NCBI RefSeq assembly: GCF_036250755.1
Contig: NZ_CP109583.1
Location: 1,426,001-1,490,000 of the forward strand
Source: Streptomyces uncialis
GTDB taxonomy: Bacteria > Actinomycetota > Actinomycetes > Streptomycetales > Streptomycetaceae
Length of the DNA: 64,000 nucleotides
Direction of reading: 5' to 3'
Shown here piece after piece: positions 1 through 64,000 of the stretch (its first letter is position 1; each line of letters starts with the position of its first letter). Below the pieces are notes generated by a model, which was not told the origin of the DNA, searched no databases, and worked only from the letters and a program-made list of their open reading frames with translations. A program made the translations under genes and the position numbers.

Positions 1-15
1 GCGCGCGCACAAGGC

Positions 16-48
16 TCTGCCCCGCCGGACGGACTCCAGCGGGGCAGA
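16..48 (-). terminator. Intrinsic terminator of the cold-shock gene
   Basis: A perfect 10-bp inverted repeat (TCTGCCCCGC / GCGGGGCAGA) with a 13-nt loop lies about 45 bp past the stop of the leftward cold-shock gene. Confidence 0.7.
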
Positions 49-90
49 TGCGACCAGCGGTGCCCGCGAGGGGCGGTACGGCGTGTCCGG

Positions 91-294
91 TCAGGCCGGG
101 ATGACGTTCTCCGCCTGCGGACCCTTCGGGCCCTGGGTGACGTCGAAGGTGACCTGCTGGTTCTCCTCCAGGGACCGGAAGCCGGACGCGTTGATGGCGG
201 AGTAGTGGACGAAGACGTCCGGGCCGCCGCCGTCCTGGGCGATGAAGCCGAAACCCTTTTCGGCGTTGAACCACTTCACAGTGCCCGTGGCCAT
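91..294 (-). CDS. Cold-shock domain protein (CspA family)
   Basis: A 67-residue single-domain nucleic-acid chaperone, the usual size of bacterial CspA proteins. It starts [10 protein letters not shown] and has the RNP1 motif KGFGFI and the RNP2 motif VFVHY, the aromatic and basic surface that binds single-stranded RNA or DNA. The ATG at 294 is preferred over the longer open frame because AAAGGGG lies just upstream and family members begin at this Met. It is probably an RNA chaperone, although Streptomyces has several paralogues and not all respond to cold. A strong hairpin at 16-48 ends the transcript. Confidence 0.95.
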
Positions 295-597
295 GTCTGC
301 CCCTTTGTCCAGGGTTGCGGGACACCGGCTTGTCAGTGCCCCTCGGTTGAGGTGATCGCCCTGGTCCTCGGGCATGCTGCACAGCGCAGCGCCCACGGCG
401 CGAACCGCGGGCGCTGATGACTTCGAACCACGACTACCGGCAAGAAAGTTATCCGATTTGTGATCGCCTGGCTACATGACCCCGACCGGTGATCCCGGGC
501 CCGGCTCCGGGGAGTCCGGGGCCGGGCCGCGGCGAGGCGGCCGGTGGGCCCGTGGTGCCGGCGGGGTCACGCCCCGCGCGACCGCGGGACGCCAGGC
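295..597. other. Intergenic region: csp leader and protease terminator
   Basis: No credible gene. The left part holds the promoter and leader of the cold-shock gene. The right part holds the terminator hairpin of the metalloprotease (498-528). Confidence 0.6.
498..528 (-). terminator. Terminator hairpin of the metalloprotease gene
   Basis: Arms GGCCCGGC and GCCGGGCC continue inward as TCCGG/CCGGG with one wobble pair, giving a stem of about 13 bp and a 5-nt loop. It lies about 70 bp downstream of the leftward protease stop. Confidence 0.65.
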
Positions 598-2637
598 TCA
601 GAACGTCAGTCGGAAACTGTTGATGTGACCGGTGTCGTCCCACGCCTTGTCCTGCACGCGCAGCTTCCAGACGCCGTTGGCGACCTCCGACGAGGCATCG
701 ACCCGGTAGGCCGTCCTGAGGTTGGGCGCCGTGTCGTACGGGCTGGACGCCTTCAGCGGGTACACGGTCCCGTCGGGCGCCAGCAGGTCCACCGCCAGGT
801 CGCCGCGGAAGGTGTGGACGATGTCCACCCCGACGTGCAGCGTGGCCGGGGCGTTGCCCGTGATACCGGACACCGTGACCGAGGACGTGACCGCCGGACC
901 GAGGTCCGGGATGGTGACGGGGGTCGTGTTCTCGAAGACCGTGCCCGGGGGGTTGGGGTCGACGCCACCGGGGCGGTCACCGACGTTGACACCGGCCCAG
1001 GCGTCGGTCACACGCGCGACCTCCGGACTGCTCGCCCCGTACAACTCGGCGGCGACCGCGAGGGTGCCCGCGCGCGCTCCCGCGTAGTCGGTGGTGGTGG
1101 TGAACTTGGTGGTCAGCGCCTTGAACCAGATCAGCGCCGCCTTGTCCCGGCCGATACCGGTCACGGGCAGTCCGTCGGAGGTAGGCGAGTAGTAGCTGAC
1201 CCCGTTGACGGTCTTGGCCCCGCTTCCCTCGGACGCGAGATAGAACCAGTGGTTCGCCGGGCCCGACGAGTAGTGGACGTCCTGGCTGCCGAGGGTGGGG
1301 TACCAGTAGTCCTTGGACGGCCCGTCCTTGCTCGGCTCGTCCATGTAGCGCAGCGGTGTGCCGTTCCCCCGGATGTCGATCTTCTCGCCGACCAGGTAGT
1401 CACCCACGTCCTGGGGGTTGTTGGCGTGGAACTCCACGGCCGCCGCGAAGATGTCGGAGGTCGCCTCGTTCAGTCCGCCGGACTCGCCGCTGTAGATCAG
1501 GTTCGCCGTGGCCGAGGTGACACCGTGCGTCATCTCGTGCGCGACCACGTCGATCGCGGTGAGCGGCTCGGCGTTGGCGTAGCCGTCGCCGTACGTCATG
1601 CAGAAACAGGAGTCCTGCCAGAACGCGTTGGAGTAGTTGTTCCCGTAGTGCACCCGTGAGGAAGCACCGGCCCCGTCACCGCGGATACCGTTGCGGCCCT
1701 GCACGTTCTTGAAGTAGTCCCAGGTCAGACCGGCGCCGTAGGCGGCGTCCGCGGCGGCCGTCTCGTTGTGGGCGGGCAGGCCGTCGCCCCACACGTCGTC
1801 GGTTCCGGCGAACAGGGTGGGGGTCCCGGGGGTCCCCTTGGCCAGGTCGTACGTCCGGTGACCGCCGCGTCCGGCGTCGGTGAGCTGGTACGAGGAGCCG
1901 GACCCGGAACTGCCGAGCGTCACCTGACCGCTGTACTGGGTGTTGCCGGTGCCGTTGTGCACCGCCTGCCATTCGAACAGCTTCTTGCCGTCGCCCGCGT
2001 CGGTGACGACATGCAGTTCGTTGGGGGTGCCGTCGTGCTGGAGACCGCCGACGACCGTCTCGTACGCGAGGACCGGTTCCGTCCCCCGCGCCAGCCAGAC
2101 CACCTTGCGCGGCGCGCGGTCGGCGGCGGTCCTGGTGGAGCCCTCGGCCCTCGCCCGGCCCAGCGCCTGCTTCTCGGCGGCGGACGGGGCGATACCGGCC
2201 GTGGTGCGGACCCCCTTGAGGGCTGTCCGGGAAGCCATGGCGATCGACTCGGTCGCGCCCGCCCCGGTCTCGGACACCACCAGGTCGCCGCCGAGCACCG
2301 GCAGCCCGGCGAAGGTGCGCTCGTAGCGGGTGTGGGTGGTGCCGTCGCGGTCCTGGGTGACGTCCCGGACGACGAGCTTCTCCCGCGCGGTGAGGCCCAG
2401 TTCCCGGGCGGTGGCCGTGGTGGTGGCGCTCCGGGCGCGGATCAGTTCGGCGCGCTTGGCGGGGGTGAGGCTACGGGGCAGGGCGCCGGGGTCGGCGGCG
2501 CCCGCCCGGGTGGTACCCGGTCCGGCGGTGGCGGGCTGGGCAGCCGAGGGACCGGCCGGAAGGCCGAAGGCCAGCAGGGCGGCGGTGGATATGAGCGCGC
2601 CGGTCACGGCGGTGCGCCGGCGAAGCGTGGATCTCAC
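598..2637 (-). CDS. Secreted M4 (thermolysin-type) zinc metalloprotease with P-domain
   Basis: A 679-residue exported neutral protease. The Arg-rich N-terminus followed by a hydrophobic stretch is a Sec signal peptide. Next comes a propeptide with FTP/PepSY character (to about residue 200), then the catalytic domain with zinc site HEMTH at about residues 367-371, the third ligand Glu in GGLNEATSD, and an active-site His in the YSSGPANHW region. Residues about 570-679 form a proprotein-convertase P-domain (IPDLGPAVTSSVTVSG, FRGDLAVDLLAPDGT), a common C-terminal addition in actinomycete M4 enzymes. The ATG at 2637 begins the signal peptide directly. It probably degrades extracellular protein. 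Its own promoter region (2638-3007) carries 15-bp tandem repeats. Confidence 0.95.
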   Translation of the reverse strand: MRSTLRRRTAVTGALISTAALLAFGLPAGPSAAQPATAGPGTTRAGAADPGALPRSLTPAKRAELIRARSATTTATARELGLTAREKLVVRDVTQDRDGTTHTRYERTFAGLPVLGGDLVVSETGAGATESIAMASRTALKGVRTTAGIAPSAAEKQALGRARAEGSTRTAADRAPRKVVWLARGTEPVLAYETVVGGLQHDGTPNELHVVTDAGDGKKLFEWQAVHNGTGNTQYSGQVTLGSSGSGSSYQLTDAGRGGHRTYDLAKGTPGTPTLFAGTDDVWGDGLPAHNETAAADAAYGAGLTWDYFKNVQGRNGIRGDGAGASSRVHYGNNYSNAFWQDSCFCMTYGDGYANAEPLTAIDVVAHEMTHGVTSATANLIYSGESGGLNEATSDIFAAAVEFHANNPQDVGDYLVGEKIDIRGNGTPLRYMDEPSKDGPSKDYWYPTLGSQDVHYSSGPANHWFYLASEGSGAKTVNGVSYYSPTSDGLPVTGIGRDKAALIWFKALTTKFTTTTDYAGARAGTLAVAAELYGASSPEVARVTDAWAGVNVGDRPGGVDPNPPGTVFENTTPVTIPDLGPAVTSSVTVSGITGNAPATLHVGVDIVHTFRGDLAVDLLAPDGTVYPLKASSPYDTAPNLRTAYRVDASSEVANGVWKLRVQDKAWDDTGHINSFRLTF

Positions 2638-3007
2638 GCGGACTCCTTCTGCGAGGGGGCTGTGGGACGGCCTGGTCGAGGCGCGCCCCGGCAGAACGAA
2701 CGGTGCGGCGGTGCGGCGGGTACGGCGAAGCGGTGGTGCGGTGAGCGGTGGTGCGGTGAGCGGTGGTGCGACGGACGGGGGAAGAGTGGCAGGAGTGGCA
2801 CCCTCCTGTCAGGGGCGCGTCAAACCTTGGCCGGAACTCCTCCGCCCAGGGACTCCTCCGCCCAGGAGATCCGCGACGGCGGACTCCCGATCACCCGCCC
2901 CCGGAACCGCCCCCGCCGACCGCCTCGTAAGCTCCCGACCGTGACGCCCGGCCGCACAGGGCTACGCGTCCCGGAGTCCGGCGACCAGCGACAGGAACAA
3001 GGCCAAG
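2638..3007. other. Divergent intergenic region (protease / NIPSNAP)
   Basis: No gene seen. It should hold the protease promoter and the leader of the rightward NIPSNAP gene. It includes 15-bp tandem repeats (2729-2770) and an imperfect dyad CAGGAG...CTCCTG near 2792-2812 that could be a regulatory site. Confidence 0.5.
2729..2770. repeat. 15-bp tandem repeat, 2.8 copies
   Basis: Unit AGCGGTGGTGCGGTG repeats perfectly at 2729-2743 and 2744-2758, followed by 12 bp of a third copy, inside the protease promoter region. Confidence 0.8.
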
Positions 3008-3343
3008 ATGATCACCATCCATCTGAAGTACGAGATCGACCCCGACCGCATCGACGACTTCGAGGAGTACGGCCGCCGCTGGGTCGGCCTCGTCAACCGC
3101 TTCGGCGGCACCCATCACGGCTACTTCCTGCCCAGCGAGGGTGACAGCGACATCGCGTACGCCCTCTTCTCCTTCCCCGACTTCGCGCGGTACGAGCGCT
3201 ACCGGGCGGACAGCGTCACCGACCCCGAGTGCGTGGCCGCGTTCGAACTGGCCCGCCGGACGAAGTGCATCCGCCGCTACGAGCGCCGCTTCCTGCGCCC
3301 GCTCGACGCCGCACCGGCGCCGCGGGACGAGCCGTCCGTCTGA
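3008..3343 (+). CDS. NIPSNAP family protein
   Basis: A 111-residue soluble ferredoxin-like (dimeric alpha-beta barrel) protein. It shows the family pattern MITIHLKYEIDP at the start, then GTHHGYFLP, FSFPDFARYERYR and a C-terminal Arg-rich helix. Bacterial NIPSNAP proteins of this size are common in actinomycetes; their substrate is unknown. The ATG at 3008 follows a weak AAGG site. It stands alone and is convergent with the oxidoreductase at 3441-4421. Confidence 0.85.
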   Translation: MITIHLKYEIDPDRIDDFEEYGRRWVGLVNRFGGTHHGYFLPSEGDSDIAYALFSFPDFARYERYRADSVTDPECVAAFELARRTKCIRRYERRFLRPLDAAPAPRDEPSV

Positions 3344-3440
3344 GGTCAGGCGCGCTCCCGGGCCCGGTGCGCGGGGTGGTGGTGGGTCCCCGGCAGAGGT
3401 CGCGTGGCGCGGCGTCGCGGAACCTGTACCGCCACCGGGT

Positions 3441-4421
3441 TCAGAGGCGTACGACGAGCTTGCCCGTGCGCCTGCCCTCCTCCATGTCCCGGTGCGCGTC
3501 CCTGATCCGGTCCAGCGGGTAGACATGGACGGGGCCCGCGGAGAACTCACCGGTGGCGATGCGGTCCAGATAGCGCTGGAACACCTCGGCGGGCAGATCG
3601 CCCGACTCCCCGCCGTACGCCGACAGCCGCAGCCCGCGGGGCAGATACGCGATCGGGTAGAAGTCCGGGATCGTCCACCGGTTGGAGAGCATCCCGGTGA
3701 AGCAGACGGTGCCCTGGGAGCGGGTGGCGGCCAGCGTGTCGGGAAGTGTGGGTGTGCCGACGAGTTCGAGCCCGGCGTCCACCCCGTCCGGAAGGATCTC
3801 GCGCACCAGCGGGGCGACCGTGCCGTCGTCGACCAGCGGATGGTCTACGCCGTGTTCGGCCAGGACCCGGAGCCGGTCCGGATCACGGGTGGTCGCGAAC
3901 ACGGTCGCCCCGAGGTCGCGGGCGAGCGCCGCCGCCGTCATCCCCAGGGCGGAGGTGCCGCCACGGATCAGCAGCGTCTGCCCCGACCGCAGATCCAGGC
4001 CGGTGGTGAGCGATCCGTACGCGGTCTGAAGGGTCTCCGGCAGCGCGCCCACCGTCTCCCAGGGCAGCTCCGAGCGGAAGGGGACCACCTGGGAGCGCGG
4101 CACGACCGTGTACTCGGCATAGCCACCGTCGTAGGTGCGGCCCATCCCGCCCATCATCGTGACCACCTGCTGCCCCAAAGGCAGCACCCCGTCCGGGTCT
4201 GCGTCGACGGTCCCGGTGGCCTCGATCCCCAGCACCCGGGGCAGGGTCACCCCTTCGGCGAGACCGAGCCGGGTGTGGAGTTCGGACCGGTTGATACCGA
4301 ACGCCTCCACCTTGATCCGCACCCAGCCCGGCCCCGGCTCCGGAACCGGGAGCACCTTCAACTCCAGACGGTCCACCGGCCCCGGCTCCTCCAGGACGAC
4401 GGCGCGCATGGTCTTCCCCAC
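3441..4421 (-). CDS. Zinc-binding-alcohol-dehydrogenase-family (MDR) quinone oxidoreductase-like protein
   Basis: An MDR-superfamily NADPH-dependent oxidoreductase of about 326 residues. It begins MRAVVLEEPGPVDRLELK, has the GroES-like domain with the GIEATGTV motif, then a Rossmann fold with LIRGGTSALGMTAAALARDLGATV, and ends GRRTGKLVVRL. The Cys ligands of zinc alcohol dehydrogenases are absent, so it fits the zinc-free quinone-reductase branch. The GTG at 4421 follows GAGGAGG closely; the ATG at 4409 is an alternative four codons later. The substrate cannot be told from sequence. Confidence 0.88.
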   Translation of the reverse strand: MGKTMRAVVLEEPGPVDRLELKVLPVPEPGPGWVRIKVEAFGINRSELHTRLGLAEGVTLPRVLGIEATGTVDADPDGVLPLGQQVVTMMGGMGRTYDGGYAEYTVVPRSQVVPFRSELPWETVGALPETLQTAYGSLTTGLDLRSGQTLLIRGGTSALGMTAAALARDLGATVFATTRDPDRLRVLAEHGVDHPLVDDGTVAPLVREILPDGVDAGLELVGTPTLPDTLAATRSQGTVCFTGMLSNRWTIPDFYPIAYLPRGLRLSAYGGESGDLPAEVFQRYLDRIATGEFSAGPVHVYPLDRIRDAHRDMEEGRRTGKLVVRL

Positions 4422-4553
4422 TGGGCCTCCTCGTGATCGTCTGCGGGGGTCATCGTGGCGCACCGGCGTACGAACCGGCGCGGGTGGCGTCACCGGCCGC
4501 CCGGACACCGCACCAATGGCGGCACCGGCCACCGCCCCGGCCCGGACGGCCCC

Positions 4554-5408
4554 CTACGAGCCCGCGCGAGCGGTGAGGCGGGCGAACTCCCACGGGTCGT
4601 GGGCGCTGAGGACGGTGACCTCGTCCGCGTGGTCGCGGCGCAGACCGCGGAGTCGGTCCCTGGTCAGTACCCGGGCCGCGGCATCGGTCTGTGCCCCCTG
4701 CTGGACCGGGTCGAGGGCGGGGTGGGAGCGGGGCGGGGTGTGCTCGATCTCGCCGTGATGCATGTACGCGTCGCCCGCGTGCAGCAGCCACCGTCCGTCA
4801 CCGTCGCGGACGGCGACGCCCGCGTGTCCCGCCGAGTGGCCGGGCAGCGGCACCAGCAGCTCACCCGCGAGCCCCCGCGGCCGTGCCACGTCCCGGAATC
4901 CGAACCACTCGCCGTCCCGCACGGCGACCGCGGGCGTCAGCAAGGGGTGGTGCGCCCGGTGGGCGGACATGAACCGGTCGAGGCTGTGCCGGTGGTGCGG
5001 CGCCGCGGGGTCGGTGACGGACCGGTACTCGTCGGGATGCACATGCACCCGTGCGTGCGGGAAGTCCGGCAGTCCTCCCGTGTGGTCGCGATGCAGATGG
5101 GTGAGCACGATGTGCCGCACGTCCCGCGGCGCGTACCCGAGGCGGACGACCTGGCGCAGCGCGCTCTCCTCGGGGTCGAGCGCGGGCCGCGCGTAGGCGA
5201 CCCAGTCCGCGCCGAGTGACCGCTCGGGGTGCCGCAGGTCGGCGGTGCCGAGGCCGGTGTCGACCAGGACCAGCCCGTCCGAGTCGGTCTCGATGAGCAG
5301 GCAATGGCAGACAGCGGCCCGTTCGCGGTGCGCGACATCCGCCGTGGGTTCCGTGCCGAGCGGTGGAATCTTCCTGAGGGAACCGCAGTTGAGGTGGTGG
5401 ATACGCAC
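4554..5408 (-). CDS. Metallo-beta-lactamase-fold hydrolase (lactonase-like)
   Basis: A 284-residue MBL-fold hydrolase. The metal site is HLHRDHTGG, with further ligands in PLPGHSAGH and HAGDAYMHHG and a C-terminal LSAHDP. Layout and N-terminus (MRIHHLNCGSLRKIPP) resemble N-acyl-homoserine-lactonase-like proteins, but the family also contains other esterases, so the substrate is open. It is divergent from the HxlR regulator at 5468 with only 59 bp between the starts, which suggests the regulator controls it. Confidence 0.88.
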   Translation of the reverse strand: MRIHHLNCGSLRKIPPLGTEPTADVAHRERAAVCHCLLIETDSDGLVLVDTGLGTADLRHPERSLGADWVAYARPALDPEESALRQVVRLGYAPRDVRHIVLTHLHRDHTGGLPDFPHARVHVHPDEYRSVTDPAAPHHRHSLDRFMSAHRAHHPLLTPAVAVRDGEWFGFRDVARPRGLAGELLVPLPGHSAGHAGVAVRDGDGRWLLHAGDAYMHHGEIEHTPPRSHPALDPVQQGAQTDAAARVLTRDRLRGLRRDHADEVTVLSAHDPWEFARLTARAGS

Positions 5409-5467
5409 AAGGCCCCCTGGAGGCGAGTTCGGCGGGCTGTTCGTGACGGACGTTAGGAGGAGCCCTC

Positions 5468-5872
5468 GTGACTCACCAAACGGTTGGACACGCCCCGTCG
5501 GGTGGTCAGGACGGCCCGCTGGAGGACTGTCCGGGCGGCGCGCTGGTGCCGCCGGGCCGGGCAGCGCGGTGCCCTGTCGACATCACCCTCGCCGTGCTGG
5601 GCGGCCGGTGGACGCCGCTGGTGCTCCGCGAGTTCCTGCGCCGTGGGGAGGCTACGTACTCCGAGCTCTCGGCGGCCCTGCCCGCGCTCTCCGACAAGGT
5701 CCTCTCGGAGCGGCTGGCCCAGCTGACCGCCGCGGGCGTCATCGAGCGCCACCGCAGCGCCGGTTGGCCGCCCCGGGTCCGCTACACGCTCACCGGCCAA
5801 GGCCGGGCGCTGGAGCCGGTGGTCCACAGCATGTGGGAGTGGGGCACCGCGCGACGGGACGCCCCCGGCTGA
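5468..5872 (+). CDS. HxlR-family winged-helix transcriptional regulator
   Basis: A 134-residue HxlR/DUF24 regulator. It has the family core CPVDITLAVLGGRWTPLVLREFL, with the Cys near the start of the winged helix, then LSERLAQLTAAGVIERH and YTLTGQGRALEPVV. The GTG at 5468 has an AGGAGG seven bases upstream. It faces the MBL-fold gene and probably represses it and itself. Some HxlR proteins sense electrophiles or thiol stress through that N-terminal Cys; this is known of relatives and not shown here. Confidence 0.92.
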   Translation: MTHQTVGHAPSGGQDGPLEDCPGGALVPPGRAARCPVDITLAVLGGRWTPLVLREFLRRGEATYSELSAALPALSDKVLSERLAQLTAAGVIERHRSAGWPPRVRYTLTGQGRALEPVVHSMWEWGTARRDAPG

Positions 5873-5890
5873 TCGCCGCACCGTCACCAG

Positions 5891-5930
5891 GACACCGGGA
5901 CACCGGGACACCGGGACACCGGGACACCGG
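5891..5930. repeat. 8-bp tandem repeat, five perfect copies
   Basis: GACACCGG is repeated five times without change between the HxlR gene and the PRC-barrel gene. Confidence 0.95.
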
Positions 5931-6070
5931 GGTCATGATCCGGGGGCATGGCCGGCCAGGAGCAGGGCAGGCGGGGGGCGAGGGCGGGAACGGCCGCGGA
6001 CAGCTCCTCACGGAGCGGCGTGGCCGGGGCCCCGTCCGCACCGCTTCCCCGAGCGAGAGGAGTCTGTGCC

Positions 6071-6409
6071 ATGCAGGAGAACGCGTGGGAGTACCCGTCC
6101 GCGGCTGGACACACCGGGTCCGATCTGACCGGGTTCAAGGTCGAGGCCCTGGACGGCGGTATCGGCAAGGTCGACAAGCACACCGACGAGGTCGGTTCGG
6201 CGTGTCTGGTCGTGGACACCGGTCCGTGGATCTTCGGCAAGGAGGTCCTGATACCCGCCGGTTCGGTCACCCGGGTCGACACGGCCGACGAGAAGATCTT
6301 CGTGGGGCTGAGCAAGGACCAGGTCAAGAACGCGCCCGAGTTCCTCCGGGAGACCCACTACGACAGTCCCGACTACCGTCGTCAGCTGGGCGCCTACTAC
6401 TGGCCGTGA
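6071..6409 (+). CDS. PRC-barrel domain protein
   Basis: A 112-residue protein with one PRC-barrel: DLTGFKVEALDGGIGKVDKH, then WIFGKEVLIPAGSVTRVD and KIFVGLSKDQVKNAPEF, the usual strand order with a C-terminal tail rich in Tyr. The ATG at 6071 is chosen because GAGAGGAG lies about nine bases upstream. PRC-barrels occur in RNA-processing, photosynthetic and stress proteins; single-domain Streptomyces copies have no assigned role. It is convergent with the sigma-factor gene. Confidence 0.88.
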   Translation: MQENAWEYPSAAGHTGSDLTGFKVEALDGGIGKVDKHTDEVGSACLVVDTGPWIFGKEVLIPAGSVTRVDTADEKIFVGLSKDQVKNAPEFLRETHYDSPDYRRQLGAYYWP

Positions 6410-6689
6410 GACCCGCCGGCCGACGGGCGGGGTGAGGCGTCCCCGCCCCCACCCGTCCCTCCAGGGCGGATTTCGGTCACGACCCTGTTGAAAGGGCGCA
6501 AACGGTGCCACTCTGGGGGTCACGGGCGATCCGCGACCCCCAGCGGGTACCCCGTACCGGCCCCGCCGTCATGCCACCGCTCGGGCGGGCCGCGCCGACC
6601 CTCCCGGCTCCCCACGGGAGGGCCAGGGCGCGTGGGCCGACGGATCTGGCGGCCCCGACGGCCCGCAGGCTCTCCGGTCCCGCTCCAGG

Positions 6690-7613
6690 TCACCTCGCCC
6701 GCCGACGGATCCGTTTCACCTCGCCGTCGACGGCCCAGGCATCGGCGACCGGTCCGAGGTGGCCGAGCTTGTCGGGGTTGATCACCGCGCGGATGTCCTG
6801 GATCCGCCCGTCGAGCACATCGAGGGCCAGGATCTGGAGGACCTTGCCGTCCCGGTCACGGAAGACGGCACCGGGCCGGGCGTTGACCTCGTACGGCTCG
6901 AACGTCACGTCGACCCGGGCCAGCAACGGCACGACGGCGGCCAGCAGGCGGGCCACGTTCCCGGCACCGACGGCGGCCCTGGCCGCCTGCGGGGCCTTGC
7001 CGCCGCCGTCCGACGCCAGCCGCACATCGGCGGCCAGCAGCTCCCGCAAGGCATCGACATCACCTTCGCGCAGGGCGTCGAAGAACCGCGCCGCCAGCTC
7101 CCGCCGTTCCGCGCGGTCCGCTTCGAACCTCGGCCGCCCGGCGTCCATGTGCCGCCGTGCCCGTACCAGCAGTTGCCGGCATGCCGCCTCCGAACGGCTC
7201 ACCGCCGAGGCGATGTCGTCGAACCCGAAGCCGAACACGTCCCGCAGCACGAACACCGACCGCTCCAGCGGGCTGAGCCGCTCCAGGAGCAGCAGCGCCG
7301 CCATCGACACCGAGTCGGCCAGCTCCGCCGAGCGCGCCGGGTCCTGGTACGGGTCGCTCAGCAGCGGCTCGGGGAACCACGGACCCACGTACGTCTCCCG
7401 CCGCACCCGCGCGGAGCGCAGCACGTCGATCGAGATCCGGGTGACCGTGGCGGACAGGAACGCCTTGACCGACGCGGGAAGCGTCGTCGAGGCGTCGAAG
7501 CGCAGCCAGGCCTCCTGCACCGCGTCCTCGGCCTCGCTCACGCTGCCCAGGATCCGGTAGGCGACCGAGAACAGCAGTGGCCGCAGCTCCTGGAACTCCT
7601 CGGCCTTGTTCAC
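6690..7613 (-). CDS. ECF RNA polymerase sigma factor, SigJ type with SnoaL-like C-terminus
   Basis: A 307-residue ECF41/SigJ-like sigma factor. Region 2 is RPLLFSVAYRILGSVSEAED, region 4 is RSVFVLRDVFGFGFDDIASA, and the C-terminal third (after ARRFF-type linker, LREGDVDALRELLAADV) is a SnoaL/NTF2-like fold that in known ECF41 members regulates the sigma factor in cis. The GTG at 7613 follows AAGGAGGAGG. ECF41 genes are typically next to a carboxymuconolactone decarboxylase/AhpD-like gene that they transcribe, exactly as here (7763-8236). No separate anti-sigma factor is visible. Confidence 0.93.
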   Translation of the reverse strand: MNKAEEFQELRPLLFSVAYRILGSVSEAEDAVQEAWLRFDASTTLPASVKAFLSATVTRISIDVLRSARVRRETYVGPWFPEPLLSDPYQDPARSAELADSVSMAALLLLERLSPLERSVFVLRDVFGFGFDDIASAVSRSEAACRQLLVRARRHMDAGRPRFEADRAERRELAARFFDALREGDVDALRELLAADVRLASDGGGKAPQAARAAVGAGNVARLLAAVVPLLARVDVTFEPYEVNARPGAVFRDRDGKVLQILALDVLDGRIQDIRAVINPDKLGHLGPVADAWAVDGEVKRIRRRAR

Positions 7614-7762
7614 GCCGTGTCCTCCTCCTTGAGGTCTTCCCGCCCGGCCCGCGCATCCACGCGGCACGCCACCGGTGATCCGGCGACCCGTCAGCCGCGT
7701 CGTCGCGGTGGAATCCTGCTGTTCCCCAGCGCGTCATCGACGGCCGGTCGACCGGCGGCCGG

Positions 7763-8236
7763 TCAGTGGAACTGGCCGACCTGGTAGTCACCGGCCGGCT
7801 GCTGGACGATGAGGTTCAGCCGGTTCGCCGCGTTCATGACGGAGACCAGGATCACCAGGGCGGTGAGCTGCTCCTCTTCGTAGTGCTTCGCGGCGCGTGC
7901 CCAGCACTCGTCGCCGACCCCGCCGGCCGCGTCCGCGACCCGGGTCCCCTGCTCCGCCAGTTCCAGCGCGGCCCGTTCCGCCTCGGTGAAGACCGTGGCC
8001 TCCCGCCACGCCGCCACCAGGTGCAGCCGCGCCGATGTCTCACCGGCCGCGGCGGCCTCCTTGGTGTGCATGTCGACGCAGACGGCGCAGCCGTTGATCT
8101 GGCTCACGCGCAGGGCCACGAGTTCCTGTGTCGCGGCGGGCAGCGGCGACTCCTTGAGTGCCGTGCCCGCGGCCATGAAGTGCTTGAGGGACCTGGTCCC
8201 TGTCGTGGTGGCGAGGTAGTCCAGTCGCGCGTCCAT
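7763..8236 (-). CDS. Carboxymuconolactone-decarboxylase-family (AhpD-like) protein
   Basis: A 157-residue AhpD-like alkylhydroperoxidase-fold protein. The redox motif is CAVCVDMH (CxxC...H), followed by helices LELAEQGTRVAD and EEEQLTALVILVSVMNAANRLN. The ATG at 8236 follows CGGAGGAG. It lies upstream of, and in the same direction as, the ECF41 sigma factor, the standard partner arrangement, so it is the likely target of that sigma factor. The exact peroxide or other substrate is unknown. Confidence 0.9.
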   Translation of the reverse strand: MDARLDYLATTTGTRSLKHFMAAGTALKESPLPAATQELVALRVSQINGCAVCVDMHTKEAAAAGETSARLHLVAAWREATVFTEAERAALELAEQGTRVADAAGGVGDECWARAAKHYEEEQLTALVILVSVMNAANRLNLIVQQPAGDYQVGQFH

Positions 8237-8487
8237 CGTGTTCTCCTCCGTGCTGTGCGGCTCTTCGGTGGCTGTATCCCTGGGACGAGACAGCACCGCG
8301 CCCTGTGACACGGAGGCGTGTGATCCACGTCATCCCGAACATGGTCACCGCACCGGTCGACCGGGCGGGAAGGCGACGGGGGTCTGTTCAGGTGGTGCGG
8401 CGGGCGGCGTCCCGCACGGCGTGCGGCAACCCCGAACAGAACATATGACTATATGCCCGTTCATACGGACCACAGAGAGAGGTGCAC

Positions 8488-8646
8488 ATGTACGGAGGCC
8501 AGCTCGCGAAGACGGGCACAGGAGCCCTGGCGATCGGTGGTGTGGCGCTGGGTGTGGAGTGGATCGTGGGACTCTCGCTGCTGATCGTGGCGGCGGGAGC
8601 GTTCTGCGTCCGGCTGGGGTTCCAGAGACGGACGCGACGGCGGTGA
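8488..8646 (+). CDS. 52-residue protein consisting of an LAKTG cell-wall sorting signal
   Basis: A tiny protein starting MYGGQLAKTG, followed by a hydrophobic segment (about residues 11-42) and an Arg-rich tail QRRTRRR. LAxTG, then a membrane segment, then basic residues is the recognition signal of Streptomyces class E sortases, but here almost nothing precedes it, so cleavage would leave only a 9-residue peptide. The start has AGAGAGG just upstream. Its TGA overlaps the GTG of the glycosyltransferase at 8643, so the two are translationally coupled. It may instead simply be a small membrane partner of that enzyme. Confidence 0.8.
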   Translation: MYGGQLAKTGTGALAIGGVALGVEWIVGLSLLIVAAGAFCVRLGFQRRTRRR

Positions 8647-10005
8647 CCTCCGCCCCGACCGTCGGCCGGCGGCCCCGCGCGCTGCTCCTCGCCGCGACTC
8701 TCGCCCTTCTGGTCATCGGCGCCTGGGCCGCGGTACGGGGACTGGAGGCGGGCGGTGTCCTCGGGGACCGGGACGACGGCCGCACGGTCCTGCTGTGGGC
8801 GCCGGTCGCGCTGCTGCTGATCCTCCAGAGCGTGCTCTACGCCTGCGAGCGGCCGCACCGTGCCGACGCCGCCGGGCAACGCGCCCTGGACGAGCTGCGG
8901 ATCGCGGTCCTGGTCCCCGTGTACAACGAGGACCCCGCCTATCTGCGGGCCGCGCTGACGGCGCTGGCCGCGCAGTCCCGTCGCCCCGACGCGGTGCACC
9001 TCGTCGACGACGGCTCCGACGACGGCTGTCCCGCCGTCGAGAAGTGGTGGACCCGCCACGCGGCGGAAGCGGGCATCCGCACCACCTGGCAGCGCACCCC
9101 CAACCAGGGCAAGCGCCACGCGCAGGTCACCGCGCTGCGCGAGGCGGACGACGCCGACATCATCGTCACCGTCGACTCCGACGCCTGTCTCGCCGCCGAC
9201 GCCCTCGGTGAAGTGCTCCAGCCCTTCGCCGACCCCCGGGTCCAGGGCAGCGCCGGACTGGTGGTCGCCGCCAACCACCGTGCCACCCTCCTCACCCGGG
9301 TCACCGACCTCTACTTCGTCGCCAACCAGCTCGTGGACCGCTCCGCGCTCTCCCCGCTCGGCGCGGTGATGGTCGCCCCCGGCAGCCTCGCCGCGTACCG
9401 GGCCCGTCCTGCGCGACAACCTCGCCGCCTACCTCGGTGAGACCTTCATGGGCAGGCCCGTGCACTTCTCCGACGACTCGCTGCTGACCCTCTTCGCCCT
9501 GCTGAGGGGACGGGTGGTCCAGCAGCCCAGCGCGGTCGTCCTCACCGCCATGCCCGAACGCACCGGTCACCATCTGCGCCAGTACCTGCGCTGGATGCGC
9601 GGCTCCACGATCCGCTCGCTGTGGCGCGCCCGCCATCTCCCCCTCACCCATCCCGCCTATGTCGCCCAGTTGCTGCGCTGGTTCCTCCAACTCGTGTGCA
9701 CCGGCGCCCTCTGCTGGATGGCCGTCCTCCATCTGCGCCACGACATCGGCTTCTCCCCCTGGCTGGCCACCGTCCCCCTGCTCATCGGGTACGCCCAGGC
9801 CCTGCGCTACCTCACGGTCCGCCGCTCCGACGAGACCCTCGCCCACCAGACCGTCACCTGGCTGCTCACGCCCCTCGCCCTGCTCTGGGCGTGGACCGTG
9901 CTGCGCGCGGTCCGCTGGTACGCGACCCTCACCTGCGGCCGGACCCGCTGGGGCACCCGCGCGGGCGGCCCCGAGGTCGTCCTCACGGCCCCGGTCACCG
10001 CCTGA
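8643..10005 (+). pseudogene. GT2 processive glycosyltransferase with an apparent frameshift
   Basis: Encodes a membrane glycosyltransferase of the hyaluronan/poly-GlcNAc synthase type: two N-terminal membrane segments, VLVPVYNED, VDDGSDDG, TVDSDA (DxD), SDDSLLT, and the QYLRWMRG (QxxRW) motif, then C-terminal membrane helices. The frame breaks at about 9403-9405 (GGGCCC): before it the protein reads APGSLAAYRA, after it VLRDNLAAYLGETFMGRP continues one base out of frame. One extra C would explain this. It is either a sequencing error or a true inactivating change; the rest of the gene is well kept. The GTG start overlaps the upstream stop. Confidence 0.85.
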
Positions 10006-10142
10006 CGCCGTCCCGGCAGCGGCGGCCCCGTCCGGCGGAATCCGGGCGGGGCCCGTCGTCCGTGGCGCGGTACCGAACGGCCGGGACGGGGTCAGGCCCA
10101 CGCAGGTGGACTCTCCCCGTACCTGGTCGGCACACCTCCCGA

Positions 10143-10175
10143 ACCCGGAGGAAGTGTGCTAATTCTCCTCCGGGT
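10143..10175. terminator. Inverted repeat upstream of the surface-protein gene
   Basis: ACCCGGAGGA and TCCTCCGGGT form a perfect 10-bp stem around a 13-nt loop. It lies 138 bp after the glycosyltransferase stop and 17 bp before the next start, so it may end the first transcript or act in the leader of the second. Confidence 0.55.
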
Positions 10176-10192
10176 CCGGACCCAGGAACGGG

Positions 10193-12976
10193 GTGCACAG
10201 CGAGATGCGTGGTACTTCCCACGGACGACGGCTCGGTGCGGTCGTCTGCGCGGCGATGGTTCTCTCGGTGTCGGCGTCGGCTTCGGCGCTGACTGCGGGT
10301 TCGTCCCCGTCACCGGCCTCGGCCTCGGCGCCGACCGCCGCCGGAGCGGCTACGCGGGCCGTGGCGGCACCGGCTGCGGCACCGGTGGCGCGGGCGGCGC
10401 CCGGCACACCCGGGGTGCCGCAGAGCCCGGTCGAGGTCTACCGGGAGAACTTCGAGAACGGGACGGGCCCGATCCCGGTCCTGCTCGACGAGTACACCGG
10501 GGCGCCACCCGTGAACGCCACCTACACCGCCGACCCGAACTGGCTGGACCCGGCGCAGTGCAACGGGATCATCCTCAGCCAGTCCGGGGAGGACCAGCCG
10601 GACTGCGCGAGCGCCAGCTCGGCGGCCATGCTCGATCTGCGGGACATGGCCGGTGTGCTGGGCCAGGTGGGGGGCGCCGCCGACCCGACCGTCAACCACG
10701 CCGTGTCCGCGTGGACCGCGGGGGACCCGGGGGCGGATCTGACGGAGTTCGCCACGGTCGAGCCGATCCCGCTCGTCAGCGAGAACCGGTTCATCACGTT
10801 CTCCGTGGACGTCGCCGCCATCAACTGCTTCGCCTCGGGGCCGCGACTGGAGTTCTATCTCACCGGCTCCGGCCCGGAGATTCCCACGTTCACCAGCCCG
10901 ATCGACCCCTGCACCGACCCCCGCGCCCAGACATACCCCGGGAGGAAGGAGGTGGAGGCGGGTTCCTTCCCCAGCAACGGTTCCGTGCTGTTCACGGGTA
11001 CGTCCGTGGGGATCAGGATGGTCAACGCGAACGGCGGCGGGGGCGGCAACGACCACGCGTTCGACAACGTCGGCATCCTGGATGTGACGCCGCAGCTCGA
11101 CAAGGAGTTCAACCCTCCGACGATCTCCCAGAACGCCGTCTCACAGCTGACGTTCACGGTCACCAACACCAGCGAACTCGCGGCGAAGACCGGCTTCTCG
11201 CTCACCGACGCGCTGCCCGCCGGGGTCGTGGTCGCCTCCTCCCCCAACGCCTCCACCACCTGCGGGAACGGCACGGTCACCGCGACCCCGGGATCGTCCT
11301 CGGTGTCCCTGGCCAACGGGGGCCTGACCACCGGCACCGCGTCGTGCGTCTTCATGGTGGACGTCACCGCCGCGGACGCGGGCACCTATCCGAACACCCC
11401 GGCGGACCTGGCCCTCGTCGGCCTCGACCCACCCGCGACCGCGACCCTGACCGTCACCGCGCCCGCCGGTCCGTCGCTCGTGAAGAGGGCGGCCGAGGCG
11501 TCGTTCAGCACCGGACAGCAGCTCCACTACAGCTACCGGGTCACGAACAACGCCGACGAACCCCTGACCGGTGTCGCGGTCACCGACAACGGGCCGGGCA
11601 CCCCCGTCGTCACCTGCCCGTCGGGCACGCTGGCCCCGGGCGCCTCCGTGACCTGCACCGCGCTGTACACGGCGACCGCCGCCGATGCCACGGCGGGCAC
11701 CATCGTCAACCGGGCGACCGTCACCGGCACCACCGGGGCCGGGACACCGCTCAGCGCCACCAGCAATGCCGTCGTCGTCCCCCTGCGGTCGCTGGCCGTC
11801 ACCAAGGCGGCCGTCGAACCGGTCTTCAGCGCGGCGGGGCAGACCCTGCGCTATGTCTACCGCGTGACCAACACCGGCCGCGCCCAGCTCGGCGCCGTCA
11901 CCGTCACCGACGACGGACCCGGTACCCCGGCCGTCATCTGCCCGCCGACCGTGCTCGCGCCCGGGGCGAGCGTGCGGTGCGTCGCCTCGTACGTCACCAC
12001 CGCCGCCGATGTGGAGGCCGGACAGGTCGTCAACAAGGCGACGGCGACCGGCTCCGATGTGCAAGGGGGGCCCGCGCGGGCGGTCAGCGCGACCGTCACC
12101 GTCCCCTACCGGGCATTCCGCGCCGATCTCGCCGTCGACAAGACGGGCCCCGCGACCGCCCGGCCCGGCGAGCGGCTGACCTACACCCTGACCGTGACGA
12201 ACAACGGACCCGCCGACTCCACCGGCTGGACCGTCACCGACCCCCTGCCCGCCGCGCTGACCGGTACGCGGACCCTCAGCCCCGGTTGCGAGATCGAGTC
12301 GGCCACCCTGACCTGCACCGGCACGGAACTGGCCGACGGCGACAGCGTCACCCTCCAGGTGTCGGGAATCCTCTCCCCCGGCGGCACGGCCGTCACGAAC
12401 ACGGCCACCGTCACCGGCCGGGACCCCGACCCGGACCCGGAGAACAACACCAGCACCCTCGTCACGACCATCCCCTCGGTGGAGATCGTGAAGAAGCAGA
12501 ACGGCCCCGCCTCGGTGCGCGCGGGCGCCACCGTGTCCTACACGATCACGGTCCGCAACACCGGCTCCTCCCCCACCACCGCCGCCTTCACCGACGATCT
12601 CTCCCGCCTTCTGGACGACGCCGCGTACAACGACGACGCCACCGCCACCAGCGGCCGGGTCGACTACGGCGAGCCCGTCCTGTCCTGGGAAGGCACCCTC
12701 GCGGCCGGCGGGAGCGCGACGATCGAGTTCTCGGTCACCACGGACCGGCGGACCTTCGGGGACCTGCGGCTCGACAACACCGTGACCTCCCCGACCCCCG
12801 GCAGCAACTGCCCCACGAACCACCCGGACACCCGCTGCACCACCCACGGCACCGTCATCACCAAGGACAAGGACAAGACGGCCCGGCCGGGCCCCCAGAG
12901 GCAGACCCGGCCCGGTGTCCGCCAGGAGCGGCCCGTGGACGCACGGCCGATCGACACCCCGAGCATGCTCGGCTGA
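10193..12976 (+). CDS. Large secreted protein with DUF11 (Ig-like) repeats
   Basis: A 927-residue exported protein. A signal peptide (hydrophobic AVVCAAMVLSVSASASA) leads into an Ala/Pro-rich stretch, then a beta-rich domain (about residues 80-300) of lectin-like appearance. Five tandem DUF11/Ig-like modules follow, recognisable by YVYRVTNTG, LTYTLTVTNNGPADS and the GPGTPVVTCPSGTLAPG type turns. No LPxTG/LAxTG sequence or C-terminal membrane helix is present, so it is probably released or held non-covalently by its basic tail. The GTG at 10193 is used; the ATG at 10205 is equally possible. The neighbouring polysaccharide-type enzyme suggests a role at the cell surface or in an extracellular matrix. 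Confidence 0.85.
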   Translation: MHSEMRGTSHGRRLGAVVCAAMVLSVSASASALTAGSSPSPASASAPTAAGAATRAVAAPAAAPVARAAPGTPGVPQSPVEVYRENFENGTGPIPVLLDEYTGAPPVNATYTADPNWLDPAQCNGIILSQSGEDQPDCASASSAAMLDLRDMAGVLGQVGGAADPTVNHAVSAWTAGDPGADLTEFATVEPIPLVSENRFITFSVDVAAINCFASGPRLEFYLTGSGPEIPTFTSPIDPCTDPRAQTYPGRKEVEAGSFPSNGSVLFTGTSVGIRMVNANGGGGGNDHAFDNVGILDVTPQLDKEFNPPTISQNAVSQLTFTVTNTSELAAKTGFSLTDALPAGVVVASSPNASTTCGNGTVTATPGSSSVSLANGGLTTGTASCVFMVDVTAADAGTYPNTPADLALVGLDPPATATLTVTAPAGPSLVKRAAEASFSTGQQLHYSYRVTNNADEPLTGVAVTDNGPGTPVVTCPSGTLAPGASVTCTALYTATAADATAGTIVNRATVTGTTGAGTPLSATSNAVVVPLRSLAVTKAAVEPVFSAAGQTLRYVYRVTNTGRAQLGAVTVTDDGPGTPAVICPPTVLAPGASVRCVASYVTTAADVEAGQVVNKATATGSDVQGGPARAVSATVTVPYRAFRADLAVDKTGPATARPGERLTYTLTVTNNGPADSTGWTVTDPLPAALTGTRTLSPGCEIESATLTCTGTELADGDSVTLQVSGILSPGGTAVTNTATVTGRDPDPDPENNTSTLVTTIPSVEIVKKQNGPASVRAGATVSYTITVRNTGSSPTTAAFTDDLSRLLDDAAYNDDATATSGRVDYGEPVLSWEGTLAAGGSATIEFSVTTDRRTFGDLRLDNTVTSPTPGSNCPTNHPDTRCTTHGTVITKDKDKTARPGPQRQTRPGVRQERPVDARPIDTPSMLG

Positions 12977-13035
12977 ACCAAGGAAGCAGGACGGACAAGG
13001 CAATGACCTGACCGGCGCGGACCGCCGGTAGGAAC

Positions 13036-13080
13036 CGCCGGAACGGGTGCGCACCTCCTGGGTGCGCACCCGTTCCGGCG
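13036..13080. terminator. Bidirectional terminator between convergent genes
   Basis: A perfect 20-bp inverted repeat (arms start CGCCGGAACGGG and end CCCGTTCCGGCG) with a 5-nt loop TCCTG lies between the DUF11 gene and the leftward acyl-CoA ligase. Confidence 0.9.
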
Positions 13081-13111
13081 TCCGGACGGTCCTGCGAGGA
13101 CACCGCCGCGT

Positions 13112-14668
13112 TCAGCGCGGTGCCGACAGCTCCCGTTTGAGGATCTTCCCGGTCGCGGTCATGGGGAGGGAGTCACGGAACTCGATGATCCGGGGGTACT
13201 TGTACGCGGCCATGTTCCCCTTGCACCACCGGACCAGTTCCTCCTCGGTGACGGTGGCTCCCGGTGCGCGGATGACATACGCCTTGACCTCCTCGCCGTG
13301 GCTGGGGTGCGGCACCCCGGCCACGGCCACCAGACTCACCTCCGGATGGGTGAGCAGGATCTCCTCCAGTTCACGGGGGTAGACATTGAAGCCGCCGCGG
13401 ATGATGAGGTCCGTGGTGCGGTCGACGATGAAGACGAAGCCGTCGGTGTCGCGGCGGCCGATGTCACCGGTACGGAACCAGCCCCGCGGGTCGATCGCCT
13501 CCGCGGTCGCCTCCGGCCGGTCGAGATAGCCCTTCATCACATTGTGGCCGCGGACCCGGATCTCCCCCGGCTCGTCCGGCGCGGCCTGCGATCCGTCGTC
13601 CCGCACGATCCGTACCTCCACCCCCCACACCGGATGTCCGACCGAACCGGGCTTGCGCGGCCGGTCCCTGCGGTTGAACGTGGCGACCGGACTGGTCTCG
13701 GAGAGCCCGTACCCCTCCAGGACCGGTATCCCGAAACGTTCCTCGAACGCCCTCAGCACCTCGACCGGCAGGGCGGACCCGCCGGAGACGCTGATCCGCA
13801 GATTCCCGGCGATGGCTTCCAGATCGAAGCGGTCGGCCGCCTCATGGGTCAGCAGCGCCCAGTACATCGTGGGGACCCCCGCGAAGAAGGTGACCCGCTC
13901 GCGTTCCATCGCGGCCAGCGCCGCCCCCGGTTCGAAGCGGGGCAGCAGCACGACCGTCGCGCCGCTCGCGAAGCCCGCGTTGAGCTGCACGGTCTGGCCG
14001 AAGGAGTGGAAGAGCGGGAGCGCGACCAGGTGCACGTCGTCCGGGGTGGAGCCGAACAGCCGATTGGCCAGCAGGGCGTTCTGCACCATGTTGCTGTGGG
14101 TCAGCTCCGCGCCCTTGGGGCTGCCGGTCGTACCGCTGGTGTAGAGCACGACCGCCGTGTCCGTCTCCCGGGTGGGCACGGTGTCGAACCCGTCGGGGGT
14201 GCCCGCGGTGAGGTCCGCCAGGGTCGGCGGCTCCCCGGGGGCGGCGGTGCCCCGCGGATCGGCGGTGATCACGATGAGGTGTTCGCAGCCGGGCACCGCC
14301 TCGAACGCCGCCCGGCCCGCCTCGCCCATGGGCAGCTGCCCGGTGCCCTCGAAGCAGAAGTACGCCTTCGCCCCCGAGTCCCGCAGATGGTAGGTGATCT
14401 CACGGGCGTTGAGCAGCACGTTCAGCGGCACCACCGTCGCCCCGGTCTTCAGGATGCCGAAGTAGACGACGGGGAAGGACGGCAGATTGGGGCAGCTCAG
14501 GGCGACCCGGTCGCCGGAGCCGACGCCACGGGCGGCGAGCCCCGCGGCGACCCGGCCGGCTGCCGCGTCGACCTCCGCGTACGTCAGCCGGGTCCCGTCG
14601 AGGACGAGCGCGTCCCGGTCCGGGTGCTCCCGGGCGGTGTCCTCCAGCAGAACGGCCAGGTTGAGCAT
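13112..14668 (-). CDS. Acyl-CoA synthetase (long-chain fatty-acid-CoA ligase type)
   Basis: A 518-residue ANL-superfamily adenylating enzyme. The P-loop is LYTSGTTGSPKGAEL, followed by VLEGYGLSETSP, the hinge region RTGDIGRRDTDGFVFIVDRTTDLI and the catalytic Lys in MTATGKILKREL. The ATG at 14668 follows GGAGGAA. It would activate a carboxylic acid to its CoA thioester through an acyl-AMP. It lies 34 bp downstream of the aldehyde dehydrogenase and is last in the GMC-ALDH-ligase operon, so it probably takes the acid made by that enzyme. Confidence 0.92.
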   Translation of the reverse strand: MLNLAVLLEDTAREHPDRDALVLDGTRLTYAEVDAAAGRVAAGLAARGVGSGDRVALSCPNLPSFPVVYFGILKTGATVVPLNVLLNAREITYHLRDSGAKAYFCFEGTGQLPMGEAGRAAFEAVPGCEHLIVITADPRGTAAPGEPPTLADLTAGTPDGFDTVPTRETDTAVVLYTSGTTGSPKGAELTHSNMVQNALLANRLFGSTPDDVHLVALPLFHSFGQTVQLNAGFASGATVVLLPRFEPGAALAAMERERVTFFAGVPTMYWALLTHEAADRFDLEAIAGNLRISVSGGSALPVEVLRAFEERFGIPVLEGYGLSETSPVATFNRRDRPRKPGSVGHPVWGVEVRIVRDDGSQAAPDEPGEIRVRGHNVMKGYLDRPEATAEAIDPRGWFRTGDIGRRDTDGFVFIVDRTTDLIIRGGFNVYPRELEEILLTHPEVSLVAVAGVPHPSHGEEVKAYVIRAPGATVTEEELVRWCKGNMAAYKYPRIIEFRDSLPMTATGKILKRELSAPR

Positions 14669-14702
14669 GGGTTCCTCCAGATCGGCGGGGTACGGGCGGG
14701 GA

Positions 14703-16415
14703 TCAGCCGCGCAGCGCGGAGGCGAAGATCCCCGGCAGGGCCGACCAGCGGGGCGCGGCGGCGAAGCCGCTGAGCAGCCGTCCGGTGGTCGCGGCGGTCC
14801 GGTTGGTGACGAACCACGGCGGCTTCGGGGACAGTGACGGTTCGCCGTGCAGGAGCGAGCGGGGGGCGGGGCGGAACGGCCCGCGTACCACCGTGCGTTC
14901 CGGACCGTCGAGCAGCAGGGCGTTGTGGACCACGCCGATCCCGCTCTGCACATCGTCGACCGTGTGCCCGGGGAAGGCGCCCCAGCTCGCGGTGGCGGTC
15001 AGATAGCCGACGCCGGTCCAGGCGTTCACGGCGACCGTCCCGTAGCGCAGCCGGGCGATCGCCTCGTCCAGCGCGGGGCCGAGGGCGGCGAGGGTACGGG
15101 GGTGGGCGATGAGATTGACGCCGAGGGTTCCGGCGAACCGCTCGTTCGCGGTGGTGACCGCGTCGTCCAGGAAGGTGGCCGGGTCGCCGGGCAGTTCGAG
15201 GACGCCCAGCACCGGGGCGAAGTACTCGGTGGTCAGCGCCGGTCCCGGGTCCCGGGCGTCGAGGTCCTCGATCAGGACGCGGTCACCGATCCGGCGTGCT
15301 CCGGCGTACTCGGTGAGTGCCTGGGCGACCCGGTCGTCGCTGCCCGGGTAGTAGGCCGGGCGGGCCGGGGCGTTGGCGAGGGCGGCCCGCAGATGGGCCA
15401 GGAAGCGGTCCTTCTGCGCCCACCCGGAACTGAGGACGACGACCTGGCTCGCGACGCAGTTGTAGCCGCCGTTGTGGAGCCGTTGGGTGGCGACGTGTTC
15501 CGCCTGGAAGCGGAGATCGGCGTCGGACCAGTTCCCCGGGAGCACGAGGGTGGGTGAGACGCCGCCCAGTTCGCTGGTGACGGGCTTGTCGAGCAGCGGG
15601 GTGCCGGCGCGTTTGCGGTCGGCGCCCGCGGTGCCCGTGCCGAAGACGATCGCGTCATGGGTGACGGCGCTGCCGGTCATATGGACATGGCCGACGTCCG
15701 GGTGGTGGACGAGATGGGTGCCGATGTCGGCCCCGCCGGTCAGGATCCGGACCGCGCCGGCGTCGATCAGCGGGGCCAGTACCGCGCGGAAGACGGTGAG
15801 CAGTCCGTCGGTGACCGGGTTGAGCTTGAGGACGACGACCCGGTTGTGGGCGTAGAGCTCGTACAGCACGTCCAGGACCGGGATGGAGGTGATGTTCCCG
15901 GCGCCGAGGACGACACCGACGCCGCCGGTCTCCTTCGGCCTGCGCAGGGCGAGTCCGGCCCGGTCGCGGATCTCGTCGGTGGTGACGCCCGGGGGCATCC
16001 AGACATCGGCGCTGAACCCGCTGAGCAGCAGCCGGTCGTAGACACTGTGCGGCAGGACCCGTACGGCGACCCGTCCGCCGGGGGCCGGCCGGGTGGTGAA
16101 CGCGTCGACGGGGCTCCGTCCGGCCTCCAGTGCCCGGATGCTCGCGGCCAGCGCCCCGGTGCCGGTCAGTACGGGGTACGGGCCGGTGATCCACTCCTCG
16201 CCGGTCAGCGGGCTGTCGTGGGGGAGCCGTTTGTACGCGGCGGCGGCGCGTACCCAGGCCGCCGCGTGCTCACCGGCCGCGGTGTGGACGCGTTCCAGCA
16301 GTTCGCGGCGGCGGGCGAGTCCGAGGGCGGCCCAGGCGGACTCGCCCCGTACGAGGTCGGCGACGGCGCGGTCGGCCTCGGCCAGCCGGTCGGCGGCGGG
16401 TGCGGAGGTGGTCAT
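14703..16415 (-). CDS. NAD(P)-dependent aldehyde dehydrogenase family protein
   Basis: A 570-residue aldehyde dehydrogenase, longer than the usual 480-500. The catalytic Cys is in NGGYNCVASQVVVLSSG and the general-base Glu in TSELGGVSPTLVLPG; the cofactor region is GVGVVLGAGNITSIP. The extra length is mostly a C-terminal extension (about residues 510-570) with RGPFRPAPRSLLHG. The ATG at 16415 overlaps the stop of the GMC gene by four bases, so the two are coupled. It should oxidise the aldehyde produced by the GMC enzyme to an acid. The exact substrate is unknown. Confidence 0.9.
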   Translation of the reverse strand: MTTSAPAADRLAEADRAVADLVRGESAWAALGLARRRELLERVHTAAGEHAAAWVRAAAAYKRLPHDSPLTGEEWITGPYPVLTGTGALAASIRALEAGRSPVDAFTTRPAPGGRVAVRVLPHSVYDRLLLSGFSADVWMPPGVTTDEIRDRAGLALRRPKETGGVGVVLGAGNITSIPVLDVLYELYAHNRVVVLKLNPVTDGLLTVFRAVLAPLIDAGAVRILTGGADIGTHLVHHPDVGHVHMTGSAVTHDAIVFGTGTAGADRKRAGTPLLDKPVTSELGGVSPTLVLPGNWSDADLRFQAEHVATQRLHNGGYNCVASQVVVLSSGWAQKDRFLAHLRAALANAPARPAYYPGSDDRVAQALTEYAGARRIGDRVLIEDLDARDPGPALTTEYFAPVLGVLELPGDPATFLDDAVTTANERFAGTLGVNLIAHPRTLAALGPALDEAIARLRYGTVAVNAWTGVGYLTATASWGAFPGHTVDDVQSGIGVVHNALLLDGPERTVVRGPFRPAPRSLLHGEPSLSPKPPWFVTNRTAATTGRLLSGFAAAPRWSALPGIFASALRG

Positions 16416-17968
16416 CGCGCGGCTCCCTTGATGAGGTCGGCGGCCTTCTCGGCGGCCATGACGGTGGGCGCGTTGGTGTTGGCCCTGGGGACCGAGGGGA
16501 AGACGGAGGCGTCGACGACCCGCAGCCCCTCCACTCCGTGCACCCGCAGCCGGGGGTCGACGACGGGGCCGATGGCGCAGGTCGATGTCGGGTGGTAGAG
16601 CGTCATGCCCGAACGCTGGGCCCACGCGAGCAGATCGGCGTCCGAGTCGGAGTCCGGGACGTCGTAGGGGCCGGTGATGACCTCGGCGGCCGGGGCCTGG
16701 GCCGCGATGTCCAGGGCGATCCGGATTCCGGCGACGAGGGCGGCGCGGTCCTCGTCGGTGGTCAGGTAGTTGTGGATGATCCGGGGCGCGGCGTCCGGGC
16801 GGTCGGAGCGCAGGGTCACCCGGCCGCGGCTGGTCGGTGCGAGGACGCAGGGCCCGAAGGCGAAGCCGTGCTCGGTGACGGCGCCGAGTCCTTCCTGGTG
16901 GAAGAGGACGGGGGCCATATGGAATTGCAGGTCCGGGGCGGTGAGGCCGTCGCGGCTGTGGAAGAAGCCGCCCGCCTCGCCGACGTTCGAGGTGAGCGGG
17001 CCGCGTCCCTCGCCCTGGAGGAGGGCGGCGTTGTCCGGGCTCGCCGCCGTCATCAGGGACTCCGTGTCGGTGCGGAAGTTCAGCATCGTCATGTAGTGGT
17101 CCTGGAGTCCTTCGCCCACCGGCAGATCGGCCACCACCTCGATACCGAGGGCGGTGAGCGCGGCGGCGGGTCCGATCCCGGACAGCATCAGCAGTTTCGG
17201 GGACCCGTACGCCCCGGCCGACAGGATCACCTCGCGTCCGGCGGTGATCACCTCGGTCCCGCTGTCCCGGGTCACCTCCACCCCGGTGGCCCGGCCGTTC
17301 TCGATCACCACCCGGTCCGCGCGGGCCCCGGTCACCACCGTGAGGTTCGGCCGTTCCAGGGCCGGGTGGAGGAAGGCGACGGAGGTGCTGCACCGCAGGC
17401 CGTCGCGCTGGGTGAGCTGATAGGGGCCGACGCCGAGCTGGCTGCCGCCGTTGAAGTCGTCGTTGCGGGGGTGTCCCGCCTTGACCGCCGCCTCGACGAA
17501 CGAGGTGACCAGGGGATGGTTCGACCGGCTGTCGGAGACGGTCAGCGGACCGCCCGTGCCGTGGAAGGCGTCCGCGCCGCGCGTGTTGTCCTCGGAGCGG
17601 CGGAAGTAGGGCAGGACATCGTCGTAGGACCAGCCCTCGGCACCGGCCGCCGCCCAGCCGTCGTAGTCCGCGCGGTTGCCCCTGATGTAGATCATCGCGT
17701 TGATCGAGCTGCATCCGCCGAGCACCTTGCCGCGCGGCAGATAGGCGCGGCGCCCGCCGATGCCCGGTTCGGGCTCGGAGTCGAGGTCCCAGTCGAGGTC
17801 GCTCTTGAACAGCCTGCTGAAGGCCGCGGGCACATGGATGTCCTGGGCCGTGTCCGGACCGCCCGCCTCGATCAGCGCCACCCGTGTCCCGGGGTCCTCG
17901 GACAGCCGGGCGGCCAGGACACAGCCCGCTGATCCTGCCCCGACGACGACGTAGTCGTAGGTGTTCAT
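16412..17968 (-). CDS. GMC-family flavin alcohol oxidoreductase
   Basis: A 518-residue glucose-methanol-choline oxidoreductase. The FAD motif is VVVGAGSAGCVLAARLSED with the acidic LIEAGGP; GMC signature 1 is PRGKVLGGCSSINAMIYIRG; the second is AGAYGSPKLLMLSGIGP; catalytic His and Asn lie in TLYHPTSTCAIG and RANTNAPTVMAAEKAADLI. It looks closest to choline-dehydrogenase-like alcohol dehydrogenases. It is first in the operon with an aldehyde dehydrogenase and an acyl-CoA ligase: alcohol to aldehyde to acid to CoA ester. The divergent PucR regulator at 18164 probably controls it. Confidence 0.93.
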   Translation of the reverse strand: MNTYDYVVVGAGSAGCVLAARLSEDPGTRVALIEAGGPDTAQDIHVPAAFSRLFKSDLDWDLDSEPEPGIGGRRAYLPRGKVLGGCSSINAMIYIRGNRADYDGWAAAGAEGWSYDDVLPYFRRSEDNTRGADAFHGTGGPLTVSDSRSNHPLVTSFVEAAVKAGHPRNDDFNGGSQLGVGPYQLTQRDGLRCSTSVAFLHPALERPNLTVVTGARADRVVIENGRATGVEVTRDSGTEVITAGREVILSAGAYGSPKLLMLSGIGPAAALTALGIEVVADLPVGEGLQDHYMTMLNFRTDTESLMTAASPDNAALLQGEGRGPLTSNVGEAGGFFHSRDGLTAPDLQFHMAPVLFHQEGLGAVTEHGFAFGPCVLAPTSRGRVTLRSDRPDAAPRIIHNYLTTDEDRAALVAGIRIALDIAAQAPAAEVITGPYDVPDSDSDADLLAWAQRSGMTLYHPTSTCAIGPVVDPRLRVHGVEGLRVVDASVFPSVPRANTNAPTVMAAEKAADLIKGAAR

Positions 17969-18123
17969 CCGATCTCCTTCGGCCGGCTCTGATCCGTCCC
18001 CTGACCTCCGGGCGACTGTGCGGGCGCCACATGGAGGGATCGAGGGGAACGTCGATGACCGGAATGTTTGCCGTGATACCGGTGCACCGCCATAGGCGGT
18101 GGGCGGGAGTAACCGGCCGGTCT

Positions 18124-18139
18124 TTGTGCCCGCGCACAA
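18124..18139. promoter_or_regulatory. Palindrome in the PucR / GMC divergent promoter
   Basis: TTGTGC-CCGC-GCACAA is a perfect dyad 24 bp before the regulator start and 155 bp before the GMC start. It is a candidate operator or promoter-overlapping site. Confidence 0.5.
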
Positions 18140-18163
18140 TCGCCGAGGGTCTACCCTCGTCCC

Positions 18164-19372
18164 ATGACGACAGCGCTGGGCGCCGACGCGCACATCACGG
18201 AGCTGGTCGGCCGGCTGCTCGCGTCGGTGGACCCGCTGACGGACGAGCTGACCGCGGAGATCCTCAGCGGTGAGCATCAGTACGTGGAGAGCACCCTGCT
18301 CAGCCATGAGCAGTTGCGGGACGCCGTGCACGACAATCTGCGGACGCTGCTCACCGCGCTCCAGGGGCGGCCGACCTCGCTGGACGCGCCCCGCGCGGCG
18401 GGCCGGCTGAAGGCCGAGCGGGGCATTCCGCTGGCCGCCCTGCTGCACGCCTTCCGGCTGGCCGGGCGGTTCATCTGGGACCGGCTGCTGGTGATGGCCG
18501 TGGCCGAGGACAGCACCACCGAGTTGCTGCACATGGCGTCCGGTATCTGGGTGGTGATCGACGAGTGCTCCGGCGCGGCGGCCGAGGCGTACCGGGCGTC
18601 CGTGGAGGAGCAGTCGCGCCGGGACGCGGCTGCCCGCAGCGTCATGCTCACCACCCTCCTCGACGGCAGCGCCGGGAACGGCGCGGGAGCCTGGGAGACC
18701 GTACGGGTGCTGGGGCTGGACCGGCAGGGCCCCTTCCTGGTGGTGTGCGCGGAGGTCAACGACGGCACCGAACCGCTGCCCGCCGTGGACGCCCGGCTGC
18801 GGTCCGCCGGGATCGGCTCGGAGTGGATCCAGCAGATCGGCAGCCGGGTCGGGCTGCTCGCCCTGCCGAACGAGCACGCGGCGACGACGGCCGCCGAGCA
18901 GCTGGCCCGGTCGGCCGTGTCCCGGGTCGGGGTCAGCCGCCCCTTCGCGTCCCCGGCGCAGGCGCCCAGCGCCTGGCGGGAGGCCCAGATGGCGGCCCAG
19001 TGCCTGCCGCCCGGCACCGATGGCGCCCATGTCTACGGCAGCTCACCGATCGCCCTGCTGGCGGCGGCCTCACCGGACATCGCGGCGGAGGTGACCCGTA
19101 CGGTGTTCGGGCGGCTGCGTGATCTGCCGGAGCCGGAGCAGACCCTGCTGCTGGACACCCTGGAGACCTGGTTCACGGCCGGCGGTTCGACCACACGCGC
19201 CGCCGAGCGGCTGCACTGCCACCGCAACACCGTGCTCTACCGGCTGAACCAGATCGCCGCCCTGACCGGCCGCCGCACCACGGACGCGGACTCCTCCGCC
19301 GAGCTGTACATCGCGCTGCGGGCGGTACGGCTGGCGGGCGGCACCGGGCCCCGGGCGGCGGGGAGGGCCTGA
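18164..19372 (+). CDS. PucR-family transcriptional regulator
   Basis: A 402-residue regulator with an N-terminal sensor-like helical domain ([20 protein letters not shown] region), a middle GGDEF-like/CdaR domain ([36 protein letters not shown]) and a C-terminal PucR helix-turn-helix ([22 protein letters not shown]). Proteins of this design usually activate nearby catabolic operons when an effector is present. It is divergent from the GMC-ALDH-ligase operon with 195 bp between the starts, so that operon is the likely target. Confidence 0.92.
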
Positions 19373-20092
19373 CGGGGACGTGACGACCGGATGCTCGCGG
19401 GAGGCGGGTGCGCGGTCCGGTGGGGGGCCGGTCGGCGCGGGTCGGCGCGGGTGCGGGAAGCGGGTCCGGTCGGCGCGGGTGCGGGACCCGGTGCGGGCGG
19501 TTTCCGGGGGTCGGGGACGGGCGGTTCCCGGGGGTCGGGGACGGGCGGTTCCCGGGGGTCGGGGACGGGCGGTTCCCGGGGGTCGGGGACGGCCGGTTCC
19601 CGTCGGGCCCTCCCCGGTTCCCGGGGGTCCTTGACCGGGCAACCAACTGCCGCGCGCGGCGGCCCGCCTCACCGGTCGGGCCCTGCCGTTCGACGTGAGC
19701 CCTCTCCGCTACCGGCCGCGAAAGCGTCGGCACAGCAGGAGCGGCCCCGCGCCGGGTGGGCCGGAGCCGGACGGGTACCGGCCATGGGCGGATGACCGAA
19801 GACTTGGGTTTGGGCGGGGGCTGCGCGGGCCACCGGATTCGCGGGCCGGGCGGCGGCGGGTGGGCGGGGCACTCCTGTGGCCGATGAGACGGGTGGCAGG
19901 CCGGGGAAATGTGCCCGGTTCACATGCGGACGGCGGCGACTGCCGCGAGCGGTCGAGAACTTGCCTGGGCCGGCGCCGGTCGCATTGTCCGGCGGGCGCG
20001 TTGCTCAGCTCCCGTCCGGACTGTCACCGTCGGTGGGCACCTTCGCCACACGCGGTGAGGGCCGTACCTCCTCCGAGGACAAGGAGTACTCC
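19373..20092. other. Non-coding region upstream of the RiPP cluster
   Basis: About 720 bp without a credible gene. It holds four 24-bp tandem copies (19498-19593) with a degenerate further copy near 19615. The right half must contain the promoter of the precursor gene, and a good ribosome binding site AAGGAG sits at 20081-20086. Confidence 0.6.
19498..19593. repeat. 24-bp tandem repeat, four copies
   Basis: Unit CGGTTCCCGGGGGTCGGGGA plus CGGG repeats four times with single-base changes in the first and last copies. Each unit contains a CCCGGG centre. Confidence 0.9.
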
Positions 20093-20185
20093 GTGGAAAT
20101 GGAAGAGGCACGTGAGCTGGACATCGAGGCGGTGGACGGGGAGGAACTCCCCGAGTTCGCGCTGATGGTCGACGTCCCGGACTGA
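20093..20185 (+). CDS. Putative RiPP precursor peptide
   Basis: A 30-residue peptide starting at GTG 20093, six bases after AAGGAG, an unusually good binding site for so short a gene. It has 12 acidic residues, one Arg, and no Cys, Ser or Thr. The first part (EEARELDIEAVDGEELPE) looks like a leader of alternating acidic and hydrophobic residues; the C-terminus FALMVDVPD is the likely core, with Asp27 and Asp30 as possible sites for a peptide beta-hydroxylase. It directly precedes HExxH, YcaO and methyltransferase genes. The precursor role is inferred from size, composition and context. An in-frame ATG two codons later is an alternative start. Confidence 0.72.
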   Translation: MEMEEARELDIEAVDGEELPEFALMVDVPD

Positions 20186-20201
20186 TCACCGGGTGAACGG
20201 C

Positions 20202-20228
20202 GGCCGGGCCGTGCTCGTCGGCCCGGCC
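20202..20228 (+). terminator. Hairpin between precursor and modification genes
   Basis: GGCCGGGCC and GGCCCGGCC form a perfect 9-bp stem with a 9-nt loop, 17 bp after the precursor stop. Partial termination or 3'-end protection here would make precursor mRNA more abundant than the enzyme mRNA, a common plan in RiPP operons. Confidence 0.6.
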
Positions 20229-20285
20229 TGCCGGTCGGGGCGGATCACGCGGATCGACCACTGGGACGGCTTGTCAGGAGGGTGT

Positions 20286-21320
20286 GTGCGGATCGAGCCG
20301 GACGCCGGGTCGGCCAGGAGCGACGAGGACCGGCTGGACGAGCTGGTGGCAGGCTGTCTCACCGCCGCCGGTTGCGCCGCCGGCACCTGGACACCTACCG
20401 ATCTGCGCTATCCCGGGCTGCACGCCACGGCACACCGGACGCAGCGGGCGCGGCGGACGGCCACACCGGCCCTGGAGCAGTCACGCACCGGGGCGCCTGC
20501 CGCCGCGGGAGCGGGAGGCGGGGCCGCCTCCGGCGCTCTGGAGCAGACCGAGGAGCGGGTGCGGGCGATGGTGCTCCGCGCCCGGCGCAGCCAGGCCCGT
20601 GCCCGGTCCGTGGAGAAACGCACCGGATGGGCCGTGGATCTGGCGCCGTCCGGCGAGGACCATCTGGCACAGAGCGTCCGGCGCGCGCTGCGGCAGGCTC
20701 CCGCCCCGGCCGACGGGTCCCGGGGCGGGCGTACGGCTGAGGTGACCGACTGGAGCGCGGAACAGCACGAGGTCTTCGAGGAGGGGTGCCGCATCCTCCA
20801 GGCCGCCTGGCCGCAGATGCTCGCGGAACTTCGGGTGACGTTGCGTCAGGTGGCGTTGCTGGGCGGCTGGGGGATCGACGGGTTCACCGATTTCACCGTG
20901 CACGGCGCTGTCTTCGTCAACAGTCGTCGACTGGGCGACCAGGGCACCGAAGGGCTCGCGGGCCGGTTCCGGCTCGTGGAGGCGCTGGTGCACGAGGGCA
21001 CCCACAACCGTTGCGACGCGGCCGCCGCCTCCGCCGCGTTCCTCCGGGCCTCCGGCGCGCAGGAGTTGGCGAGCACACCGCTGCGCGCCGATCCACGCCC
21101 ACTGGCCGGACTGTTCCAGCAGGTCGCGGTGCTGGCACGCAGTGTGCTGCTGTACCGGCGGCTGCCCGACGGACCCGCCGTACGTGACCGGCACGCCGTC
21201 CTGCTGGAGCAGGGCGGCCGGGGCGCGGCCACGCTGCGCGGCCGGGCCGGCGCCCTGACCGACGCCGGACGCGAGCTGTTGGACCAGGCCGAAGCGGTCT
21301 TCGCGACGGGAGCGCCATGA
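20286..21320 (+). CDS. HExxH-motif peptide-modifying enzyme (putative peptide beta-hydroxylase)
   Basis: A 344-residue member of the HExxH-motif RiPP-modification family (TIGR04267; NCBI names it, as I recall, aKG-HExxH-type peptide beta-hydroxylase). HEGTH lies at residues 236-240 in LVEALVHEGTHNRCDA. About 30 residues later comes LRADPRPLAGLFQQVAVLAR, matching the conserved DxRPLxGL/Q segment of the family. The N-terminal 150 residues are Ala/Arg-rich and poorly conserved. The GTG at 20286 is chosen for AGGAGG four bases upstream; the frame is open back to a GTG at 20193 with no good binding site. If the family chemistry holds, it hydroxylates a precursor residue, perhaps Asp. A zinc protease is less likely. 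Confidence 0.8.
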   Translation: MRIEPDAGSARSDEDRLDELVAGCLTAAGCAAGTWTPTDLRYPGLHATAHRTQRARRTATPALEQSRTGAPAAAGAGGGAASGALEQTEERVRAMVLRARRSQARARSVEKRTGWAVDLAPSGEDHLAQSVRRALRQAPAPADGSRGGRTAEVTDWSAEQHEVFEEGCRILQAAWPQMLAELRVTLRQVALLGGWGIDGFTDFTVHGAVFVNSRRLGDQGTEGLAGRFRLVEALVHEGTHNRCDAAAASAAFLRASGAQELASTPLRADPRPLAGLFQQVAVLARSVLLYRRLPDGPAVRDRHAVLLEQGGRGAATLRGRAGALTDAGRELLDQAEAVFATGAP

Positions 21321-22807
21321 GCGCGGTCGAACCCCTCCCCCGGTCCGCGGGGTCCGGCGGGTCCGCCCGTACCGCCGAGCCGGGGCCGTCCCCGGTCTGG
21401 CCGGTGCAGGTGGTGTCGCCGTTCCCCGACGCGCCGCGGTTCGTGCTCGGCCGGACCGCCGCGCGCAGCAGCGCCTTCACGCCGAACGACGCGGCAGGCG
21501 GGCGTACGGTCCTGATCGGGGCGGCCACCGGCACCGATCGCGCGGATGTGGCGCGGCGGGCCCGGGGCGAGTTGATGGAGCGTATGCACAACGTCCTGTC
21601 CGGGCACCGGGCGCGTGAGGGGGCCGTCGTCGCGTCGTACGCGTCGCTGCGGCGCCGGGGTACGGCCGCGCTGGATCCCTGTTCCTGGGCGGAGTTGCGC
21701 TCGCTCACGCATCTGCGGGAGGCGGCGATGCCGTGGGTCACGGGCACCTCGCTGACCGGCGGCGGTCAGGTGCTCGTCCCCGCGTGTGCGGTGTACCTGG
21801 CGCATCGCCCGCCCGCCGGATGTCCGGCGCCGCTGCGGCCCGGTTCCACCGGGCTCGCCGCGCATGACACCGCCGCGCGGGCCCGGGAGCACGCCGTGCT
21901 GGAGATACTCGAACGGGACCTGCTCTGGCACGCCTGGTACGCCGACGCGCCCCGGCGGTCGCCGCGAGGCCCCGCGCCGCTCGACGAGGAGCTTCGGCGG
22001 GTGCTCGTCGTGCTGGGGCTGCGGGAGCGGTGCCTGGTACTGCCCGGTCCCGGGGGTATCTCGTGCGTGGTGGCCTGTGTGCACATAGGTGACGGCACCC
22101 AGCAGAGTTTCGGGGCGCGTGCCACCTCCGGGGCGCTCGGCCCGGCCGCGGTGTCCGCCGTACGTGAGGCGCTGATGGTCCGCTGGAGCATGGGAACCGC
22201 GAGCGCCCGTACCGTGTGGGCCCGGATGCGGGAGCAAGCGCCGGACCGGCAGCCGAGCGGACCGCTGGAGCACGCCCTGCACACCTTCCACCGCCAGGAC
22301 AGTCTCACCGCACTGCTGCGCGGCGCCACCTGGGAGCCCTGGACGACGACGGCGCGTGGTCCCGTCGGGGAACCCCGGTCGACAGCACGCGCTTCCGCCG
22401 CCGACCCCTGGGCTACGGCGCACGATTCGTCCGAGGACCCCTGGATGACGGAGCCGGACTCCGCCGAAGACCCCCGGGTGACGACACGTGGTCTCGCCGG
22501 GGACCTCCGGGTGACGGCACGTGGTTCCTCCGGGAACCCTGGGGCTGCGGGGCACGATCCTGTCCGGGACCCCGGGGTGACAGCACCCGGCCCCGCCGAG
22601 GCCGCCCCGCGTCTGCTCGCCGAGCGGACCGGCGAGGACGTCGTCGAGGTCGACACCTCCGTCTCCGCGGCCGACGGCGGCCGGGCGGTGGTGGTGCGGG
22701 TGATCGCCCCCGGCGCCCGCCGGATGCCCGTCGACGAACCGGACCGGGCGGCCCTCGCCCTCCCCGCCGGGAACGCCCGGCGGCATCCTCCGCACCCCCT
22801 CGGCTGA
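21317..22807 (+). CDS. YcaO-domain protein with an inserted 11-residue repeat array
   Basis: A 496-residue stand-alone YcaO protein. ATP/Mg-binding motifs are RARGELMERMHNVLSG (residues 81-96) and REHAVLEILERDLLWHAWY (190-208), with STGLAAHDT just before the second. The C-terminus PPHPLG resembles the proline-rich end of YcaO enzymes that carry the active site there. Residues 354-430 hold seven degenerate 11-residue repeats ending DP (for example WATAHDSSEDP, WMTEPDSAEDP) in what should be the C-terminal part of the fold. No E1-like or TfuA partner is visible. YcaO enzymes activate the peptide backbone to form azolines, thioamides or amidines; the precursor lacks Cys, Ser and Thr, which argues against azolines. 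The ATG overlaps the HExxH stop. Confidence 0.85.
   Translation: MSAVEPLPRSAGSGGSARTAEPGPSPVWPVQVVSPFPDAPRFVLGRTAARSSAFTPNDAAGGRTVLIGAATGTDRADVARRARGELMERMHNVLSGHRAREGAVVASYASLRRRGTAALDPCSWAELRSLTHLREAAMPWVTGTSLTGGGQVLVPACAVYLAHRPPAGCPAPLRPGSTGLAAHDTAARAREHAVLEILERDLLWHAWYADAPRRSPRGPAPLDEELRRVLVVLGLRERCLVLPGPGGISCVVACVHIGDGTQQSFGARATSGALGPAAVSAVREALMVRWSMGTASARTVWARMREQAPDRQPSGPLEHALHTFHRQDSLTALLRGATWEPWTTTARGPVGEPRSTARASAADPWATAHDSSEDPWMTEPDSAEDPRVTTRGLAGDLRVTARGSSGNPGAAGHDPVRDPGVTAPGPAEAAPRLLAERTGEDVVEVDTSVSAADGGRAVVVRVIAPGARRMPVDEPDRAALALPAGNARRHPPHPLG
22376..22606. repeat. 33-bp in-frame repeat array inside the YcaO gene
   Basis: Seven 33-bp units code for 11-residue repeats (residues 354-430). 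GACCC followed by C/T GGG(T/C)GACG recurs at the unit boundary. Confidence 0.8.
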
Positions 22808-22860
22808 CCGCGGTCCGCACGCTCGTTCCCGTCCGACCTCCCTGGAGACTGGAGATCCCC

Positions 22861-23643
22861 ATGTCCGCGCCCGTGTCCCTTCAGGCCCCCGGCCCGGCGG
22901 AACCCGCCGGGGCCGCCTCGTACGCGCGGCGATTCGCCGACCGCTACGACACCTGGTTCGGCAGGAAGGGCCTGACGAACGACACCGTCGGCCTCCTGGC
23001 GCGGCTCGCCGGGTCCGGTACCGCGCTGGAACTGGGCGTGGGCACCGGCCGGATCGCGCTGCCGCTGGCGCGGCGCGGTGTCCGCGTGGAGGGCGTCGAC
23101 GCCTCACCGGAGATGGCGGCCCGGCTGGCGGCGCGGCCCGGCGGCGAGCACATCCCGGTGACCATCGGTGACTTCACCCGGCTGCCGTCGGACGGACGCA
23201 CGGTCGACGTGGCCTTCCTCGCCGGGGGGACGTTCTTCGAACTCCCCACCCAGGAGGACCAGTCGCGGTGCTTCCGCCATGCGGCGGCGCTGATCGGCGA
23301 CGACGGCGCGTTCGTGCTGGACGCGATCGTCCCCGAGGTGCTGATCGGCGCGGAATGGTCGCGCGGCCATGTGGTGCCCGAGACGGGCGAGGACCTGGTC
23401 GTGCTCTACCGCCGGTTCGACAGTGCCGCGCAGCGCTACCACTCGCACTACGCGATCACACCCGCCGACGGAAGCGGCAATGTGCACATCCATGTCGCCT
23501 TCCGCTACGCGGGCGCCGGTGAACTGGACCTGATGGCGAGGGCGGCCGGGCTGGAACTGCGCGAGCGGTACGGGAGTTGGGGCGGGGCGCCCTTCCGGGA
23601 CGGCTGCCCGTACCACGTGTCGGTCTACCGGCCCGCGCGCTGA
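22861..23643 (+). CDS. Class I SAM-dependent methyltransferase of the RiPP cluster
   Basis: A 260-residue methyltransferase. Motif I is ALELGVGTGRIALPLARRG, followed by the acidic VEGVDASPEM and motif II-like VDVAFLAGGTFFELP; the N-terminus YARRFADRYDTWFGRKG is typical of small-molecule and peptide methyltransferases. The ATG at 22861 follows GGAGA. It lies 53 bp after the YcaO gene in the same direction. The likely target is the modified peptide, such as a carboxylate, hydroxyl, amine or amide made by the other enzymes; the sequence does not decide which. Confidence 0.85.
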   Translation: MSAPVSLQAPGPAEPAGAASYARRFADRYDTWFGRKGLTNDTVGLLARLAGSGTALELGVGTGRIALPLARRGVRVEGVDASPEMAARLAARPGGEHIPVTIGDFTRLPSDGRTVDVAFLAGGTFFELPTQEDQSRCFRHAAALIGDDGAFVLDAIVPEVLIGAEWSRGHVVPETGEDLVVLYRRFDSAAQRYHSHYAITPADGSGNVHIHVAFRYAGAGELDLMARAAGLELRERYGSWGGAPFRDGCPYHVSVYRPAR

Positions 23644-23659
23644 CCGGGCGCCCCCGACC

Positions 23660-24073
23660 GTGCCTGACTGGACCGTGCCCGCCTGGGCCGCCCCCGTGCT
23701 GACCGCCGCCGGCGTGGTACTGCTCGCCGCTTTCGTCTTCTGGGGAGCACGGATCTCCCCGAACCGCCCGTTCTCCTGGGCCATGTACTCCGGCTCGTCC
23801 AAGGGCTTCCTGTGGTCGGACGACGGCAGCGTCACCGTCCTGCCGGTGCACCGGCTGCGGATCGCGCCGGGCGGCCACTTCCTCACCGTCCCGGAACTGC
23901 GCGCCCTCCTCGCCGACGGTGACTTCGAACTGCCGTTGAGAGGACTGATCATCGGCTCCGACGGCGGCTGGGAGGTGCGGTACGAACCTGCGGAGCACCG
24001 GCTGCGGCTGACCCGTCTGCCCGCCGGAGCCGAACTGCGCCTGCTGGCCGACGCCTTGCGCCCGGCCCCGTGA
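23660..24073 (+). CDS. Membrane-anchored protein of unknown function
   Basis: A 137-residue protein with one N-terminal membrane helix (AAPVLTAAGVVLLAAFVFWG) followed by RISPNRPFSWAMYSGSSKG and a soluble, probably external domain of about 90 residues with no motif I recognise. The GTG at 23660 lies 17 bp after the methyltransferase stop. Its own stop overlaps the next membrane gene by four bases, so the two probably form one complex. The combination looks like small companions of DoxX/HTTM-type membrane proteins. It could serve export, redox maturation or immunity. Confidence 0.6.
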   Translation: MPDWTVPAWAAPVLTAAGVVLLAAFVFWGARISPNRPFSWAMYSGSSKGFLWSDDGSVTVLPVHRLRIAPGGHFLTVPELRALLADGDFELPLRGLIIGSDGGWEVRYEPAEHRLRLTRLPAGAELRLLADALRPAP

Positions 24074-24918
24074 GCATCCCCGTACTCACCGCCGCGCTGC
24101 TGCTCGCCCTCGCCGTGGTCTGGCACGCCGCCGTCGTCCTGGCCGACGCCCGCGCCGTCACCCGGCACCATCCCGACGGCCGGGTCTACCGTCCCGGCCG
24201 CGGTTGGACCTCCGCCGCCGGGCTCGCCGCCCGCCGCCGCCTCTCGTACCTCATCGTCGTGGCGGGCGCGGTCCTGGCCGGTCTCTGCCTCGTCGCGGGG
24301 CTCGCCCCGGGGCGCGGCACGGCCATGGTCCTGGGCGGGTGGGCCGCCGTCGTCCTGGCGCTGCTGCTCGCCGACCGCCGCCATGGCCTCAACCGGTACA
24401 CCGCCGTGTGCCTGGCGCTGCTCGCGGGCTGTCTCGTGCTGGCGGGCGGCGCCTGGGCCCTCGGCGGCCGGACATGGACGGCGGCGGCCGGTCCGCCCGC
24501 TTCGTTCTTCGCCGCGCAGTTGTACCTGGTCGCCGGGGTACGCAAGCTGCGCTCACGGCACTTCATGGACGGCGGCGTCCTCATCGACAACCTCGCCTAC
24601 AACGCCGCCCAGGCCGCCGCGGGCAGCCATGACTTCGTACCCTTCCCGCGAACGGCCGCGCTGAGCACCCTGCTGGTCCACCCCGCGCCGCGCTCCGTCT
24701 GCCGTGCCGTCGCCGTCTGCGCGGCCGTCGGCGAAGTCCTCCTGGGACTCGCCGTCCTCGGCCTGCTCCCCCGGCCCGCCACCCTCACCCTGGCCCTCGT
24801 CCTGCACTCGGGATTCCTGCTGCTGAGCCCCCTGCGCATCGTGCCGTTCTCGGCGGCGTCGATGGGCCTGTGCGTCCTCGCCACGTCCCAGCCGCTGCTC
24901 CCGGGGCCCTTGGGCTGA
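24070..24918 (+). CDS. Polytopic membrane protein (DoxX/HTTM-like)
   Basis: A 282-residue integral membrane protein with about seven or eight predicted helices. The segment QLYLVAGVRKLRSRHFMDGG resembles the AGxxKLxS...W..G stretch of DoxX, MauE and HTTM membrane proteins, which often act in redox or vitamin-K-type chemistry, but the similarity is weak. The ATGAG-type overlap with the upstream gene shows translational coupling. It closes the RiPP operon. It could take part in peptide export, protection of the producer, or maturation at the membrane; no ABC transporter is present in the cluster. Confidence 0.65.
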   Translation: MSIPVLTAALLLALAVVWHAAVVLADARAVTRHHPDGRVYRPGRGWTSAAGLAARRRLSYLIVVAGAVLAGLCLVAGLAPGRGTAMVLGGWAAVVLALLLADRRHGLNRYTAVCLALLAGCLVLAGGAWALGGRTWTAAAGPPASFFAAQLYLVAGVRKLRSRHFMDGGVLIDNLAYNAAQAAAGSHDFVPFPRTAALSTLLVHPAPRSVCRAVAVCAAVGEVLLGLAVLGLLPRPATLTLALVLHSGFLLLSPLRIVPFSAASMGLCVLATSQPLLPGPLG

Positions 24919-25225
24919 CGGCCACGGGTCGGGCGGAAGTGCCAGGGACAGCTGTCGCCGTCGAAGCGGCGGGAAAGGGTGCGATGCGGCTCCCACGGCC
25001 CACCGGCCCACGAGGCCGTTCGCCGGACGCGGGACAGGACGCGGCGTCCCTTGTCAGCGGGGCCCGGAGCACACCCGGTGGGCGGAAGGGCGGCGGCCGT
25101 GCCGCCGGGGCAGCGGTCGGGGTATTCTGCGGGCAGCGTCGCGTGCCGGTGGCAGACCGTGTCAGGCATGGAGGCGTCCGACCGAAGGAGGCCGGCGTTG
25201 AACACGTCGCACCCTTCGTTCTCGC
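24919..25225. other. Intergenic region after the RiPP cluster
   Basis: No clear gene. It probably contains the end of the RiPP transcript and the promoter of the hemerythrin gene. A 12-codon frame (TTG 25198 to TGA 25233) has AAGGAGG in front and overlaps the hemerythrin start. Confidence 0.5.
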
Positions 25226-25696
25226 GTGTCTGAGCGCGAGACGACCAGGCTCGTGGCCTGGAGCAAAGAACTCCGTCAGGTGCACCACCGGCTGCGGCGA
25301 GCGCTGGAAGTGACCCGCGCGTCCCTCACTGACGGCACCACCGGTGAGGCCGCCACCCGTGAACTGCTGTTGTACTGCCGTGGTTTCTGCGCGGCTCTCG
25401 ACAGCCATCACAAGGGCGAGGACCGCACCCTGTTCCCGGCCATCGCGGCCGCGCATCCGGAGCTGCGCCCGGTACTGCGTTCGCTGGAGCAGGACCATTC
25501 GATGATCGCCCACCTGCTGGGCGGCCTCCAGGCGGCAGTCGAACGGGCCGCGCCTCCCGAGGAACTCGATCTGCACCTCGAAGGCATCTCCGCGCTCATG
25601 GAGAACCACTTCCGTTACGAGGAACGGCAGTTGCTCACCGTGCTCGAAACCCTTGAGCTGACAGCCGCGCCCGGGGATGTGCTGGGCCCGCTGTGA
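25226..25696 (+). CDS. Hemerythrin domain-containing protein
   Basis: A 156-residue four-helix hemerythrin-like protein. Likely iron ligands are the His in QVHHRLRRAL, DSHHKGEDRTLFPAI, LEQDHSMIAHLLGG and LMENHFRYEERQLL. Such proteins bind a di-iron centre and sense or carry oxygen, NO or iron. The GTG at 25226 has no binding site of its own and may be reached by coupling from a very short upstream frame. It is 307 bp from the RiPP operon, so I treat it as separate. Confidence 0.85.
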   Translation: MSERETTRLVAWSKELRQVHHRLRRALEVTRASLTDGTTGEAATRELLLYCRGFCAALDSHHKGEDRTLFPAIAAAHPELRPVLRSLEQDHSMIAHLLGGLQAAVERAAPPEELDLHLEGISALMENHFRYEERQLLTVLETLELTAAPGDVLGPL

Positions 25697-25710
25697 TCCC
25701 GGACCGGACC

Positions 25711-25747
25711 GGTGGGGGCGATGGCCGTGACGGTCACCGCCCCCACC
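25711..25747. terminator. Terminator after the hemerythrin gene
   Basis: GGTGGGGGCG pairs with CGCCCCCACC, and after one mismatch the stem continues inward (TGGCCG/CGGTCA with a G-T pair) to a 3-nt loop. It starts 14 bp after the stop, between convergent genes. Confidence 0.8.
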
Positions 25748-25954
25748 AGTCGGTCGTCGCCGTCGCGCTCCGCCGGAGGCCGATCACTCGCTCCCCGGCC
25801 GCTTTCCCGGACGGGAGAGGGCGACGGCCCATGGTACGTTCCCGCTCCCCATGGCCCGGTCGTCCGGGCCGTCCGACCCGACGCCCCGTCAGCACAGGTT
25901 CCCCCGTCCGGCGACGGCTGAGCATGTGCGGCACGTGCGGCCCACGCGGCACGC

Positions 25955-26593
25955 TCACAGCGTTTCCGCGGCGGTCCCCAGTCCGAGGACGACCAGGATG
26001 CCGCCGGTCGCCCTCTCCAGCGCCGTGTTCACCCGGGGCCGGCGCAGCCAGCTCAGCAGACGGGCCGCGAAGACCGCCACCAGGATCAGCCAGCCGGCCG
26101 CGATCACGGCGTCGATGACGCCGAAGATCAGGGTCACGGAGAGCACGGAGGCGCCCTCGGGGAGGAACTGCGGTGCCACGGCGACGAAGAAGAGGCCGAC
26201 CTTGGGGTTGAGGAGGCAGCTGAGGAGCCCCTGCCGGAACGCCAGGAAGGTGGTGGGTGCGAGTCCCTCGGGCGGAGCGGCGGTGGTGTCCGCGCCGTTC
26301 GACGCGCTCCGGCGGTGTGCCCACAGGGCCTGCGCGCCCAGCAGGACGAGATAGGCCGCGCCCGCCATCCGTACGACGGCGAACGCGGCGTCCCAGCGGT
26401 GGAGCGCGGCGGCCAGCCCCACGGCGGCGGCGACCGCCCAGACGAGGGAACCGACCGCAGCGCCCAGCGCGGTGGCGATCCCCGGGAGTCTGCCGCCACG
26501 CACGCAGTTGCGCAGCACCAGCAGGGTGTCCGGTCCGGGCACCACCGTCACCAGCAGGGCGAAGAGAGCGAAGCTCGCGAAGGCTGTGAGCAC
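25955..26593 (-). CDS. LysE-family amino-acid/metabolite exporter
   Basis: A 212-residue inner-membrane exporter with six predicted helices. The LysE/RhtB signature is TVVPGPDTLLVLRNCVRGGRL near the N-terminus, and FRQGLLSCLLNPKVGLFFVA follows in the middle. RhtB-type members export amino acids such as homoserine, threonine or leucine; the substrate here is unknown. It is a single gene reading left, and the start ATG at 26593 begins directly with the first helix. Confidence 0.93.
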   Translation of the reverse strand: MLTAFASFALFALLVTVVPGPDTLLVLRNCVRGGRLPGIATALGAAVGSLVWAVAAAVGLAAALHRWDAAFAVVRMAGAAYLVLLGAQALWAHRRSASNGADTTAAPPEGLAPTTFLAFRQGLLSCLLNPKVGLFFVAVAPQFLPEGASVLSVTLIFGVIDAVIAAGWLILVAVFAARLLSWLRRPRVNTALERATGGILVVLGLGTAAETL

Positions 26594-26885
26594 GGAGGCT
26601 TCCTGTTCCGACGTCGGCTGCCGAGCGTGCTGTCGAACGCCCGGCGTCGAGGCTATCGGCCTGGTGAGGCCCCGCGCCGCGGAGATCCGCGAAGCCCCCG
26701 GGAACCTCCTCGACTCCCGCCCCGGCGGTCACCCGCCATCCGTGACGCGGGTACGGGATCGGCACATGCCCTGTCGCCTCCCGTTCGCCCGGGGCCGGGC
26801 CCGGAGCGCGAACCGGACTTCGGGCCCAGCGGCGGACGCGGCGGTGCCGGCCACTACGGGCCCTGCGGACCAACCGGGCGACCTA

Positions 26886-28415
26886 TCAGCGCTGTTGGCC
26901 GCCACAGGTGCCCTCGACCGTGCGTCCGGTACGGAAGAAGGTGATCGCCTTGTCGGCGCAGGGCGATGAGGGCAGGGTCGCGTGCCCGTCGTCCAGGATG
27001 GTGAGCAGGGCGCCTCCGGTGGCGTCCCTGGCCCGTTCGGCCCATACGTGGGGAGTGACGTCCTCGTAGAGGTGGCCGGAGAGCTGGAGCGCGCTCTTGC
27101 CGTACGCGGGCTTGGCGGCGGGCATCTTGTACGGCCACTTCGCGCACCAGGGGCTGAAGTGCTTCCCTCCCGTCAAGGGATCGGCCTCCCGACGGGCCTC
27201 GCGGGCCGCCCACAGTTCACCGAAACCGCGGCTCGCGGGGGCGGTGTTGCAGAGGATCGCGTTGTACTGGAGTGAGTTGAAGCGGCTGCGCGGATTGCTC
27301 AGCCCGAGAGGACGTACCGGCGCCGGTGCGGCGGTTTCCGCCCGGGGCGCCGGTGGCGTCGGAGGCGTGCCGCCGTCGCGCACCGCGACCAGGCTCTTCG
27401 CCGCGTCGGCCCACTCCTCCTGGGGGCGGTAGAGCTGCTCGATCACCCAGTTCCCGTCCAGGCGTACCCCGCCACCGGTGCGCGGCTTCCGCTCCAGCTC
27501 ACTGCGCAGATCGCCCAGCCGGCCGCGGACGGTGGACTCGTCGGCGCCCAGGTGGTGCTCGGCGTCGCGCTGTGCCAGCCAGGCGAGGAAGGGCGCGGTG
27601 CCGCGGTTACCGACCGCCTCCGTCTCGCCGTCCATCGTGGGCCAGTGGACCGTCGGGGGCATCACCGAGTCCAGCCACACGCGTTTCGTGTGGCGGTCGA
27701 ACAGGGAACGGTAGGCCATTCCGATGGTGGTGCCGAAGGAGGCGCCGTAGAAGTTGATCTTCTCCGCGCCAAGTGCGGCCCGGAGCCGGTCGATGTCCCG
27801 GGCGGCGTTCTCCGGGGTGATCTGTCGTACGAACTCGGGATCGACGGCCGCACAGCGGTTGTTGAACTCGGCCTGCTGGTCGAAATCGGCCTTCTTGAAC
27901 TTCTTCTCCGGCGCCGTCGGTGCCGGTTCCGTCCTCGGATTCTCGCCGCAGTCGACGTGGTCGCTGTATCCGGTGCCCCGGACGTCCAACGCGACGAGAT
28001 CGTGGTCGGTGTTCAGCGTGGCGAGTCCGCGTCGTGCCATCGCAGCCGAGTCGGTGATGTTGAACAGCCCCGGCCCGCCGAGGTGGGACACGATGGGCGC
28101 CTCGCGCGACTTCCCCTCCGTGGCCTTGACACGGCTCACCGCGATCTTGATCTTCCGGCCCTCCGGCTTTGCGTAGTCCACCGGTACGGTCAGCTCGGCG
28201 CACTCGGTGCGGGTGTCGTTCTCGATCGGCCAGTCCACCGCCGCGGTCGAGCACAGCTGCCACTGGAGTCCAGCCCTGGCGGGATTCCCAGGGTCCTGCG
28301 CGGCGGCGAGGCCGGTGCTCGCCTGCGCCCCGGCGAGCACCATCGCCGAGATGGCGAGGGCGCGACGGCGCGCGACCCTGACGGGGCCGGGCTGTTCACT
28401 GCGGTGATCGGTCAT
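26886..28415 (-). CDS. Secreted alpha/beta-hydrolase, tripeptidyl-aminopeptidase (TAP/SlpD) family
   Basis: About 509 residues. The N-terminus RVARRRALAISAMVLAGAQ is a twin-arginine-like signal. The nucleophile elbow is YGASFGTTIG, preceded by DLVALDVRGTGYSDHVDCG, and the charge-relay His is in ILDDGHATLP within the C-terminal TAP-like domain, which also carries CADKAITFF. Streptomyces homologues remove tripeptides or mycelium-associated peptides. The ATG at 28415 is used although its binding site is poor; a TTG at 28424 with GGAGG nine bases upstream is a reasonable alternative. Confidence 0.9.
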   Translation of the reverse strand: MTDHRSEQPGPVRVARRRALAISAMVLAGAQASTGLAAAQDPGNPARAGLQWQLCSTAAVDWPIENDTRTECAELTVPVDYAKPEGRKIKIAVSRVKATEGKSREAPIVSHLGGPGLFNITDSAAMARRGLATLNTDHDLVALDVRGTGYSDHVDCGENPRTEPAPTAPEKKFKKADFDQQAEFNNRCAAVDPEFVRQITPENAARDIDRLRAALGAEKINFYGASFGTTIGMAYRSLFDRHTKRVWLDSVMPPTVHWPTMDGETEAVGNRGTAPFLAWLAQRDAEHHLGADESTVRGRLGDLRSELERKPRTGGGVRLDGNWVIEQLYRPQEEWADAAKSLVAVRDGGTPPTPPAPRAETAAPAPVRPLGLSNPRSRFNSLQYNAILCNTAPASRGFGELWAAREARREADPLTGGKHFSPWCAKWPYKMPAAKPAYGKSALQLSGHLYEDVTPHVWAERARDATGGALLTILDDGHATLPSSPCADKAITFFRTGRTVEGTCGGQQR

Positions 28416-28790
28416 CGGTGACAAGAGAGGAAGCCTCCGTGTGAGGGGATGACGGAAAGATCCACGGCGTCCGCGGACACGACCACCTTGGACAGCACAC
28501 GCATCCACCACGCACGGATACGGCCGCAGCCGCCCATCCGTTCTGTATCACCAACGCAACGGCGCACTCGCGCCGTTGAGCGACCGGTCGCCTACAGTTC
28601 CGTGCTCGTACCGGACCTGCGTGAGTGCCGCGGTGGGGCACCCGAGGGCGCCGCGATGTGGTGCAGCTACTTCTTCCCCGACGACCAGGTCCACCTCAAC
28701 GACATCCACGACCGGAGCACCCGCGCCGCACGCCAGTTCTGACGGCTGTTGCAGCGCGAACGGGCGGCGGGGTGACGTTCGGCGTTCCGG
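28416..28790. other. Intergenic region upstream of the TAP-family gene
   Basis: No gene I can support. A short frame starting ATG 28654 (MWCSYFFPDDQVHLNDIHD, 28 residues, stop at 28740) reads like protein and may be a gene remnant or a small protein; I do not recognise it. Confidence 0.35.
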
Positions 28791-29234
28791 TCAGGGGGCG
28801 GGAACCGGACCGCCGGGTCGGAACCGCTCCACCCCGACGATGTGGCGCACCTTGACCGGACGCACGATCACCGCGACCCGCTGTTCCCCCGGCATGATCC
28901 ACTCGTACCGTTCGCCCAGGTACTTCCGGGCCAGCCGGTCCATCCGGTCGTGCGCCTCCTCGCCCTCGATGAACCGGGCCACCACGCCACTGATCTGCAC
29001 CCGGTCGAAGGGGTCCGCGGCGTCCGCGTGCGAGAGGTAGACACGGGGGTCGCGGCGCAGGTTCTCCTCCTTCACCCGGCCCACCGAGGTGTTGAACGTC
29101 AGCTCCCCCTCACCCTCCAGATCCACCCACATCGGGCTGACCTGCGGCGCGCCATCGGCGAACACGGTCCCGACGTACCAGATATGAGGGGCGCGCAGCC
29201 GGTCCCGGACAGCTTGGTCGAAGGTCGCAGTCAT
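28791..29234 (-). CDS. PPOX-class (pyridoxamine-phosphate-oxidase fold) F420/flavin-dependent protein
   Basis: A 147-residue split-barrel flavin- or F420-binding protein. It shows the family pattern APHIWYVGTVFADGAPQVSP with WVDLEGEGELTFNTS, RVKEENLRRDPRVYLS and DPFDRVQISGVVARF. Actinomycete members with this pattern usually use F420 and reduce or bind quinones, biliverdin or other substrates. It reads left, 54 bp from the PhnB-like gene in the same direction, so the two may be co-transcribed. Confidence 0.88.
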   Translation of the reverse strand: MTATFDQAVRDRLRAPHIWYVGTVFADGAPQVSPMWVDLEGEGELTFNTSVGRVKEENLRRDPRVYLSHADAADPFDRVQISGVVARFIEGEEAHDRMDRLARKYLGERYEWIMPGEQRVAVIVRPVKVRHIVGVERFRPGGPVPAP

Positions 29235-29288
29235 CCGGGGAGGCTACCAACCCTGATCCCGGCCTCCGCACCCTCACGGCCGATCGGT

Positions 29289-29711
29289 TCAGCCGTGGTA
29301 GGGAGCCGCGACGTCGAGGACCCAGGTGACGCCGAAGCGGTCGGTGAGCATGCCGTACAGCGGCGCCCACTGCGCGGGCTCCAGCGGGCGCACGACGGTC
29401 GAGCCCTCGGCCAGCTTGCCCCAGAGGGCGCCGATCTCCTCCGCGTCGTCACCGCGCACGGAGACGAAGAACGGGTTCTCGCCCTGGCTCCAGGGCAGCT
29501 GCGAGGGCACGTCGTAGGCCATGACATGGAAGCCGTTGTCGCCGGTCACCTCGCCCCACATCACCTGGTCCGCCTCGCTCCCGTCCCGCACCGCGCCCGC
29601 GTCCTGGTAGGTGACCACGACGACATGTCCGCCGAAGACGGACCCGTAGAAGTCCAGCGCCTCACGCGCGGCGCCCCGGAAGTTCAGATGAGTGGTGGTC
29701 CTGAAAGACAT
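29289..29711 (-). CDS. PhnB-like VOC-superfamily protein
   Basis: A 140-residue glyoxalase-fold protein of the PhnB/3-demethylubiquinone-methyltransferase-like type: THLNFRGAAREALDFYGSVFGG at the start, HVMAYDVPSQ in the middle and YGMLTDRFGVTWVLDV at the end. Catalytic metal ligands are not obvious, as is usual in PhnB. It is divergent from a WYL regulator at 29878 with an operator-like dyad between them, so it is probably under that regulator's control. Confidence 0.9.
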   Translation of the reverse strand: MSFRTTTHLNFRGAAREALDFYGSVFGGHVVVVTYQDAGAVRDGSEADQVMWGEVTGDNGFHVMAYDVPSQLPWSQGENPFFVSVRGDDAEEIGALWGKLAEGSTVVRPLEPAQWAPLYGMLTDRFGVTWVLDVAAPYHG

Positions 29712-29831
29712 GATCTGCTCCTTGCTCCATGTGACGAGTACGCCGCCCGCCGTTCAAGATCCGGCGCGCGGACGGCCGTGACGAGGGGCGATGCCTCCCG
29801 TTCGGCTCGTATGCCACGATGGCAGGATTAG

Positions 29832-29848
29832 AGGACAGGTTGTGTCCT
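29832..29848. promoter_or_regulatory. Operator-like dyad for the WYL regulator
   Basis: AGGACA-GGTTG-TGTCCT is a perfect dyad in the 166-bp divergent promoter, 30 bp before the regulator start. AGGACA/TGTCCT half sites are, as I recall, typical of YafY-type WYL regulators. Confidence 0.7.
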
Positions 29849-29877
29849 GTACTACTGGGGAACGGGGCACGGGTGTC

Positions 29878-30894
29878 ATGCACAAAACCTCCTCGCGGCT
29901 GCTCGCACTGCTCTCGCTGCTGCAAACGCACCGTGACTGGTCAGGCGAGGATCTCGCCGAGCGTCTCGACGTCACCTCACGCACCGTGCGCCGCGACATG
30001 GACCGGCTGCGCGAACTCGGCTACCCGATCACCACCGTCAAAGGACCGGCCGGCGGCTACCGCCTGGAGGCCGGCACCGACCTGCCGCCCCTGCTGTTCG
30101 ACGACGGCCAGGCCGTCGCCCTGACCGTCGCGCTCCAGACCGCGGCCGTCGGCACCGCCGTCGCCGAGGATGCCGCCCGCGCCCTGGCCACCCTCCGCCA
30201 GGTCATGCCACCCCGTCTGCGCCACCGCATCGACCAGCTACGCGTCACCGCCGTCCAGCCGCCCGCGGCGACCGGCGACACCCCCCAGGCCACGGCTCAG
30301 CTCCTGATGGACCTGAGCCGCGTCATCCACGCCCGCGAGGAACTGCGCTTCGACTACGCCCCGGGTGCGAACGCCTCGGCCGACGCCCCCCGCCGGGTGG
30401 AACCCCACCACCTGGTCGCATGGCGACACCACTGGTACCTCGTGGCCTGGGACCTCCCTCGCGAGGACTGGCGCACCTTCCGCGTCGACCGCATCCGGCC
30501 CCGCACACCCACCGGCCCCCGCTTCACCCCTCGGCAACTCCCCGGCGGCGACGTCTCCGCCTTCGTCACCGGCCGATTCCGCGGCAACGACGGCACCACC
30601 ACCGACTGGCCCTGCCAAGGCGAAGTCATCCTCCGCCTCCCGGCCGCCGACGTCGTACCCTTCGCCCAGGACGGGATCGTCGAGGAGCTCGACGCCCACC
30701 ACTGCCGGCTCGTCCTCGGCTCCTGGTCATGGACCGGACTCGCCACCGCCATCGGACGCTTCGACACCGGGATCGAGGTCATCGGCCCACCCCAACTGGC
30801 CACCGCGTTCCGGGAACTCGCCGCCCGCTACGCCCGTGCCGCGCGCATCCCGCAAGCCGACGCGGCCGGTGACGGCCTGGCGGGCGAGGCATAG
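29878..30894 (+). CDS. YafY-type HTH/WYL transcriptional regulator
   Basis: A 338-residue DeoR-like regulator. The N-terminal winged helix is KTSSRLLALLSLLQTHRDWSGEDLAERLDVTSRTVRRDMDRL, cut here at its ends; the WYL domain carries RRVEPHHLVAWRHHWYLVAWD, and a WCX-type C-terminal domain follows. The ATG at 29878 is chosen because the winged helix begins there. WYL domains bind nucleic acid or small ligands. It probably represses itself and the divergent PhnB-like gene through the dyad at 29832. Confidence 0.93.
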   Translation: MHKTSSRLLALLSLLQTHRDWSGEDLAERLDVTSRTVRRDMDRLRELGYPITTVKGPAGGYRLEAGTDLPPLLFDDGQAVALTVALQTAAVGTAVAEDAARALATLRQVMPPRLRHRIDQLRVTAVQPPAATGDTPQATAQLLMDLSRVIHAREELRFDYAPGANASADAPRRVEPHHLVAWRHHWYLVAWDLPREDWRTFRVDRIRPRTPTGPRFTPRQLPGGDVSAFVTGRFRGNDGTTTDWPCQGEVILRLPAADVVPFAQDGIVEELDAHHCRLVLGSWSWTGLATAIGRFDTGIEVIGPPQLATAFRELAARYARAARIPQADAAGDGLAGEA

Positions 30895-31402
30895 CGCGCG
30901 ACCGGCGGCGTGCCGGATCCCCTCCGACCGGTCGGCCGTCCTCCGGTGCTCGCCACAGCCACCGAACCACCCCCAACCGGTAGCTGACGCGGCCCGGCAT
31001 GTCCCGGTTCCTCCGGATGCGGCCGGGCCCGGGACATGCATATCTTGTTCTGGAACTATGCGGTCTCCTCGGATGCGGTCGAGCAGCCCAGGTGTGGTTC
31101 GAGCGGCCCGGCAGACCATCCGCACCATCCCGCGCCCCGTCCTCGCGGGACCTTGTCCGGGCCGCACCCAGGGCGGCCCTTCAGCCGTGGAACCGCAGGG
31201 AAACGCGGGACCGTTTCGCGGCGTCCCCAGGCACTCCGAGCGTGACCAGGGCGGCGTGGACAGCGTGGAGGGCGTGCGGGCCGGGACCGTCCGCCCCTCG
31301 GGCCGTGTTCGGGACCGTCCGCCCCATGAGCCATGCGCGCCTGCCCCGTCCAAGAACCCGTACCCACTCCGACCGGCGTACCCACGATCACTCTGGAGCG
31401 CA
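30895..31402. other. Intergenic region before the LodA gene
   Basis: No gene seen in about 510 bp. It contains the hairpin at 30997-31039 and two direct copies of GGGACCGTCCGCCCC (31283-31297 and 31311-31325, 28 bp apart) about 80 bp upstream of the LodA start. Confidence 0.55.
30997..31039 (+). terminator. Inverted repeat after the WYL regulator
   Basis: GCATGTCCCGG and CCGGGACATGC form a perfect 11-bp stem with a 21-nt loop, followed by a T-rich stretch, 102 bp past the regulator stop. Confidence 0.6.
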
Positions 31403-33370
31403 ATGCCGGACATCGCGTATGTGAAGATCCACCCGGCGATCGGTGTCGCCCGGGTCGGGAACAGCACCAAGTTCTTCTACGGGCCCGAGAGCCCGGACGA
31501 GCCGCCCAGGCCGCCCGGCTTCTCCAAGGACGGCTCCGCCATGATCAAGAGGCAGGCGGCGCGGTTCCGTGTCTACGGCTACGACAAGGACGGCAACGTC
31601 CTCGGAGAGATCGAACACGGGCAGGACAACGCCACCGTCACCTGGACCGTGCGCCTGGCGAACAAGAAGGCGTCCTGGTACAAGTTCGCGCTGGCGCTGG
31701 ACATAGAGGACGCCAAGGCGATCCCCGACGGAGACGCGCGGATCGCCCGGCGCAACGCGAGCACGGCGGAGCGGAGCAAGCTGAAGATCACTCCGCCCGC
31801 GCGGTCGATCTCCGGACCCGACCAGTCGGGCAAGGCGTTCGACACGGGGCGGATCAACGGGATCGCGGTGTACCTGGGCGAACTGCTGACCGACGCGGCG
31901 GGCAGACTCGTGGTGCTCGGCGGCAGAGGGAAGTCCGACTCCTTCACCGTTCCCCGGACCGCGCTGTCGGACTTCGGCAACAACGACGGCTGGTACGACG
32001 ACATCTCCGACGGCCCGGTGACCGCCGAGGTCACGGTAGGCGGCCGGAACCTCACGGCGACGCCGGCCTGGGTGGTGGTGGCACCGCCGAACTACGCGCC
32101 GGACGTCAAGGGCATCGTGACACTCCACGATCTGCTGTACGACCTCTTCGTGCGGACCGGCGACCTGCCCTTCCCCGCCAAGGTGACGTTCGACGAGCAC
32201 ATCAAACCGGTGCTGCTGCGGTTCACCGGACACCAATGGGTCAACCAGGGCTTCGCCGCGGAGTTCGGATGGCGCGCCCCGAACGACTTCACCTCCCCGC
32301 AGGTCCTCGCCCTGCTAGGCAGCAACAAGCCCCAGTACCAGGACCTGCGGCAGCGCGTCCTCTACCACATGCGGCAGTACAAGCGGGACGGCATGTCACC
32401 GCTGCCCTGGCCGTGGCTCTACGGGGACGCCATGGCCAGCAGACCGAAGTCCGCCCTGCAACACGGGGTGCTCACCGTCACGCATGTGAGACTGTTCGAG
32501 TCCTGGGTGAAGGGTGACTTCGACACCACGGTCCGGACCCCCCAGCCCGACCTCGACAAGGCGCCCGTCGCCCTTCAGCCCGGTCTGCTCGACCGGGCGG
32601 CGCTGGACTATTGCCTCGCCGACGCCTTCCACCCCGGCTGCGAGGTCACCTGGCCCATCCGTCACCGCACGCTCTACCAGGAGCCCTTCCGCATCCTGCA
32701 CCGTACCGACGGCAACGATCCGGACCACGGGACCCACCTCACGTCCACGAAGGCACTGGCCGACAACGGTCCGCTGCACGCGCAGGGCCCCGGTGACCTC
32801 ACCCGCTGGATGGGCCTCCCCTGGCAGACCGACACCGCGAGCTGCCGCTCCGGCTACGAGATCGTGGCCAACATCGGCGCCCGCTACAGCCCCTATCTGC
32901 CGTCGTTCTGGCCCGCCCGGGTACCCAACCAGGTGCTCAAGGAGGAGGACCTGGACGTCGTCAACAACAAGGGCGCCACCCACGACGACGACCTGCGGGA
33001 GAAGGCCTTCGCCCGGCGGGCGGTCTGGCTCCGGTTCCTGAGCCCGGACAAGGCCGAGGGCTGGCAGAACATGGTCGACTGGTGGGCCAGGTTCGGCATC
33101 GTCGAGACCCACGCCTACACCGTCGAGGACGGGAGGTTCCCCGACCGTATCCTCGCCGAGTCCACGCCCGGCCTCCCCAAGGTCAACGACCGCCGGAACC
33201 TGGTCAACGTCCACGTCCCCGAGGCGGACCCGGCCGTGTCCGACAAGTTCAGGCGCACGGACGTGAACCGGCAGGCTGTCGACGAGGTCGCCCGGAACAC
33301 CCGGTTCACACCCGAGGAGATCTCGGCCGGCTACCTCACCAAGATCGACCCCTTCCGGGACAACGGATGA
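31403..33370 (+). CDS. LodA-like CTQ-dependent amino-acid oxidase
   Basis: A 655-residue protein of the LodA/GoxA family, amino-acid oxidases with a cysteine tryptophylquinone cofactor made from their own side chains. It starts with the family N-terminus MPDIAYVKIHPAIGVARVGN. The cross-linking pair is probably Cys413 (FHPGCEVTWP) and Trp474 (MGLPWQTDTASC), 61 residues apart, close to the 65 I recall for LodA. The ATG at 31403 follows GGAG. There is no signal peptide, as in other family members. It would oxidise an amine or amino acid to aldehyde or keto acid, ammonia and H2O2. The substrate (Lys, Gly or other) cannot be read from sequence. Confidence 0.9.
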   Translation: MPDIAYVKIHPAIGVARVGNSTKFFYGPESPDEPPRPPGFSKDGSAMIKRQAARFRVYGYDKDGNVLGEIEHGQDNATVTWTVRLANKKASWYKFALALDIEDAKAIPDGDARIARRNASTAERSKLKITPPARSISGPDQSGKAFDTGRINGIAVYLGELLTDAAGRLVVLGGRGKSDSFTVPRTALSDFGNNDGWYDDISDGPVTAEVTVGGRNLTATPAWVVVAPPNYAPDVKGIVTLHDLLYDLFVRTGDLPFPAKVTFDEHIKPVLLRFTGHQWVNQGFAAEFGWRAPNDFTSPQVLALLGSNKPQYQDLRQRVLYHMRQYKRDGMSPLPWPWLYGDAMASRPKSALQHGVLTVTHVRLFESWVKGDFDTTVRTPQPDLDKAPVALQPGLLDRAALDYCLADAFHPGCEVTWPIRHRTLYQEPFRILHRTDGNDPDHGTHLTSTKALADNGPLHAQGPGDLTRWMGLPWQTDTASCRSGYEIVANIGARYSPYLPSFWPARVPNQVLKEEDLDVVNNKGATHDDDLREKAFARRAVWLRFLSPDKAEGWQNMVDWWARFGIVETHAYTVEDGRFPDRILAESTPGLPKVNDRRNLVNVHVPEADPAVSDKFRRTDVNRQAVDEVARNTRFTPEEISAGYLTKIDPFRDNG

Positions 33371-34533
33371 CCACCGAGGCGGTGCCCGGCGACGGGCACC
33401 GGCCCACCCAAGGCCGTTACGACGCCGTGGTCACCGGTGGCGGACCGGCGGGCGCCGCAGCGGCCATCACACTCGCCAGGTCCGGGCGCAGCGTGCTGCT
33501 CGCGGACGCGCGCTCCGGACCGCCGAAGACCAGCGAATCCCTCGTTCCCGCCGCCAGAACGCTGCTTCAGGACCTCGGAGTCGGGCCCCGCGCGCTCGAC
33601 CGCGACCACCGTCCGTGCCACGGCGGTCTCTCCGCCTGGGGATCGCCCCGGGTGGAACAGGTCTGCTTCATCAACGACCCCCACGGCCACGGCTGGCAGC
33701 TCGACCGGACGGCCTTCGACCGTCTGCTGCGTTCCCAGGCCCGCGCCCGAGGCGCGGAGGTCGCCGAACACACCACCGTGGGGCGCCCCGTACGGGAGCC
33801 GGACGGTGGCTGGCGGCTCCCGGTGACAGCCCGCGGTACGTGCCGCACCGTACGCTGCCGATGGCTCATCGACGCCACCGGCCGACGCGCACGTATCGCC
33901 GTGCACTGCGGGGCCCGACGGCGGCGCTACGACCAACTCGTGTCCGTACACCTGCGGTTCGTCCACGACCCGTACGACAGCGAGGACCTGTCCGTGGTCG
34001 AATCCGTACGCGACGGGTGGTGGTACACCGCCCCCTGCCATCCTCTCGGACGCGACGCCGTGTACTTCACCGACACCGACCTCGTCCCACCCGGTCTCAC
34101 CACCACCCAGGGGTTCCTCGACCAGCTCGCCGCCACCCGTCATACCGGCTCCCGCGCCGAGGGCCGCCGCCCCTGGCCCGGAGGCGTGCCGCGCCGCGGC
34201 GCCGCCCACACCACCCGGCTGGAACCGGCGGCGGGAGACGGATGGATCGCCGTCGGCGACGCCGCGACCGCCTACGACCCGATCTCGTCCCAGGGCGTCC
34301 TCACCGCCCTCTACACCGGCAAGTGCGCCGGGGAGACCGTGGACGCCCGCCTGGCAGGCCGACGCGACGCGGTCGACACCTACCTGGCACGACTGGACGA
34401 GACCTTCGACAGCTACCGGACCGGCCATCGCACCGTCCACTCCTGGGAACAGCGCTGGGCCGACCGCCCCTTCTGGCAACGGCGCCACACACCTGTTCCC
34501 GCGCCCACCGCCCGGGTCGGTCCGCTACACTGA
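33367..34533 (+). CDS. LodB-like FAD-dependent maturase of the quinoprotein oxidase
   Basis: A 388-residue flavoprotein monooxygenase. The FAD motif is AVVTGGGPAGAAAAITLARSG, the second is LIDATGRRARIA and the third GDAATAYDPISSQGVLTAL. LodB-type proteins hydroxylate the precursor Trp and are needed to build the CTQ cofactor in LodA. The ATG overlaps the LodA stop by four bases, so they are coupled. The Cys-Trp cross-linked oxidase upstream explains its job. Confidence 0.9.
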   Translation: MTTEAVPGDGHRPTQGRYDAVVTGGGPAGAAAAITLARSGRSVLLADARSGPPKTSESLVPAARTLLQDLGVGPRALDRDHRPCHGGLSAWGSPRVEQVCFINDPHGHGWQLDRTAFDRLLRSQARARGAEVAEHTTVGRPVREPDGGWRLPVTARGTCRTVRCRWLIDATGRRARIAVHCGARRRRYDQLVSVHLRFVHDPYDSEDLSVVESVRDGWWYTAPCHPLGRDAVYFTDTDLVPPGLTTTQGFLDQLAATRHTGSRAEGRRPWPGGVPRRGAAHTTRLEPAAGDGWIAVGDAATAYDPISSQGVLTALYTGKCAGETVDARLAGRRDAVDTYLARLDETFDSYRTGHRTVHSWEQRWADRPFWQRRHTPVPAPTARVGPLH

Positions 34534-34610
34534 CCGCGAACCGGCGGTGGACGCGGGCGAGCGTGCCGCCGTACGGGAGTCCTGATCAGCGCCCGGTGGC
34601 CGGGGCGGGC

Positions 34611-35150
34611 CTACGCCGCCTCATGGATGACGAGCTTGAACTCCGCGAGGGTCACCCTCCTCGGGGCGTTGTCGTTGTGCATCACGCGCAGCGCGAGGGG
34701 CACGTCGGGGGAGACGAAGATGCCATGCCCCTTGACGTAGCACTGCATGCCGGGAGTCGGCGCGCGGTGCTCGGTCGCCGTGGTGTCGACGACACCGAGC
34801 GGGTTACGGACGAACTGGTCCCGCAGCTCGGTGTAGCCGTTCGTGCCGCTGGCCGATTCCCACTGGATCATCGCGTAGAGCTGGCCCCACCCAACTCGTG
34901 ACGGCCGGATGAGGCCGCTGCGGTCGTCGGTCGCATAGTCCGACACAGGGGGGCCGTCAAGCTGCTCGGCCTGGTGCATGTTGAACCGGTCCGACGACTC
35001 GCCAGTGCCATAGGGGAAGCGGATGATCCTGTACGTGTCCCCCGCTGGGATCAGCTGAGGTGTTTCGACCTTGAGGGAACACACCTGCACACCGGGTATG
35101 GCCAAGGGCTCATGCGTTGCCAAGAATTTCTCCAATGAGGAGGGCTTCAC
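34611..35150 (-). CDS. Hypothetical protein
   Basis: A 179-residue soluble protein with no signal peptide or membrane segment that I cannot assign. It is rich in beta-type sequence (YRIIRFPYGTGESSDRF, GWGQLYAMIQWESASGTNG, GHGIFVSPDVPLALRV), which suggests a beta-sandwich. Its wobble positions are less G/C-biased than the neighbours and the upstream DNA is relatively AT-rich, hinting at recent arrival. The GTG at 35150 lacks a good binding site; a TTG at 35123 with GGAG six bases upstream may be the true start. It is convergent with the LodB gene. Confidence 0.6.
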   Translation of the reverse strand: MKPSSLEKFLATHEPLAIPGVQVCSLKVETPQLIPAGDTYRIIRFPYGTGESSDRFNMHQAEQLDGPPVSDYATDDRSGLIRPSRVGWGQLYAMIQWESASGTNGYTELRDQFVRNPLGVVDTTATEHRAPTPGMQCYVKGHGIFVSPDVPLALRVMHNDNAPRRVTLAEFKLVIHEAA

Positions 35151-35437
35151 CCGGCCCGCAACCAGCAGTGGGGCCAGGCGCTTTGGCCCTGCACGTTACC
35201 AGTTCGCAGTCATATTAATGATCTTCAGACATGGCGTGTCGTTCCGTGGACGGGGCAGCGGCGTTCGGCGCGAAGCCGACGACTCCGGCACGGTTCGCCC
35301 GCACAGCCTCGCGTACCGCTCCGAGCAACAGGCCCCGGCTGCACAGTCCTTGCCGGTGATCGTCCCGCTGCGAGCGATGCGGACGACGGGGTGGCGGCGA
35401 TGTCGAGACCGGTGTCCACGGTGTGGTGGGCGCTTGC

Positions 35438-36748
35438 CTACCGTGCGATGTCGGCGACAGCGGTGAGGGCGGTGTCGATGTCCCGGGGCGAGTTCACGAT
35501 GGCGGTCCCGATCCGCGGCCAGGGCGTGCTGTTGTACGGGAGGACGGGCAGAGAAGACAGGCGGATTCGTTTCTCCGCGGCGCGGGAGATGACCTGCTCG
35601 GCGCTGTGGCCGCGGACGCTGAAGCAGGTGATGCCCGCCGACATCTCGGGGTCCGCGGGGGTGTGCACCGTCACTCCGGGGATACCGGCCAGTCCGTGTT
35701 TGGCGCGGGTGGACAGGCGCGCGATGCGGTCCGCGACGCGGGCGCGACCGAGCCGCTGGTGGAAGGCGACGGCGGTCGGCAGCGCGAAGGCGTGCTCGAA
35801 GGCCAGGTATCCGCCCGGGGAGAGCGGCGCCGCCCCACCGCTGAAGATGAAGGTGGCGAACGTCGGCCGGAGCTGGTCGAGCACCTGGGGAGAGACCCAC
35901 ACCAGGCCGGTTCCGCGCGGCCCGAAGAGCCACTTGTGTGTGCCGGCGACCAGGATGTCGGCCCCCAGACGCGCCCCGTCCTGGTCGACAGCGGCGAGCC
36001 CGTGCACGCCGTCGACGACCAGCAGACAGCGGTCGGCCTCCGCTCGTCCCTGATTCGCCTCGCGCACCACCTCGGCGATCCGGCGCACGGGCATCCGCAC
36101 TCCGGTGCCGGACTGCACCCAGGTGACGCCCAGGACCCGTGTCTCGGGGCGGATCTGCTCCCGCAGGGTACGGATGATCTCATCGGCGGTGGCCTGGGCG
36201 GAGTCGCGGAACCAGGAGCAGAGCCGCACCTTGGCGCCGCGTTTCTCCGCCGCCAGCTGGGCCGCGAGCACATGGGACGGATGGTCGTCGGTGCTGAGCA
36301 CGAACTCCTGACCAGGACGCGTCCGCACCCCGTTGTAGACCACCCCCAGCCCGATGGTCGTACTGGCGGTCATCGCGAGTTGCTCGGGCCGCGCTCCCAG
36401 GTAGTCGGCCAGAGAGGCCAGCACCCGCGGCCACCCGGTCGGGCCGTCCGGCAGCGACAGCCCCCCGGGCGCCGCCAGAGGGTTGGCGTCGATCTGACGG
36501 CTCAGGTGCGCCACCGCCTCCCGCACCACCCGGGGGTGCGACGCCAGGTGGTACATCGCCAGATGAACCCAGCCGGGCTCCAGCCGGAACTGTGCCCGCA
36601 CCGCGTCCCAGTCCGGCCGCCCACCCGCCATCACGGGCGGCGCTCCCCCAAGGGCAGGCCCGGCCGCCCGGGCGAGACCGCCCGAAGCCACCACGGCGGC
36701 GGCCCCGACCGGACCGGCCAGCAGATGCCTACGGCTCACCCTCGCCAT
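35438..36748 (-). CDS. Tat-exported class V aminotransferase-fold PLP enzyme
   Basis: A 436-residue protein beginning MARVSRRHLLAGPVGAAAVV, a twin-arginine signal, then a full class V PLP fold. The PLP Lys is in LVAGTHKWLFGPRGTGLVW, the aspartate in LLVVDGVHGLAAVDQDGA and the phosphate-binding TTIGL in MTASTTIGLGVVYNG. It resembles isopenicillin-N-epimerase-like and EgtE-like enzymes. Export of a PLP enzyme through Tat, which can carry folded cofactor proteins, is unusual but known for this group in actinomycetes. The ATG at 36748 follows GGGAG; one at 36769 is possible. Substrate unknown. Confidence 0.87.
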   Translation of the reverse strand: MARVSRRHLLAGPVGAAAVVASGGLARAAGPALGGAPPVMAGGRPDWDAVRAQFRLEPGWVHLAMYHLASHPRVVREAVAHLSRQIDANPLAAPGGLSLPDGPTGWPRVLASLADYLGARPEQLAMTASTTIGLGVVYNGVRTRPGQEFVLSTDDHPSHVLAAQLAAEKRGAKVRLCSWFRDSAQATADEIIRTLREQIRPETRVLGVTWVQSGTGVRMPVRRIAEVVREANQGRAEADRCLLVVDGVHGLAAVDQDGARLGADILVAGTHKWLFGPRGTGLVWVSPQVLDQLRPTFATFIFSGGAAPLSPGGYLAFEHAFALPTAVAFHQRLGRARVADRIARLSTRAKHGLAGIPGVTVHTPADPEMSAGITCFSVRGHSAEQVISRAAEKRIRLSSLPVLPYNSTPWPRIGTAIVNSPRDIDTALTAVADIAR

Positions 36749-36954
36749 CGCCGCTCCCGAACTCCGCATGAACTCCGCGCCCCGCAGGAGGCATGACCCG
36801 ATCCACCCTAGAACGCGTTCCGCGCCGCATTCGGAGAACGCCGCGCGAATGGCTGACAGTGGCACCGCGAGGGGGCAGCCGAGGGGATGCCCCTTGACTC
36901 GCGGACGCCGAGCAGGGCGGTGTTCTGCACACCATGTGTCCATGAACGCGTGGA

Positions 36955-36985
36955 GGGGCCCTGGTGCGTACGGCACCAGGGCCCC
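36955..36985. terminator. Strong hairpin of unclear gene association
   Basis: GGGGCCCTGGTGC and GCACCAGGGCCCC form a perfect 13-bp stem with a GTACG loop. No recognised gene ends here, so it may terminate an unidentified RNA from the right. Confidence 0.7.
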
Positions 36986-37199
36986 GAAGGAACTGCTACA
37001 CCATCCGCCGGCCTGGATACTGCGCCGGCCTTCTGTTTCCGCACGCCCGACCACACTGCTGTCGGAGACGCGGGGATCGCGGTTGCTCGACCGGAGACCA
37101 CCTCACTATCGATGTCCTGCGGTACCCGGGCCCAACACTTCCGCCCGGGCGATCCTGATGGCGCTCGGCCCCTCCGTTCTTCCCTCGATGAACAACTGC

Positions 37200-37223
37200 G
37201 TACCACTGCGTACTGCTCTGTAC
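37200..37223. repeat. Three phased GTAC motifs
   Basis: GTAC occurs at 37200, 37210 and 37220, each with a CTG just before it, exactly one helical turn apart. Confidence 0.7.
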
Positions 37224-37794
37224 TGCTGGTGATGCGAACCGCTGGTGACCTGACCAAGCGTCACGCTCCGGCAGCCAGCCCCGCTCGCCCGTACTTCGTT
37301 CTGCTCTGGCTTGGAACCCCACTGCCGGACCTCCCGGTGCGCGCGTCCGCAGCCGACGCCTTCACCGAGGTACCGCTCACTGACTTCACTGCTGCGTACC
37401 GCGTCTGCGGGTACTGCCACCGCATCAACCGCGGTTCTGCTCATTGGCGGCCCCTGATCACCGCGGGCCACCCGGTCCGGCCGTCAGTCCCGTCGCCGTC
37501 CTGCGTCTGCTCTGGCTCCGGAACTCCACCGCCGCACCGCCCTGCCGTACTGCAACTGCGGGTACCACCTGTACTGCTGACCGGCAGTTCGTCTCTGCCA
37601 GGCCCTGCTGTCCTTCTGGCTACGAGAGAAACCATAACCACACCACCACCCAATGTCTACTCCGGCCGACATAGATTTTCGTTCACTTGAAAGTGAGGCA
37701 ATCGGACCAGCCAGGTTGAGGAGCGCGGACCGGGGAACAAGGAGGCAGGTAGGCAGGACAGAGCACCGATGAGCCGAAGGCGAGGCTGAACCTG

Positions 37795-38184
37795 ATGGAG
37801 ACCATGTGCGCCGACGCCATGACCATCCGCACCGCGACCGCCGTCGCCGACGCGCGAGAGAGCACCCGTACATTTCTGCAAGGTCTGGTGAGTCCGATCA
37901 AGGCCGCGGCAGCCGACACCGTGGTCCTGGTCGTCTCTGAACTGGTCACCAACGCCCTGCGCCACAGCGGCGGCACCTGCACCCTGGACCTGACCGCGTA
38001 CCCGGACGCCATCGAGGTCGCCGTCCACGACCCCAGCCCGCGGATGCCCCATATGCGCACCCCCGACCTGACCGGCGGCACCGGGGGCTTCGGCCGGCAC
38101 ATGGTCGACCACCTCGCCCGCACCACCGCGGTCACCCCACGACCGACCGGAGGCAAGACCGTCAGCGCCCTCCTCGCCCGATAG
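37795..38184 (+). CDS. Anti-sigma-factor-type ATP-binding protein (HATPase_c, RsbW-like)
   Basis: A 129-residue single-domain GHKL ATPase. The N-box is LVVSELVTNALRHSGG, G1 VAVHDPSPRMP and G2 GTGGFGRHMVDHLA. Streptomyces has dozens of such proteins; some act as anti-sigma kinases of the RsbW type, others have unknown roles. The ATG at 37795 follows GAGG; in-frame ATGs at codons 4 and 9 are alternatives. There is no partner anti-anti-sigma gene nearby. Confidence 0.9.
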   Translation: METMCADAMTIRTATAVADARESTRTFLQGLVSPIKAAAADTVVLVVSELVTNALRHSGGTCTLDLTAYPDAIEVAVHDPSPRMPHMRTPDLTGGTGGFGRHMVDHLARTTAVTPRPTGGKTVSALLAR

Positions 38185-38563
38185 CGCCGGAGACGCAGAC
38201 ATCGACACCGGCCGGACTGCCGGGTGCCCGCGGCGCAGGCACCCTGGCCGACTGTCCACAAGGCCGGCCGGTGGGCATCGTCCCCGTCGGCTTTCGGCGC
38301 GGCGGCGGGATGGCGGCTTCGGGAGTGGCTGGCTGGACGATCGCGTGAACGGCCCGATCAGTCATCAGGGATTCAGGTTCTGGGACCGGACTCGCTGAAC
38401 GGTCCGGTGGTCGAGCACGGCTATGCCCTCCTGCTGGAGGGCTTCGCGGGCCTGTGGTGATGTCAGGAACTCGTGGTCCGTCCCGGTGCCGGTGTCGCGG
38501 TGACCGAGGGCCCGCTCCGTCCACCGTCGGCGGGCGGAGGGAACGGGCCGGGTTCCTTGGTGC
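38185..38563. other. Intergenic region, no feature recognised
   Basis: Convergent gap of 379 bp between the ATPase and a small secreted protein. I see no gene or strong hairpin here. Confidence 0.4.
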
Positions 38564-38938
38564 TCAGAGGCGGGTCCAGGGGCCGCAGACGGTGTCGGCT
38601 CCTGCCCTGCCGGTGCAGACCTGGTAGCTGAGGGCGGGCGCGGAGGCGGACATGTTCTGTTCACCGCAGCCGGTCGTGACGCCGTTCGCGTCGCTGACCG
38701 TGCGGGTGGCGGTGCCCCCGGTGTGGTTCCGGTAGGTGTAGTGGGTGCGTACGCCCCAGTTGTCGCCGAAGGTGTCGCAGGCGTAGACCCGCAGACCGTC
38801 GTCGTCGGCGCCGCCGAAGCCGCGGTTCTGGCCTTCGGCCTGGACGGTGTACTCGCTCGCCGAGGCGGCGGTCGCGGTGAGCAGGAGGGCGCTGGTGGCT
38901 GTGACGGTGGCCAGCAGGAACCGGATCGTGTGTCGCAT
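38564..38938 (-). CDS. Small secreted protein of unknown function
   Basis: A 124-residue protein with a clear Sec signal (MRHTIRFLLATVTATSALLL, cleavage near ASA-SEYT) and a mature part of about 95 residues with three or more Cys (VYACDTFGD, TTGCGEQN, YQVCTGRAG, TVCGPW) that probably form disulfides. The ATG at 38938 has GGGGAG six bases upstream; one two codons earlier overlaps that site and is unlikely. Function not recognised. Confidence 0.75.
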   Translation of the reverse strand: MRHTIRFLLATVTATSALLLTATAASASEYTVQAEGQNRGFGGADDDGLRVYACDTFGDNWGVRTHYTYRNHTGGTATRTVSDANGVTTGCGEQNMSASAPALSYQVCTGRAGADTVCGPWTRL

Positions 38939-39476
38939 GTTCATCTCCCCGTGTGCGTACGAACTCTCCTTGCGCGTCCACCCGCCCGGCCAGGTAGCAG
39001 CCGGAACATCCCCCGCAGGACACCTGCGCACGCGGACTCGGGAGTGCGCCGGGATCCCCCGGTCACTGCCCGCCGCCGCACCCCCGGACCGACAGACTCA
39101 TCTGAAGACATGGACCTCGCGGAGACCTCCCACGCGTACACACCGGGCGCGACCCCCCGGCGGGTGACCAACGGGACTGTCGTCCTATTTCTTGCTCGCC
39201 GTTCGCCGTTCGCCCCACAGCATTCGCCGCTGGCCGACCGCCGGCCGTACGTGCCCGTCGGTGAGGCCGGTAGGGCTCGTGCAAATCTGAGGCATGCCCC
39301 CGCACGAACGGGTGACAGCCTCCGGTTCCGGTACCCGATCACGGTGCCGTCGGACCGGTGCGCACCGTACACAGGTGCGGGGCCTATCGGCGAGGTGATG
39401 TCAGTACGATTCGGCCATGTCCGCCGGATCGTGTACTGGTGCGTACCTTCAGCGGCTTTGGGGAGTTTGGTCAGAC
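38939..39476. other. Divergent intergenic region, no gene recognised
   Basis: About 540 bp between the secreted protein and the repeat protein. Nothing I can support beyond the two expected promoters. Confidence 0.4.
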
Positions 39477-39929
39477 ATGGAGCAGATCGAACGACCCACT
39501 CCGCTCAAGGAGCTTGCTCAGCGCATCGAATGCCACAACGAGGCGCTGAGGAGAGCGCGCGGCCTGTGGAACGAGGCAGAGCAGGCCAGCCGGCAGATCG
39601 GCCATCTGGTGGGGCTGGCGATGGCGGCCGGCACCTCGTGGGCCGAGCTTGGCCGGCTGCTCGCGACCGCCGAGGAGGCGCCTGTGCCTCCTGGTCTCAG
39701 ATTGCAGGGTGCGGCGTCCGGCCGCCCGGCGCCGCTGGCCGGGGAGAATCCCCTGCGGCAGGGGGCCACCCCGTCCGGCCGCCCGGCGCCCCTGGCCGGG
39801 GAGAATCCCCTGCGGCAGGGGGCCACCGCTCCCGGAGCCGGGCCGCGGGCGGCCGAGGGGGAGCTCTCGCAGATCCCGCCGCAGAGTGAGCGACCGCACC
39901 AGGAGGAGCGTCCTCAGCTCGTTCTCTGA
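39477..39929 (+). CDS. Hypothetical protein with HTH-like N-terminus and a duplicated Pro-rich segment
   Basis: A 150-residue protein. The N-terminal 60 residues are helical (LKELAQRIECHNEALRRARG, then MAAGTSWAELGRLLATAEE), resembling small DNA-binding or coiled-coil domains seen in other Streptomyces proteins with TSWxxLG-type motifs. A Pro-rich tail contains two nearly identical 19-residue copies of SGRPAPLAGENPLRQGATP. The start ATG at 39477 has GGGGAG ten bases upstream. Role unknown; a regulatory protein is possible. Confidence 0.65.
   Translation: MEQIERPTPLKELAQRIECHNEALRRARGLWNEAEQASRQIGHLVGLAMAAGTSWAELGRLLATAEEAPVPPGLRLQGAASGRPAPLAGENPLRQGATPSGRPAPLAGENPLRQGATAPGAGPRAAEGELSQIPPQSERPHQEERPQLVL
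39717..39830. repeat. 57-bp in-frame tandem duplication
   Basis: Copies at 39717-39773 and 39774-39830 differ at one internal base and the last few bases, so the duplication is recent. Confidence 0.9.
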
Positions 39930-39999
39930 CTCGGTCAGGACAAGAGGTGAACATCCCGGGAACCGGTAGCACCCCCAGGTGGGCGTGCCGACCGCCGAG

Positions 40000-40896
40000 T
40001 CAGGCACCGGTCAGCTGGAAGTGCCAGATGATCTCCGCCGGTACTCCGCGATCGGCCGCCGCCGCTGCCTCGGGCACCAGAGCGGCCAGGCTCCAGGGCC
40101 AGACCTGCCATGGACCCGGCCCGGTCGCCCGTGGCCGGTCCGTCGCCCCGGACGGCTCCGTGGACGGGATGAACGGTTCTTCGCACCGTCGGACCTGCAA
40201 CCCGACCGGAAGCGCGGCACGCAGATAGTCCCCGGCCGAATGCCGATAGGACTCCAGGCGCCCTGCCGTCCCGTCCGGCAGGCGCACGGGGGGAATCGAG
40301 CCCCGCGCCACCCGTTCGGGGTGGACGTCGGAGATCACCAGATGCCCGCCGGGCCTCAGCACCCTGGCGAACTGCGCCATGACCGGCCGCAGGTCGGGAA
40401 CGTGTGTCAACGCCAGACAGCAGACGACGAGGTCCACCGCGCCGTCGGCCACGGGCAGCCCCGACAGCTTGCCGAGACGGAACTCGCCGTCCGGTACTCG
40501 GACACGTGCCAGGTCGAGCATCTCCGGTGAGCTGTCGACGCCCACCACCTGGTGGCCGCGTTGTGACAGCACGGCCGCGATACGTCCGGTTCCGCATCCG
40601 GCGTCCAGCGCGGTGCCCGGCGGCAGCCCGTTCAGGATCTCCCCGATGACCGGCTCGTCCAGGGCGAACGCCGAGTTGGGGCCGTCATAGGTGCGGGACC
40701 ACACCCGGTAGCCGTCGACCGTGCCGACCCGGGCGACCTCGACCGCCGCGTCGGCCAGTGACTCGTCGTCGAGGAGGGCCCGGATCTCCGCGACACGGGC
40801 GTCGACGAAGGCCCGGTCGTGCTCACCGGTGAACGAGCGCAGCAGCGCGAGCCCTTCGAGGCCCAGGACGTAGGCCAGGGGATTCTCGTAGATCAC
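40000..40896 (-). CDS. Class I SAM-dependent methyltransferase
   Basis: A 298-residue methyltransferase. Motif I is TALDAGCGTGRIAAVLSQRG, then VVGVDSSPEML, LVVCCLALTHVPD and VLRPGGHLVISDVHPE. The N-terminal 85 residues are a helical extension, and the C-terminal 70 residues follow the fold as often seen in UbiE-like small-molecule methyltransferases. It stands alone, reading left, and starts at a GTG (40896). The substrate is unknown. Confidence 0.87.
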   Translation of the reverse strand: MIYENPLAYVLGLEGLALLRSFTGEHDRAFVDARVAEIRALLDDESLADAAVEVARVGTVDGYRVWSRTYDGPNSAFALDEPVIGEILNGLPPGTALDAGCGTGRIAAVLSQRGHQVVGVDSSPEMLDLARVRVPDGEFRLGKLSGLPVADGAVDLVVCCLALTHVPDLRPVMAQFARVLRPGGHLVISDVHPERVARGSIPPVRLPDGTAGRLESYRHSAGDYLRAALPVGLQVRRCEEPFIPSTEPSGATDRPRATGPGPWQVWPWSLAALVPEAAAAADRGVPAEIIWHFQLTGA

Positions 40897-41170
40897 ACGA
40901 CGGGACGCTAGCGACCCTGACGCGGCGACTCCAGCGAATTCCAGTCCCCGGAAGGCCGGGGCGCGGTCGCGGGTCGCTCTTCTTCGAGCGGACCCGGTCG
41001 GAGCGGTGTCACTCCGGTCCGGCTCGTCCGATGCTGGGGCTCTTCTCCTGCTCGGTCCCGGTCACGAGGCCCCGCTCCCACCGTGGGATCGCTCGGTGCG
41101 ATGCCGACCCGGCCTCGGTGGGGTCCTCCACGAGGACCTCACCGAGGCGTGTCACAGGATGCGGCGGGTG

Positions 41171-42388
41171 TCAGCGCTTCCAGACGGTCGCGCGCCAGGT
41201 CGTCGCGTTGCCGGCGCCGTCGGTGCCGACGGCGAATCCGGCGATCACTCCGGCGTCGTTGATCGCGAACGCGGCGGCGTAGGGACCGAGAGGCGACTGC
41301 GGCAGCGGGACGACCGTACCGTCGGGCTTCCACAACAGGGCCTTGTCCAAGGCGGGGTTACCGGCCGGCGGCCACGCGTACCCGACGGCCGCCCCCCGGT
41401 TGTTGATCGCGAGCACCTCTCCGGCCGCTTCCGCCGGATTGGCGAGCACTGTCCGGGTGCCGTTCGCGTTCCAGCGGGCCGTGACGCCGTTCGGGTTGTC
41501 GTCCAACGACGCTCCTACGGCGGTGCCCGCCCGGTTGACGTCGTATCCCCGCCCGCGCCCGGCGTCCCGGACCGTGCCGTCGGCAGCCCACACCAGGACC
41601 CGGTCGTACTCCGTGCTCCCGGCGAGCCGCCCGTGGCCGAAGACCACGCCGTTGTCGGTGATCTGGCTCGTCCGGGCCCCGGCGATCCCCGCCGGGAGGG
41701 GCAGCGCGCTGACGGCACCCGCCGCGTTCCAGCGCACGGGGTGCGCGGAGCCACCGGCGGCGTCGCGCTTCTCGGTCCACCCGACCGCCGTGCCCGCGTT
41801 GTTGATCGACGTCGCGGTGCCGCTGTTGTCGCCGGGCAGCACGGGCAGGTCGGTCCTGCTGCCGTCGGACCGCCAGCGCAGGGGGTGGGAGATGTTGTTC
41901 TCCTCGGACGCGTCACCGACCGCGGCCCCGGAGTTGTTGACGGCCGACGCGTTACCGCCACGGGCCCCGTCGGGAAGCGCCAACCGCTTCGGGGTGGCGC
42001 CCGGTGACCAGCGGACGGGGTGGGAGTCGGGCGCGCTGTCGAAGGACAGGCCGACCGCCCATCCGCGGTCGCTGAGCGCGGTCGTCCGGCTGAATCTCTC
42101 ACCCGGCAGCGGCGCCAGGCGGGTCCAGCCGGGGCGGCCGGCGTTCCACCGGATCGCGAGTGGCCCGTCGGAGCCCTCCACGTAGTAGTCGCCGACGATC
42201 GTGCCGCTGCTGTTCAGCCCCTTGACGAAGCTGTGGAGCCCGCCGGGCGGGATCGGGAGCAGCCGTGAGGTCAGCTCCGGCCGGGAGCGCTCGGCCACCG
42301 CCACGGGTGCCGAACCAAGGAGGAGCAGGGCGGTTGCCGCCGCCGTGGCGGCAAGGGATATGGGTCGGGCAACACGCGAGCGGGCCAT
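41171..42388 (-). CDS. Secreted HAF-repeat protein
   Basis: A 405-residue exported beta-propeller-like protein. A Sec signal (ISLAATAAATALLLLGSAP) precedes repeats of about 45 residues with the HAF pattern: ALSDRGWAVG, AVNNSGAAVGDAS, SINNAGTAVGWTE, QITDNGVVFGHG, AINNRGAAVGYAW, AINDAGVIAGFA, each preceded by an HP(L/V)RW-type strand. The ATG at 42388 follows AGGAG. HAF proteins are extracellular and of unknown function. Confidence 0.85.
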   Translation of the reverse strand: MARSRVARPISLAATAAATALLLLGSAPVAVAERSRPELTSRLLPIPPGGLHSFVKGLNSSGTIVGDYYVEGSDGPLAIRWNAGRPGWTRLAPLPGERFSRTTALSDRGWAVGLSFDSAPDSHPVRWSPGATPKRLALPDGARGGNASAVNNSGAAVGDASEENNISHPLRWRSDGSRTDLPVLPGDNSGTATSINNAGTAVGWTEKRDAAGGSAHPVRWNAAGAVSALPLPAGIAGARTSQITDNGVVFGHGRLAGSTEYDRVLVWAADGTVRDAGRGRGYDVNRAGTAVGASLDDNPNGVTARWNANGTRTVLANPAEAAGEVLAINNRGAAVGYAWPPAGNPALDKALLWKPDGTVVPLPQSPLGPYAAAFAINDAGVIAGFAVGTDGAGNATTWRATVWKR

Positions 42389-43023
42389 CCGGAGACTCCT
42401 GATCTCTTCAAGGACAATGACGTACGAGTGCATGGGCAGTTCGTCTGTGCCAGGTCAGCGGAGAAGCCGCGCGGCGGATCAAGTTTCCGCATCCGGCGCT
42501 TAGTTGGCAGCTCGATCTCCGAAACGGCCGAATTCGTACGCTCGTTCGCCTTGCCCCGCACCGCCCGCTGCCGACACGTCCGTCCGCCGCGTGGACGGGC
42601 CCGGCCTCCAGGTGACGGCGCTCCGGCAGCACTTCCGGTCCCACGGCGGGGGGCGCGGCCGACGGCCGGTGAGCACAGTCGCCCGCCCGTGCACGGCTCG
42701 GGACCTCGGCGGCTTCCGGCCACCGCGCTCGGCCCCGCGTCCCCGCGCCGGACCAGGCGCCGGGGCGGTCGGCCGCCCGGCGTCACCAGTTCGGCTCCCG
42801 CTGACCGCACCTGCTCGCCGCTCAAGGGCTCGGGATCGTCCCTGGCGCCCCCGAGTCGCTGACGACCGGCGATCCGTCGACCGGTGATCCGTCGTCCACT
42901 CGTCCGACATCGATGTCCTGCTCGCCTACGCCCCGCGGCCCCGGCCCCGCTCCGCGGTCCGAGGGAGGACCCGGTGGCCACCGGGGTGGGCCCGCCCGCC
43001 GCTGATCACCGCGGACGGGCCCG
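42389..43023. other. Intergenic region, no gene recognised
   Basis: About 630 bp between two leftward secreted-protein genes. Open frames here have no protein-like features. GATCCGTCGACCGGTGATCC-type short direct repeats occur near 42870-42896, and GGGCCCG/CGGGCCC arms lie at about 42986-43022 next to the terminator of the next gene. Confidence 0.45.
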
Positions 43024-43040
43024 CCCTCCGTTGCGGAGGG
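43024..43040 (-). terminator. Terminator of the 43042-43866 gene
   Basis: CCCTCCG-TTG-CGGAGGG, a 7-bp stem with a 3-nt loop, lies 1 bp beyond the stop codon on the leftward strand. Confidence 0.8.
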
Positions 43041-43041
43041 G

Positions 43042-43866
43042 TCAGCGCACGTCGACGTAGTCGGCGGTGCTGGTGGCGGCGCCGGTCGCGGAGTTGCCCT
43101 GGTACACCCACCGGTAGTAGCCGTCGGCCGAGGCGGTGACCTTGGCCTTCAGCGCCCCGGTGCGGCTGGTGGTGGCCTTCTTGACCGTCCTGAAGGTGTC
43201 GGTGCCCTTGGCCCGGAACTGAAGGCTGACCGTACGGTCGCCATAGGCGTCGTACTTCTTCGTGTTCCAGTTCGCCCGGGTCAGTTTGCCCGTGACGGTG
43301 AGGGTCCCGCGCTGGGCGACCGGCTCCGGAGAGGCGTCGACGGTGGCCTTGGACAGGCGCTTGAGCGGGACGGTCAGGGACCGCGTCTCCAGCTCACCGG
43401 CCTTGAGGCTGCCGTCGGCCTTCCACAGCCGCAGCGAGACGCCGACCTTCCAGGACGTGGCGTCGCTGTTGGAGTCGACGTACTCCTGGGCCGGGTGCGG
43501 GTCGATGTAGAGCCTGCCCTCGCAGCGCAGGCGCCGGGAATCGATGATGAAGCAGGTGTAGCTGCCGTCGATGTAGTTGTCCCCCGTCTCGGCCGCCCGC
43601 GTGATGCTTCCTCGGTAGAGGAAGGGAGCCGCGCTGTAGTCGGAGGGGTCCTCGGTGGTGTACCCCCGGGGCAAGGTGACACGGAAGCCGAAGGACGGCT
43701 CCACCACCTTCGACGTGCCGACGACGATCGGCTTGCCCCTGTTGACGACGATGTCCGAGACAGTGATGCCGGTGTCCGCGGCCCAGGCGGCCGGCGCGTT
43801 CAGCGTCGAGAGACCCAGCGCTCCCACGAGCACGGCCACCGCGGCGGTTCGTCTGCGTGCCTTCAT
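43042..43866 (-). CDS. Secreted protein of unknown function
   Basis: A 274-residue exported protein with a Sec signal (TAAVAVLVGALGLSTLNAP, cleavage near AWA-ADTG). The mature part reads as two beta-rich domains: the first with ITVSDIVVNRGKPIVVG and a Cys pair (YTCFIIDSRRLRCEG), the second (about 175-274) Ig-like with TVDASPEPVAQRGTLTVTG and YYRWVYQGNSATGAA. The latter resembles bacterial Ig-like repeats in calcium-binding or wall proteins of Streptomyces. The ATG at 43866 has GGGAG seven bases upstream; 43872 is an alternative. Confidence 0.8.
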   Translation of the reverse strand: MKARRRTAAVAVLVGALGLSTLNAPAAWAADTGITVSDIVVNRGKPIVVGTSKVVEPSFGFRVTLPRGYTTEDPSDYSAAPFLYRGSITRAAETGDNYIDGSYTCFIIDSRRLRCEGRLYIDPHPAQEYVDSNSDATSWKVGVSLRLWKADGSLKAGELETRSLTVPLKRLSKATVDASPEPVAQRGTLTVTGKLTRANWNTKKYDAYGDRTVSLQFRAKGTDTFRTVKKATTSRTGALKAKVTASADGYYRWVYQGNSATGAATSTADYVDVR

Positions 43867-44057
43867 TCCCATACTCCCACCCCATCAGGAAAGTGCTGCC
43901 GTTCAAGAAGGGCGGCAGCCTATCCGACCGGTTCCCGCTCTACAGGCCCGCCGTTGGCCGCAGTTGGCCGCCGTTGGCGCTCGGGTGGGCCCGCCCGGCG
44001 CGCGCGACGGACGGCGCGCGTAGGATCGGCGGTTCCGATCCGCGAGGAGCTCGCCCG

Positions 44058-44738
44058 GTGACCGCCGTCCTGCCGTCCGTCCGTACCGCCACCGGTCTGC
44101 TGCCGGTCCAGCGGCTGACCCGTTTCGAGGACGGCGCGGAACTGCGCGCGGTGCTGTGGCGGGCGGGCCCGGGGTGGCGGATGATCAGCAGCGCGCCCCT
44201 GGGCGGGGGCATCGGTGCGCGTGCCTGGGTCCTCAACGCCCAGGTGGCACACGGCTACCGCCGTACCGACCCGGAGCGGCATCTCGCCGCCCTCGCCGAC
44301 GGAGCCGGGCTGCGCGGGGCGGGCGTGGGGTTGATGACAGCCGCGGATGTCTCCCGGCCGGGCCGCGGGCGCAGCGGTGGCGTCGAGGCCGTCGCCACCT
44401 CCGGTGTGTCGGTACGGGGGTGGGCCGCCTCCCCCGCGGAGGGGACGCGGACCCCGGCCGGGCCGGGGACCATCAACATCGTCGTCGCCGTTCCCGTCGC
44501 GATGTCCGACGCCGCGCTGGTCAACGCGGTGGCCACCGCCACCGAGGCCAAGGTCCAGGCGCTCCTCGACCTCGGCTACGACTGTTCCGGCACCCCGACC
44601 GATGCCGTATGCGTCGCCGCCCGGACCCCGGTACCGGGCGACGAGGTCCACGCCTTCGCCGGGCCGCGCTCCCTGTGGGGCGCGCGGCTCGCCCGCGCCG
44701 TCCACGGCGCCGTCCGTGAGGCGACGCCGCCCCCGTAG
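44058..44738 (+). CDS. cbiZ: Adenosylcobinamide amidohydrolase
   Basis: A 226-residue CbiZ-like protein. Family marks are WVLNAQVAHGYRRTDPERHL, GAGVGLMTAADVSR and GPGTINIVVAVPVAMSDAAL. CbiZ removes the aminopropanol side chain of adenosylcobinamide and lets salvaged corrinoids re-enter the B12 pathway as cobyric acid. The GTG at 44058 has AGGAG eight bases upstream. It stands alone; CobF (54211) is 10 kb away and not in the same operon. Confidence 0.9.
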   Translation: MTAVLPSVRTATGLLPVQRLTRFEDGAELRAVLWRAGPGWRMISSAPLGGGIGARAWVLNAQVAHGYRRTDPERHLAALADGAGLRGAGVGLMTAADVSRPGRGRSGGVEAVATSGVSVRGWAASPAEGTRTPAGPGTINIVVAVPVAMSDAALVNAVATATEAKVQALLDLGYDCSGTPTDAVCVAARTPVPGDEVHAFAGPRSLWGARLARAVHGAVREATPPP

Positions 44739-44832
44739 GGTCCGCCGGGGACCGAGGGCCGGGACCGCCCCGACCGCCTGCTCCGTCCGGAACGCGGAAG
44801 GGCGGGGCCGACCAAGCGGGTCGACCGGAGGG

Positions 44833-45762
44833 TCACAGTGCGCCCAGACCGTCCACGCGCTGCCGGACAAGGGAGGCCGCCTGATGAAGGGCGGTGTGCT
44901 CCGCTTCGTCCAAACCCCACTCGACCACGCGCAGGACTCCCCGCGCGTCCATGGTGACGGGGACGCCGACATTGACGCCGGACAGCCCGTACTCGCCGTT
45001 CAGCGCGACGGACGCCGTCCAGTCCGCCGACCGCCCGTGAGTGAGGTCGTGGATCATCCTCGCGACTCCGCTCGCCGTGGTCCACACCGTGGTGCGCGCC
45101 CTGCCGAGCCGACCCCACCGGGTGTAGAAATCACGCAGTTCGGCGAGGGCGCTCTCCCGCTGCCGGGCGGACACCCGCACATGCCTGCCCTTCGACAGGA
45201 CATGGTCGAAGAGCGGCACGAACGCGTCCCCGTGCTCGCCGATCACCCAGGCCGTGATGTCCGCCGCGTCCTCCCCCAGGGCCCGGGCGACAGCCACCCG
45301 CAGCCGCAGACTGTCGTTCCACGAGTAGCCCAGAATCCTTGAGCGGCCGAAGTGCGTGTGCCGTCGCAGCCAGCCGCTGAGCACATCGATCGGGTTGGTC
45401 ACGACGATGACGTGCCCGCGCCAGTCCGCGGAGACCTTGGTGATCTCACGGAAGTAGGGATGGACGACCTCCGCGTTGGCCGACATCGAGTCCGCACGCG
45501 GCGCCCACGCGGTGAGCGGCACCGAGGCGGTGATCACGATGATGTCCGAGTCGTGGAAGTCCCCGGTGTCCCCATGGCCGACGACCGGTGGCCGGCCCAG
45601 CGGCGCCAGGGACTCGGAGTCCATCAGCAGACAGGCGACGGACCGGGTGTCCCGGCCGATGAGCGCGATCTCGTAGGCGTCGGGCGCGGTGATGAGGAGG
45701 TGGGCGAGCGACGATCCCACTCCGCCCGCGGCGCCCACGATCGTGACCTTGGGGTGTCTCAT
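44833..45762 (-). CDS. Lactate/malate dehydrogenase family protein
   Basis: A 309-residue NAD-dependent 2-hydroxyacid dehydrogenase of the LDH/MDH fold. The nucleotide motif is KVTIVGAAGGVGSSLAHLL, then VTNPIDVLSGWLRRH and the catalytic His in WVIGEHGDAFVPLFDH. The substrate loop is TASVPLTAWAPRADSMSANA, unlike typical LDH (Gln) or MDH (Arg-Arg) loops, so it may act on another 2-hydroxy or 2-keto acid. The ATG overlaps the stop of the upstream methyltransferase by four bases, so they form a coupled pair, suggesting a small dedicated pathway. Confidence 0.85.
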   Translation of the reverse strand: MRHPKVTIVGAAGGVGSSLAHLLITAPDAYEIALIGRDTRSVACLLMDSESLAPLGRPPVVGHGDTGDFHDSDIIVITASVPLTAWAPRADSMSANAEVVHPYFREITKVSADWRGHVIVVTNPIDVLSGWLRRHTHFGRSRILGYSWNDSLRLRVAVARALGEDAADITAWVIGEHGDAFVPLFDHVLSKGRHVRVSARQRESALAELRDFYTRWGRLGRARTTVWTTASGVARMIHDLTHGRSADWTASVALNGEYGLSGVNVGVPVTMDARGVLRVVEWGLDEAEHTALHQAASLVRQRVDGLGAL

Positions 45763-46577
45763 CGATGTCGCACCGACTCCGCGCCAGGGGCGGCCCGGCC
45801 GCAGACGGCCACCCAGCCGAAGGAGCACATCAGGTCGCCGCTCCCCGCCTGGAGATCCTCGAACTCGGCGATCAGGTCGGGGCCGCCTCCGGAGGCATAG
45901 GGCCGCGCCGCTTCGACGGTGGAGCGGTAGAGGTCGCCCCATGGGGATCTGCGGCTGTAGAAGGGCACCTCCATGGTCACGTCCTGGACGTCGAGTCCCG
46001 CTCGTCGGACGGCCCGGGGTAGTGCGCCGCCGAGGCGGAAGTCGATTCCCTCGGTCCGTCCCCAGCGGCACCAGGCCGACCAGAACCGCTGATGCGCCGG
46101 TTCGGCGAACACGGCGGCACCGGCGTCGGGTTCGACGAGGACCAGCGCACCGTCCGGTTTCAGGGCCCCGGCCAGCCGACCCACCACGGCTTCCCACTGC
46201 GGCAGATGGTGCAGGAGCGCCCGGCAGGTGATCATATCGAAGGCACCCCGGGGGATCTCGTCGGTGAGCACGTCGAGTTCGCGGACCGCCAGGTTCGGGC
46301 GCCGTTGATGCTGGAGGAACGTCAGGTCGATGTCGGTGGCCGTCACGTGGCCCGTGGCTCCCACCTGGCCCGCCATCCACGCGGCGATCGTGCCTGTCCC
46401 CGAGCCGAGCTCCAGGCAGCGCAGCCCCGCGCGCAGCCCGGCCGTGTGCAGGGTCCGCCGGTGCAGCGGGTCCAACAGCCGGGCCAGCAACCGCAGACGG
46501 TCATGTTCCCCTGCCCCTGATCCGGCGAAGACGTAGGGAGAGACGGCGGCGTGTTCGGGGGAGACGGGACCCGTCAT
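45759..46577 (-). CDS. Class I SAM-dependent methyltransferase
   Basis: A 272-residue methyltransferase. Motif I is LRCLELGSGTGTIAAWMAG, then VTATDIDLTFLQ, MITCRALLHHLPQW and LKPDGALVLVEPDAG. It resembles natural-product methyltransferases. A strong AAGGAGG lies nine bases before the ATG at 46577. It is first in a two-gene operon with a dehydrogenase. Three half sites GGTGA/TCACC at 46892-46918 lie upstream and may be regulatory. Confidence 0.87.
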   Translation of the reverse strand: MTGPVSPEHAAVSPYVFAGSGAGEHDRLRLLARLLDPLHRRTLHTAGLRAGLRCLELGSGTGTIAAWMAGQVGATGHVTATDIDLTFLQHQRRPNLAVRELDVLTDEIPRGAFDMITCRALLHHLPQWEAVVGRLAGALKPDGALVLVEPDAGAAVFAEPAHQRFWSAWCRWGRTEGIDFRLGGALPRAVRRAGLDVQDVTMEVPFYSRRSPWGDLYRSTVEAARPYASGGGPDLIAEFEDLQAGSGDLMCSFGWVAVCGRAAPGAESVRHR

Positions 46578-47050
46578 GAGGCACCTCCTTGGTGGACCGG
46601 AACACTGTTGCGCGTATGCGATGCGGCGCTCATGTCGCGTCAGCTCCTCGGAGGGTTCCGCGGTGGAGGGGGAGGACGAGCGGCCAAGCCGTGGGGCGGG
46701 GCGGTGGACCACGGCCGATCGGCGGCCCCGGACGTTCGGCCGCGAGCGGTCCCGGGTCGTCAACGGGCCGGGCAGCGGCGGTGCTTGGTACCGCCCATGA
46801 CGACGTGCCCCCGGCCCGGGCACCCGGGCGGCGGACCCAGCGGCCTGCCACCACCTTCCGGCCACCGCTCCGCACACGTCCAATACACAGCGGTGATGAC
46901 AGCCGTCACCGCCGGTGATCGCACCAGGGCAGCGGGTCCGCACAGCGCCGGAGCCGCCCTCCGGCGTCACCCGTACCGGCGAGCGGGATCTGGACCGTCC
47001 GCCGAGGGGCTGTGCCCAGGAATGCGCCTACCGGCTGCGGCGGACGCCGG
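46578..47050. other. Intergenic region upstream of the methyltransferase-dehydrogenase operon
   Basis: No gene recognised in 473 bp. It should hold the operon promoter. CGGTGA (46891), TCACC (46906) and GGTGA (46914) make overlapping dyads that could bind a regulator. Confidence 0.45.
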
Positions 47051-48274
47051 TCACAGGAAGCGGCGGATCGGCAGGACGGCGACTTCCAGGGCCCTCTGTA
47101 CGACAGGGCGTCTCTTCCAGCGGCCCTCCCGGATCAGTTCGCTGGCTGCCACATCGGCCTCGAAGTGCTCGTCCAGCGTCGCGGTGAACTCCTGGTCCAG
47201 GACGGCGAGCATGACCTCTTCGTCGTGGTCGAGGGAACGGCGGTTGAAGTTGGTCGAGCCGATGAGAGCGGCGACGTGGTCGACGGTGATGACCTTGGCG
47301 TGCATCATCGTCGGCTGGTACTGGTAGATCTTCACCCCGCACGCGGTGAGGTCTTCGTAGTACTGCTGACCCGCGAGCTGGCAGACCCGTTTGTCGGTGT
47401 GCGGGCCCGGCAGCAGGATCTCCACCTCGACCCCGCGCCGGGCGGTGGCGCAGAGAAGTTCGATGAAGTACGCGTCCGGTGAGAAGTAGGCGGTGGCCAG
47501 GCGGAAGCGCTCCTCGGCGGATTCCAGCATCACGCGGATCAGGGTCTGCATGTCCTGCCAGCCGAAGCTGGCCGATCCGCGCACCACCTGCACGATCGCG
47601 TCGCCCTGCGGGCTGTGCGCGATGAACCGGTCGCGGTCGTCGAAGAGTTCGTCGTGGCACTCGGCCCAGTTCTGCGCGAACGCGGCGGCGATGCCGTCCA
47701 CGGCGGGGCCGCGGACCTTGACGTGGGTGTCGCGCCACTCGTTCTCGTTGCGTGCGTCCCCGCACCACTCCTCGGCGATCCCGACCCCGCCCGTGAACGC
47801 GGTCTCCTCGTCGACGACGAGGACCTTGCGGTGGCAGCGGTGGTTCTGCTTGAACGGTGAGAGGTACAGCGGTTTGCGGAACCACGCCACCTGCACCCCT
47901 GCCCGCTCCATCGCGTCGAGCTGCTCGCTGTCGATCAGCCGGCTGCCGAACCCGTCCAGCAGCAGCCGCACCCGTACCCCCGCACGGGCCCGCTCCGCGA
48001 GCGCTTGGGCGAACTGGCAGGCGATGTCGCCCTTCCAGTACACGAAGGTCATCATGTCCACCGTGTGCTCGGCACTGCGGATCCCGGCCAGCATCGCGGC
48101 GAAGATCTCGTCCCCGTTCCGCAAGGGGACGACCGCGTTCCCCTCGGTCGCCGCGATCCCTATCAGCCGCTCCAGACGCCGCCGTATCCGCGCGACGCGG
48201 GCCTCGGCGGACGGCCCGTACGGCGCTTCGGGAGCCCGCGGGGTCGCCTCGGGCGCTTCTTGCCTGCTGGTCAT
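47051..48274 (-). CDS. Phospholipase-D-like (cardiolipin-synthase-type) enzyme
   Basis: A 407-residue PLD-superfamily protein with two HKD motifs: HRKVLVVDEETAFTGG and HAKVITVDHVAALIGS, each with the HxKxxxxD core. Between them come RNENEWRDTHVKVRGPAVDG and MLESAEERFRLATAYFSPD, as in cardiolipin synthases. No clear membrane segments are present in the N-terminus, unlike E. coli ClsA, so it may be a ClsB-like or another phosphatidyl-transferring enzyme. The ATG at 48274 is preceded by AGGTGAGG. The neighbourhood contains a CdsA-like gene (50769). Confidence 0.87.
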   Translation of the reverse strand: MTSRQEAPEATPRAPEAPYGPSAEARVARIRRRLERLIGIAATEGNAVVPLRNGDEIFAAMLAGIRSAEHTVDMMTFVYWKGDIACQFAQALAERARAGVRVRLLLDGFGSRLIDSEQLDAMERAGVQVAWFRKPLYLSPFKQNHRCHRKVLVVDEETAFTGGVGIAEEWCGDARNENEWRDTHVKVRGPAVDGIAAAFAQNWAECHDELFDDRDRFIAHSPQGDAIVQVVRGSASFGWQDMQTLIRVMLESAEERFRLATAYFSPDAYFIELLCATARRGVEVEILLPGPHTDKRVCQLAGQQYYEDLTACGVKIYQYQPTMMHAKVITVDHVAALIGSTNFNRRSLDHDEEVMLAVLDQEFTATLDEHFEADVAASELIREGRWKRRPVVQRALEVAVLPIRRFL

Positions 48275-48446
48275 GGCCTCACCTGACCGGAACACGACGA
48301 GGGTCTTCAGGCCGCGGTGCCCGGTCCGGTGCGGGCTGAGCGGCGAGCTGACTGTATCCCCCGGGTTCCCGGTCGGTCGCGGCCCGGGGCATGCGCCTGC
48401 CGCATCGGGGCAGACGGCAGAGACACCCCGACCATTGGAGCCCTTC

Positions 48447-48689
48447 ATGATGATCGTCGCTATTGTCGCTGTCTGTGTCGTTCTCGCCGCGCTTGCCTTC
48501 TTCGTACCCCGTCTTTCCCGGCACCCCGAGCGCGGCACCCAGCGCACCCTGGGAGCCGGATCACGCACCGGTGGCAAGGCCCCCGGCATCCTGGGGCGGA
48601 TCTTCAGCAAGCCCTTCCGCAGCAGCTCCAAGGCAGTGGGCCGCAGTGGTTCGGCCGGCCGTCGCGCCCGTGGCCGCATGCCCTTCTAG
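48447..48689 (+). CDS. Small single-pass membrane protein
   Basis: An 80-residue protein with one N-terminal membrane helix (IVAIVAVCVVLAALAFFVP) and a basic cytoplasmic-type tail (KPFRSSSKAVGRSGSAGRRA). The ATG at 48447 follows GGAG with six bases between. It is divergent from the PLD-type gene with 172 bp between the starts. Such small proteins are common in Streptomyces and unassigned. Confidence 0.75.
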   Translation: MMIVAIVAVCVVLAALAFFVPRLSRHPERGTQRTLGAGSRTGGKAPGILGRIFSKPFRSSSKAVGRSGSAGRRARGRMPF

Positions 48690-48990
48690 GGCAGGTTCCC
48701 ACCCTCTGCCGCACCCTCACGACACCTCCTACTCACGTACTCAAGTACGCGTACTCATGTGCGGACGCGGGGCACCCCCGAAGGATGTGCTCATGGCGCG
48801 AACCTTCGGCGAGGACATGTGAATTCCCACCTTCGGCGAGGTGAGTCCCGGCTTTCCCCTCCCCCGCTCGTGGCGGGCCCGGCGTCCAGTCGTCGCCCTG
48901 TTCGCCACAGCTGATCCCCGGGGGCGGGGCGACCGGGGCAGTCGGCCACCGTCCCCCCAGGGGGACTCCCCTTCGCCGAAAGAGACGTGC
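48690..48990. other. Intergenic region before the GNAT-aminotransferase gene
   Basis: No gene recognised. GTACTCA/GTACGCG repeats lie at about 48735-48758, and ACCTTCGGCGAGG occurs twice in direct orientation at 48802-48814 and 48829-48841. These may be regulatory. Confidence 0.5.
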
Positions 48991-50772
48991 ATGAGTCGCG
49001 ACCCGCACATTCGAGCTGCCACTCCAGAGGATCTGGTCTGGATACACGAGCTGAGGCACCGTGTGTACGCCCAGGAGCTCGGTCAGCACCCGCCGCAACC
49101 GGACCGACGGCTGTACGACGCGCTGGACGGCGGCAACGTCTACCTCGTCGCGGCCCGGGGCCCGGTCCGTATCGGCTTCATCAGTCTGACCCCGCCGTGG
49201 CTGGGCCGCTACGGCCTGGACAAGTACCTGACCCGCGACGAACTGCCGCTGTTGTCCGAGGGGGGAGTCTTCGAGGTACGCATCCTCACCGTGGAGCCGC
49301 GCTGGCGCGGTACCGCGGTGGCACCGCTTCTGATGTACGCGGCCCTGCGGTGGATCTCCTCGCGGGGAGGCCGCGCGGTGGTGGCGATGGGCCGCACCGA
49401 ACTGCTCGACATGTATCTGAAGGCCGGTCTGCGGCCCGTGGGGCGCACCGTCCGCAGCGGTGCGGTGACCTTCGAGGTGCTGACGGGTGAGGTGGCCGCG
49501 CTGACGCAGGTGGCCACCACCCGGTATCGCAGCGTCCTGGAGCGGTTCGGCTCCGTGGTCGACTGGCGGTTGGACATGGAGCGGACGCCCGGGCCGGACG
49601 GCTGTGAACACGGCGGTGCCTCCTTCACCGCGATCGGAACGGACTTCCGCACCCTGCACCGGCGCCACGAGGTCGTCGCCGCCGATGTGCTGGACGCCTG
49701 GTTCCCACCCGCTCCCGGGGTAGGCGCGGCGCTCACCGAGGATGCGGCCTGGTCCGCCAGGACCTCGCCTCCCACCGGAGCCGAGGGCCTGCTGTCGGAA
49801 CTCGGGGAGGCCCGGGCACTGCCGGTGGAGACGCTCGTGGCCGGGGCCGGCTCGTCCGACCTGATCTTCAGGGCGTTCGGCCGCTGGCTGACCCCGGGGA
49901 GCAGGGTGCTTCTGCTCGACCCGGGATACGGCGAATACGCCCATGTCACCGAGCGCGTGATCGGGTGCCGGGTGGACCGCTTCCGGTTGCACCGGAGGGA
50001 CGGGTGGCGGATCGACTTCGCCCGGCTGGCCTCTGTCGTCGGTGCGGGCCGATACGACCTGGTGGTCGTGGTCAACCCGAACAACCCGACCGGACGGCAC
50101 GCGTCCGCCGCCGAACTGCGCACCCTGATCGCGGACGCCCCGGCCGGGACCCGCTGGTGGATCGACGAGGCCTACCTCGGCTACGTGGACCTGGCGGAGT
50201 CGCTCGCCCCACTGGCCGCGGTGGACCCGCGGGTCGTGGTCTGCACCTCGCTGTCCAAGATGTACGCGCTGTCCGGGGTACGGGCGGCCTTCCTGGTGGC
50301 CGAACCCGCCACCGCGGCACTTCTGCGCCGGTGGACGCCGCCCTGGGCGGTGAGCCTTCCCGCGCAACTCGCCGCCGTGGCCGCCCTGCGGGACCCCGCG
50401 CACTACCGCTCCCGCTGGCTCCGCACCCACACCCTGCGCCGTCGACTGGCCGCCGACCTCGCCGGGGTGGCGGACAGCGCCGTGGTGGAGGAGGGCGTTG
50501 CGAACTTCCTCAACATCACGCTGCCGTACGACGGACCGAGCGCTGCCCGCCTGGTGCGGGAGTGCCGTCGACACGACGTCTATCTGCGCGACCTGTCGCC
50601 CCTCTCCCCGCAGTACGAAGGGCGCACCGTACGCGTCGCGGTCAGGGACACGGCGGAGAACGCGCGCATCGTGGCGGCGTACGGGGCCGCGCTGGAGGCC
50701 CTGCGGCCCGGCCCGCTCCGGCGGCGGTCCGCTGGGTCCCCGGCCGGTGTCGCCGCCGGCCACGCCCGGTGA
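48991..50772 (+). CDS. GNAT acyltransferase fused to a PLP aminotransferase
   Basis: A 593-residue two-domain protein. Residues about 1-170 are a GNAT fold: HELRHRVYAQELGQHPP, VYLVAARGPVRIGFISLTPP and EVRILTVEPRWRGTAVAPLL, reminiscent of LuxI/FeeM-like N-acyl synthases. Residues about 200-580 are a class I/II aminotransferase like histidinol-phosphate aminotransferase: AGAGSSDLIFRAFGRWLTP, VVVNPNNPTGRHASA and the PLP Lys in CTSLSKMYALSGVRAAF. The ATG at 48991 has a moderate AAAGAGA site. Its stop overlaps the CdsA-like gene. Likely job: transamination and N-acylation in one polypeptide; substrates unknown. Confidence 0.85.
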   Translation: MSRDPHIRAATPEDLVWIHELRHRVYAQELGQHPPQPDRRLYDALDGGNVYLVAARGPVRIGFISLTPPWLGRYGLDKYLTRDELPLLSEGGVFEVRILTVEPRWRGTAVAPLLMYAALRWISSRGGRAVVAMGRTELLDMYLKAGLRPVGRTVRSGAVTFEVLTGEVAALTQVATTRYRSVLERFGSVVDWRLDMERTPGPDGCEHGGASFTAIGTDFRTLHRRHEVVAADVLDAWFPPAPGVGAALTEDAAWSARTSPPTGAEGLLSELGEARALPVETLVAGAGSSDLIFRAFGRWLTPGSRVLLLDPGYGEYAHVTERVIGCRVDRFRLHRRDGWRIDFARLASVVGAGRYDLVVVVNPNNPTGRHASAAELRTLIADAPAGTRWWIDEAYLGYVDLAESLAPLAAVDPRVVVCTSLSKMYALSGVRAAFLVAEPATAALLRRWTPPWAVSLPAQLAAVAALRDPAHYRSRWLRTHTLRRRLAADLAGVADSAVVEEGVANFLNITLPYDGPSAARLVRECRRHDVYLRDLSPLSPQYEGRTVRVAVRDTAENARIVAAYGAALEALRPGPLRRRSAGSPAGVAAGHAR

Positions 50773-51572
50773 CCGGTGTCGCCTCCCTCGCGCCCTTGCT
50801 CGGTGGGGCCCTGGCGCTCGGCGGGGTGGCCGCGGCGCTTTCCGGACGCCGCGAACTGCTGGTCCGTTGGTGCTGCTGGGCGGTCGGAGTGCCCCTGGTC
50901 GCCGGAGCGTTCTGGTGGGGCAGCCCGGCGGTAACGGCCCTCGCGCTCCTGGTCGGGGTGATCGCGGCGATGGAGTTCGGCGGGCTGACGGGTCTGTCCC
51001 GGCCGGACAGGGCGGTACTGGCCGCGGCCGTCTCCGGCGTGATTCTGACCTCGTGGCTGGCCCCCGGACACGAGGTGCGGGCGATGGCTGCCGGCGCGCT
51101 GGCCATCGCCGCGGTGCCGCTGCTGGCCGGTGACTCCACCCATGGTCTGCGCCGCCTCGGGGCAGGTCTGCTCGGGCTGGTCTGGCTGAGCGTGCTCGCC
51201 GCCCTGGCACCGCTCGGTGCGACCGCGCTCGCCCTGTTCGCCGCTGTCTCGGTGGGCGACATCGTCGCGTACTTCGCCGGTCCGCGGCTGGGCGGGCCAC
51301 GGCTGTCGCCGCTCTCCCCGGCCAAGCGGTGGAGCGGAACCCTCTCCGGTGCCGCGGCCGCCCTCGGTGTGCTCGCCGCGCTGTCCGCGCTGAGCGTGCC
51401 GATGGCGGTCGCGGTGGTGGTCGGCGCCCCGGCGGGGGACCTCCTCGAATCCATGGTCAAGCGAGGAGCGCGGGCGAAGGACTCCGCTCACTGGCTGGCG
51501 GGCTCCGGGGGCCTGCTCGACCGGATCGACTCGCTCCTCCTCGCCCTGGCCGTCCTTCTCCTCCTGAGCTGA
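50769..51572 (+). CDS. CdsA-like phosphatidate cytidylyltransferase
   Basis: A 267-residue integral membrane protein with about eight helices. CdsA motifs are SVGDIVAYFAGPRLGG, LSPAKRWSGTLSG and GDLLESMVKRGARAKDSAHW followed by SGGLLDRIDSLLLAL. Such enzymes make CDP-diacylglycerol or CDP-linked lipids from CTP and a phosphatidic acid. GTG 50769 overlaps the stop of the GNAT-aminotransferase gene (GTGA), showing coupling. This hints that an amino compound made upstream is used in a CDP-activated lipid. Confidence 0.87.
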   Translation: MTGVASLAPLLGGALALGGVAAALSGRRELLVRWCCWAVGVPLVAGAFWWGSPAVTALALLVGVIAAMEFGGLTGLSRPDRAVLAAAVSGVILTSWLAPGHEVRAMAAGALAIAAVPLLAGDSTHGLRRLGAGLLGLVWLSVLAALAPLGATALALFAAVSVGDIVAYFAGPRLGGPRLSPLSPAKRWSGTLSGAAAALGVLAALSALSVPMAVAVVVGAPAGDLLESMVKRGARAKDSAHWLAGSGGLLDRIDSLLLALAVLLLLS

Positions 51573-51575
51573 CCC

Positions 51576-51625
51576 GGGGCTCGGGGCTCGGGACTCAGGG
51601 CTCGGGACTCAGGGCTCAGGGCCTT
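51576..51625. repeat. Short direct repeats (GGGCTCGGGACTCA)
   Basis: GGCTCGGGGCTCGGGACTCA-type units repeat with small changes after the CdsA stop. Confidence 0.7.
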
Positions 51626-51807
51626 CGGCTGGAGTACCGGCCTGCCCACCCCGGACCCGCCGCGGCTCCCGCGCCTGTTCTTCCCTGCTCGCGGTACCTC
51701 GCGGACGCGGGCGCGGGCCCGAGGGCGGGCGCGGACCCCGGGGAGCCGTTACAGAGCACCCGGTGATGCCGCTCGACCGCCCGGTCGCGTGGCGGTGCCC
51801 GCTCCCC

Positions 51808-52923
51808 TCACAGCGACGGGGTGGCGGCGGTCTGCGGCTCATGGGGGTCGGTCTCCTGCGGCGGATCGGTGAGCTGCTCACGCAGATAGTTCCAGGCCAC
51901 GGCGAGCAGCGCGGCGAGGGGTACGGCGATCAGGCTGCCGACGATCCCCGCCAGACTGCCGCCGAGCGTCACCGCCAGCAGGACCATGCCCGCGTGCAGG
52001 CCGAGCCCACGGCTCTGGATCATGGGCTGGAAGACGTTCCCCTCCAGTTGCTGCACCGCGACGATGATCACCAGCACGATCAACGCGTCCGCCGGGCCGT
52101 TCGACACCAGCGCGATGAGCACCGCGACCAGGCCGGCGAACAGGGCACCGATGATCGGTACGAATGCCGAGACAAAGGTCAGGACCACCAGGGGCAGGAC
52201 CAGAGGTACCCCCAGCAGCCACAGGCCGAGGCCGATGAGGACGGCGTCGAGCAGACCGACGAGTGCCTGGGACCGGACGAAGCTGCCCAGCGTGTCCCAG
52301 CCCCGCGCGGCCAGCGTCGGAACGTCCTTGGCGAGCCGGCCGGGAAGCTGACGGGCGAGCCAGGGCAGGAAGCGGGGTCCGTCCTTGAGGAAGAAGAACA
52401 TGAGGAAGACCGCGAGAAGAGCGGTGACCACCCCGTTCACCACAGTGCTCAATCCGGTGAAGACGGTGGTGATGATGCTGTCGACGCTGCCTTGAACACG
52501 GCTGACCGCGGTGTCGACGCCTTCGGTGATCTGGTCGTCGCCGATGTTCAGCGGCGGTCCGGCGGCCCATTCGCGCACCTGGTGGATTCCCTCGACCACC
52601 CCGGTGGTCAGCTCCCCGGACTGCGAGGCCACCGGAACCGTGATCATCGCCGCGACTCCCACGGCGGAGAGGAGGAACAGCACGGTCACGGTGGAGGCGG
52701 CCAGAGCGGGGGCCCAGCCGTGACGGCGCAGGAATCGGGTCGGGGGCCAGGTCAGTGTGGTGAGCAGGAGGCCGATGATGAGCGGCCATATGACCGACCA
52801 CATCCGGCCAAGTATCCATATGGTCACCGCGGCCATCACCAGGACCACGAGCAGCTCGCCGCAGACCCGCGCCGATGTACGGAGTGCGGCGCGGGATCTG
52901 ACGGAACTCAGCGTCTGAGACAT
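51808..52923 (-). CDS. AI-2E family transporter
   Basis: A 371-residue membrane protein of the TqsA/PerM (AI-2E exporter) family with about eight helices. Typical marks are IWPLIIGLLLTTLTWPPTRFL, AVFLMFFFLKDGPRFLPWL, VPIIGALFAGLVAVLIALV and QQLEGNVFQPMIQSRGLGL. The ATG at 52923 follows AAGGTGA. The transported molecule is unclear; other members carry AI-2 or act as sodium-proton antiporters. It is convergent with the CdsA operon. Confidence 0.92.
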   Translation of the reverse strand: MSQTLSSVRSRAALRTSARVCGELLVVLVMAAVTIWILGRMWSVIWPLIIGLLLTTLTWPPTRFLRRHGWAPALAASTVTVLFLLSAVGVAAMITVPVASQSGELTTGVVEGIHQVREWAAGPPLNIGDDQITEGVDTAVSRVQGSVDSIITTVFTGLSTVVNGVVTALLAVFLMFFFLKDGPRFLPWLARQLPGRLAKDVPTLAARGWDTLGSFVRSQALVGLLDAVLIGLGLWLLGVPLVLPLVVLTFVSAFVPIIGALFAGLVAVLIALVSNGPADALIVLVIIVAVQQLEGNVFQPMIQSRGLGLHAGMVLLAVTLGGSLAGIVGSLIAVPLAALLAVAWNYLREQLTDPPQETDPHEPQTAATPSL

Positions 52924-53009
52924 GGGATCACCTTATGGTCATTTCGGCGGTACCTGATGCCGTGCCCCAGCAGAACGTCTGCGGAACAAGCGACTTGACG
53001 CACCGTCAC

Positions 53010-53215
53010 CTTTGCCGCCCACCGGGACGAGGCCGTCACCTCGGTCGGCCTCGCACACCTGCGCCGCCACGACCTGCGCCAGCACGGGACTCGTCCCGTT
53101 CGCCGACGCCGGAGTCCCGCCCATGTGCCGCGCTGGATCACCGGACACGGCCGGAAGACGCCGCTGGACCGCGTGGTCCCCAACTGGTCCCCAGGAACGG
53201 CGGAAAGGCGGTACC
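53010..53215 (+). pseudogene. Remnant of a tyrosine integrase C-terminus
   Basis: Fragments of a phage-type integrase catalytic domain in three frames: LRRHDLR (53059-53079), then TGLVPFADAGVPP one base out of frame, then HVPRWITGHG, matching the pattern HDLRHTGL..ADAGVP..VL..IAGHG. The end VVPNWSPG resembles actinobacterial integrase tails. No intact start or catalytic Tyr is visible. It lies directly beside the 3' end of tRNA-Pro, a classic insertion site, so this is the decayed trace of an integrated element. Confidence 0.75.
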
Positions 53216-53255
53216 GGAATTCTCCGATACCGCCTGCGACCTGCGTAGATGCAAG

Positions 53256-53329
<74 letters not shown>

Positions 53330-53459
53330 TTGCGTTCCCCTGCGGTGTTCCCGCGTGATCACGCGAACAGAACTTTACCTCACGCGGACAGGTGCCCGGT
53401 GACACGGTGCCGGGCGGGTGCGGTGGGGCCGGGGCGGGTGCTCGGGGACAATCGGGCCT

Positions 53460-53996
53460 ATGGGTGACGCGGACGGGCAGAGTAGCGGGACAGACGGGGC
53501 GCGGGACAGGGACGAGGAGGGGCGGGCGCGGAGTGCGCGGCCCCGGGACGGGCTCGGGCGCCCGCTGCCGTACGGGGCGAGCGGTGTCGAACGGCAGCCC
53601 GAGGGCGTCGTACGGGCACCGGACGACACCGTGGCCGAGGCCCAGCGGCTCCTCGACGCGGGGATGCCGTTCCACGCCCATGAGGTGTTCGAGGACGCGT
53701 GGAAGAGCGGCCCCGAGGCCGAGCGGCCCTTGTGGCGGGGACTCGCGCAGCTCGCCGTGGGGCTCACCCATGCCGCCCGGGGCAACGCGAAGGGCGGGGC
53801 CCGGCTGCTGCGGCGCGGGGCGGGCGGGGTGGCGGAGTGGCCCGGCGGCGCGTCCCACCCGCGCCTGTACGGGCTCGACCGCGCGGGGCTCGCCCGCTGG
53901 GCCCGCGCCCTCGCGGCCCGGCTCGACGAGGACGCCACCCCGGTCGACGCCGCCGCCCACGCACCCCGGCTCACGGCGGTGAGCGGTGAGCGGTGA
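53460..53996 (+). CDS. DUF309 family protein
   Basis: A 178-residue protein. The DUF309 core is EAQRLLDAGMPFHAHEVFED with AWKSG and LWRGLAQLAVGLTHAARGN, the conserved HE(V)xED..W helix pair. About 55 residues of low-complexity polar sequence precede it. The stop codon lies inside a 7-bp GGTGAGC tandem repeat, so slippage would alter the C-terminus. Function unknown. Confidence 0.88.
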   Translation: MGDADGQSSGTDGARDRDEEGRARSARPRDGLGRPLPYGASGVERQPEGVVRAPDDTVAEAQRLLDAGMPFHAHEVFEDAWKSGPEAERPLWRGLAQLAVGLTHAARGNAKGGARLLRRGAGGVAEWPGGASHPRLYGLDRAGLARWARALAARLDEDATPVDAAAHAPRLTAVSGER

Positions 53997-54005
53997 GCGG
54001 TGAGC
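53978..54005. repeat. 7-bp tandem repeat, four copies
   Basis: GGTGAGC four times, followed by GGTGACC; it includes the stop of the DUF309 gene. Confidence 0.9.
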
Positions 54006-54210
54006 GGTGACCAAGGCGATTCGTAGGCACCGCGGGGCGGGCGGCGGGGAGGACGGCTCGGCGGGCCGTTCGGCATCCCCGTGACCCCAGGTCCCGTGGG
54101 CCGCAGGGTCCCGTGAGCTCGGGGGCCTGCGAGCCCAGGTCACGGTGTGCTGTCGCGCCAGGCAGGACTCCGGTCGGGGGGCCCGGACGCACGTGCGGCA
54201 GACTCGGCGT

Positions 54211-55074
54211 GTGCGACACATTCATGTCATCGGTATCGGTTCGGGCGACCCCGACCAGCTCACGCTCCAGGCGGTCAAGGCGCTGCGGGCCACGGACGTG
54301 TTCTTCCTGCTGGACAAGGGGGAACGGAAAACGGATCTGTCCGGGCTGCGCAAGGGCATCCTGGACACCCATCTGCCGGACCCGTCGGCGTACCGGGTGG
54401 TCGAGGCGCGGGACCCCGAGCGGGCGCGCGAGTCGGACGGCGCCGCGTACAGCGCGGCCGTCGACGACTGGCGGACGCGGCGTGCCGACATCTACGCGCG
54501 GATGATCACCGACGAGCTGGGCGAGGACGGGACCGGGGCGTTCCTGGTGTGGGGCGACCCCTCGCTGTACGACAGCACCTTCGGCATCCTGGAAGCGGTG
54601 CTCGCGCGGGGCGGCGTGGAGTTCACGTACGACGTGGTCCCGGGGATCAGCAGTGTGTCGGCGCTCGCGGCCCGGCACCGGATCGGGCTGAACCGGGTGG
54701 CCCGTCCCGTGCAGATCACCACGGGACGGCTGCTCGCGGCGGGGTTCCCGGAGGGGGTGGACGACGTGGTGGTGATGCTCGACGCGCAGCAGGCGTTCCG
54801 GCACCATGTCCCGTCCGGTTCCGAGGACGGTGCCGAAGGCGGTACCGATGACCGTGCCGACGGGTCGGGCGGGGACGGCGGCATGGACATCTACTGGGGT
54901 GCCTACATCGGTACGCCGGACGAGATCCTGATCTCCGGTCCGCTGGCCGAGGCGGGGCCCCGGATCGAGCGGGTGCGGGCCGAGGCGCGGGAGCGCAAGG
55001 GCTGGATCATGGACACCTATCTGCTGCGCAGGAACCCGGACGGGGAGCAGGATCGCGGGGACACCGGCCGCTAG
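54211..55074 (+). CDS. cobF: Precorrin-6A synthase (deacetylating)
   Basis: A 287-residue tetrapyrrole methylase. The N-terminus [20 protein letters not shown], the middle [18 protein letters not shown] and [17 protein letters not shown] fit CobF, which methylates C1 of precorrin-5 with loss of the acetyl group in the aerobic B12 pathway. A Gly/Asp-rich loop lies at about residues 205-225. The GTG at 54211 has no strong binding site. No other cob genes are adjacent. Confidence 0.9.
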
Positions 55075-55238
55075 CCAGGGTCTGCCGGCCAGGTGCGGGC
55101 CGTCGGGCGGGAGCGGTCCGCCCGGGCGGCGGGGGCCGGGGCATCGGCCGGGTCGGGGCCGGCCGGTCGGGGCCGGGGCGTCACCAGGACGGATGGGCCC
55201 CGCGTGCGCCCGCCGCCGCCCGGTGTGACGCTCGGTCC

Positions 55239-57341
55239 GTGACCACCATCGACGACACGGCCCCGAAGGCTGCGAACGGCGCGGCGACGGCTCCGCCGGT
55301 GCTCGATCGGCGGAGCCGCAACATCGTCTTCGTCACGGTCATGCTGGGCATGCTGCTCGCGGCGCTCGACCAGACGATCGTGGGGACCGCGCTGCCGACG
55401 ATCGTGTCGGAGCTGGGCGGCGGCGACCATATGTCGTGGGTGGTCACGTCGTATCTGCTGGCGGAGACGGTCGCGACGGTCCTGGTGGGCAAGTTCGGGG
55501 ACCTGTTCGGCCGGAAGGTGGTCTTCCAGGTCTCGGCGGTCGTGTTCATCACCGGCTCGTTCCTGTGCGGGCTCGCGACGAACATGACGCTGCTGATCCT
55601 GTGGCGTGGTGTGCAGGGCATCGGCGCGGGCGGGCTGATGGTGACCTCGATGGCCCTGATCGCGGATGTGATCCCGCTGCGTGAGCGGGGCAAGTACCAG
55701 GGCGCGATCGGGGCCGTGTTCGGTGTGGCGACGGTCATCGGACCGCTGCTGGGCGGGCTGTTCACGGATCATCTGACGTGGCGCTGGGCGTTCTACGTCA
55801 ACGTCCCCATCGCGATCGTGGTGGTGATCGCGGCGGCCCGGACGATCCCGGTGGTGAAGTCGGCGTCCAGACCCGTCGTCGACTATCTGGGGATCGCGCT
55901 GGTCGCGGCCGGGGCGAGCGCGCTGATCCTGGCCACGAGCTGGGGCGGCAACACCTACGCGTGGGGTTCCGGTGTCGTCGTCGGGCTGTTCGTGGGCGGT
56001 GTGGTGGCGCTCGGGCTGTTCTGCTGGGTGGAGACCCGGGCGGCCGAGCCGATGCTGCCGATGCGGCTGTTCCGCGACCCGGTGTTCACGGTCTGCTCGG
56101 TGCTCAGCTTCATCGTCGGGTTCGCGATGCTCGGCGCGATGACGTTCCTGCCGACGTTCCTCCAGTACGTGGACGGCGATTCCGCGACGGTCTCCGGGGT
56201 GCGGATGCTGCCGCTGGTGGTGGGGCTGCTCATCGCCTCGGTGTTCAGCGGCGTCGTCGTCAGCAGGACGGGCCACTACCGGGTGTTCCCGATCGTGGGG
56301 TCCGTGGTGATGGCGGCGGGCCTGTTCCTGCTGTCCCTGATGGGCAGTGGTACGGGGATCTGGCTGTCGTCGCTGTACATGTTCGTGCTGGGTACCGGTA
56401 TCGGGCTGTCGATGCAGGTGCTGACGATCGCGGTGCAGAACACCGTCGCGTACAAGGATCTGGGGACGGCGACCTCCGGGGTGACGTTCTTCCGGACGCT
56501 GGGCAGTGCGTTCGGTACGGCGGTGTTCGGCACGATCTACACCAACAGCCTCCAGTCGAACCTCGGGGACGGGGTGCGTGCCGCGGTCCGTACCGGGGCC
56601 GCCGATCCTGAGGTGATCGCCAGGGGCGCGACGAGCCCGGAGGGGCTGCACCGGCTGCCCGCCGAGGCGGCGGCGCCGATCGTGCGCGCGTACCAGGACT
56701 CCCTGGACACGGTGTTCCTGTGGACGGTGCCGGTCGCGCTCGTCGGGTTCGTCGTCGCGTTGTTCCTCAAGGAGGTGCCGCTGCGGGACAGTGCCCGGCT
56801 GGCGTCGTCCGACATGGGTGAGGGGTTCGCGCGGCCGTCCTCCGGGGACTCGCAACGGCTGCTGGAGACCGCGGTGGCGAACATCCTCCGGGAGACGGGA
56901 CCGGACACCGCGCGGCGGATCGTCGCAGGTTCCGACACCCGGCTGGACCCGGCGGGGGCGTGGGCGGTGATGCAGGTGGAGCTTTTCGACCGGCTCGTCG
57001 GGCACGCGAGCCTGGGGCTGATCGCGGCCCGCCGTCAGATGCCGCCGGAGGTGCTGGTACCCGTCTTCGAGCGGATGGTGGAGGAGGGGTACCTCACCCG
57101 CGCCGGGTCGCTGTTCTCGCACACGGCGGCCGGTGCGCGGGAGGCCGCGGTGATCACCCGGGCCTGGGCCGAGTGGCTGGACGACCGGCTCACGGAGGAC
57201 GGTGGGAGGCCGCCGGACACGGCACTGCGGGCGGCGGTGGACTCGATCGCCAAACGGCTGCTCGCCGAGGACCTGTCGACGGCGCTGCCGGCGGCGCCCC
57301 GGCGGGAGGACCGGGAGGCGGTGACCGGGCGGGCGGGGTGA
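55239..57341 (+). CDS. MFS drug exporter (DHA2 type) with C-terminal winged-helix-like domain
   Basis: A 700-residue protein. The first 530 residues are a 14-helix DHA2 transporter: [19 protein letters not shown] (motif D1), [14 protein letters not shown] (motif A) and [19 protein letters not shown] (motif C). The last 160 residues are extra: [20 protein letters not shown] and then [37 protein letters not shown], which look like a MarR-type winged helix. The GTG is at 55239. Proton-driven efflux is expected; the tail may sense or regulate. Confidence 0.88.
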
Positions 57342-57583
57342 GGGGACGGGCGGGGAGGGGAGAGTACGGGAGCGGTGCGTGGGCTCTGTCCGTTCCCGCG
57401 TATGGCTCAGGTGTCCTGTCCGGTGCGGGGCTCAGGTGTCCTGTCCGGTGCGGGGCTCAGGTGTCCTGTCCGGTGCGGGGCTCCGCCGTCCCCGAGGCAC
57501 GTGGGCATCGGCGTCCCGCAGTGCGCGGTCAGGTCCCCACGGTGCGGGGCCAGCCACCCCAAGGCGCGTCGCACGGTGCGGGC
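57342..57583. other. Convergent intergenic region with tandem repeats
   Basis: Gap between the exporter and the leftward thiolase. It holds the 25-bp repeats (57406-57480) and further GTGCGGGGC-type partial copies. Confidence 0.6.
57406..57480. repeat. 25-bp tandem repeat, three perfect copies
   Basis: Unit CTCAGGTGTCCTGTCCGGTG plus CGGGG at 57406, 57431 and 57456 with no mismatch. Confidence 0.95.
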
Positions 57584-58774
57584 TCAGCCCTCCCGGGCCA
57601 CCAGCACCGCTGATCCCTGGCCCACGCCCACGCACATCGTGGCGAGACCGCGGCCCGACCCCGTCCGCCGCATCCGGTGCAGCAGGGTGGTGAGGATACG
57701 GGCGCCCGAGCCGCCGAGCGGGTGGCCCAGGGCGATGGCGCCGCCCGACGGGTTGACCCGCTCCGGGTCGATGCCGAGCTGGTCGACGCAGGCCAGCGCC
57801 TGGGCGGCGAACGCCTCGTTGAACTCGGCGTCGTCGAGGTCGGCGACCGTCCAGCCCGCCCGGGCCAGGACCTTGCGGGTGGCGGGTACCGGGCCGAGGC
57901 CCATCACATCGGGGTGCACACCGGCCGAGCCGCCCGCCACGTACCGTCCGAGGGAGTCGAGGCCCAGGTCCCGCAGGGCCTCCTCGCTCATCAGGAGCAG
58001 TCCGGCGGCGCCGTCGTTCATCGGGGAGGAGTTGCCCGCGGTGACCGTCCCGCCGCCGCGGAACACCGGCTTCAGCGCGGCGAGCTTCTCGTACGATGTG
58101 TCCTCGCGGATCGATTCGTCGGTGGTGACGACGACTCCGTCGGGGCGGGTCACGGGCAGGATCTCGGCGTCGAAGTGACCGCTCCCCCGGGCCTCGGCGG
58201 CGCGCTGGTGGCTGCGCAGGGCGAAGGTGTCCTGCCGGTCGCGCCCGATGCCGTGACGGGTGGCCACCTCCTCGGCGGTCTCCCCCATGGACAGCAGCCC
58301 GTGCAGGTCCCCCATCGCCGGGTTGACGAGCCGCCAGCCGAGCCGGGTGTCGACGGTCTCCATCCGGTGGGGCAGGGCCTCGTCGGGGCGTCGCAGGACG
58401 AACGGGGCGCGGCTCATGGACTCGGAACCGCCGGCCAGGACGATGTCCGCCTCACCTGAGGCGATGGCACGGGCGGCGCTGGTGACGGCCTCCAGTCCGG
58501 AGGCGCAGAGCCGGTTGACGGTGGCGCCGGGGACCGTGTCGGGCAGTCCGGCGAGGAGGGCGGCCATCCGGGCGATGTTGCGGTTGTCCTCACCGGCCTG
58601 GTTGGCGGCGCCCCAGTACACGTCGTCGACGCGGGCGGGGTCGAGGGCGGGCACCTCGGCGACGAGCCCGCGGATCACGGTCGCGGCGAGGTCGTCGGGA
58701 CGTACGGCGGACAGGGCTCCCCGGAGGCGTCCGACGGGGGTGCGGCGGGCGGCGGCGAAGTGGACGGGACGCAC
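57584..58774 (-). CDS. Acetyl-CoA acyltransferase (thiolase)
   Basis: A 396-residue thiolase, probably of the beta-ketoadipyl-CoA or acetyl-CoA C-acyltransferase type. The nucleophilic Cys is in NRLCASGLEAV, the second signature is NEAFAAQALACVDQLG with GGAIALGHPLGGSGAR, and the second catalytic Cys is in MCVGVGQGSA. The GTG at 58774 follows AGGAGGAG with ten bases between. It cleaves or forms 3-ketoacyl-CoA. Two palindromes in its promoter region suggest local control. Confidence 0.93.
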   Translation of the reverse strand: MRPVHFAAARRTPVGRLRGALSAVRPDDLAATVIRGLVAEVPALDPARVDDVYWGAANQAGEDNRNIARMAALLAGLPDTVPGATVNRLCASGLEAVTSAARAIASGEADIVLAGGSESMSRAPFVLRRPDEALPHRMETVDTRLGWRLVNPAMGDLHGLLSMGETAEEVATRHGIGRDRQDTFALRSHQRAAEARGSGHFDAEILPVTRPDGVVVTTDESIREDTSYEKLAALKPVFRGGGTVTAGNSSPMNDGAAGLLLMSEEALRDLGLDSLGRYVAGGSAGVHPDVMGLGPVPATRKVLARAGWTVADLDDAEFNEAFAAQALACVDQLGIDPERVNPSGGAIALGHPLGGSGARILTTLLHRMRRTGSGRGLATMCVGVGQGSAVLVAREG

Positions 58775-58825
58775 GGTGCGGGCTCCTCCTGTGCGGGTCC
58801 GGTGGCTTCGGCCGGGCCTCGTGGG

Positions 58826-58853
58826 CTAGCGCTGCTAGTTTTTGACTATAGTC
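58826..58853. promoter_or_regulatory. Two palindromes in the thiolase promoter
   Basis: CTAGC-GCT-GCTAG (58826-58838) and GACTATAGTC (58844-58853) lie close together 52 bp upstream of the thiolase start. They are plausible repressor sites, and the second contains a TATAGT-like -10. Confidence 0.55.
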
Positions 58854-58943
58854 CCGCGTTCCGCGTCTGCGGAAGACGCCGCACCTCTCATGTCACTCCT
58901 ACCCCTCCCGCAACACGTCCCGGGATGCGAACATGTCCGAACC

Positions 58944-59606
58944 ATGACAGAGATCAGGTCACCCCTGCGTACCGTGCGCGCACTGCTGTTCGCGGTGACC
59001 TGTGTACTGCTCACGACCCTCGGACACACGCTGACCTCGGGTCATGGCATGCCGGCCGGGGTCCCCCTGGCGGCTCTCCCACCGGTCGCGGCACTCGCGT
59101 GGGCGGCGGCGGGCCGTGTTCGCGGTACGGCGGAAATCAGCCTCGCCCTGCTCGCCGTACAAGGCGCGCTGCACGCGTACTTCACCCTGGCCCTCCCCCA
59201 CGGCGCGACCCCGGCGGGCCATCCGGCCGCGCACGGCGGCGGTCCGGGTGCCACCGGAGCGATGGGCGGGGCGGGCGGCGGGCATCTCGAATCCCCGCTC
59301 GGCGCCTCGCCGTTCGCGATGGTCTGCGCCCATGTGCTCGCCGCACTGTTCTGCGGGTGGTGGCTGAGCCACGGCGAGACCGCATTCCTGCGTCTGGTGC
59401 ACGCGGCGGGCACCCTCGCGTTCACCCCGCTCCGGCCGCCGCTTCGCGCCGTACCGGTGCCCGCGCCCCCCGTACCCGTGGCCCGTCCCCGGCGGCGGGC
59501 CGCCCGGCCGCGCCCGCTCGACGGCCTGTTCGGCCACACGCTCGTCCGCCGGGGTCCTCCGGCGCACCGCGCAGCGAACGCCACGGCCCCGGGAGCCACT
59601 GTCTGA
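58944..59606 (+). CDS. Membrane protein, His-rich, of unknown function
   Basis: About 220 residues with four predicted helices (ALLFAVTCVLLTTLGHTLTS, LPPVAALAWAAAGRV and two more). A loop is rich in His and Gly (THPAAHGGGPGATGAMGGAGGGH-like). It is followed 48 bp later by a PepSY protein that also has a His-rich loop. The pair may act in copper or other metal handling; this is inference. The ATG at 58944 is the best start, though its binding site is weak. Confidence 0.65.
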   Translation: MTEIRSPLRTVRALLFAVTCVLLTTLGHTLTSGHGMPAGVPLAALPPVAALAWAAAGRVRGTAEISLALLAVQGALHAYFTLALPHGATPAGHPAAHGGGPGATGAMGGAGGGHLESPLGASPFAMVCAHVLAALFCGWWLSHGETAFLRLVHAAGTLAFTPLRPPLRAVPVPAPPVPVARPRRRAARPRPLDGLFGHTLVRRGPPAHRAANATAPGATV

Positions 59607-59654
59607 CCTGGGGTCGCTCTCCCCCATGCCGACAACACGCTTCCGAGGATCACC

Positions 59655-61082
59655 ATGGCCATCGACGCTCCCCCCGAGGGACGTACCGAGACCGAGCGGG
59701 AGACCGCTGCCGACTCCGGCTCCGGGTGGCGGGCCCTGCGCCCGCTCGCCCTGCGGCTCCACTTCTACGCCGGGCTGCTCATCGGCCCGTTGCTGCTGAT
59801 ATCCGCCGTCAGCGGACTGCTGTACGCCCTGTCCTACCAGGCCGAGAAGATCGTGTACCGGCACGAACTGACCGTGCCGGTGGGCGAACGGGCCCTCCCG
59901 CTGTCCGACCAGCTCACGGCCGCCCGGGACGCCCGCCCGGACGGAACGGTGACCGCCGTGTGGCCGGGCGCCGAGGACGACGACAGCACCCGCGTGCTGA
60001 TGAGCGCTCCCGATGTCCCCGAGGGCAAGTCCCTCGCCGTCTTCGTCGATCCGTACACCGCCGAGGTGCGCGGCGAACTCGTCTCGTACGGCAGTTCCGG
60101 GGCGCTGCCCCTGCGTACCTGGCTGGACTCCCTGCACCGTGATCTGTTCCTGGGCGATCTCGGCCGCCACTACAGCGAACTCGGGGCGAGCTGGCTGTGG
60201 GTGGTCGCGCTCGGCGGGCTGCTGCTGTGGACCGGACGCAGGCGGGCGAGGAAGCGGGAGATGCTGCGGCCGGAGCCGGGCGCGAAGGGGCGCCGCCGCG
60301 TGCTGAGCCTGCACGGCTCGGTCGGGATCTGGGCCGTGACTGCCCTGGTGCTGCTGTCCGCGACGGGGCTGACCTGGTCCCGCTACGCCGGCGAGAACAT
60401 CGGCGCCGTCCAGGACCAGTTGGGCGGTGCCACACCGTCGGTCTCGGCGACCTTGGAGGGCGGCTCCGGCGAACACGCGGGGCACGAGGGACATGAGGGC
60501 CACGGCAGCGGTGACACGGGGCCGCGCCGTGGCACGGACATCGGGATCGACCGGGCGCTCGGTGCCGCGCGGGAGGCCGGGATCGGCGGCAAGATGGCGA
60601 TCACCCTGCCCTCGGACGGCACCGGATACGTGGTCAGGGAGACCGACGCCACCTTCCCCGTGCATCTCGACTCGGTGGCCGTCGACCCGTCCGACGGCCG
60701 TGTCATCGACGAACTCCGCTTCGGTGATTATCCGTTGCTCGCCCAGCTGACCCGGCTCGGGATCGACGCCCATATGGGGGTGCTGCTCGGGCTGCCGAAC
60801 CAACTGGCGCTCGCGGCGGTGGCCCTGTCGCTGATCCTGCTCATCCTGTGGGGGTACCGCATGTGGTGGCATCGCAGGCCCACCAGGTCCCGGAGGCTGT
60901 CCGGCGGCCGTCCGGTCCCCCGGGGCGCGTGGCGGCGGGTGCCGCTGACCCTGCTGCTGCCCCTGGTGGCGGCGATGGCCCTGATCGGGTGGTTCGTGCC
61001 GCTGCTCGGCATCTCGCTGGTCGGGTTCCTGCTGATCGACGCGGTGGCCGGAGCCGTCATGAGGGCCCGCGCGACCCGGTAG
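59655..61082 (+). CDS. PepSY-associated membrane protein with His-rich loop
   Basis: A 475-residue PepSY-TM protein. The first helix is ALRLHFYAGLLIGPLLLISA, followed by an external PepSY domain (TVTAVWPGAEDDDSTRVL), a conserved LHRDLFLGDLGRHYSELGA block, the second helix LSLHGSVGIWAVTALVLLSA, a His-rich loop (EHAGHEGHEGHGSG) and a final helix cluster. PepSY-TM proteins are linked to iron-siderophore reduction or metal uptake. With the upstream gene it probably forms a metal-related membrane unit. Confidence 0.85.
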   Translation: MAIDAPPEGRTETERETAADSGSGWRALRPLALRLHFYAGLLIGPLLLISAVSGLLYALSYQAEKIVYRHELTVPVGERALPLSDQLTAARDARPDGTVTAVWPGAEDDDSTRVLMSAPDVPEGKSLAVFVDPYTAEVRGELVSYGSSGALPLRTWLDSLHRDLFLGDLGRHYSELGASWLWVVALGGLLLWTGRRRARKREMLRPEPGAKGRRRVLSLHGSVGIWAVTALVLLSATGLTWSRYAGENIGAVQDQLGGATPSVSATLEGGSGEHAGHEGHEGHGSGDTGPRRGTDIGIDRALGAAREAGIGGKMAITLPSDGTGYVVRETDATFPVHLDSVAVDPSDGRVIDELRFGDYPLLAQLTRLGIDAHMGVLLGLPNQLALAAVALSLILLILWGYRMWWHRRPTRSRRLSGGRPVPRGAWRRVPLTLLLPLVAAMALIGWFVPLLGISLVGFLLIDAVAGAVMRARATR

Positions 61083-61306
61083 GACACCGGCTCCGTCCGG
61101 GCGAGGGCGGGAGGTTCGTCCGGGGGAGCTCCGTGCGGGCCCGGCCCCGCAGATCCGTGCGGGACACCTGCCCCCGGCCTCCCGTACGGGCGGCCTGGGG
61201 GCTGCCCCCGACTCCCGTCACCCGTACGGGTGTTGGGGGCACGCGTCCGGCGACGGGTACCGTCATAACTCTTGCCAGCTTCGGTGTTCCCTGCTTGCAT
61301 CCGGTT

Positions 61307-61319
61307 AGGAAAGTTTCCT
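61307..61319. promoter_or_regulatory. Dyad upstream of the GH5 gene
   Basis: AGGAAA-G-TTTCCT is a perfect dyad 38 bp before the start. I recall similar motifs upstream of secreted hydrolase genes of Streptomyces. Confidence 0.55.
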
Positions 61320-61356
61320 GTCAGTTCGGTTCCCCACAACCAGACAAGGGAGACCC

Positions 61357-62508
61357 ATGCGACCCCCACGCATGCCATGGCGGCGGCCCGCGCTCACCGC
61401 GGGCGTACTCGGCGCCGCGCTGCTGCTCGGCCTCACTCCGTCCTCCGCCTCCCCCACCCCGGCGACCGGCACCACCCAAGGCCCGGTGTCCGCCTCCGAA
61501 GCGCGGCATACCGCCGGTCAGCGACCCGCTCCTCCCGCCGCCGCCCCGGGTCACCGTCCGGCGCGGACCACCCCCGCCGGGACCAACGGGCGGCTCACCG
61601 TCTGCGGCACCAAGCTGTGCAACCGGCACGGCAACCCCGTGCAGTTGCGCGGGATGTCGACGCACGGCCTCCAGTGGTACTCCCAGTGCGTGACGAACGG
61701 CTCGCTCGACGCGCTGGCGAAGGACTGGAACGCCGATGTGCTGCGCATCTCGATGTACGTCCAGGAGGGCGGCTACGAGACCGACCCGCGCGGCTTCACC
61801 GACAAGGTCCACGCGGTCATCGAACAGGCCACGGCCCGGGGTATGTACGCCATCGTGGACTGGCACATGCTGAGCCCCGGCGATCCGAACCACAACCTCG
61901 CCCGTGCGAAGACCTTCTTCTCGGAGATCGCCGAACGGCACAAGGACAAGACCAATCTGCTCTACGAGATCGCCAACGAGCCGAGCGGGGTCTCCTGGAA
62001 CACCGTCAAGGGCTACGCCGAGAAGCTGATCCCGGTGATCCGCCGCCATGATCCCGCGACCCCGGTGCTCGTCGGCACCCGCGCCTGGTCGTCCCTCGGT
62101 GTCTCGGAGGGCGCGGACGAGACGGAGATCGTGAACAACCCGGTCAACGCCCGGAACATCATGTACACATTCCACTTCTACGCCGCCTCGCACCGCGACG
62201 AGTACCTCACCACGCTCTCCCGCGCCGCCGACAAGCTCCCGCTGTTCGTCACGGAGTTCGGTACCCAGAACTACGCGGGCGAGGGCGCCGACGACTTCGC
62301 GATGGCCCAGCGCTATCTGGATCTGCTGGCCGCCAAGAAGATCAGCTGGGTCAACTGGAACTTCTCCGACGACCACCGCTCCGGCGCCGTCTTCCAGCAG
62401 GGCACCTGCGCCGGTGGCGGACCGTGGACCGGAACGGCCCGGCTGAAGCCCGCGGGTCAGTGGATTCGCGACCGCGTCAGGACCCCGGACCGCTTCCCGA
62501 CCGACTGA
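61357..62508 (+). CDS. Secreted GH5 endoglucanase (cellulase)
   Basis: A 383-residue glycoside hydrolase family 5 enzyme. The N-terminus is a signal (PALTAGVLGAALLLGLTPSS) followed by a Pro/Ala linker. The catalytic domain starts at about residue 78; acid/base Glu in LYEIANEPSG and nucleophile Glu in LFVTEFGTQNY; YAIVDWHMLSPGDPNH and WVNWNFSDDHRSGA are also typical of bacterial cellulases. There is no carbohydrate-binding module. It cleaves beta-1,4-glucan. The AGGAAA-G-TTTCCT dyad lies upstream. Confidence 0.93.
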   Translation: MRPPRMPWRRPALTAGVLGAALLLGLTPSSASPTPATGTTQGPVSASEARHTAGQRPAPPAAAPGHRPARTTPAGTNGRLTVCGTKLCNRHGNPVQLRGMSTHGLQWYSQCVTNGSLDALAKDWNADVLRISMYVQEGGYETDPRGFTDKVHAVIEQATARGMYAIVDWHMLSPGDPNHNLARAKTFFSEIAERHKDKTNLLYEIANEPSGVSWNTVKGYAEKLIPVIRRHDPATPVLVGTRAWSSLGVSEGADETEIVNNPVNARNIMYTFHFYAASHRDEYLTTLSRAADKLPLFVTEFGTQNYAGEGADDFAMAQRYLDLLAAKKISWVNWNFSDDHRSGAVFQQGTCAGGGPWTGTARLKPAGQWIRDRVRTPDRFPTD

Positions 62509-62524
62509 CCGACCGGCCGACCCA

Positions 62525-62558
62525 CCTACCCGCCTACCCGCCTACCCGCCTACCCGCC
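62525..62558. repeat. 8-bp tandem repeat
   Basis: CTACCCGC repeats four times just downstream of the GH5 stop. Confidence 0.85.
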
Positions 62559-62678
62559 TGCCAACTGGCCGACCGGCATTCCCGGCCCCGGGCCGTTGAG
62601 CCACCCCGGACCCCGTACCTCCGGTACCCCCACCGCACCGCCACCGGAGGCGCGAGGTCCGGGATTCCTCCCCCACAG

Positions 62679-62718
62679 CCCGCGCCCGTCCATGACCCGG
62701 GTCATGGACGGGCGCGGG
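62679..62718. terminator. Bidirectional terminator, perfect 40-bp palindrome
   Basis: Twenty-base arms (starting CCCGCGCCCGTCC) are perfectly complementary with no spacer, between the convergent GH5 and response-regulator genes. Confidence 0.9.
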
Positions 62719-62748
62719 TGCGTCGGTCGGCCGATGGCGGGCCAGGGG

Positions 62749-63495
62749 TCAGCCGGGGCCGGACCGGCCCAGGATGCCGCGTTCGTAGGCCCGCGCCACC
62801 GCGGCGGCGCGGTCGTTCACGCCCAGCTTGGCGTAGAGATGGGTGAGATGGGTCTTCACCGTGGCCTCGCTGATGAAGAGTTCACGGGCGATCTCGCGGT
62901 TGGATGTGCCTCTGGCGACCAGGGCGAGGACCTCGCGTTCGCGGGCGGAGGGAGGTTCACCGCCCGGGGAGCGGACGGCGGAGACCAGCCGGGACGCGAC
63001 GGCCGGGGACAGGACCGTACGGCCTTCCGCCGCCGCGTGGACGCCCTTGAACAGTTCGTCGCGCGGGGCGTCCTTGAGCAGATAGCCCGTCGCGCCCGCC
63101 TCGATCGCGGGGAGGGTGTCGGAGTCCGTGTCCCAGGTGGTGAGGACGAGGACCTTCGCGCGGGCCCCGCGGCGGGTCAGTTCGGCGATGGCGTCCACCC
63201 CGCCGCCGCCGGGCATCCGCAGATCCATCAGGACCACGTCCGGGTCGAGTTCCGCGGTCAGCGCGACCGCCTCCACACCGTTGGACGCCTCGCCCAGCAC
63301 GCTGAAGCCGGGCGCGGACTCGAACATCCCGCGCAGACCGTCCCGTACGACGGGATGGTCGTCGACGATGAGCAGGGAGATCACGGCACCGGCGGCCGGG
63401 GCACCGGCCGTGGACCGGGTCGGGCCGGGGGCCGCTCGGCCGGTCCCGGTACGGGGCGGGACACCGGGTACGCCGTCGGGCGCGTCGTCAGTCAT
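62749..63495 (-). CDS. NarL/LuxR-family response regulator
   Basis: A 248-residue regulator. The receiver has ISLLIVDDHPVVRDGLRGMF, phospho-Asp in DVVLMDLRMPG and Lys in GYLLKDAP; the C-terminal LuxR HTH is LSAREREVLALVARGTSNRE-like (SAREREVLALVARGTSNREI) with EATVKTHLTHLYAKLG. About 37 Gly/Pro-rich residues precede the receiver; a GTG at codon 38 is an alternative start. It overlaps the histidine kinase stop by eight bases, so it is the partner of that kinase. Confidence 0.92.
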   Translation of the reverse strand: MTDDAPDGVPGVPPRTGTGRAAPGPTRSTAGAPAAGAVISLLIVDDHPVVRDGLRGMFESAPGFSVLGEASNGVEAVALTAELDPDVVLMDLRMPGGGGVDAIAELTRRGARAKVLVLTTWDTDSDTLPAIEAGATGYLLKDAPRDELFKGVHAAAEGRTVLSPAVASRLVSAVRSPGGEPPSAREREVLALVARGTSNREIARELFISEATVKTHLTHLYAKLGVNDRAAAVARAYERGILGRSGPG

Positions 63496-64000
63496 GGCGC
63501 ACCAACGGTACGCGAGCCGACACCGCCGTGCCGTAGCCGGGCTCGGACTCGACGCTGAGCGAGCCCGCGATGCGTTCGGCGCGGGCCCGCATACCGTCGA
63601 GGCCGAAGCCGCCGGTGCCGGTGCGTTCGGGCGGCGTCAGCGGGTCGAACCCCTTCCCGTCGTCGCGGACGTCCAGGGCGACCTCGTCGTCCATGAAGCT
63701 GAGTGTGACCCCGACCCGGGAGGCGGACGCGTGCTTCGACGTGTTGGACAGGGCCTCCTGGGCTATCCGCAGCAGCGTCGCCGAGACCTCCGCGTGCAGG
63801 TCCTCAGCCGTCCCCGTGAGCGTGAACTCGGCGCGGACGCCTGTCCTTTCGCCCCAGCGGTCGACCGTCTCGCGCAGTGCCTGGGGAAGCGTGTCGTGCG
63901 CCAGGCCGACCGGGGCGAGGTTCTGCACGGAGCGGCGGGCCTCGCCGAGGCTGTGGCGTGCCAGGTCGGCGGCGCGGTTCAGATGCGTGTGGGCGGCCGC
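63488..64000 (-). CDS. Histidine kinase, C-terminal part (cut by window edge)
   Basis: The last 170 residues of a NarL-type sensor kinase; the start lies beyond the window. It has the HisKA_3 end (LARHSLGEARRSVQNLAP), N-box LLRIAQEALSNTSKHASAS, G1 LDVRDDGKGFDP and G2 GTGGFGLDGMRARAERI. It phosphorylates the response regulator that follows. The sensed signal cannot be told because the sensor part is missing. Confidence 0.92.
   Translation of the reverse strand, partial: AAAHTHLNRAADLARHSLGEARRSVQNLAPVGLAHDTLPQALRETVDRWGERTGVRAEFTLTGTAEDLHAEVSATLLRIAQEALSNTSKHASASRVGVTLSFMDDEVALDVRDDGKGFDPLTPPERTGTGGFGLDGMRARAERIAGSLSVESEPGYGTAVSARVPLVRHD

What the first reader, a model, noticed from the sequence alone, without database searches (positions are those of the whole stretch)
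20093..24918. Apparently undescribed RiPP gene cluster: acidic precursor, HExxH enzyme, YcaO, methyltransferase and two membrane proteins
Seen: a 30-residue acidic peptide gene with a strong ribosome binding site, a hairpin, then five genes in one direction with two 4-base overlaps. The HExxH enzyme has HEGTH plus the DPRPLAGL segment, the YcaO protein has both ATP motifs, and a class I methyltransferase follows. Known: TIGR04267-type HExxH proteins and YcaO enzymes modify ribosomal peptides. I know no class that combines a stand-alone YcaO, this HExxH type and a methyltransferase with so short a peptide, and there is no E1, TfuA, radical SAM or ABC transporter. Inference: a new RiPP class or subclass with hydroxylation plus backbone amide chemistry.
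Basis: partly seen in the sequence, partly recalled or inferred. Interest (0 to 1): 0.9.

Follow-up and report, generated by a model that had tools for sequence, protein, structure and literature searches.

The report
Undescribed short-peptide natural-product gene cluster
A Streptomyces gene cluster that almost certainly turns a 30-residue acidic peptide into a chemically modified small molecule, using a pair of enzymes we found described together in no paper we could search; the same peptide motif and enzymes recur across many actinobacteria.

Summary
The finding is real. A 30-residue peptide gene (20093-20185) precedes genes for an aKG-HExxH oxygenase, a YcaO, an amine-type methyltransferase and two membrane proteins. 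A scan seeded with HExxH relatives gave 29 loci. 26 hold HExxH, YcaO and methyltransferase, and the same 26 hold one short ORF with ELP[ED][FLY][AG]LM[VI]D[VILF][PG]. For two of the other three, the genome has motif peptide and YcaO together on another contig. The motif occurs once in the window's 9.26-Mb genome. Ten database proteins fuse HExxH to YcaO. None of the 26 motifs holds Ser, Thr or Cys, the usual YcaO substrates. Sub-families carry different extra genes: the window's membrane pair, a P450, or a second methyltransferase plus PhyH; glycosyltransferase genes lie near 16 of 26, sulfotransferase genes near 9. Most likely a new RiPP family: the HExxH enzyme oxidises the core, the YcaO activates a backbone amide (perhaps closing onto the new hydroxyl) and the methyltransferase methylates an amine. 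The family is well supported; its chemistry is inferred. I found no paper describing it.

The parts
20093..20185 (+). Precursor peptide gene, 30 aa (28 aa if ATG 20099 is the start): conserved C-terminal motif EELPEFALMVDVPD
   Evidence: motif in 26 of 29 loci, once in the own genome; RBS AAGGAG
20186..20285 (+). Gap with a GC-rich stem-loop between precursor and enzymes; possible attenuator, not beyond chance for its composition
   Evidence: z = -1.20; 39-414 nt to the start of the aligned HExxH part in 26 relatives, an overestimate where the alignment begins inside the gene
21317..22807 (+). Stand-alone YcaO, 496 aa, ending in PHPLG; about 90-residue repetitive insert at residues ~340-425
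   Evidence: PF02624 96.7 bits; conserved blocks EL.ER, E.lERdl, FGAR...EALMVRWS and PHP.G; PHP[LF]G in 26 of 26 loci
22861..23643 (+). Class I SAM methyltransferase, 260 aa, closest by sequence among solved structures to CcbJ, YunM and CypM
   Evidence: CcbJ 3.6e-33, YunM 1.9e-22, cypemycin N-terminal methyltransferase 8.3e-15
23660..24073 (+). 137-aa protein with one hydrophobic helix and conserved [PS]F[SA]W[GA]MYS and G[LV]I[IV]GSxGxW motifs; no known family
   Evidence: in 7 of 29 loci
24070..24918 (+). 282-aa multi-spanning membrane protein, possibly HTTM-like (fold like the membrane part of vitamin K-dependent carboxylase)
   Evidence: in the same 7 of 29 loci as the 137-aa gene

Best explanation
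A dedicated RiPP (ribosomal peptide natural product) cluster. SHOWN by sequence comparison: one short acidic peptide with a near-invariant C-terminal motif travels with an aKG-HExxH oxygenase, a stand-alone YcaO and an amine-type methyltransferase. INFERRED: the acidic N-terminus acts as leader and the ALM[VI]D[VI]P region as core. The HExxH enzyme hydroxylates the core. The YcaO uses ATP to activate a neighbouring backbone amide; because the motif has no Ser, Thr or Cys, it must use another nucleophile, most likely the hydroxyl just installed (giving an oxazoline), or else an amine (giving an amidine). After the leader is cut off, the methyltransferase methylates the exposed amine. The leader protease lies elsewhere, or the HExxH enzyme itself cuts. 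In the window's sub-family the HTTM-like protein and its 137-aa partner do a membrane step (export, immunity or a further modification); other sub-families instead carry P450, glycosyltransferase, PhyH or sulfotransferase genes. Likelihoods: RiPP cluster with this peptide as substrate about 0.9; HExxH oxidises the core about 0.75; YcaO uses the new hydroxyl about 0.35.
Against: No product, mass or enzyme assay exists. No match to an RRE, E1/ocin-ThiF or TfuA model was found among the six operon ORFs, so how the YcaO recognises its substrate is unknown. The YcaO end PHP[LF]G is not a full PxPxP. Glycosyltransferases may use carboxylates or other acceptors, and some of the nearby decoration genes may belong to neighbouring pathways. 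Agreement of the enzyme distances partly reflects shared host ancestry. Loci were found with HExxH patterns, so the co-occurrence holds for this clade, not for all TIGR04267 proteins.
Confidence: 0.75

Rival explanations
1. The HExxH enzyme mainly cuts the peptide at [FLY]|[AG], oxidatively (as PosC/PflC do at ARMD, via alpha-hydroxylation of Ala) or hydrolytically, and so replaces a leader protease. The YcaO then forms an N-terminal amidine and the methyltransferase works on the freed amine.
For: The residue after the cut is small in all 26 motifs (25 Ala, 1 Gly); PosC cleaves at Ala, partly at Gly, and not at Gln, Ser or Val; PflC also cuts by hydrolysis (PMC12636437). No protease gene is among the six operon ORFs. 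The methyltransferase relatives include amine methyltransferases. A-x-M is shared with ARMD.
Against: In PosC the Arg, Met and Asp of ARMD are individually dispensable, so the motif likeness is weak. Hydrolysis by PflC was seen only with truncated, leaderless peptides. Oxidative cutting leaves a keto end, not an amine.
Confidence: 0.2
2. The YcaO makes an amidine or thioamide independent of the HExxH enzyme; the hydroxyl serves only for glycosylation, sulfation or binding.
For: A stand-alone actinobacterial YcaO is needed for the amidine of streptamidine (PMC8442711), and daptide YcaOs use amines (PMC12338566). Glycosyltransferase genes near 16 and sulfotransferase genes near 9 of the 26 loci.
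Against: No TfuA among the six operon ORFs for thioamides. HExxH-YcaO fusions suggest coupled steps.
Confidence: 0.3
3. The short peptide is a regulator or leader-type ORF, not a substrate, and the enzymes modify something else.
For: It is short and very acidic, and sits in front of the operon with a stem-loop behind it.
Against: Its C-terminal amino-acid motif is conserved across enzymes that share only about 40% identity with the window's. It stays with HExxH in L010/L014, where YcaO lies 3 kb off, and with YcaO in L044/L045, where HExxH is on another contig. Known YcaO and aKG-HExxH enzymes of RiPP clusters act on peptides.
Confidence: 0.05
4. A known RiPP family (streptamidine-type, daptide, thioamitide, azol(in)e peptide) with a divergent gene set.
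For: The methyltransferase's best NCBIfam model is the daptide methyltransferase (49 bits); the YcaO's is the SagD-type model (72.1 bits).
Against: Both are far below cut-off (175 and 219.25). The defining partner genes were not found in the window's operon.
Confidence: 0.05

Closest known systems
Streptamidine-type (ami) YcaO clusters, PMC8442711
   Same: Stand-alone actinobacterial YcaO next to a short peptide that is not Ser/Thr/Cys-rich
   Different: No FecBCDE, ami-type hydrolase, flavin dehydrogenase or paired ABC genes in the window's operon; here HExxH and amine-type methyltransferase instead. The paper reports ALV conserved between its two motifs; here it is ALM. Its supplementary networks were not seen, so this family may be listed there without a name.
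aKG-HExxH oxygenases of other RiPPs: ChlH, BipH/BpmH, PflC/PosC (PMC12636437, PMC12707348)
   Same: Same enzyme family; the window's protein scores over the TIGR04267 cut-off and has the ChlH fold
   Different: Those act with radical SAM or MNIO enzymes; in the passages read, YcaO is not their partner
Daptides with DapY, PMC12338566
   Same: Methyltransferase plus YcaO acting on a peptide; the YcaO uses a nucleophile made by earlier modification
   Different: No daptide oxidative-decarboxylation or transamination genes in the operon; different substrate motif; methyltransferase far below the daptide cut-off
CcbJ, YunM and CypM methyltransferases
   Same: Closest solved relatives of the methyltransferase by sequence; CypM is named an N-terminal methyltransferase there
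   Different: Different pathways; substrate here unknown. That CcbJ methylates an amine is recalled.
HTTM / vitamin K-dependent gamma-carboxylase membrane domain

Membership tests
RiPP biosynthetic cluster | Conserved small precursor gene beside peptide-modifying enzymes across genomes | tested here: met
   26 of 29 loci; two more genomes with peptide and YcaO on another contig
RiPP biosynthetic cluster | Final product derived from that peptide | not testable with these tools
   needs expression and mass spectrometry
aKG-HExxH peptide hydroxylase (TIGR04267) | Score above curated cut-off and HExxH motif | tested here: met
   57.1 vs 40 bits; HEG[TA]H in 26 of 26
aKG-HExxH peptide hydroxylase (TIGR04267) | ChlH fold | tested here: met
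aKG-HExxH peptide hydroxylase (TIGR04267) | Iron and alpha-ketoglutarate dependent hydroxylation | not testable with these tools
   assay needed
YcaO superfamily | PF02624 above gathering score | tested here: met
   96.7 vs 25.7 bits
Azoline-forming YcaO (TOMM cyclodehydratase) | TIGR03604 above cut-off | tested here: not met
   72.1 vs 219.25 bits
Azoline-forming YcaO (TOMM cyclodehydratase) | E1 / ocin-ThiF partner in the operon | tested here: not met
   none among the six operon ORFs
Azoline-forming YcaO (TOMM cyclodehydratase) | Ser/Thr/Cys in the conserved core | tested here: not met
   0 of 26 in the 12-residue motif; some peptides have Ser or Cys after it
Thioamide-forming YcaO-TfuA pair | TfuA beside YcaO | tested here: not met
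   no TfuA among the six operon ORFs
Streptamidine-type cluster | FecBCDE, hydrolase, flavin dehydrogenase and ABC genes with the YcaO | tested here: not met
   not among the six operon ORFs or the neighbours scanned (not every ORF); a GMC oxidoreductase (16412-17956) and a TAP-like hydrolase (26886-28511) lie near, both on the other strand
Streptamidine-type cluster | Precursor motif A or B | not tested
   motifs are in figures and supplements not held
Daptide | Methyltransferase NF041820 above cut-off | tested here: not met
   49 vs 175 bits
HTTM / VKGC | Sequence match to PF05090 | tested here: not met
   no match (28 members scanned)
HTTM / VKGC | Shared fold | tested here: inconclusive

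The most novel reading that the evidence does not exclude
A RiPP family in which the cell makes its own cyclisation handle: an aKG-HExxH oxygenase puts a hydroxyl on a residue of a Ser/Thr/Cys-free core (Asp, Val/Ile, Leu or Met) and the partner YcaO, sometimes fused to it, closes that hydroxyl onto the backbone to give an oxazoline at a residue that the genetic code could not offer. Sub-family enzymes then methylate, glycosylate, oxidise or sulfate it, and in the window's sub-family a VKGC-like membrane protein acts on it.
Probability: 0.33. Interest if true: 0.88.

Novelty: new variant of a known kind. Interest (0 to 1): 0.74.

Why it matters
YcaO enzymes of RiPP clusters mostly work on Ser, Thr or Cys, or with a special partner. 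Here a conserved Ser/Thr/Cys-free motif travels with a YcaO and, sometimes fused to it, an oxygenase. That gives a ready test of whether a post-translational hydroxyl can feed a YcaO. The loci come from four named actinobacterial families and fall into at least three decoration sub-families, which points to a sizeable set of unknown, possibly glycosylated and sulfated, small peptides. The motif also gives a precise genome-mining handle for precursors of about 24-34 residues (my start choices), a size that gene callers often miss (PMC8442711 reports 78 of 231 annotated in its own family).

Tried and rejected
Streptamidine was the first idea: its gene set differs. Daptide and SagD-type membership fail by score. 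SdpB-type HTTM: the TIGR04033 model finds another place in the own genome, not the 282-aa gene, and the profile comparison with that HTTM protein is not significant. No PDB sequence relative for the YcaO by phmmer at E 0.1 or for the 282-aa family at E 10. No Rfam match at gathering thresholds in 19000-26000. No sigma-70-like promoter found, and the single terminator-like site is at chance level. The hairpin is not beyond chance. SjiH (22ob) is a close fold match, but none of the 20 papers listed (of 1,254 that hold any of three terms, mostly the abbreviation SJIA) holds the word. Motif searches of papers were swamped by unrelated words: only the top 20 of 4,058 and of 149 papers were listed, so absence is not proven. 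The ChlH paper is not held. One search scanned one upstream ORF in the wrong frame (0 families); redone. A crude gene caller missed several genes; gene counts come from tblastn. In one search the P450 label was given to 9 loci; one search found P450 in 11 (L015 and L027 too, in the same 12-row clade). Dropped rows: L033 (distant, 30% identity), L025 and L031 are left out of the 26-row counts and told separately. The expression fixes some positions, so its column and codon counts are conditional on it; the tblastn, not bound by it, gave a precursor hit in the same 26 loci. Upstream neighbours of the window include a thermolysin-type peptidase gene 18 kb away; I do not count it as part.
Full report
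OBSERVATION. The stretch 20093-24918 holds six ORFs on the + strand: a 30-aa peptide, an HExxH protein, a YcaO protein, a methyltransferase and two membrane proteins. I correct the HExxH start to GTG 20286: of 19 homologues aligned with it, 18 begin at that residue and one two residues later, and a ribosome binding site sits just before it. The two 4-base overlaps are real. The hairpin is real but not beyond chance (z -1.20). The window lies in a 9.26-Mb genome; its closest relative among the loci is Streptomyces uncialis (99% identity over the three concatenated enzymes).

THE PEPTIDE IS PART OF THE SYSTEM. The genome-contig scan with an alignment of 20 HExxH proteins gave 29 loci. In 26 of 29, YcaO, methyltransferase and a precursor-like ORF are present. 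The motif at positions 1-12, 26 sequences: E24/D2, L26, P26, E23/D3, L14/F7/Y5, A25/G1, L26, M26, V16/I10, D26, V12/I10/L3/F1, P25/G1. Codon differences in the motif over 325 pairs are 1,211 synonymous and 741 non-synonymous (conditional on the search expression). The nine-residue pattern hits 26 times in 463,766 bases, once in each of 26 loci, all on the enzyme strand, and once in the whole own genome. What follows the motif varies (D, DDD, FED, S, SC, DVDGE and so on).

EXCEPTIONS. L025 and L031 have HExxH without YcaO within the flanks. In both genomes the YcaO lies on another contig directly behind a motif peptide, in L045 also with the methyltransferase (in L044 the contig ends at the YcaO). 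L033 is a distant Flavobacteriaceae protein without the set. In L010 and L014 the YcaO and methyltransferase genes lie about 3 kb upstream of the peptide-HExxH pair; in the other 24 the order is HExxH, YcaO, methyltransferase.

COUPLING. Ten HExxH-YcaO fusions were found among the 108 rows, plus one with a partial HExxH part. In L006 and L007 the fusion is visible in DNA as one open frame. Pairwise distances of the three enzymes correlate at 0.90-0.91 (27 rows; 0 of 2000 permutations as high). Shared host ancestry contributes to this.

SUB-FAMILIES. Out of 29 loci by tblastn at E 1e-15: 137-aa plus 282-aa pair 7; P450 11; second methyltransferase plus PhyH 6; glycosyltransferase 16; epimerase 14; sulfotransferase types 8 and 6 (9 loci with either); DMFA2-like 5; aldo-keto reductase 5; UDP-glucose dehydrogenase 4; ABC transporter 4, one of them L031 outside the 26. 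Domain names are, except the ABC gene, which I named from its sequence. In the tree of the three enzymes the membrane pair (8 rows with the window) and the P450 (9 rows as labelled there) each need one change against the other group; 10 rows in neither group were not counted. L011 has the membrane pair about 5 kb away on the other strand and sits outside the window's clade. L016 ends at the contig edge, so its missing P450 means nothing.

SURROUNDINGS. Neighbours scanned with Pfam: upstream AMP-ligase, aldehyde dehydrogenase and GMC oxidoreductase genes on the other strand, then a PucR-type regulator; downstream hemerythrin, LysE, TAP-like hydrolase, PNPOx, glyoxalase and WYL-regulator genes. 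Not every ORF was scanned. I see no reason to include them.

HOW IT MAY WORK. The motif has no Ser, Thr or Cys in 26 of 26, so the YcaO cannot make ordinary azolines there. aKG-HExxH enzymes put hydroxyls on beta carbons (Gln, Asn; ChlH works on His and Asp) and can cut at small residues (PMC12636437: passages and parts 2-3 of 6 read). Daptide YcaOs use a nucleophile made by earlier modification (PMC12338566: passages and half the reference list read). The fusions suggest that the two steps are linked. Hence the leading idea: hydroxylate, then cyclise. Rivals are amidine formation, and leader cutting by the HExxH enzyme at [FLY]|[AG]. The methyltransferase relatives point to an amine product.

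NOVELTY. Searches of the open library listed no paper on HExxH with YcaO and a methyltransferase in one cluster. One search (HEXXH plus YcaO plus precursor peptide) found three records, two listed, PMC12636437 and PMC13174530, both checked by passages. The streptamidine paper (parts 1-2 of 5 read) surveyed 1,514 stand-alone actinobacterial YcaOs, so this clade may sit unnamed in its supplement. Biphenomycin paper PMC12707348: passages only. PMC12452194 and the other listed papers: listing only. I rate it a new variant of a known kind.

CHANGES AFTER SELF-CHECK. Recounting changed the sulfotransferase union to 9 of 26 and the homologue start count to 18 of 19; neighbours were rescanned.

Noticed in passing
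window 22348-22599: The YcaO gene holds a repetitive insert (132-base unit, 1.9 copies) giving about 90 extra residues, not conserved in the wider alignment.
   Followed up: partly
window 19494-19602: GC-rich 24-base tandem repeat, 4.5 copies, 97% match, upstream of the cluster.
   Followed up: no
L034 (own genome, C1 near 4784501): Elsewhere in the genome an HTTM-domain protein (PF05090; TIGR04033 below cut-off) lies with a partner gene just upstream, reminiscent of SdpA/SdpB pairs (the likeness is recalled).
   Followed up: partly
L010, L014, L018, L023, L029, L030: A sub-family adds a second methyltransferase and a PhyH dioxygenase, with sulfotransferase, glycosyltransferase and epimerase genes nearby.
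   Followed up: partly
P0256: The 282-aa membrane protein has a 47% identical relative in the myxobacterium Cystobacter ferrugineus; whether the cluster is there is unknown.
   Followed up: no
G000 C1 3572908, 674027, 8236147: Three further YcaO genes elsewhere in the same genome.
   Followed up: no
window 598-2637: Thermolysin-type metallopeptidase with a P-domain, on the other strand, about 18 kb upstream.
   Followed up: no
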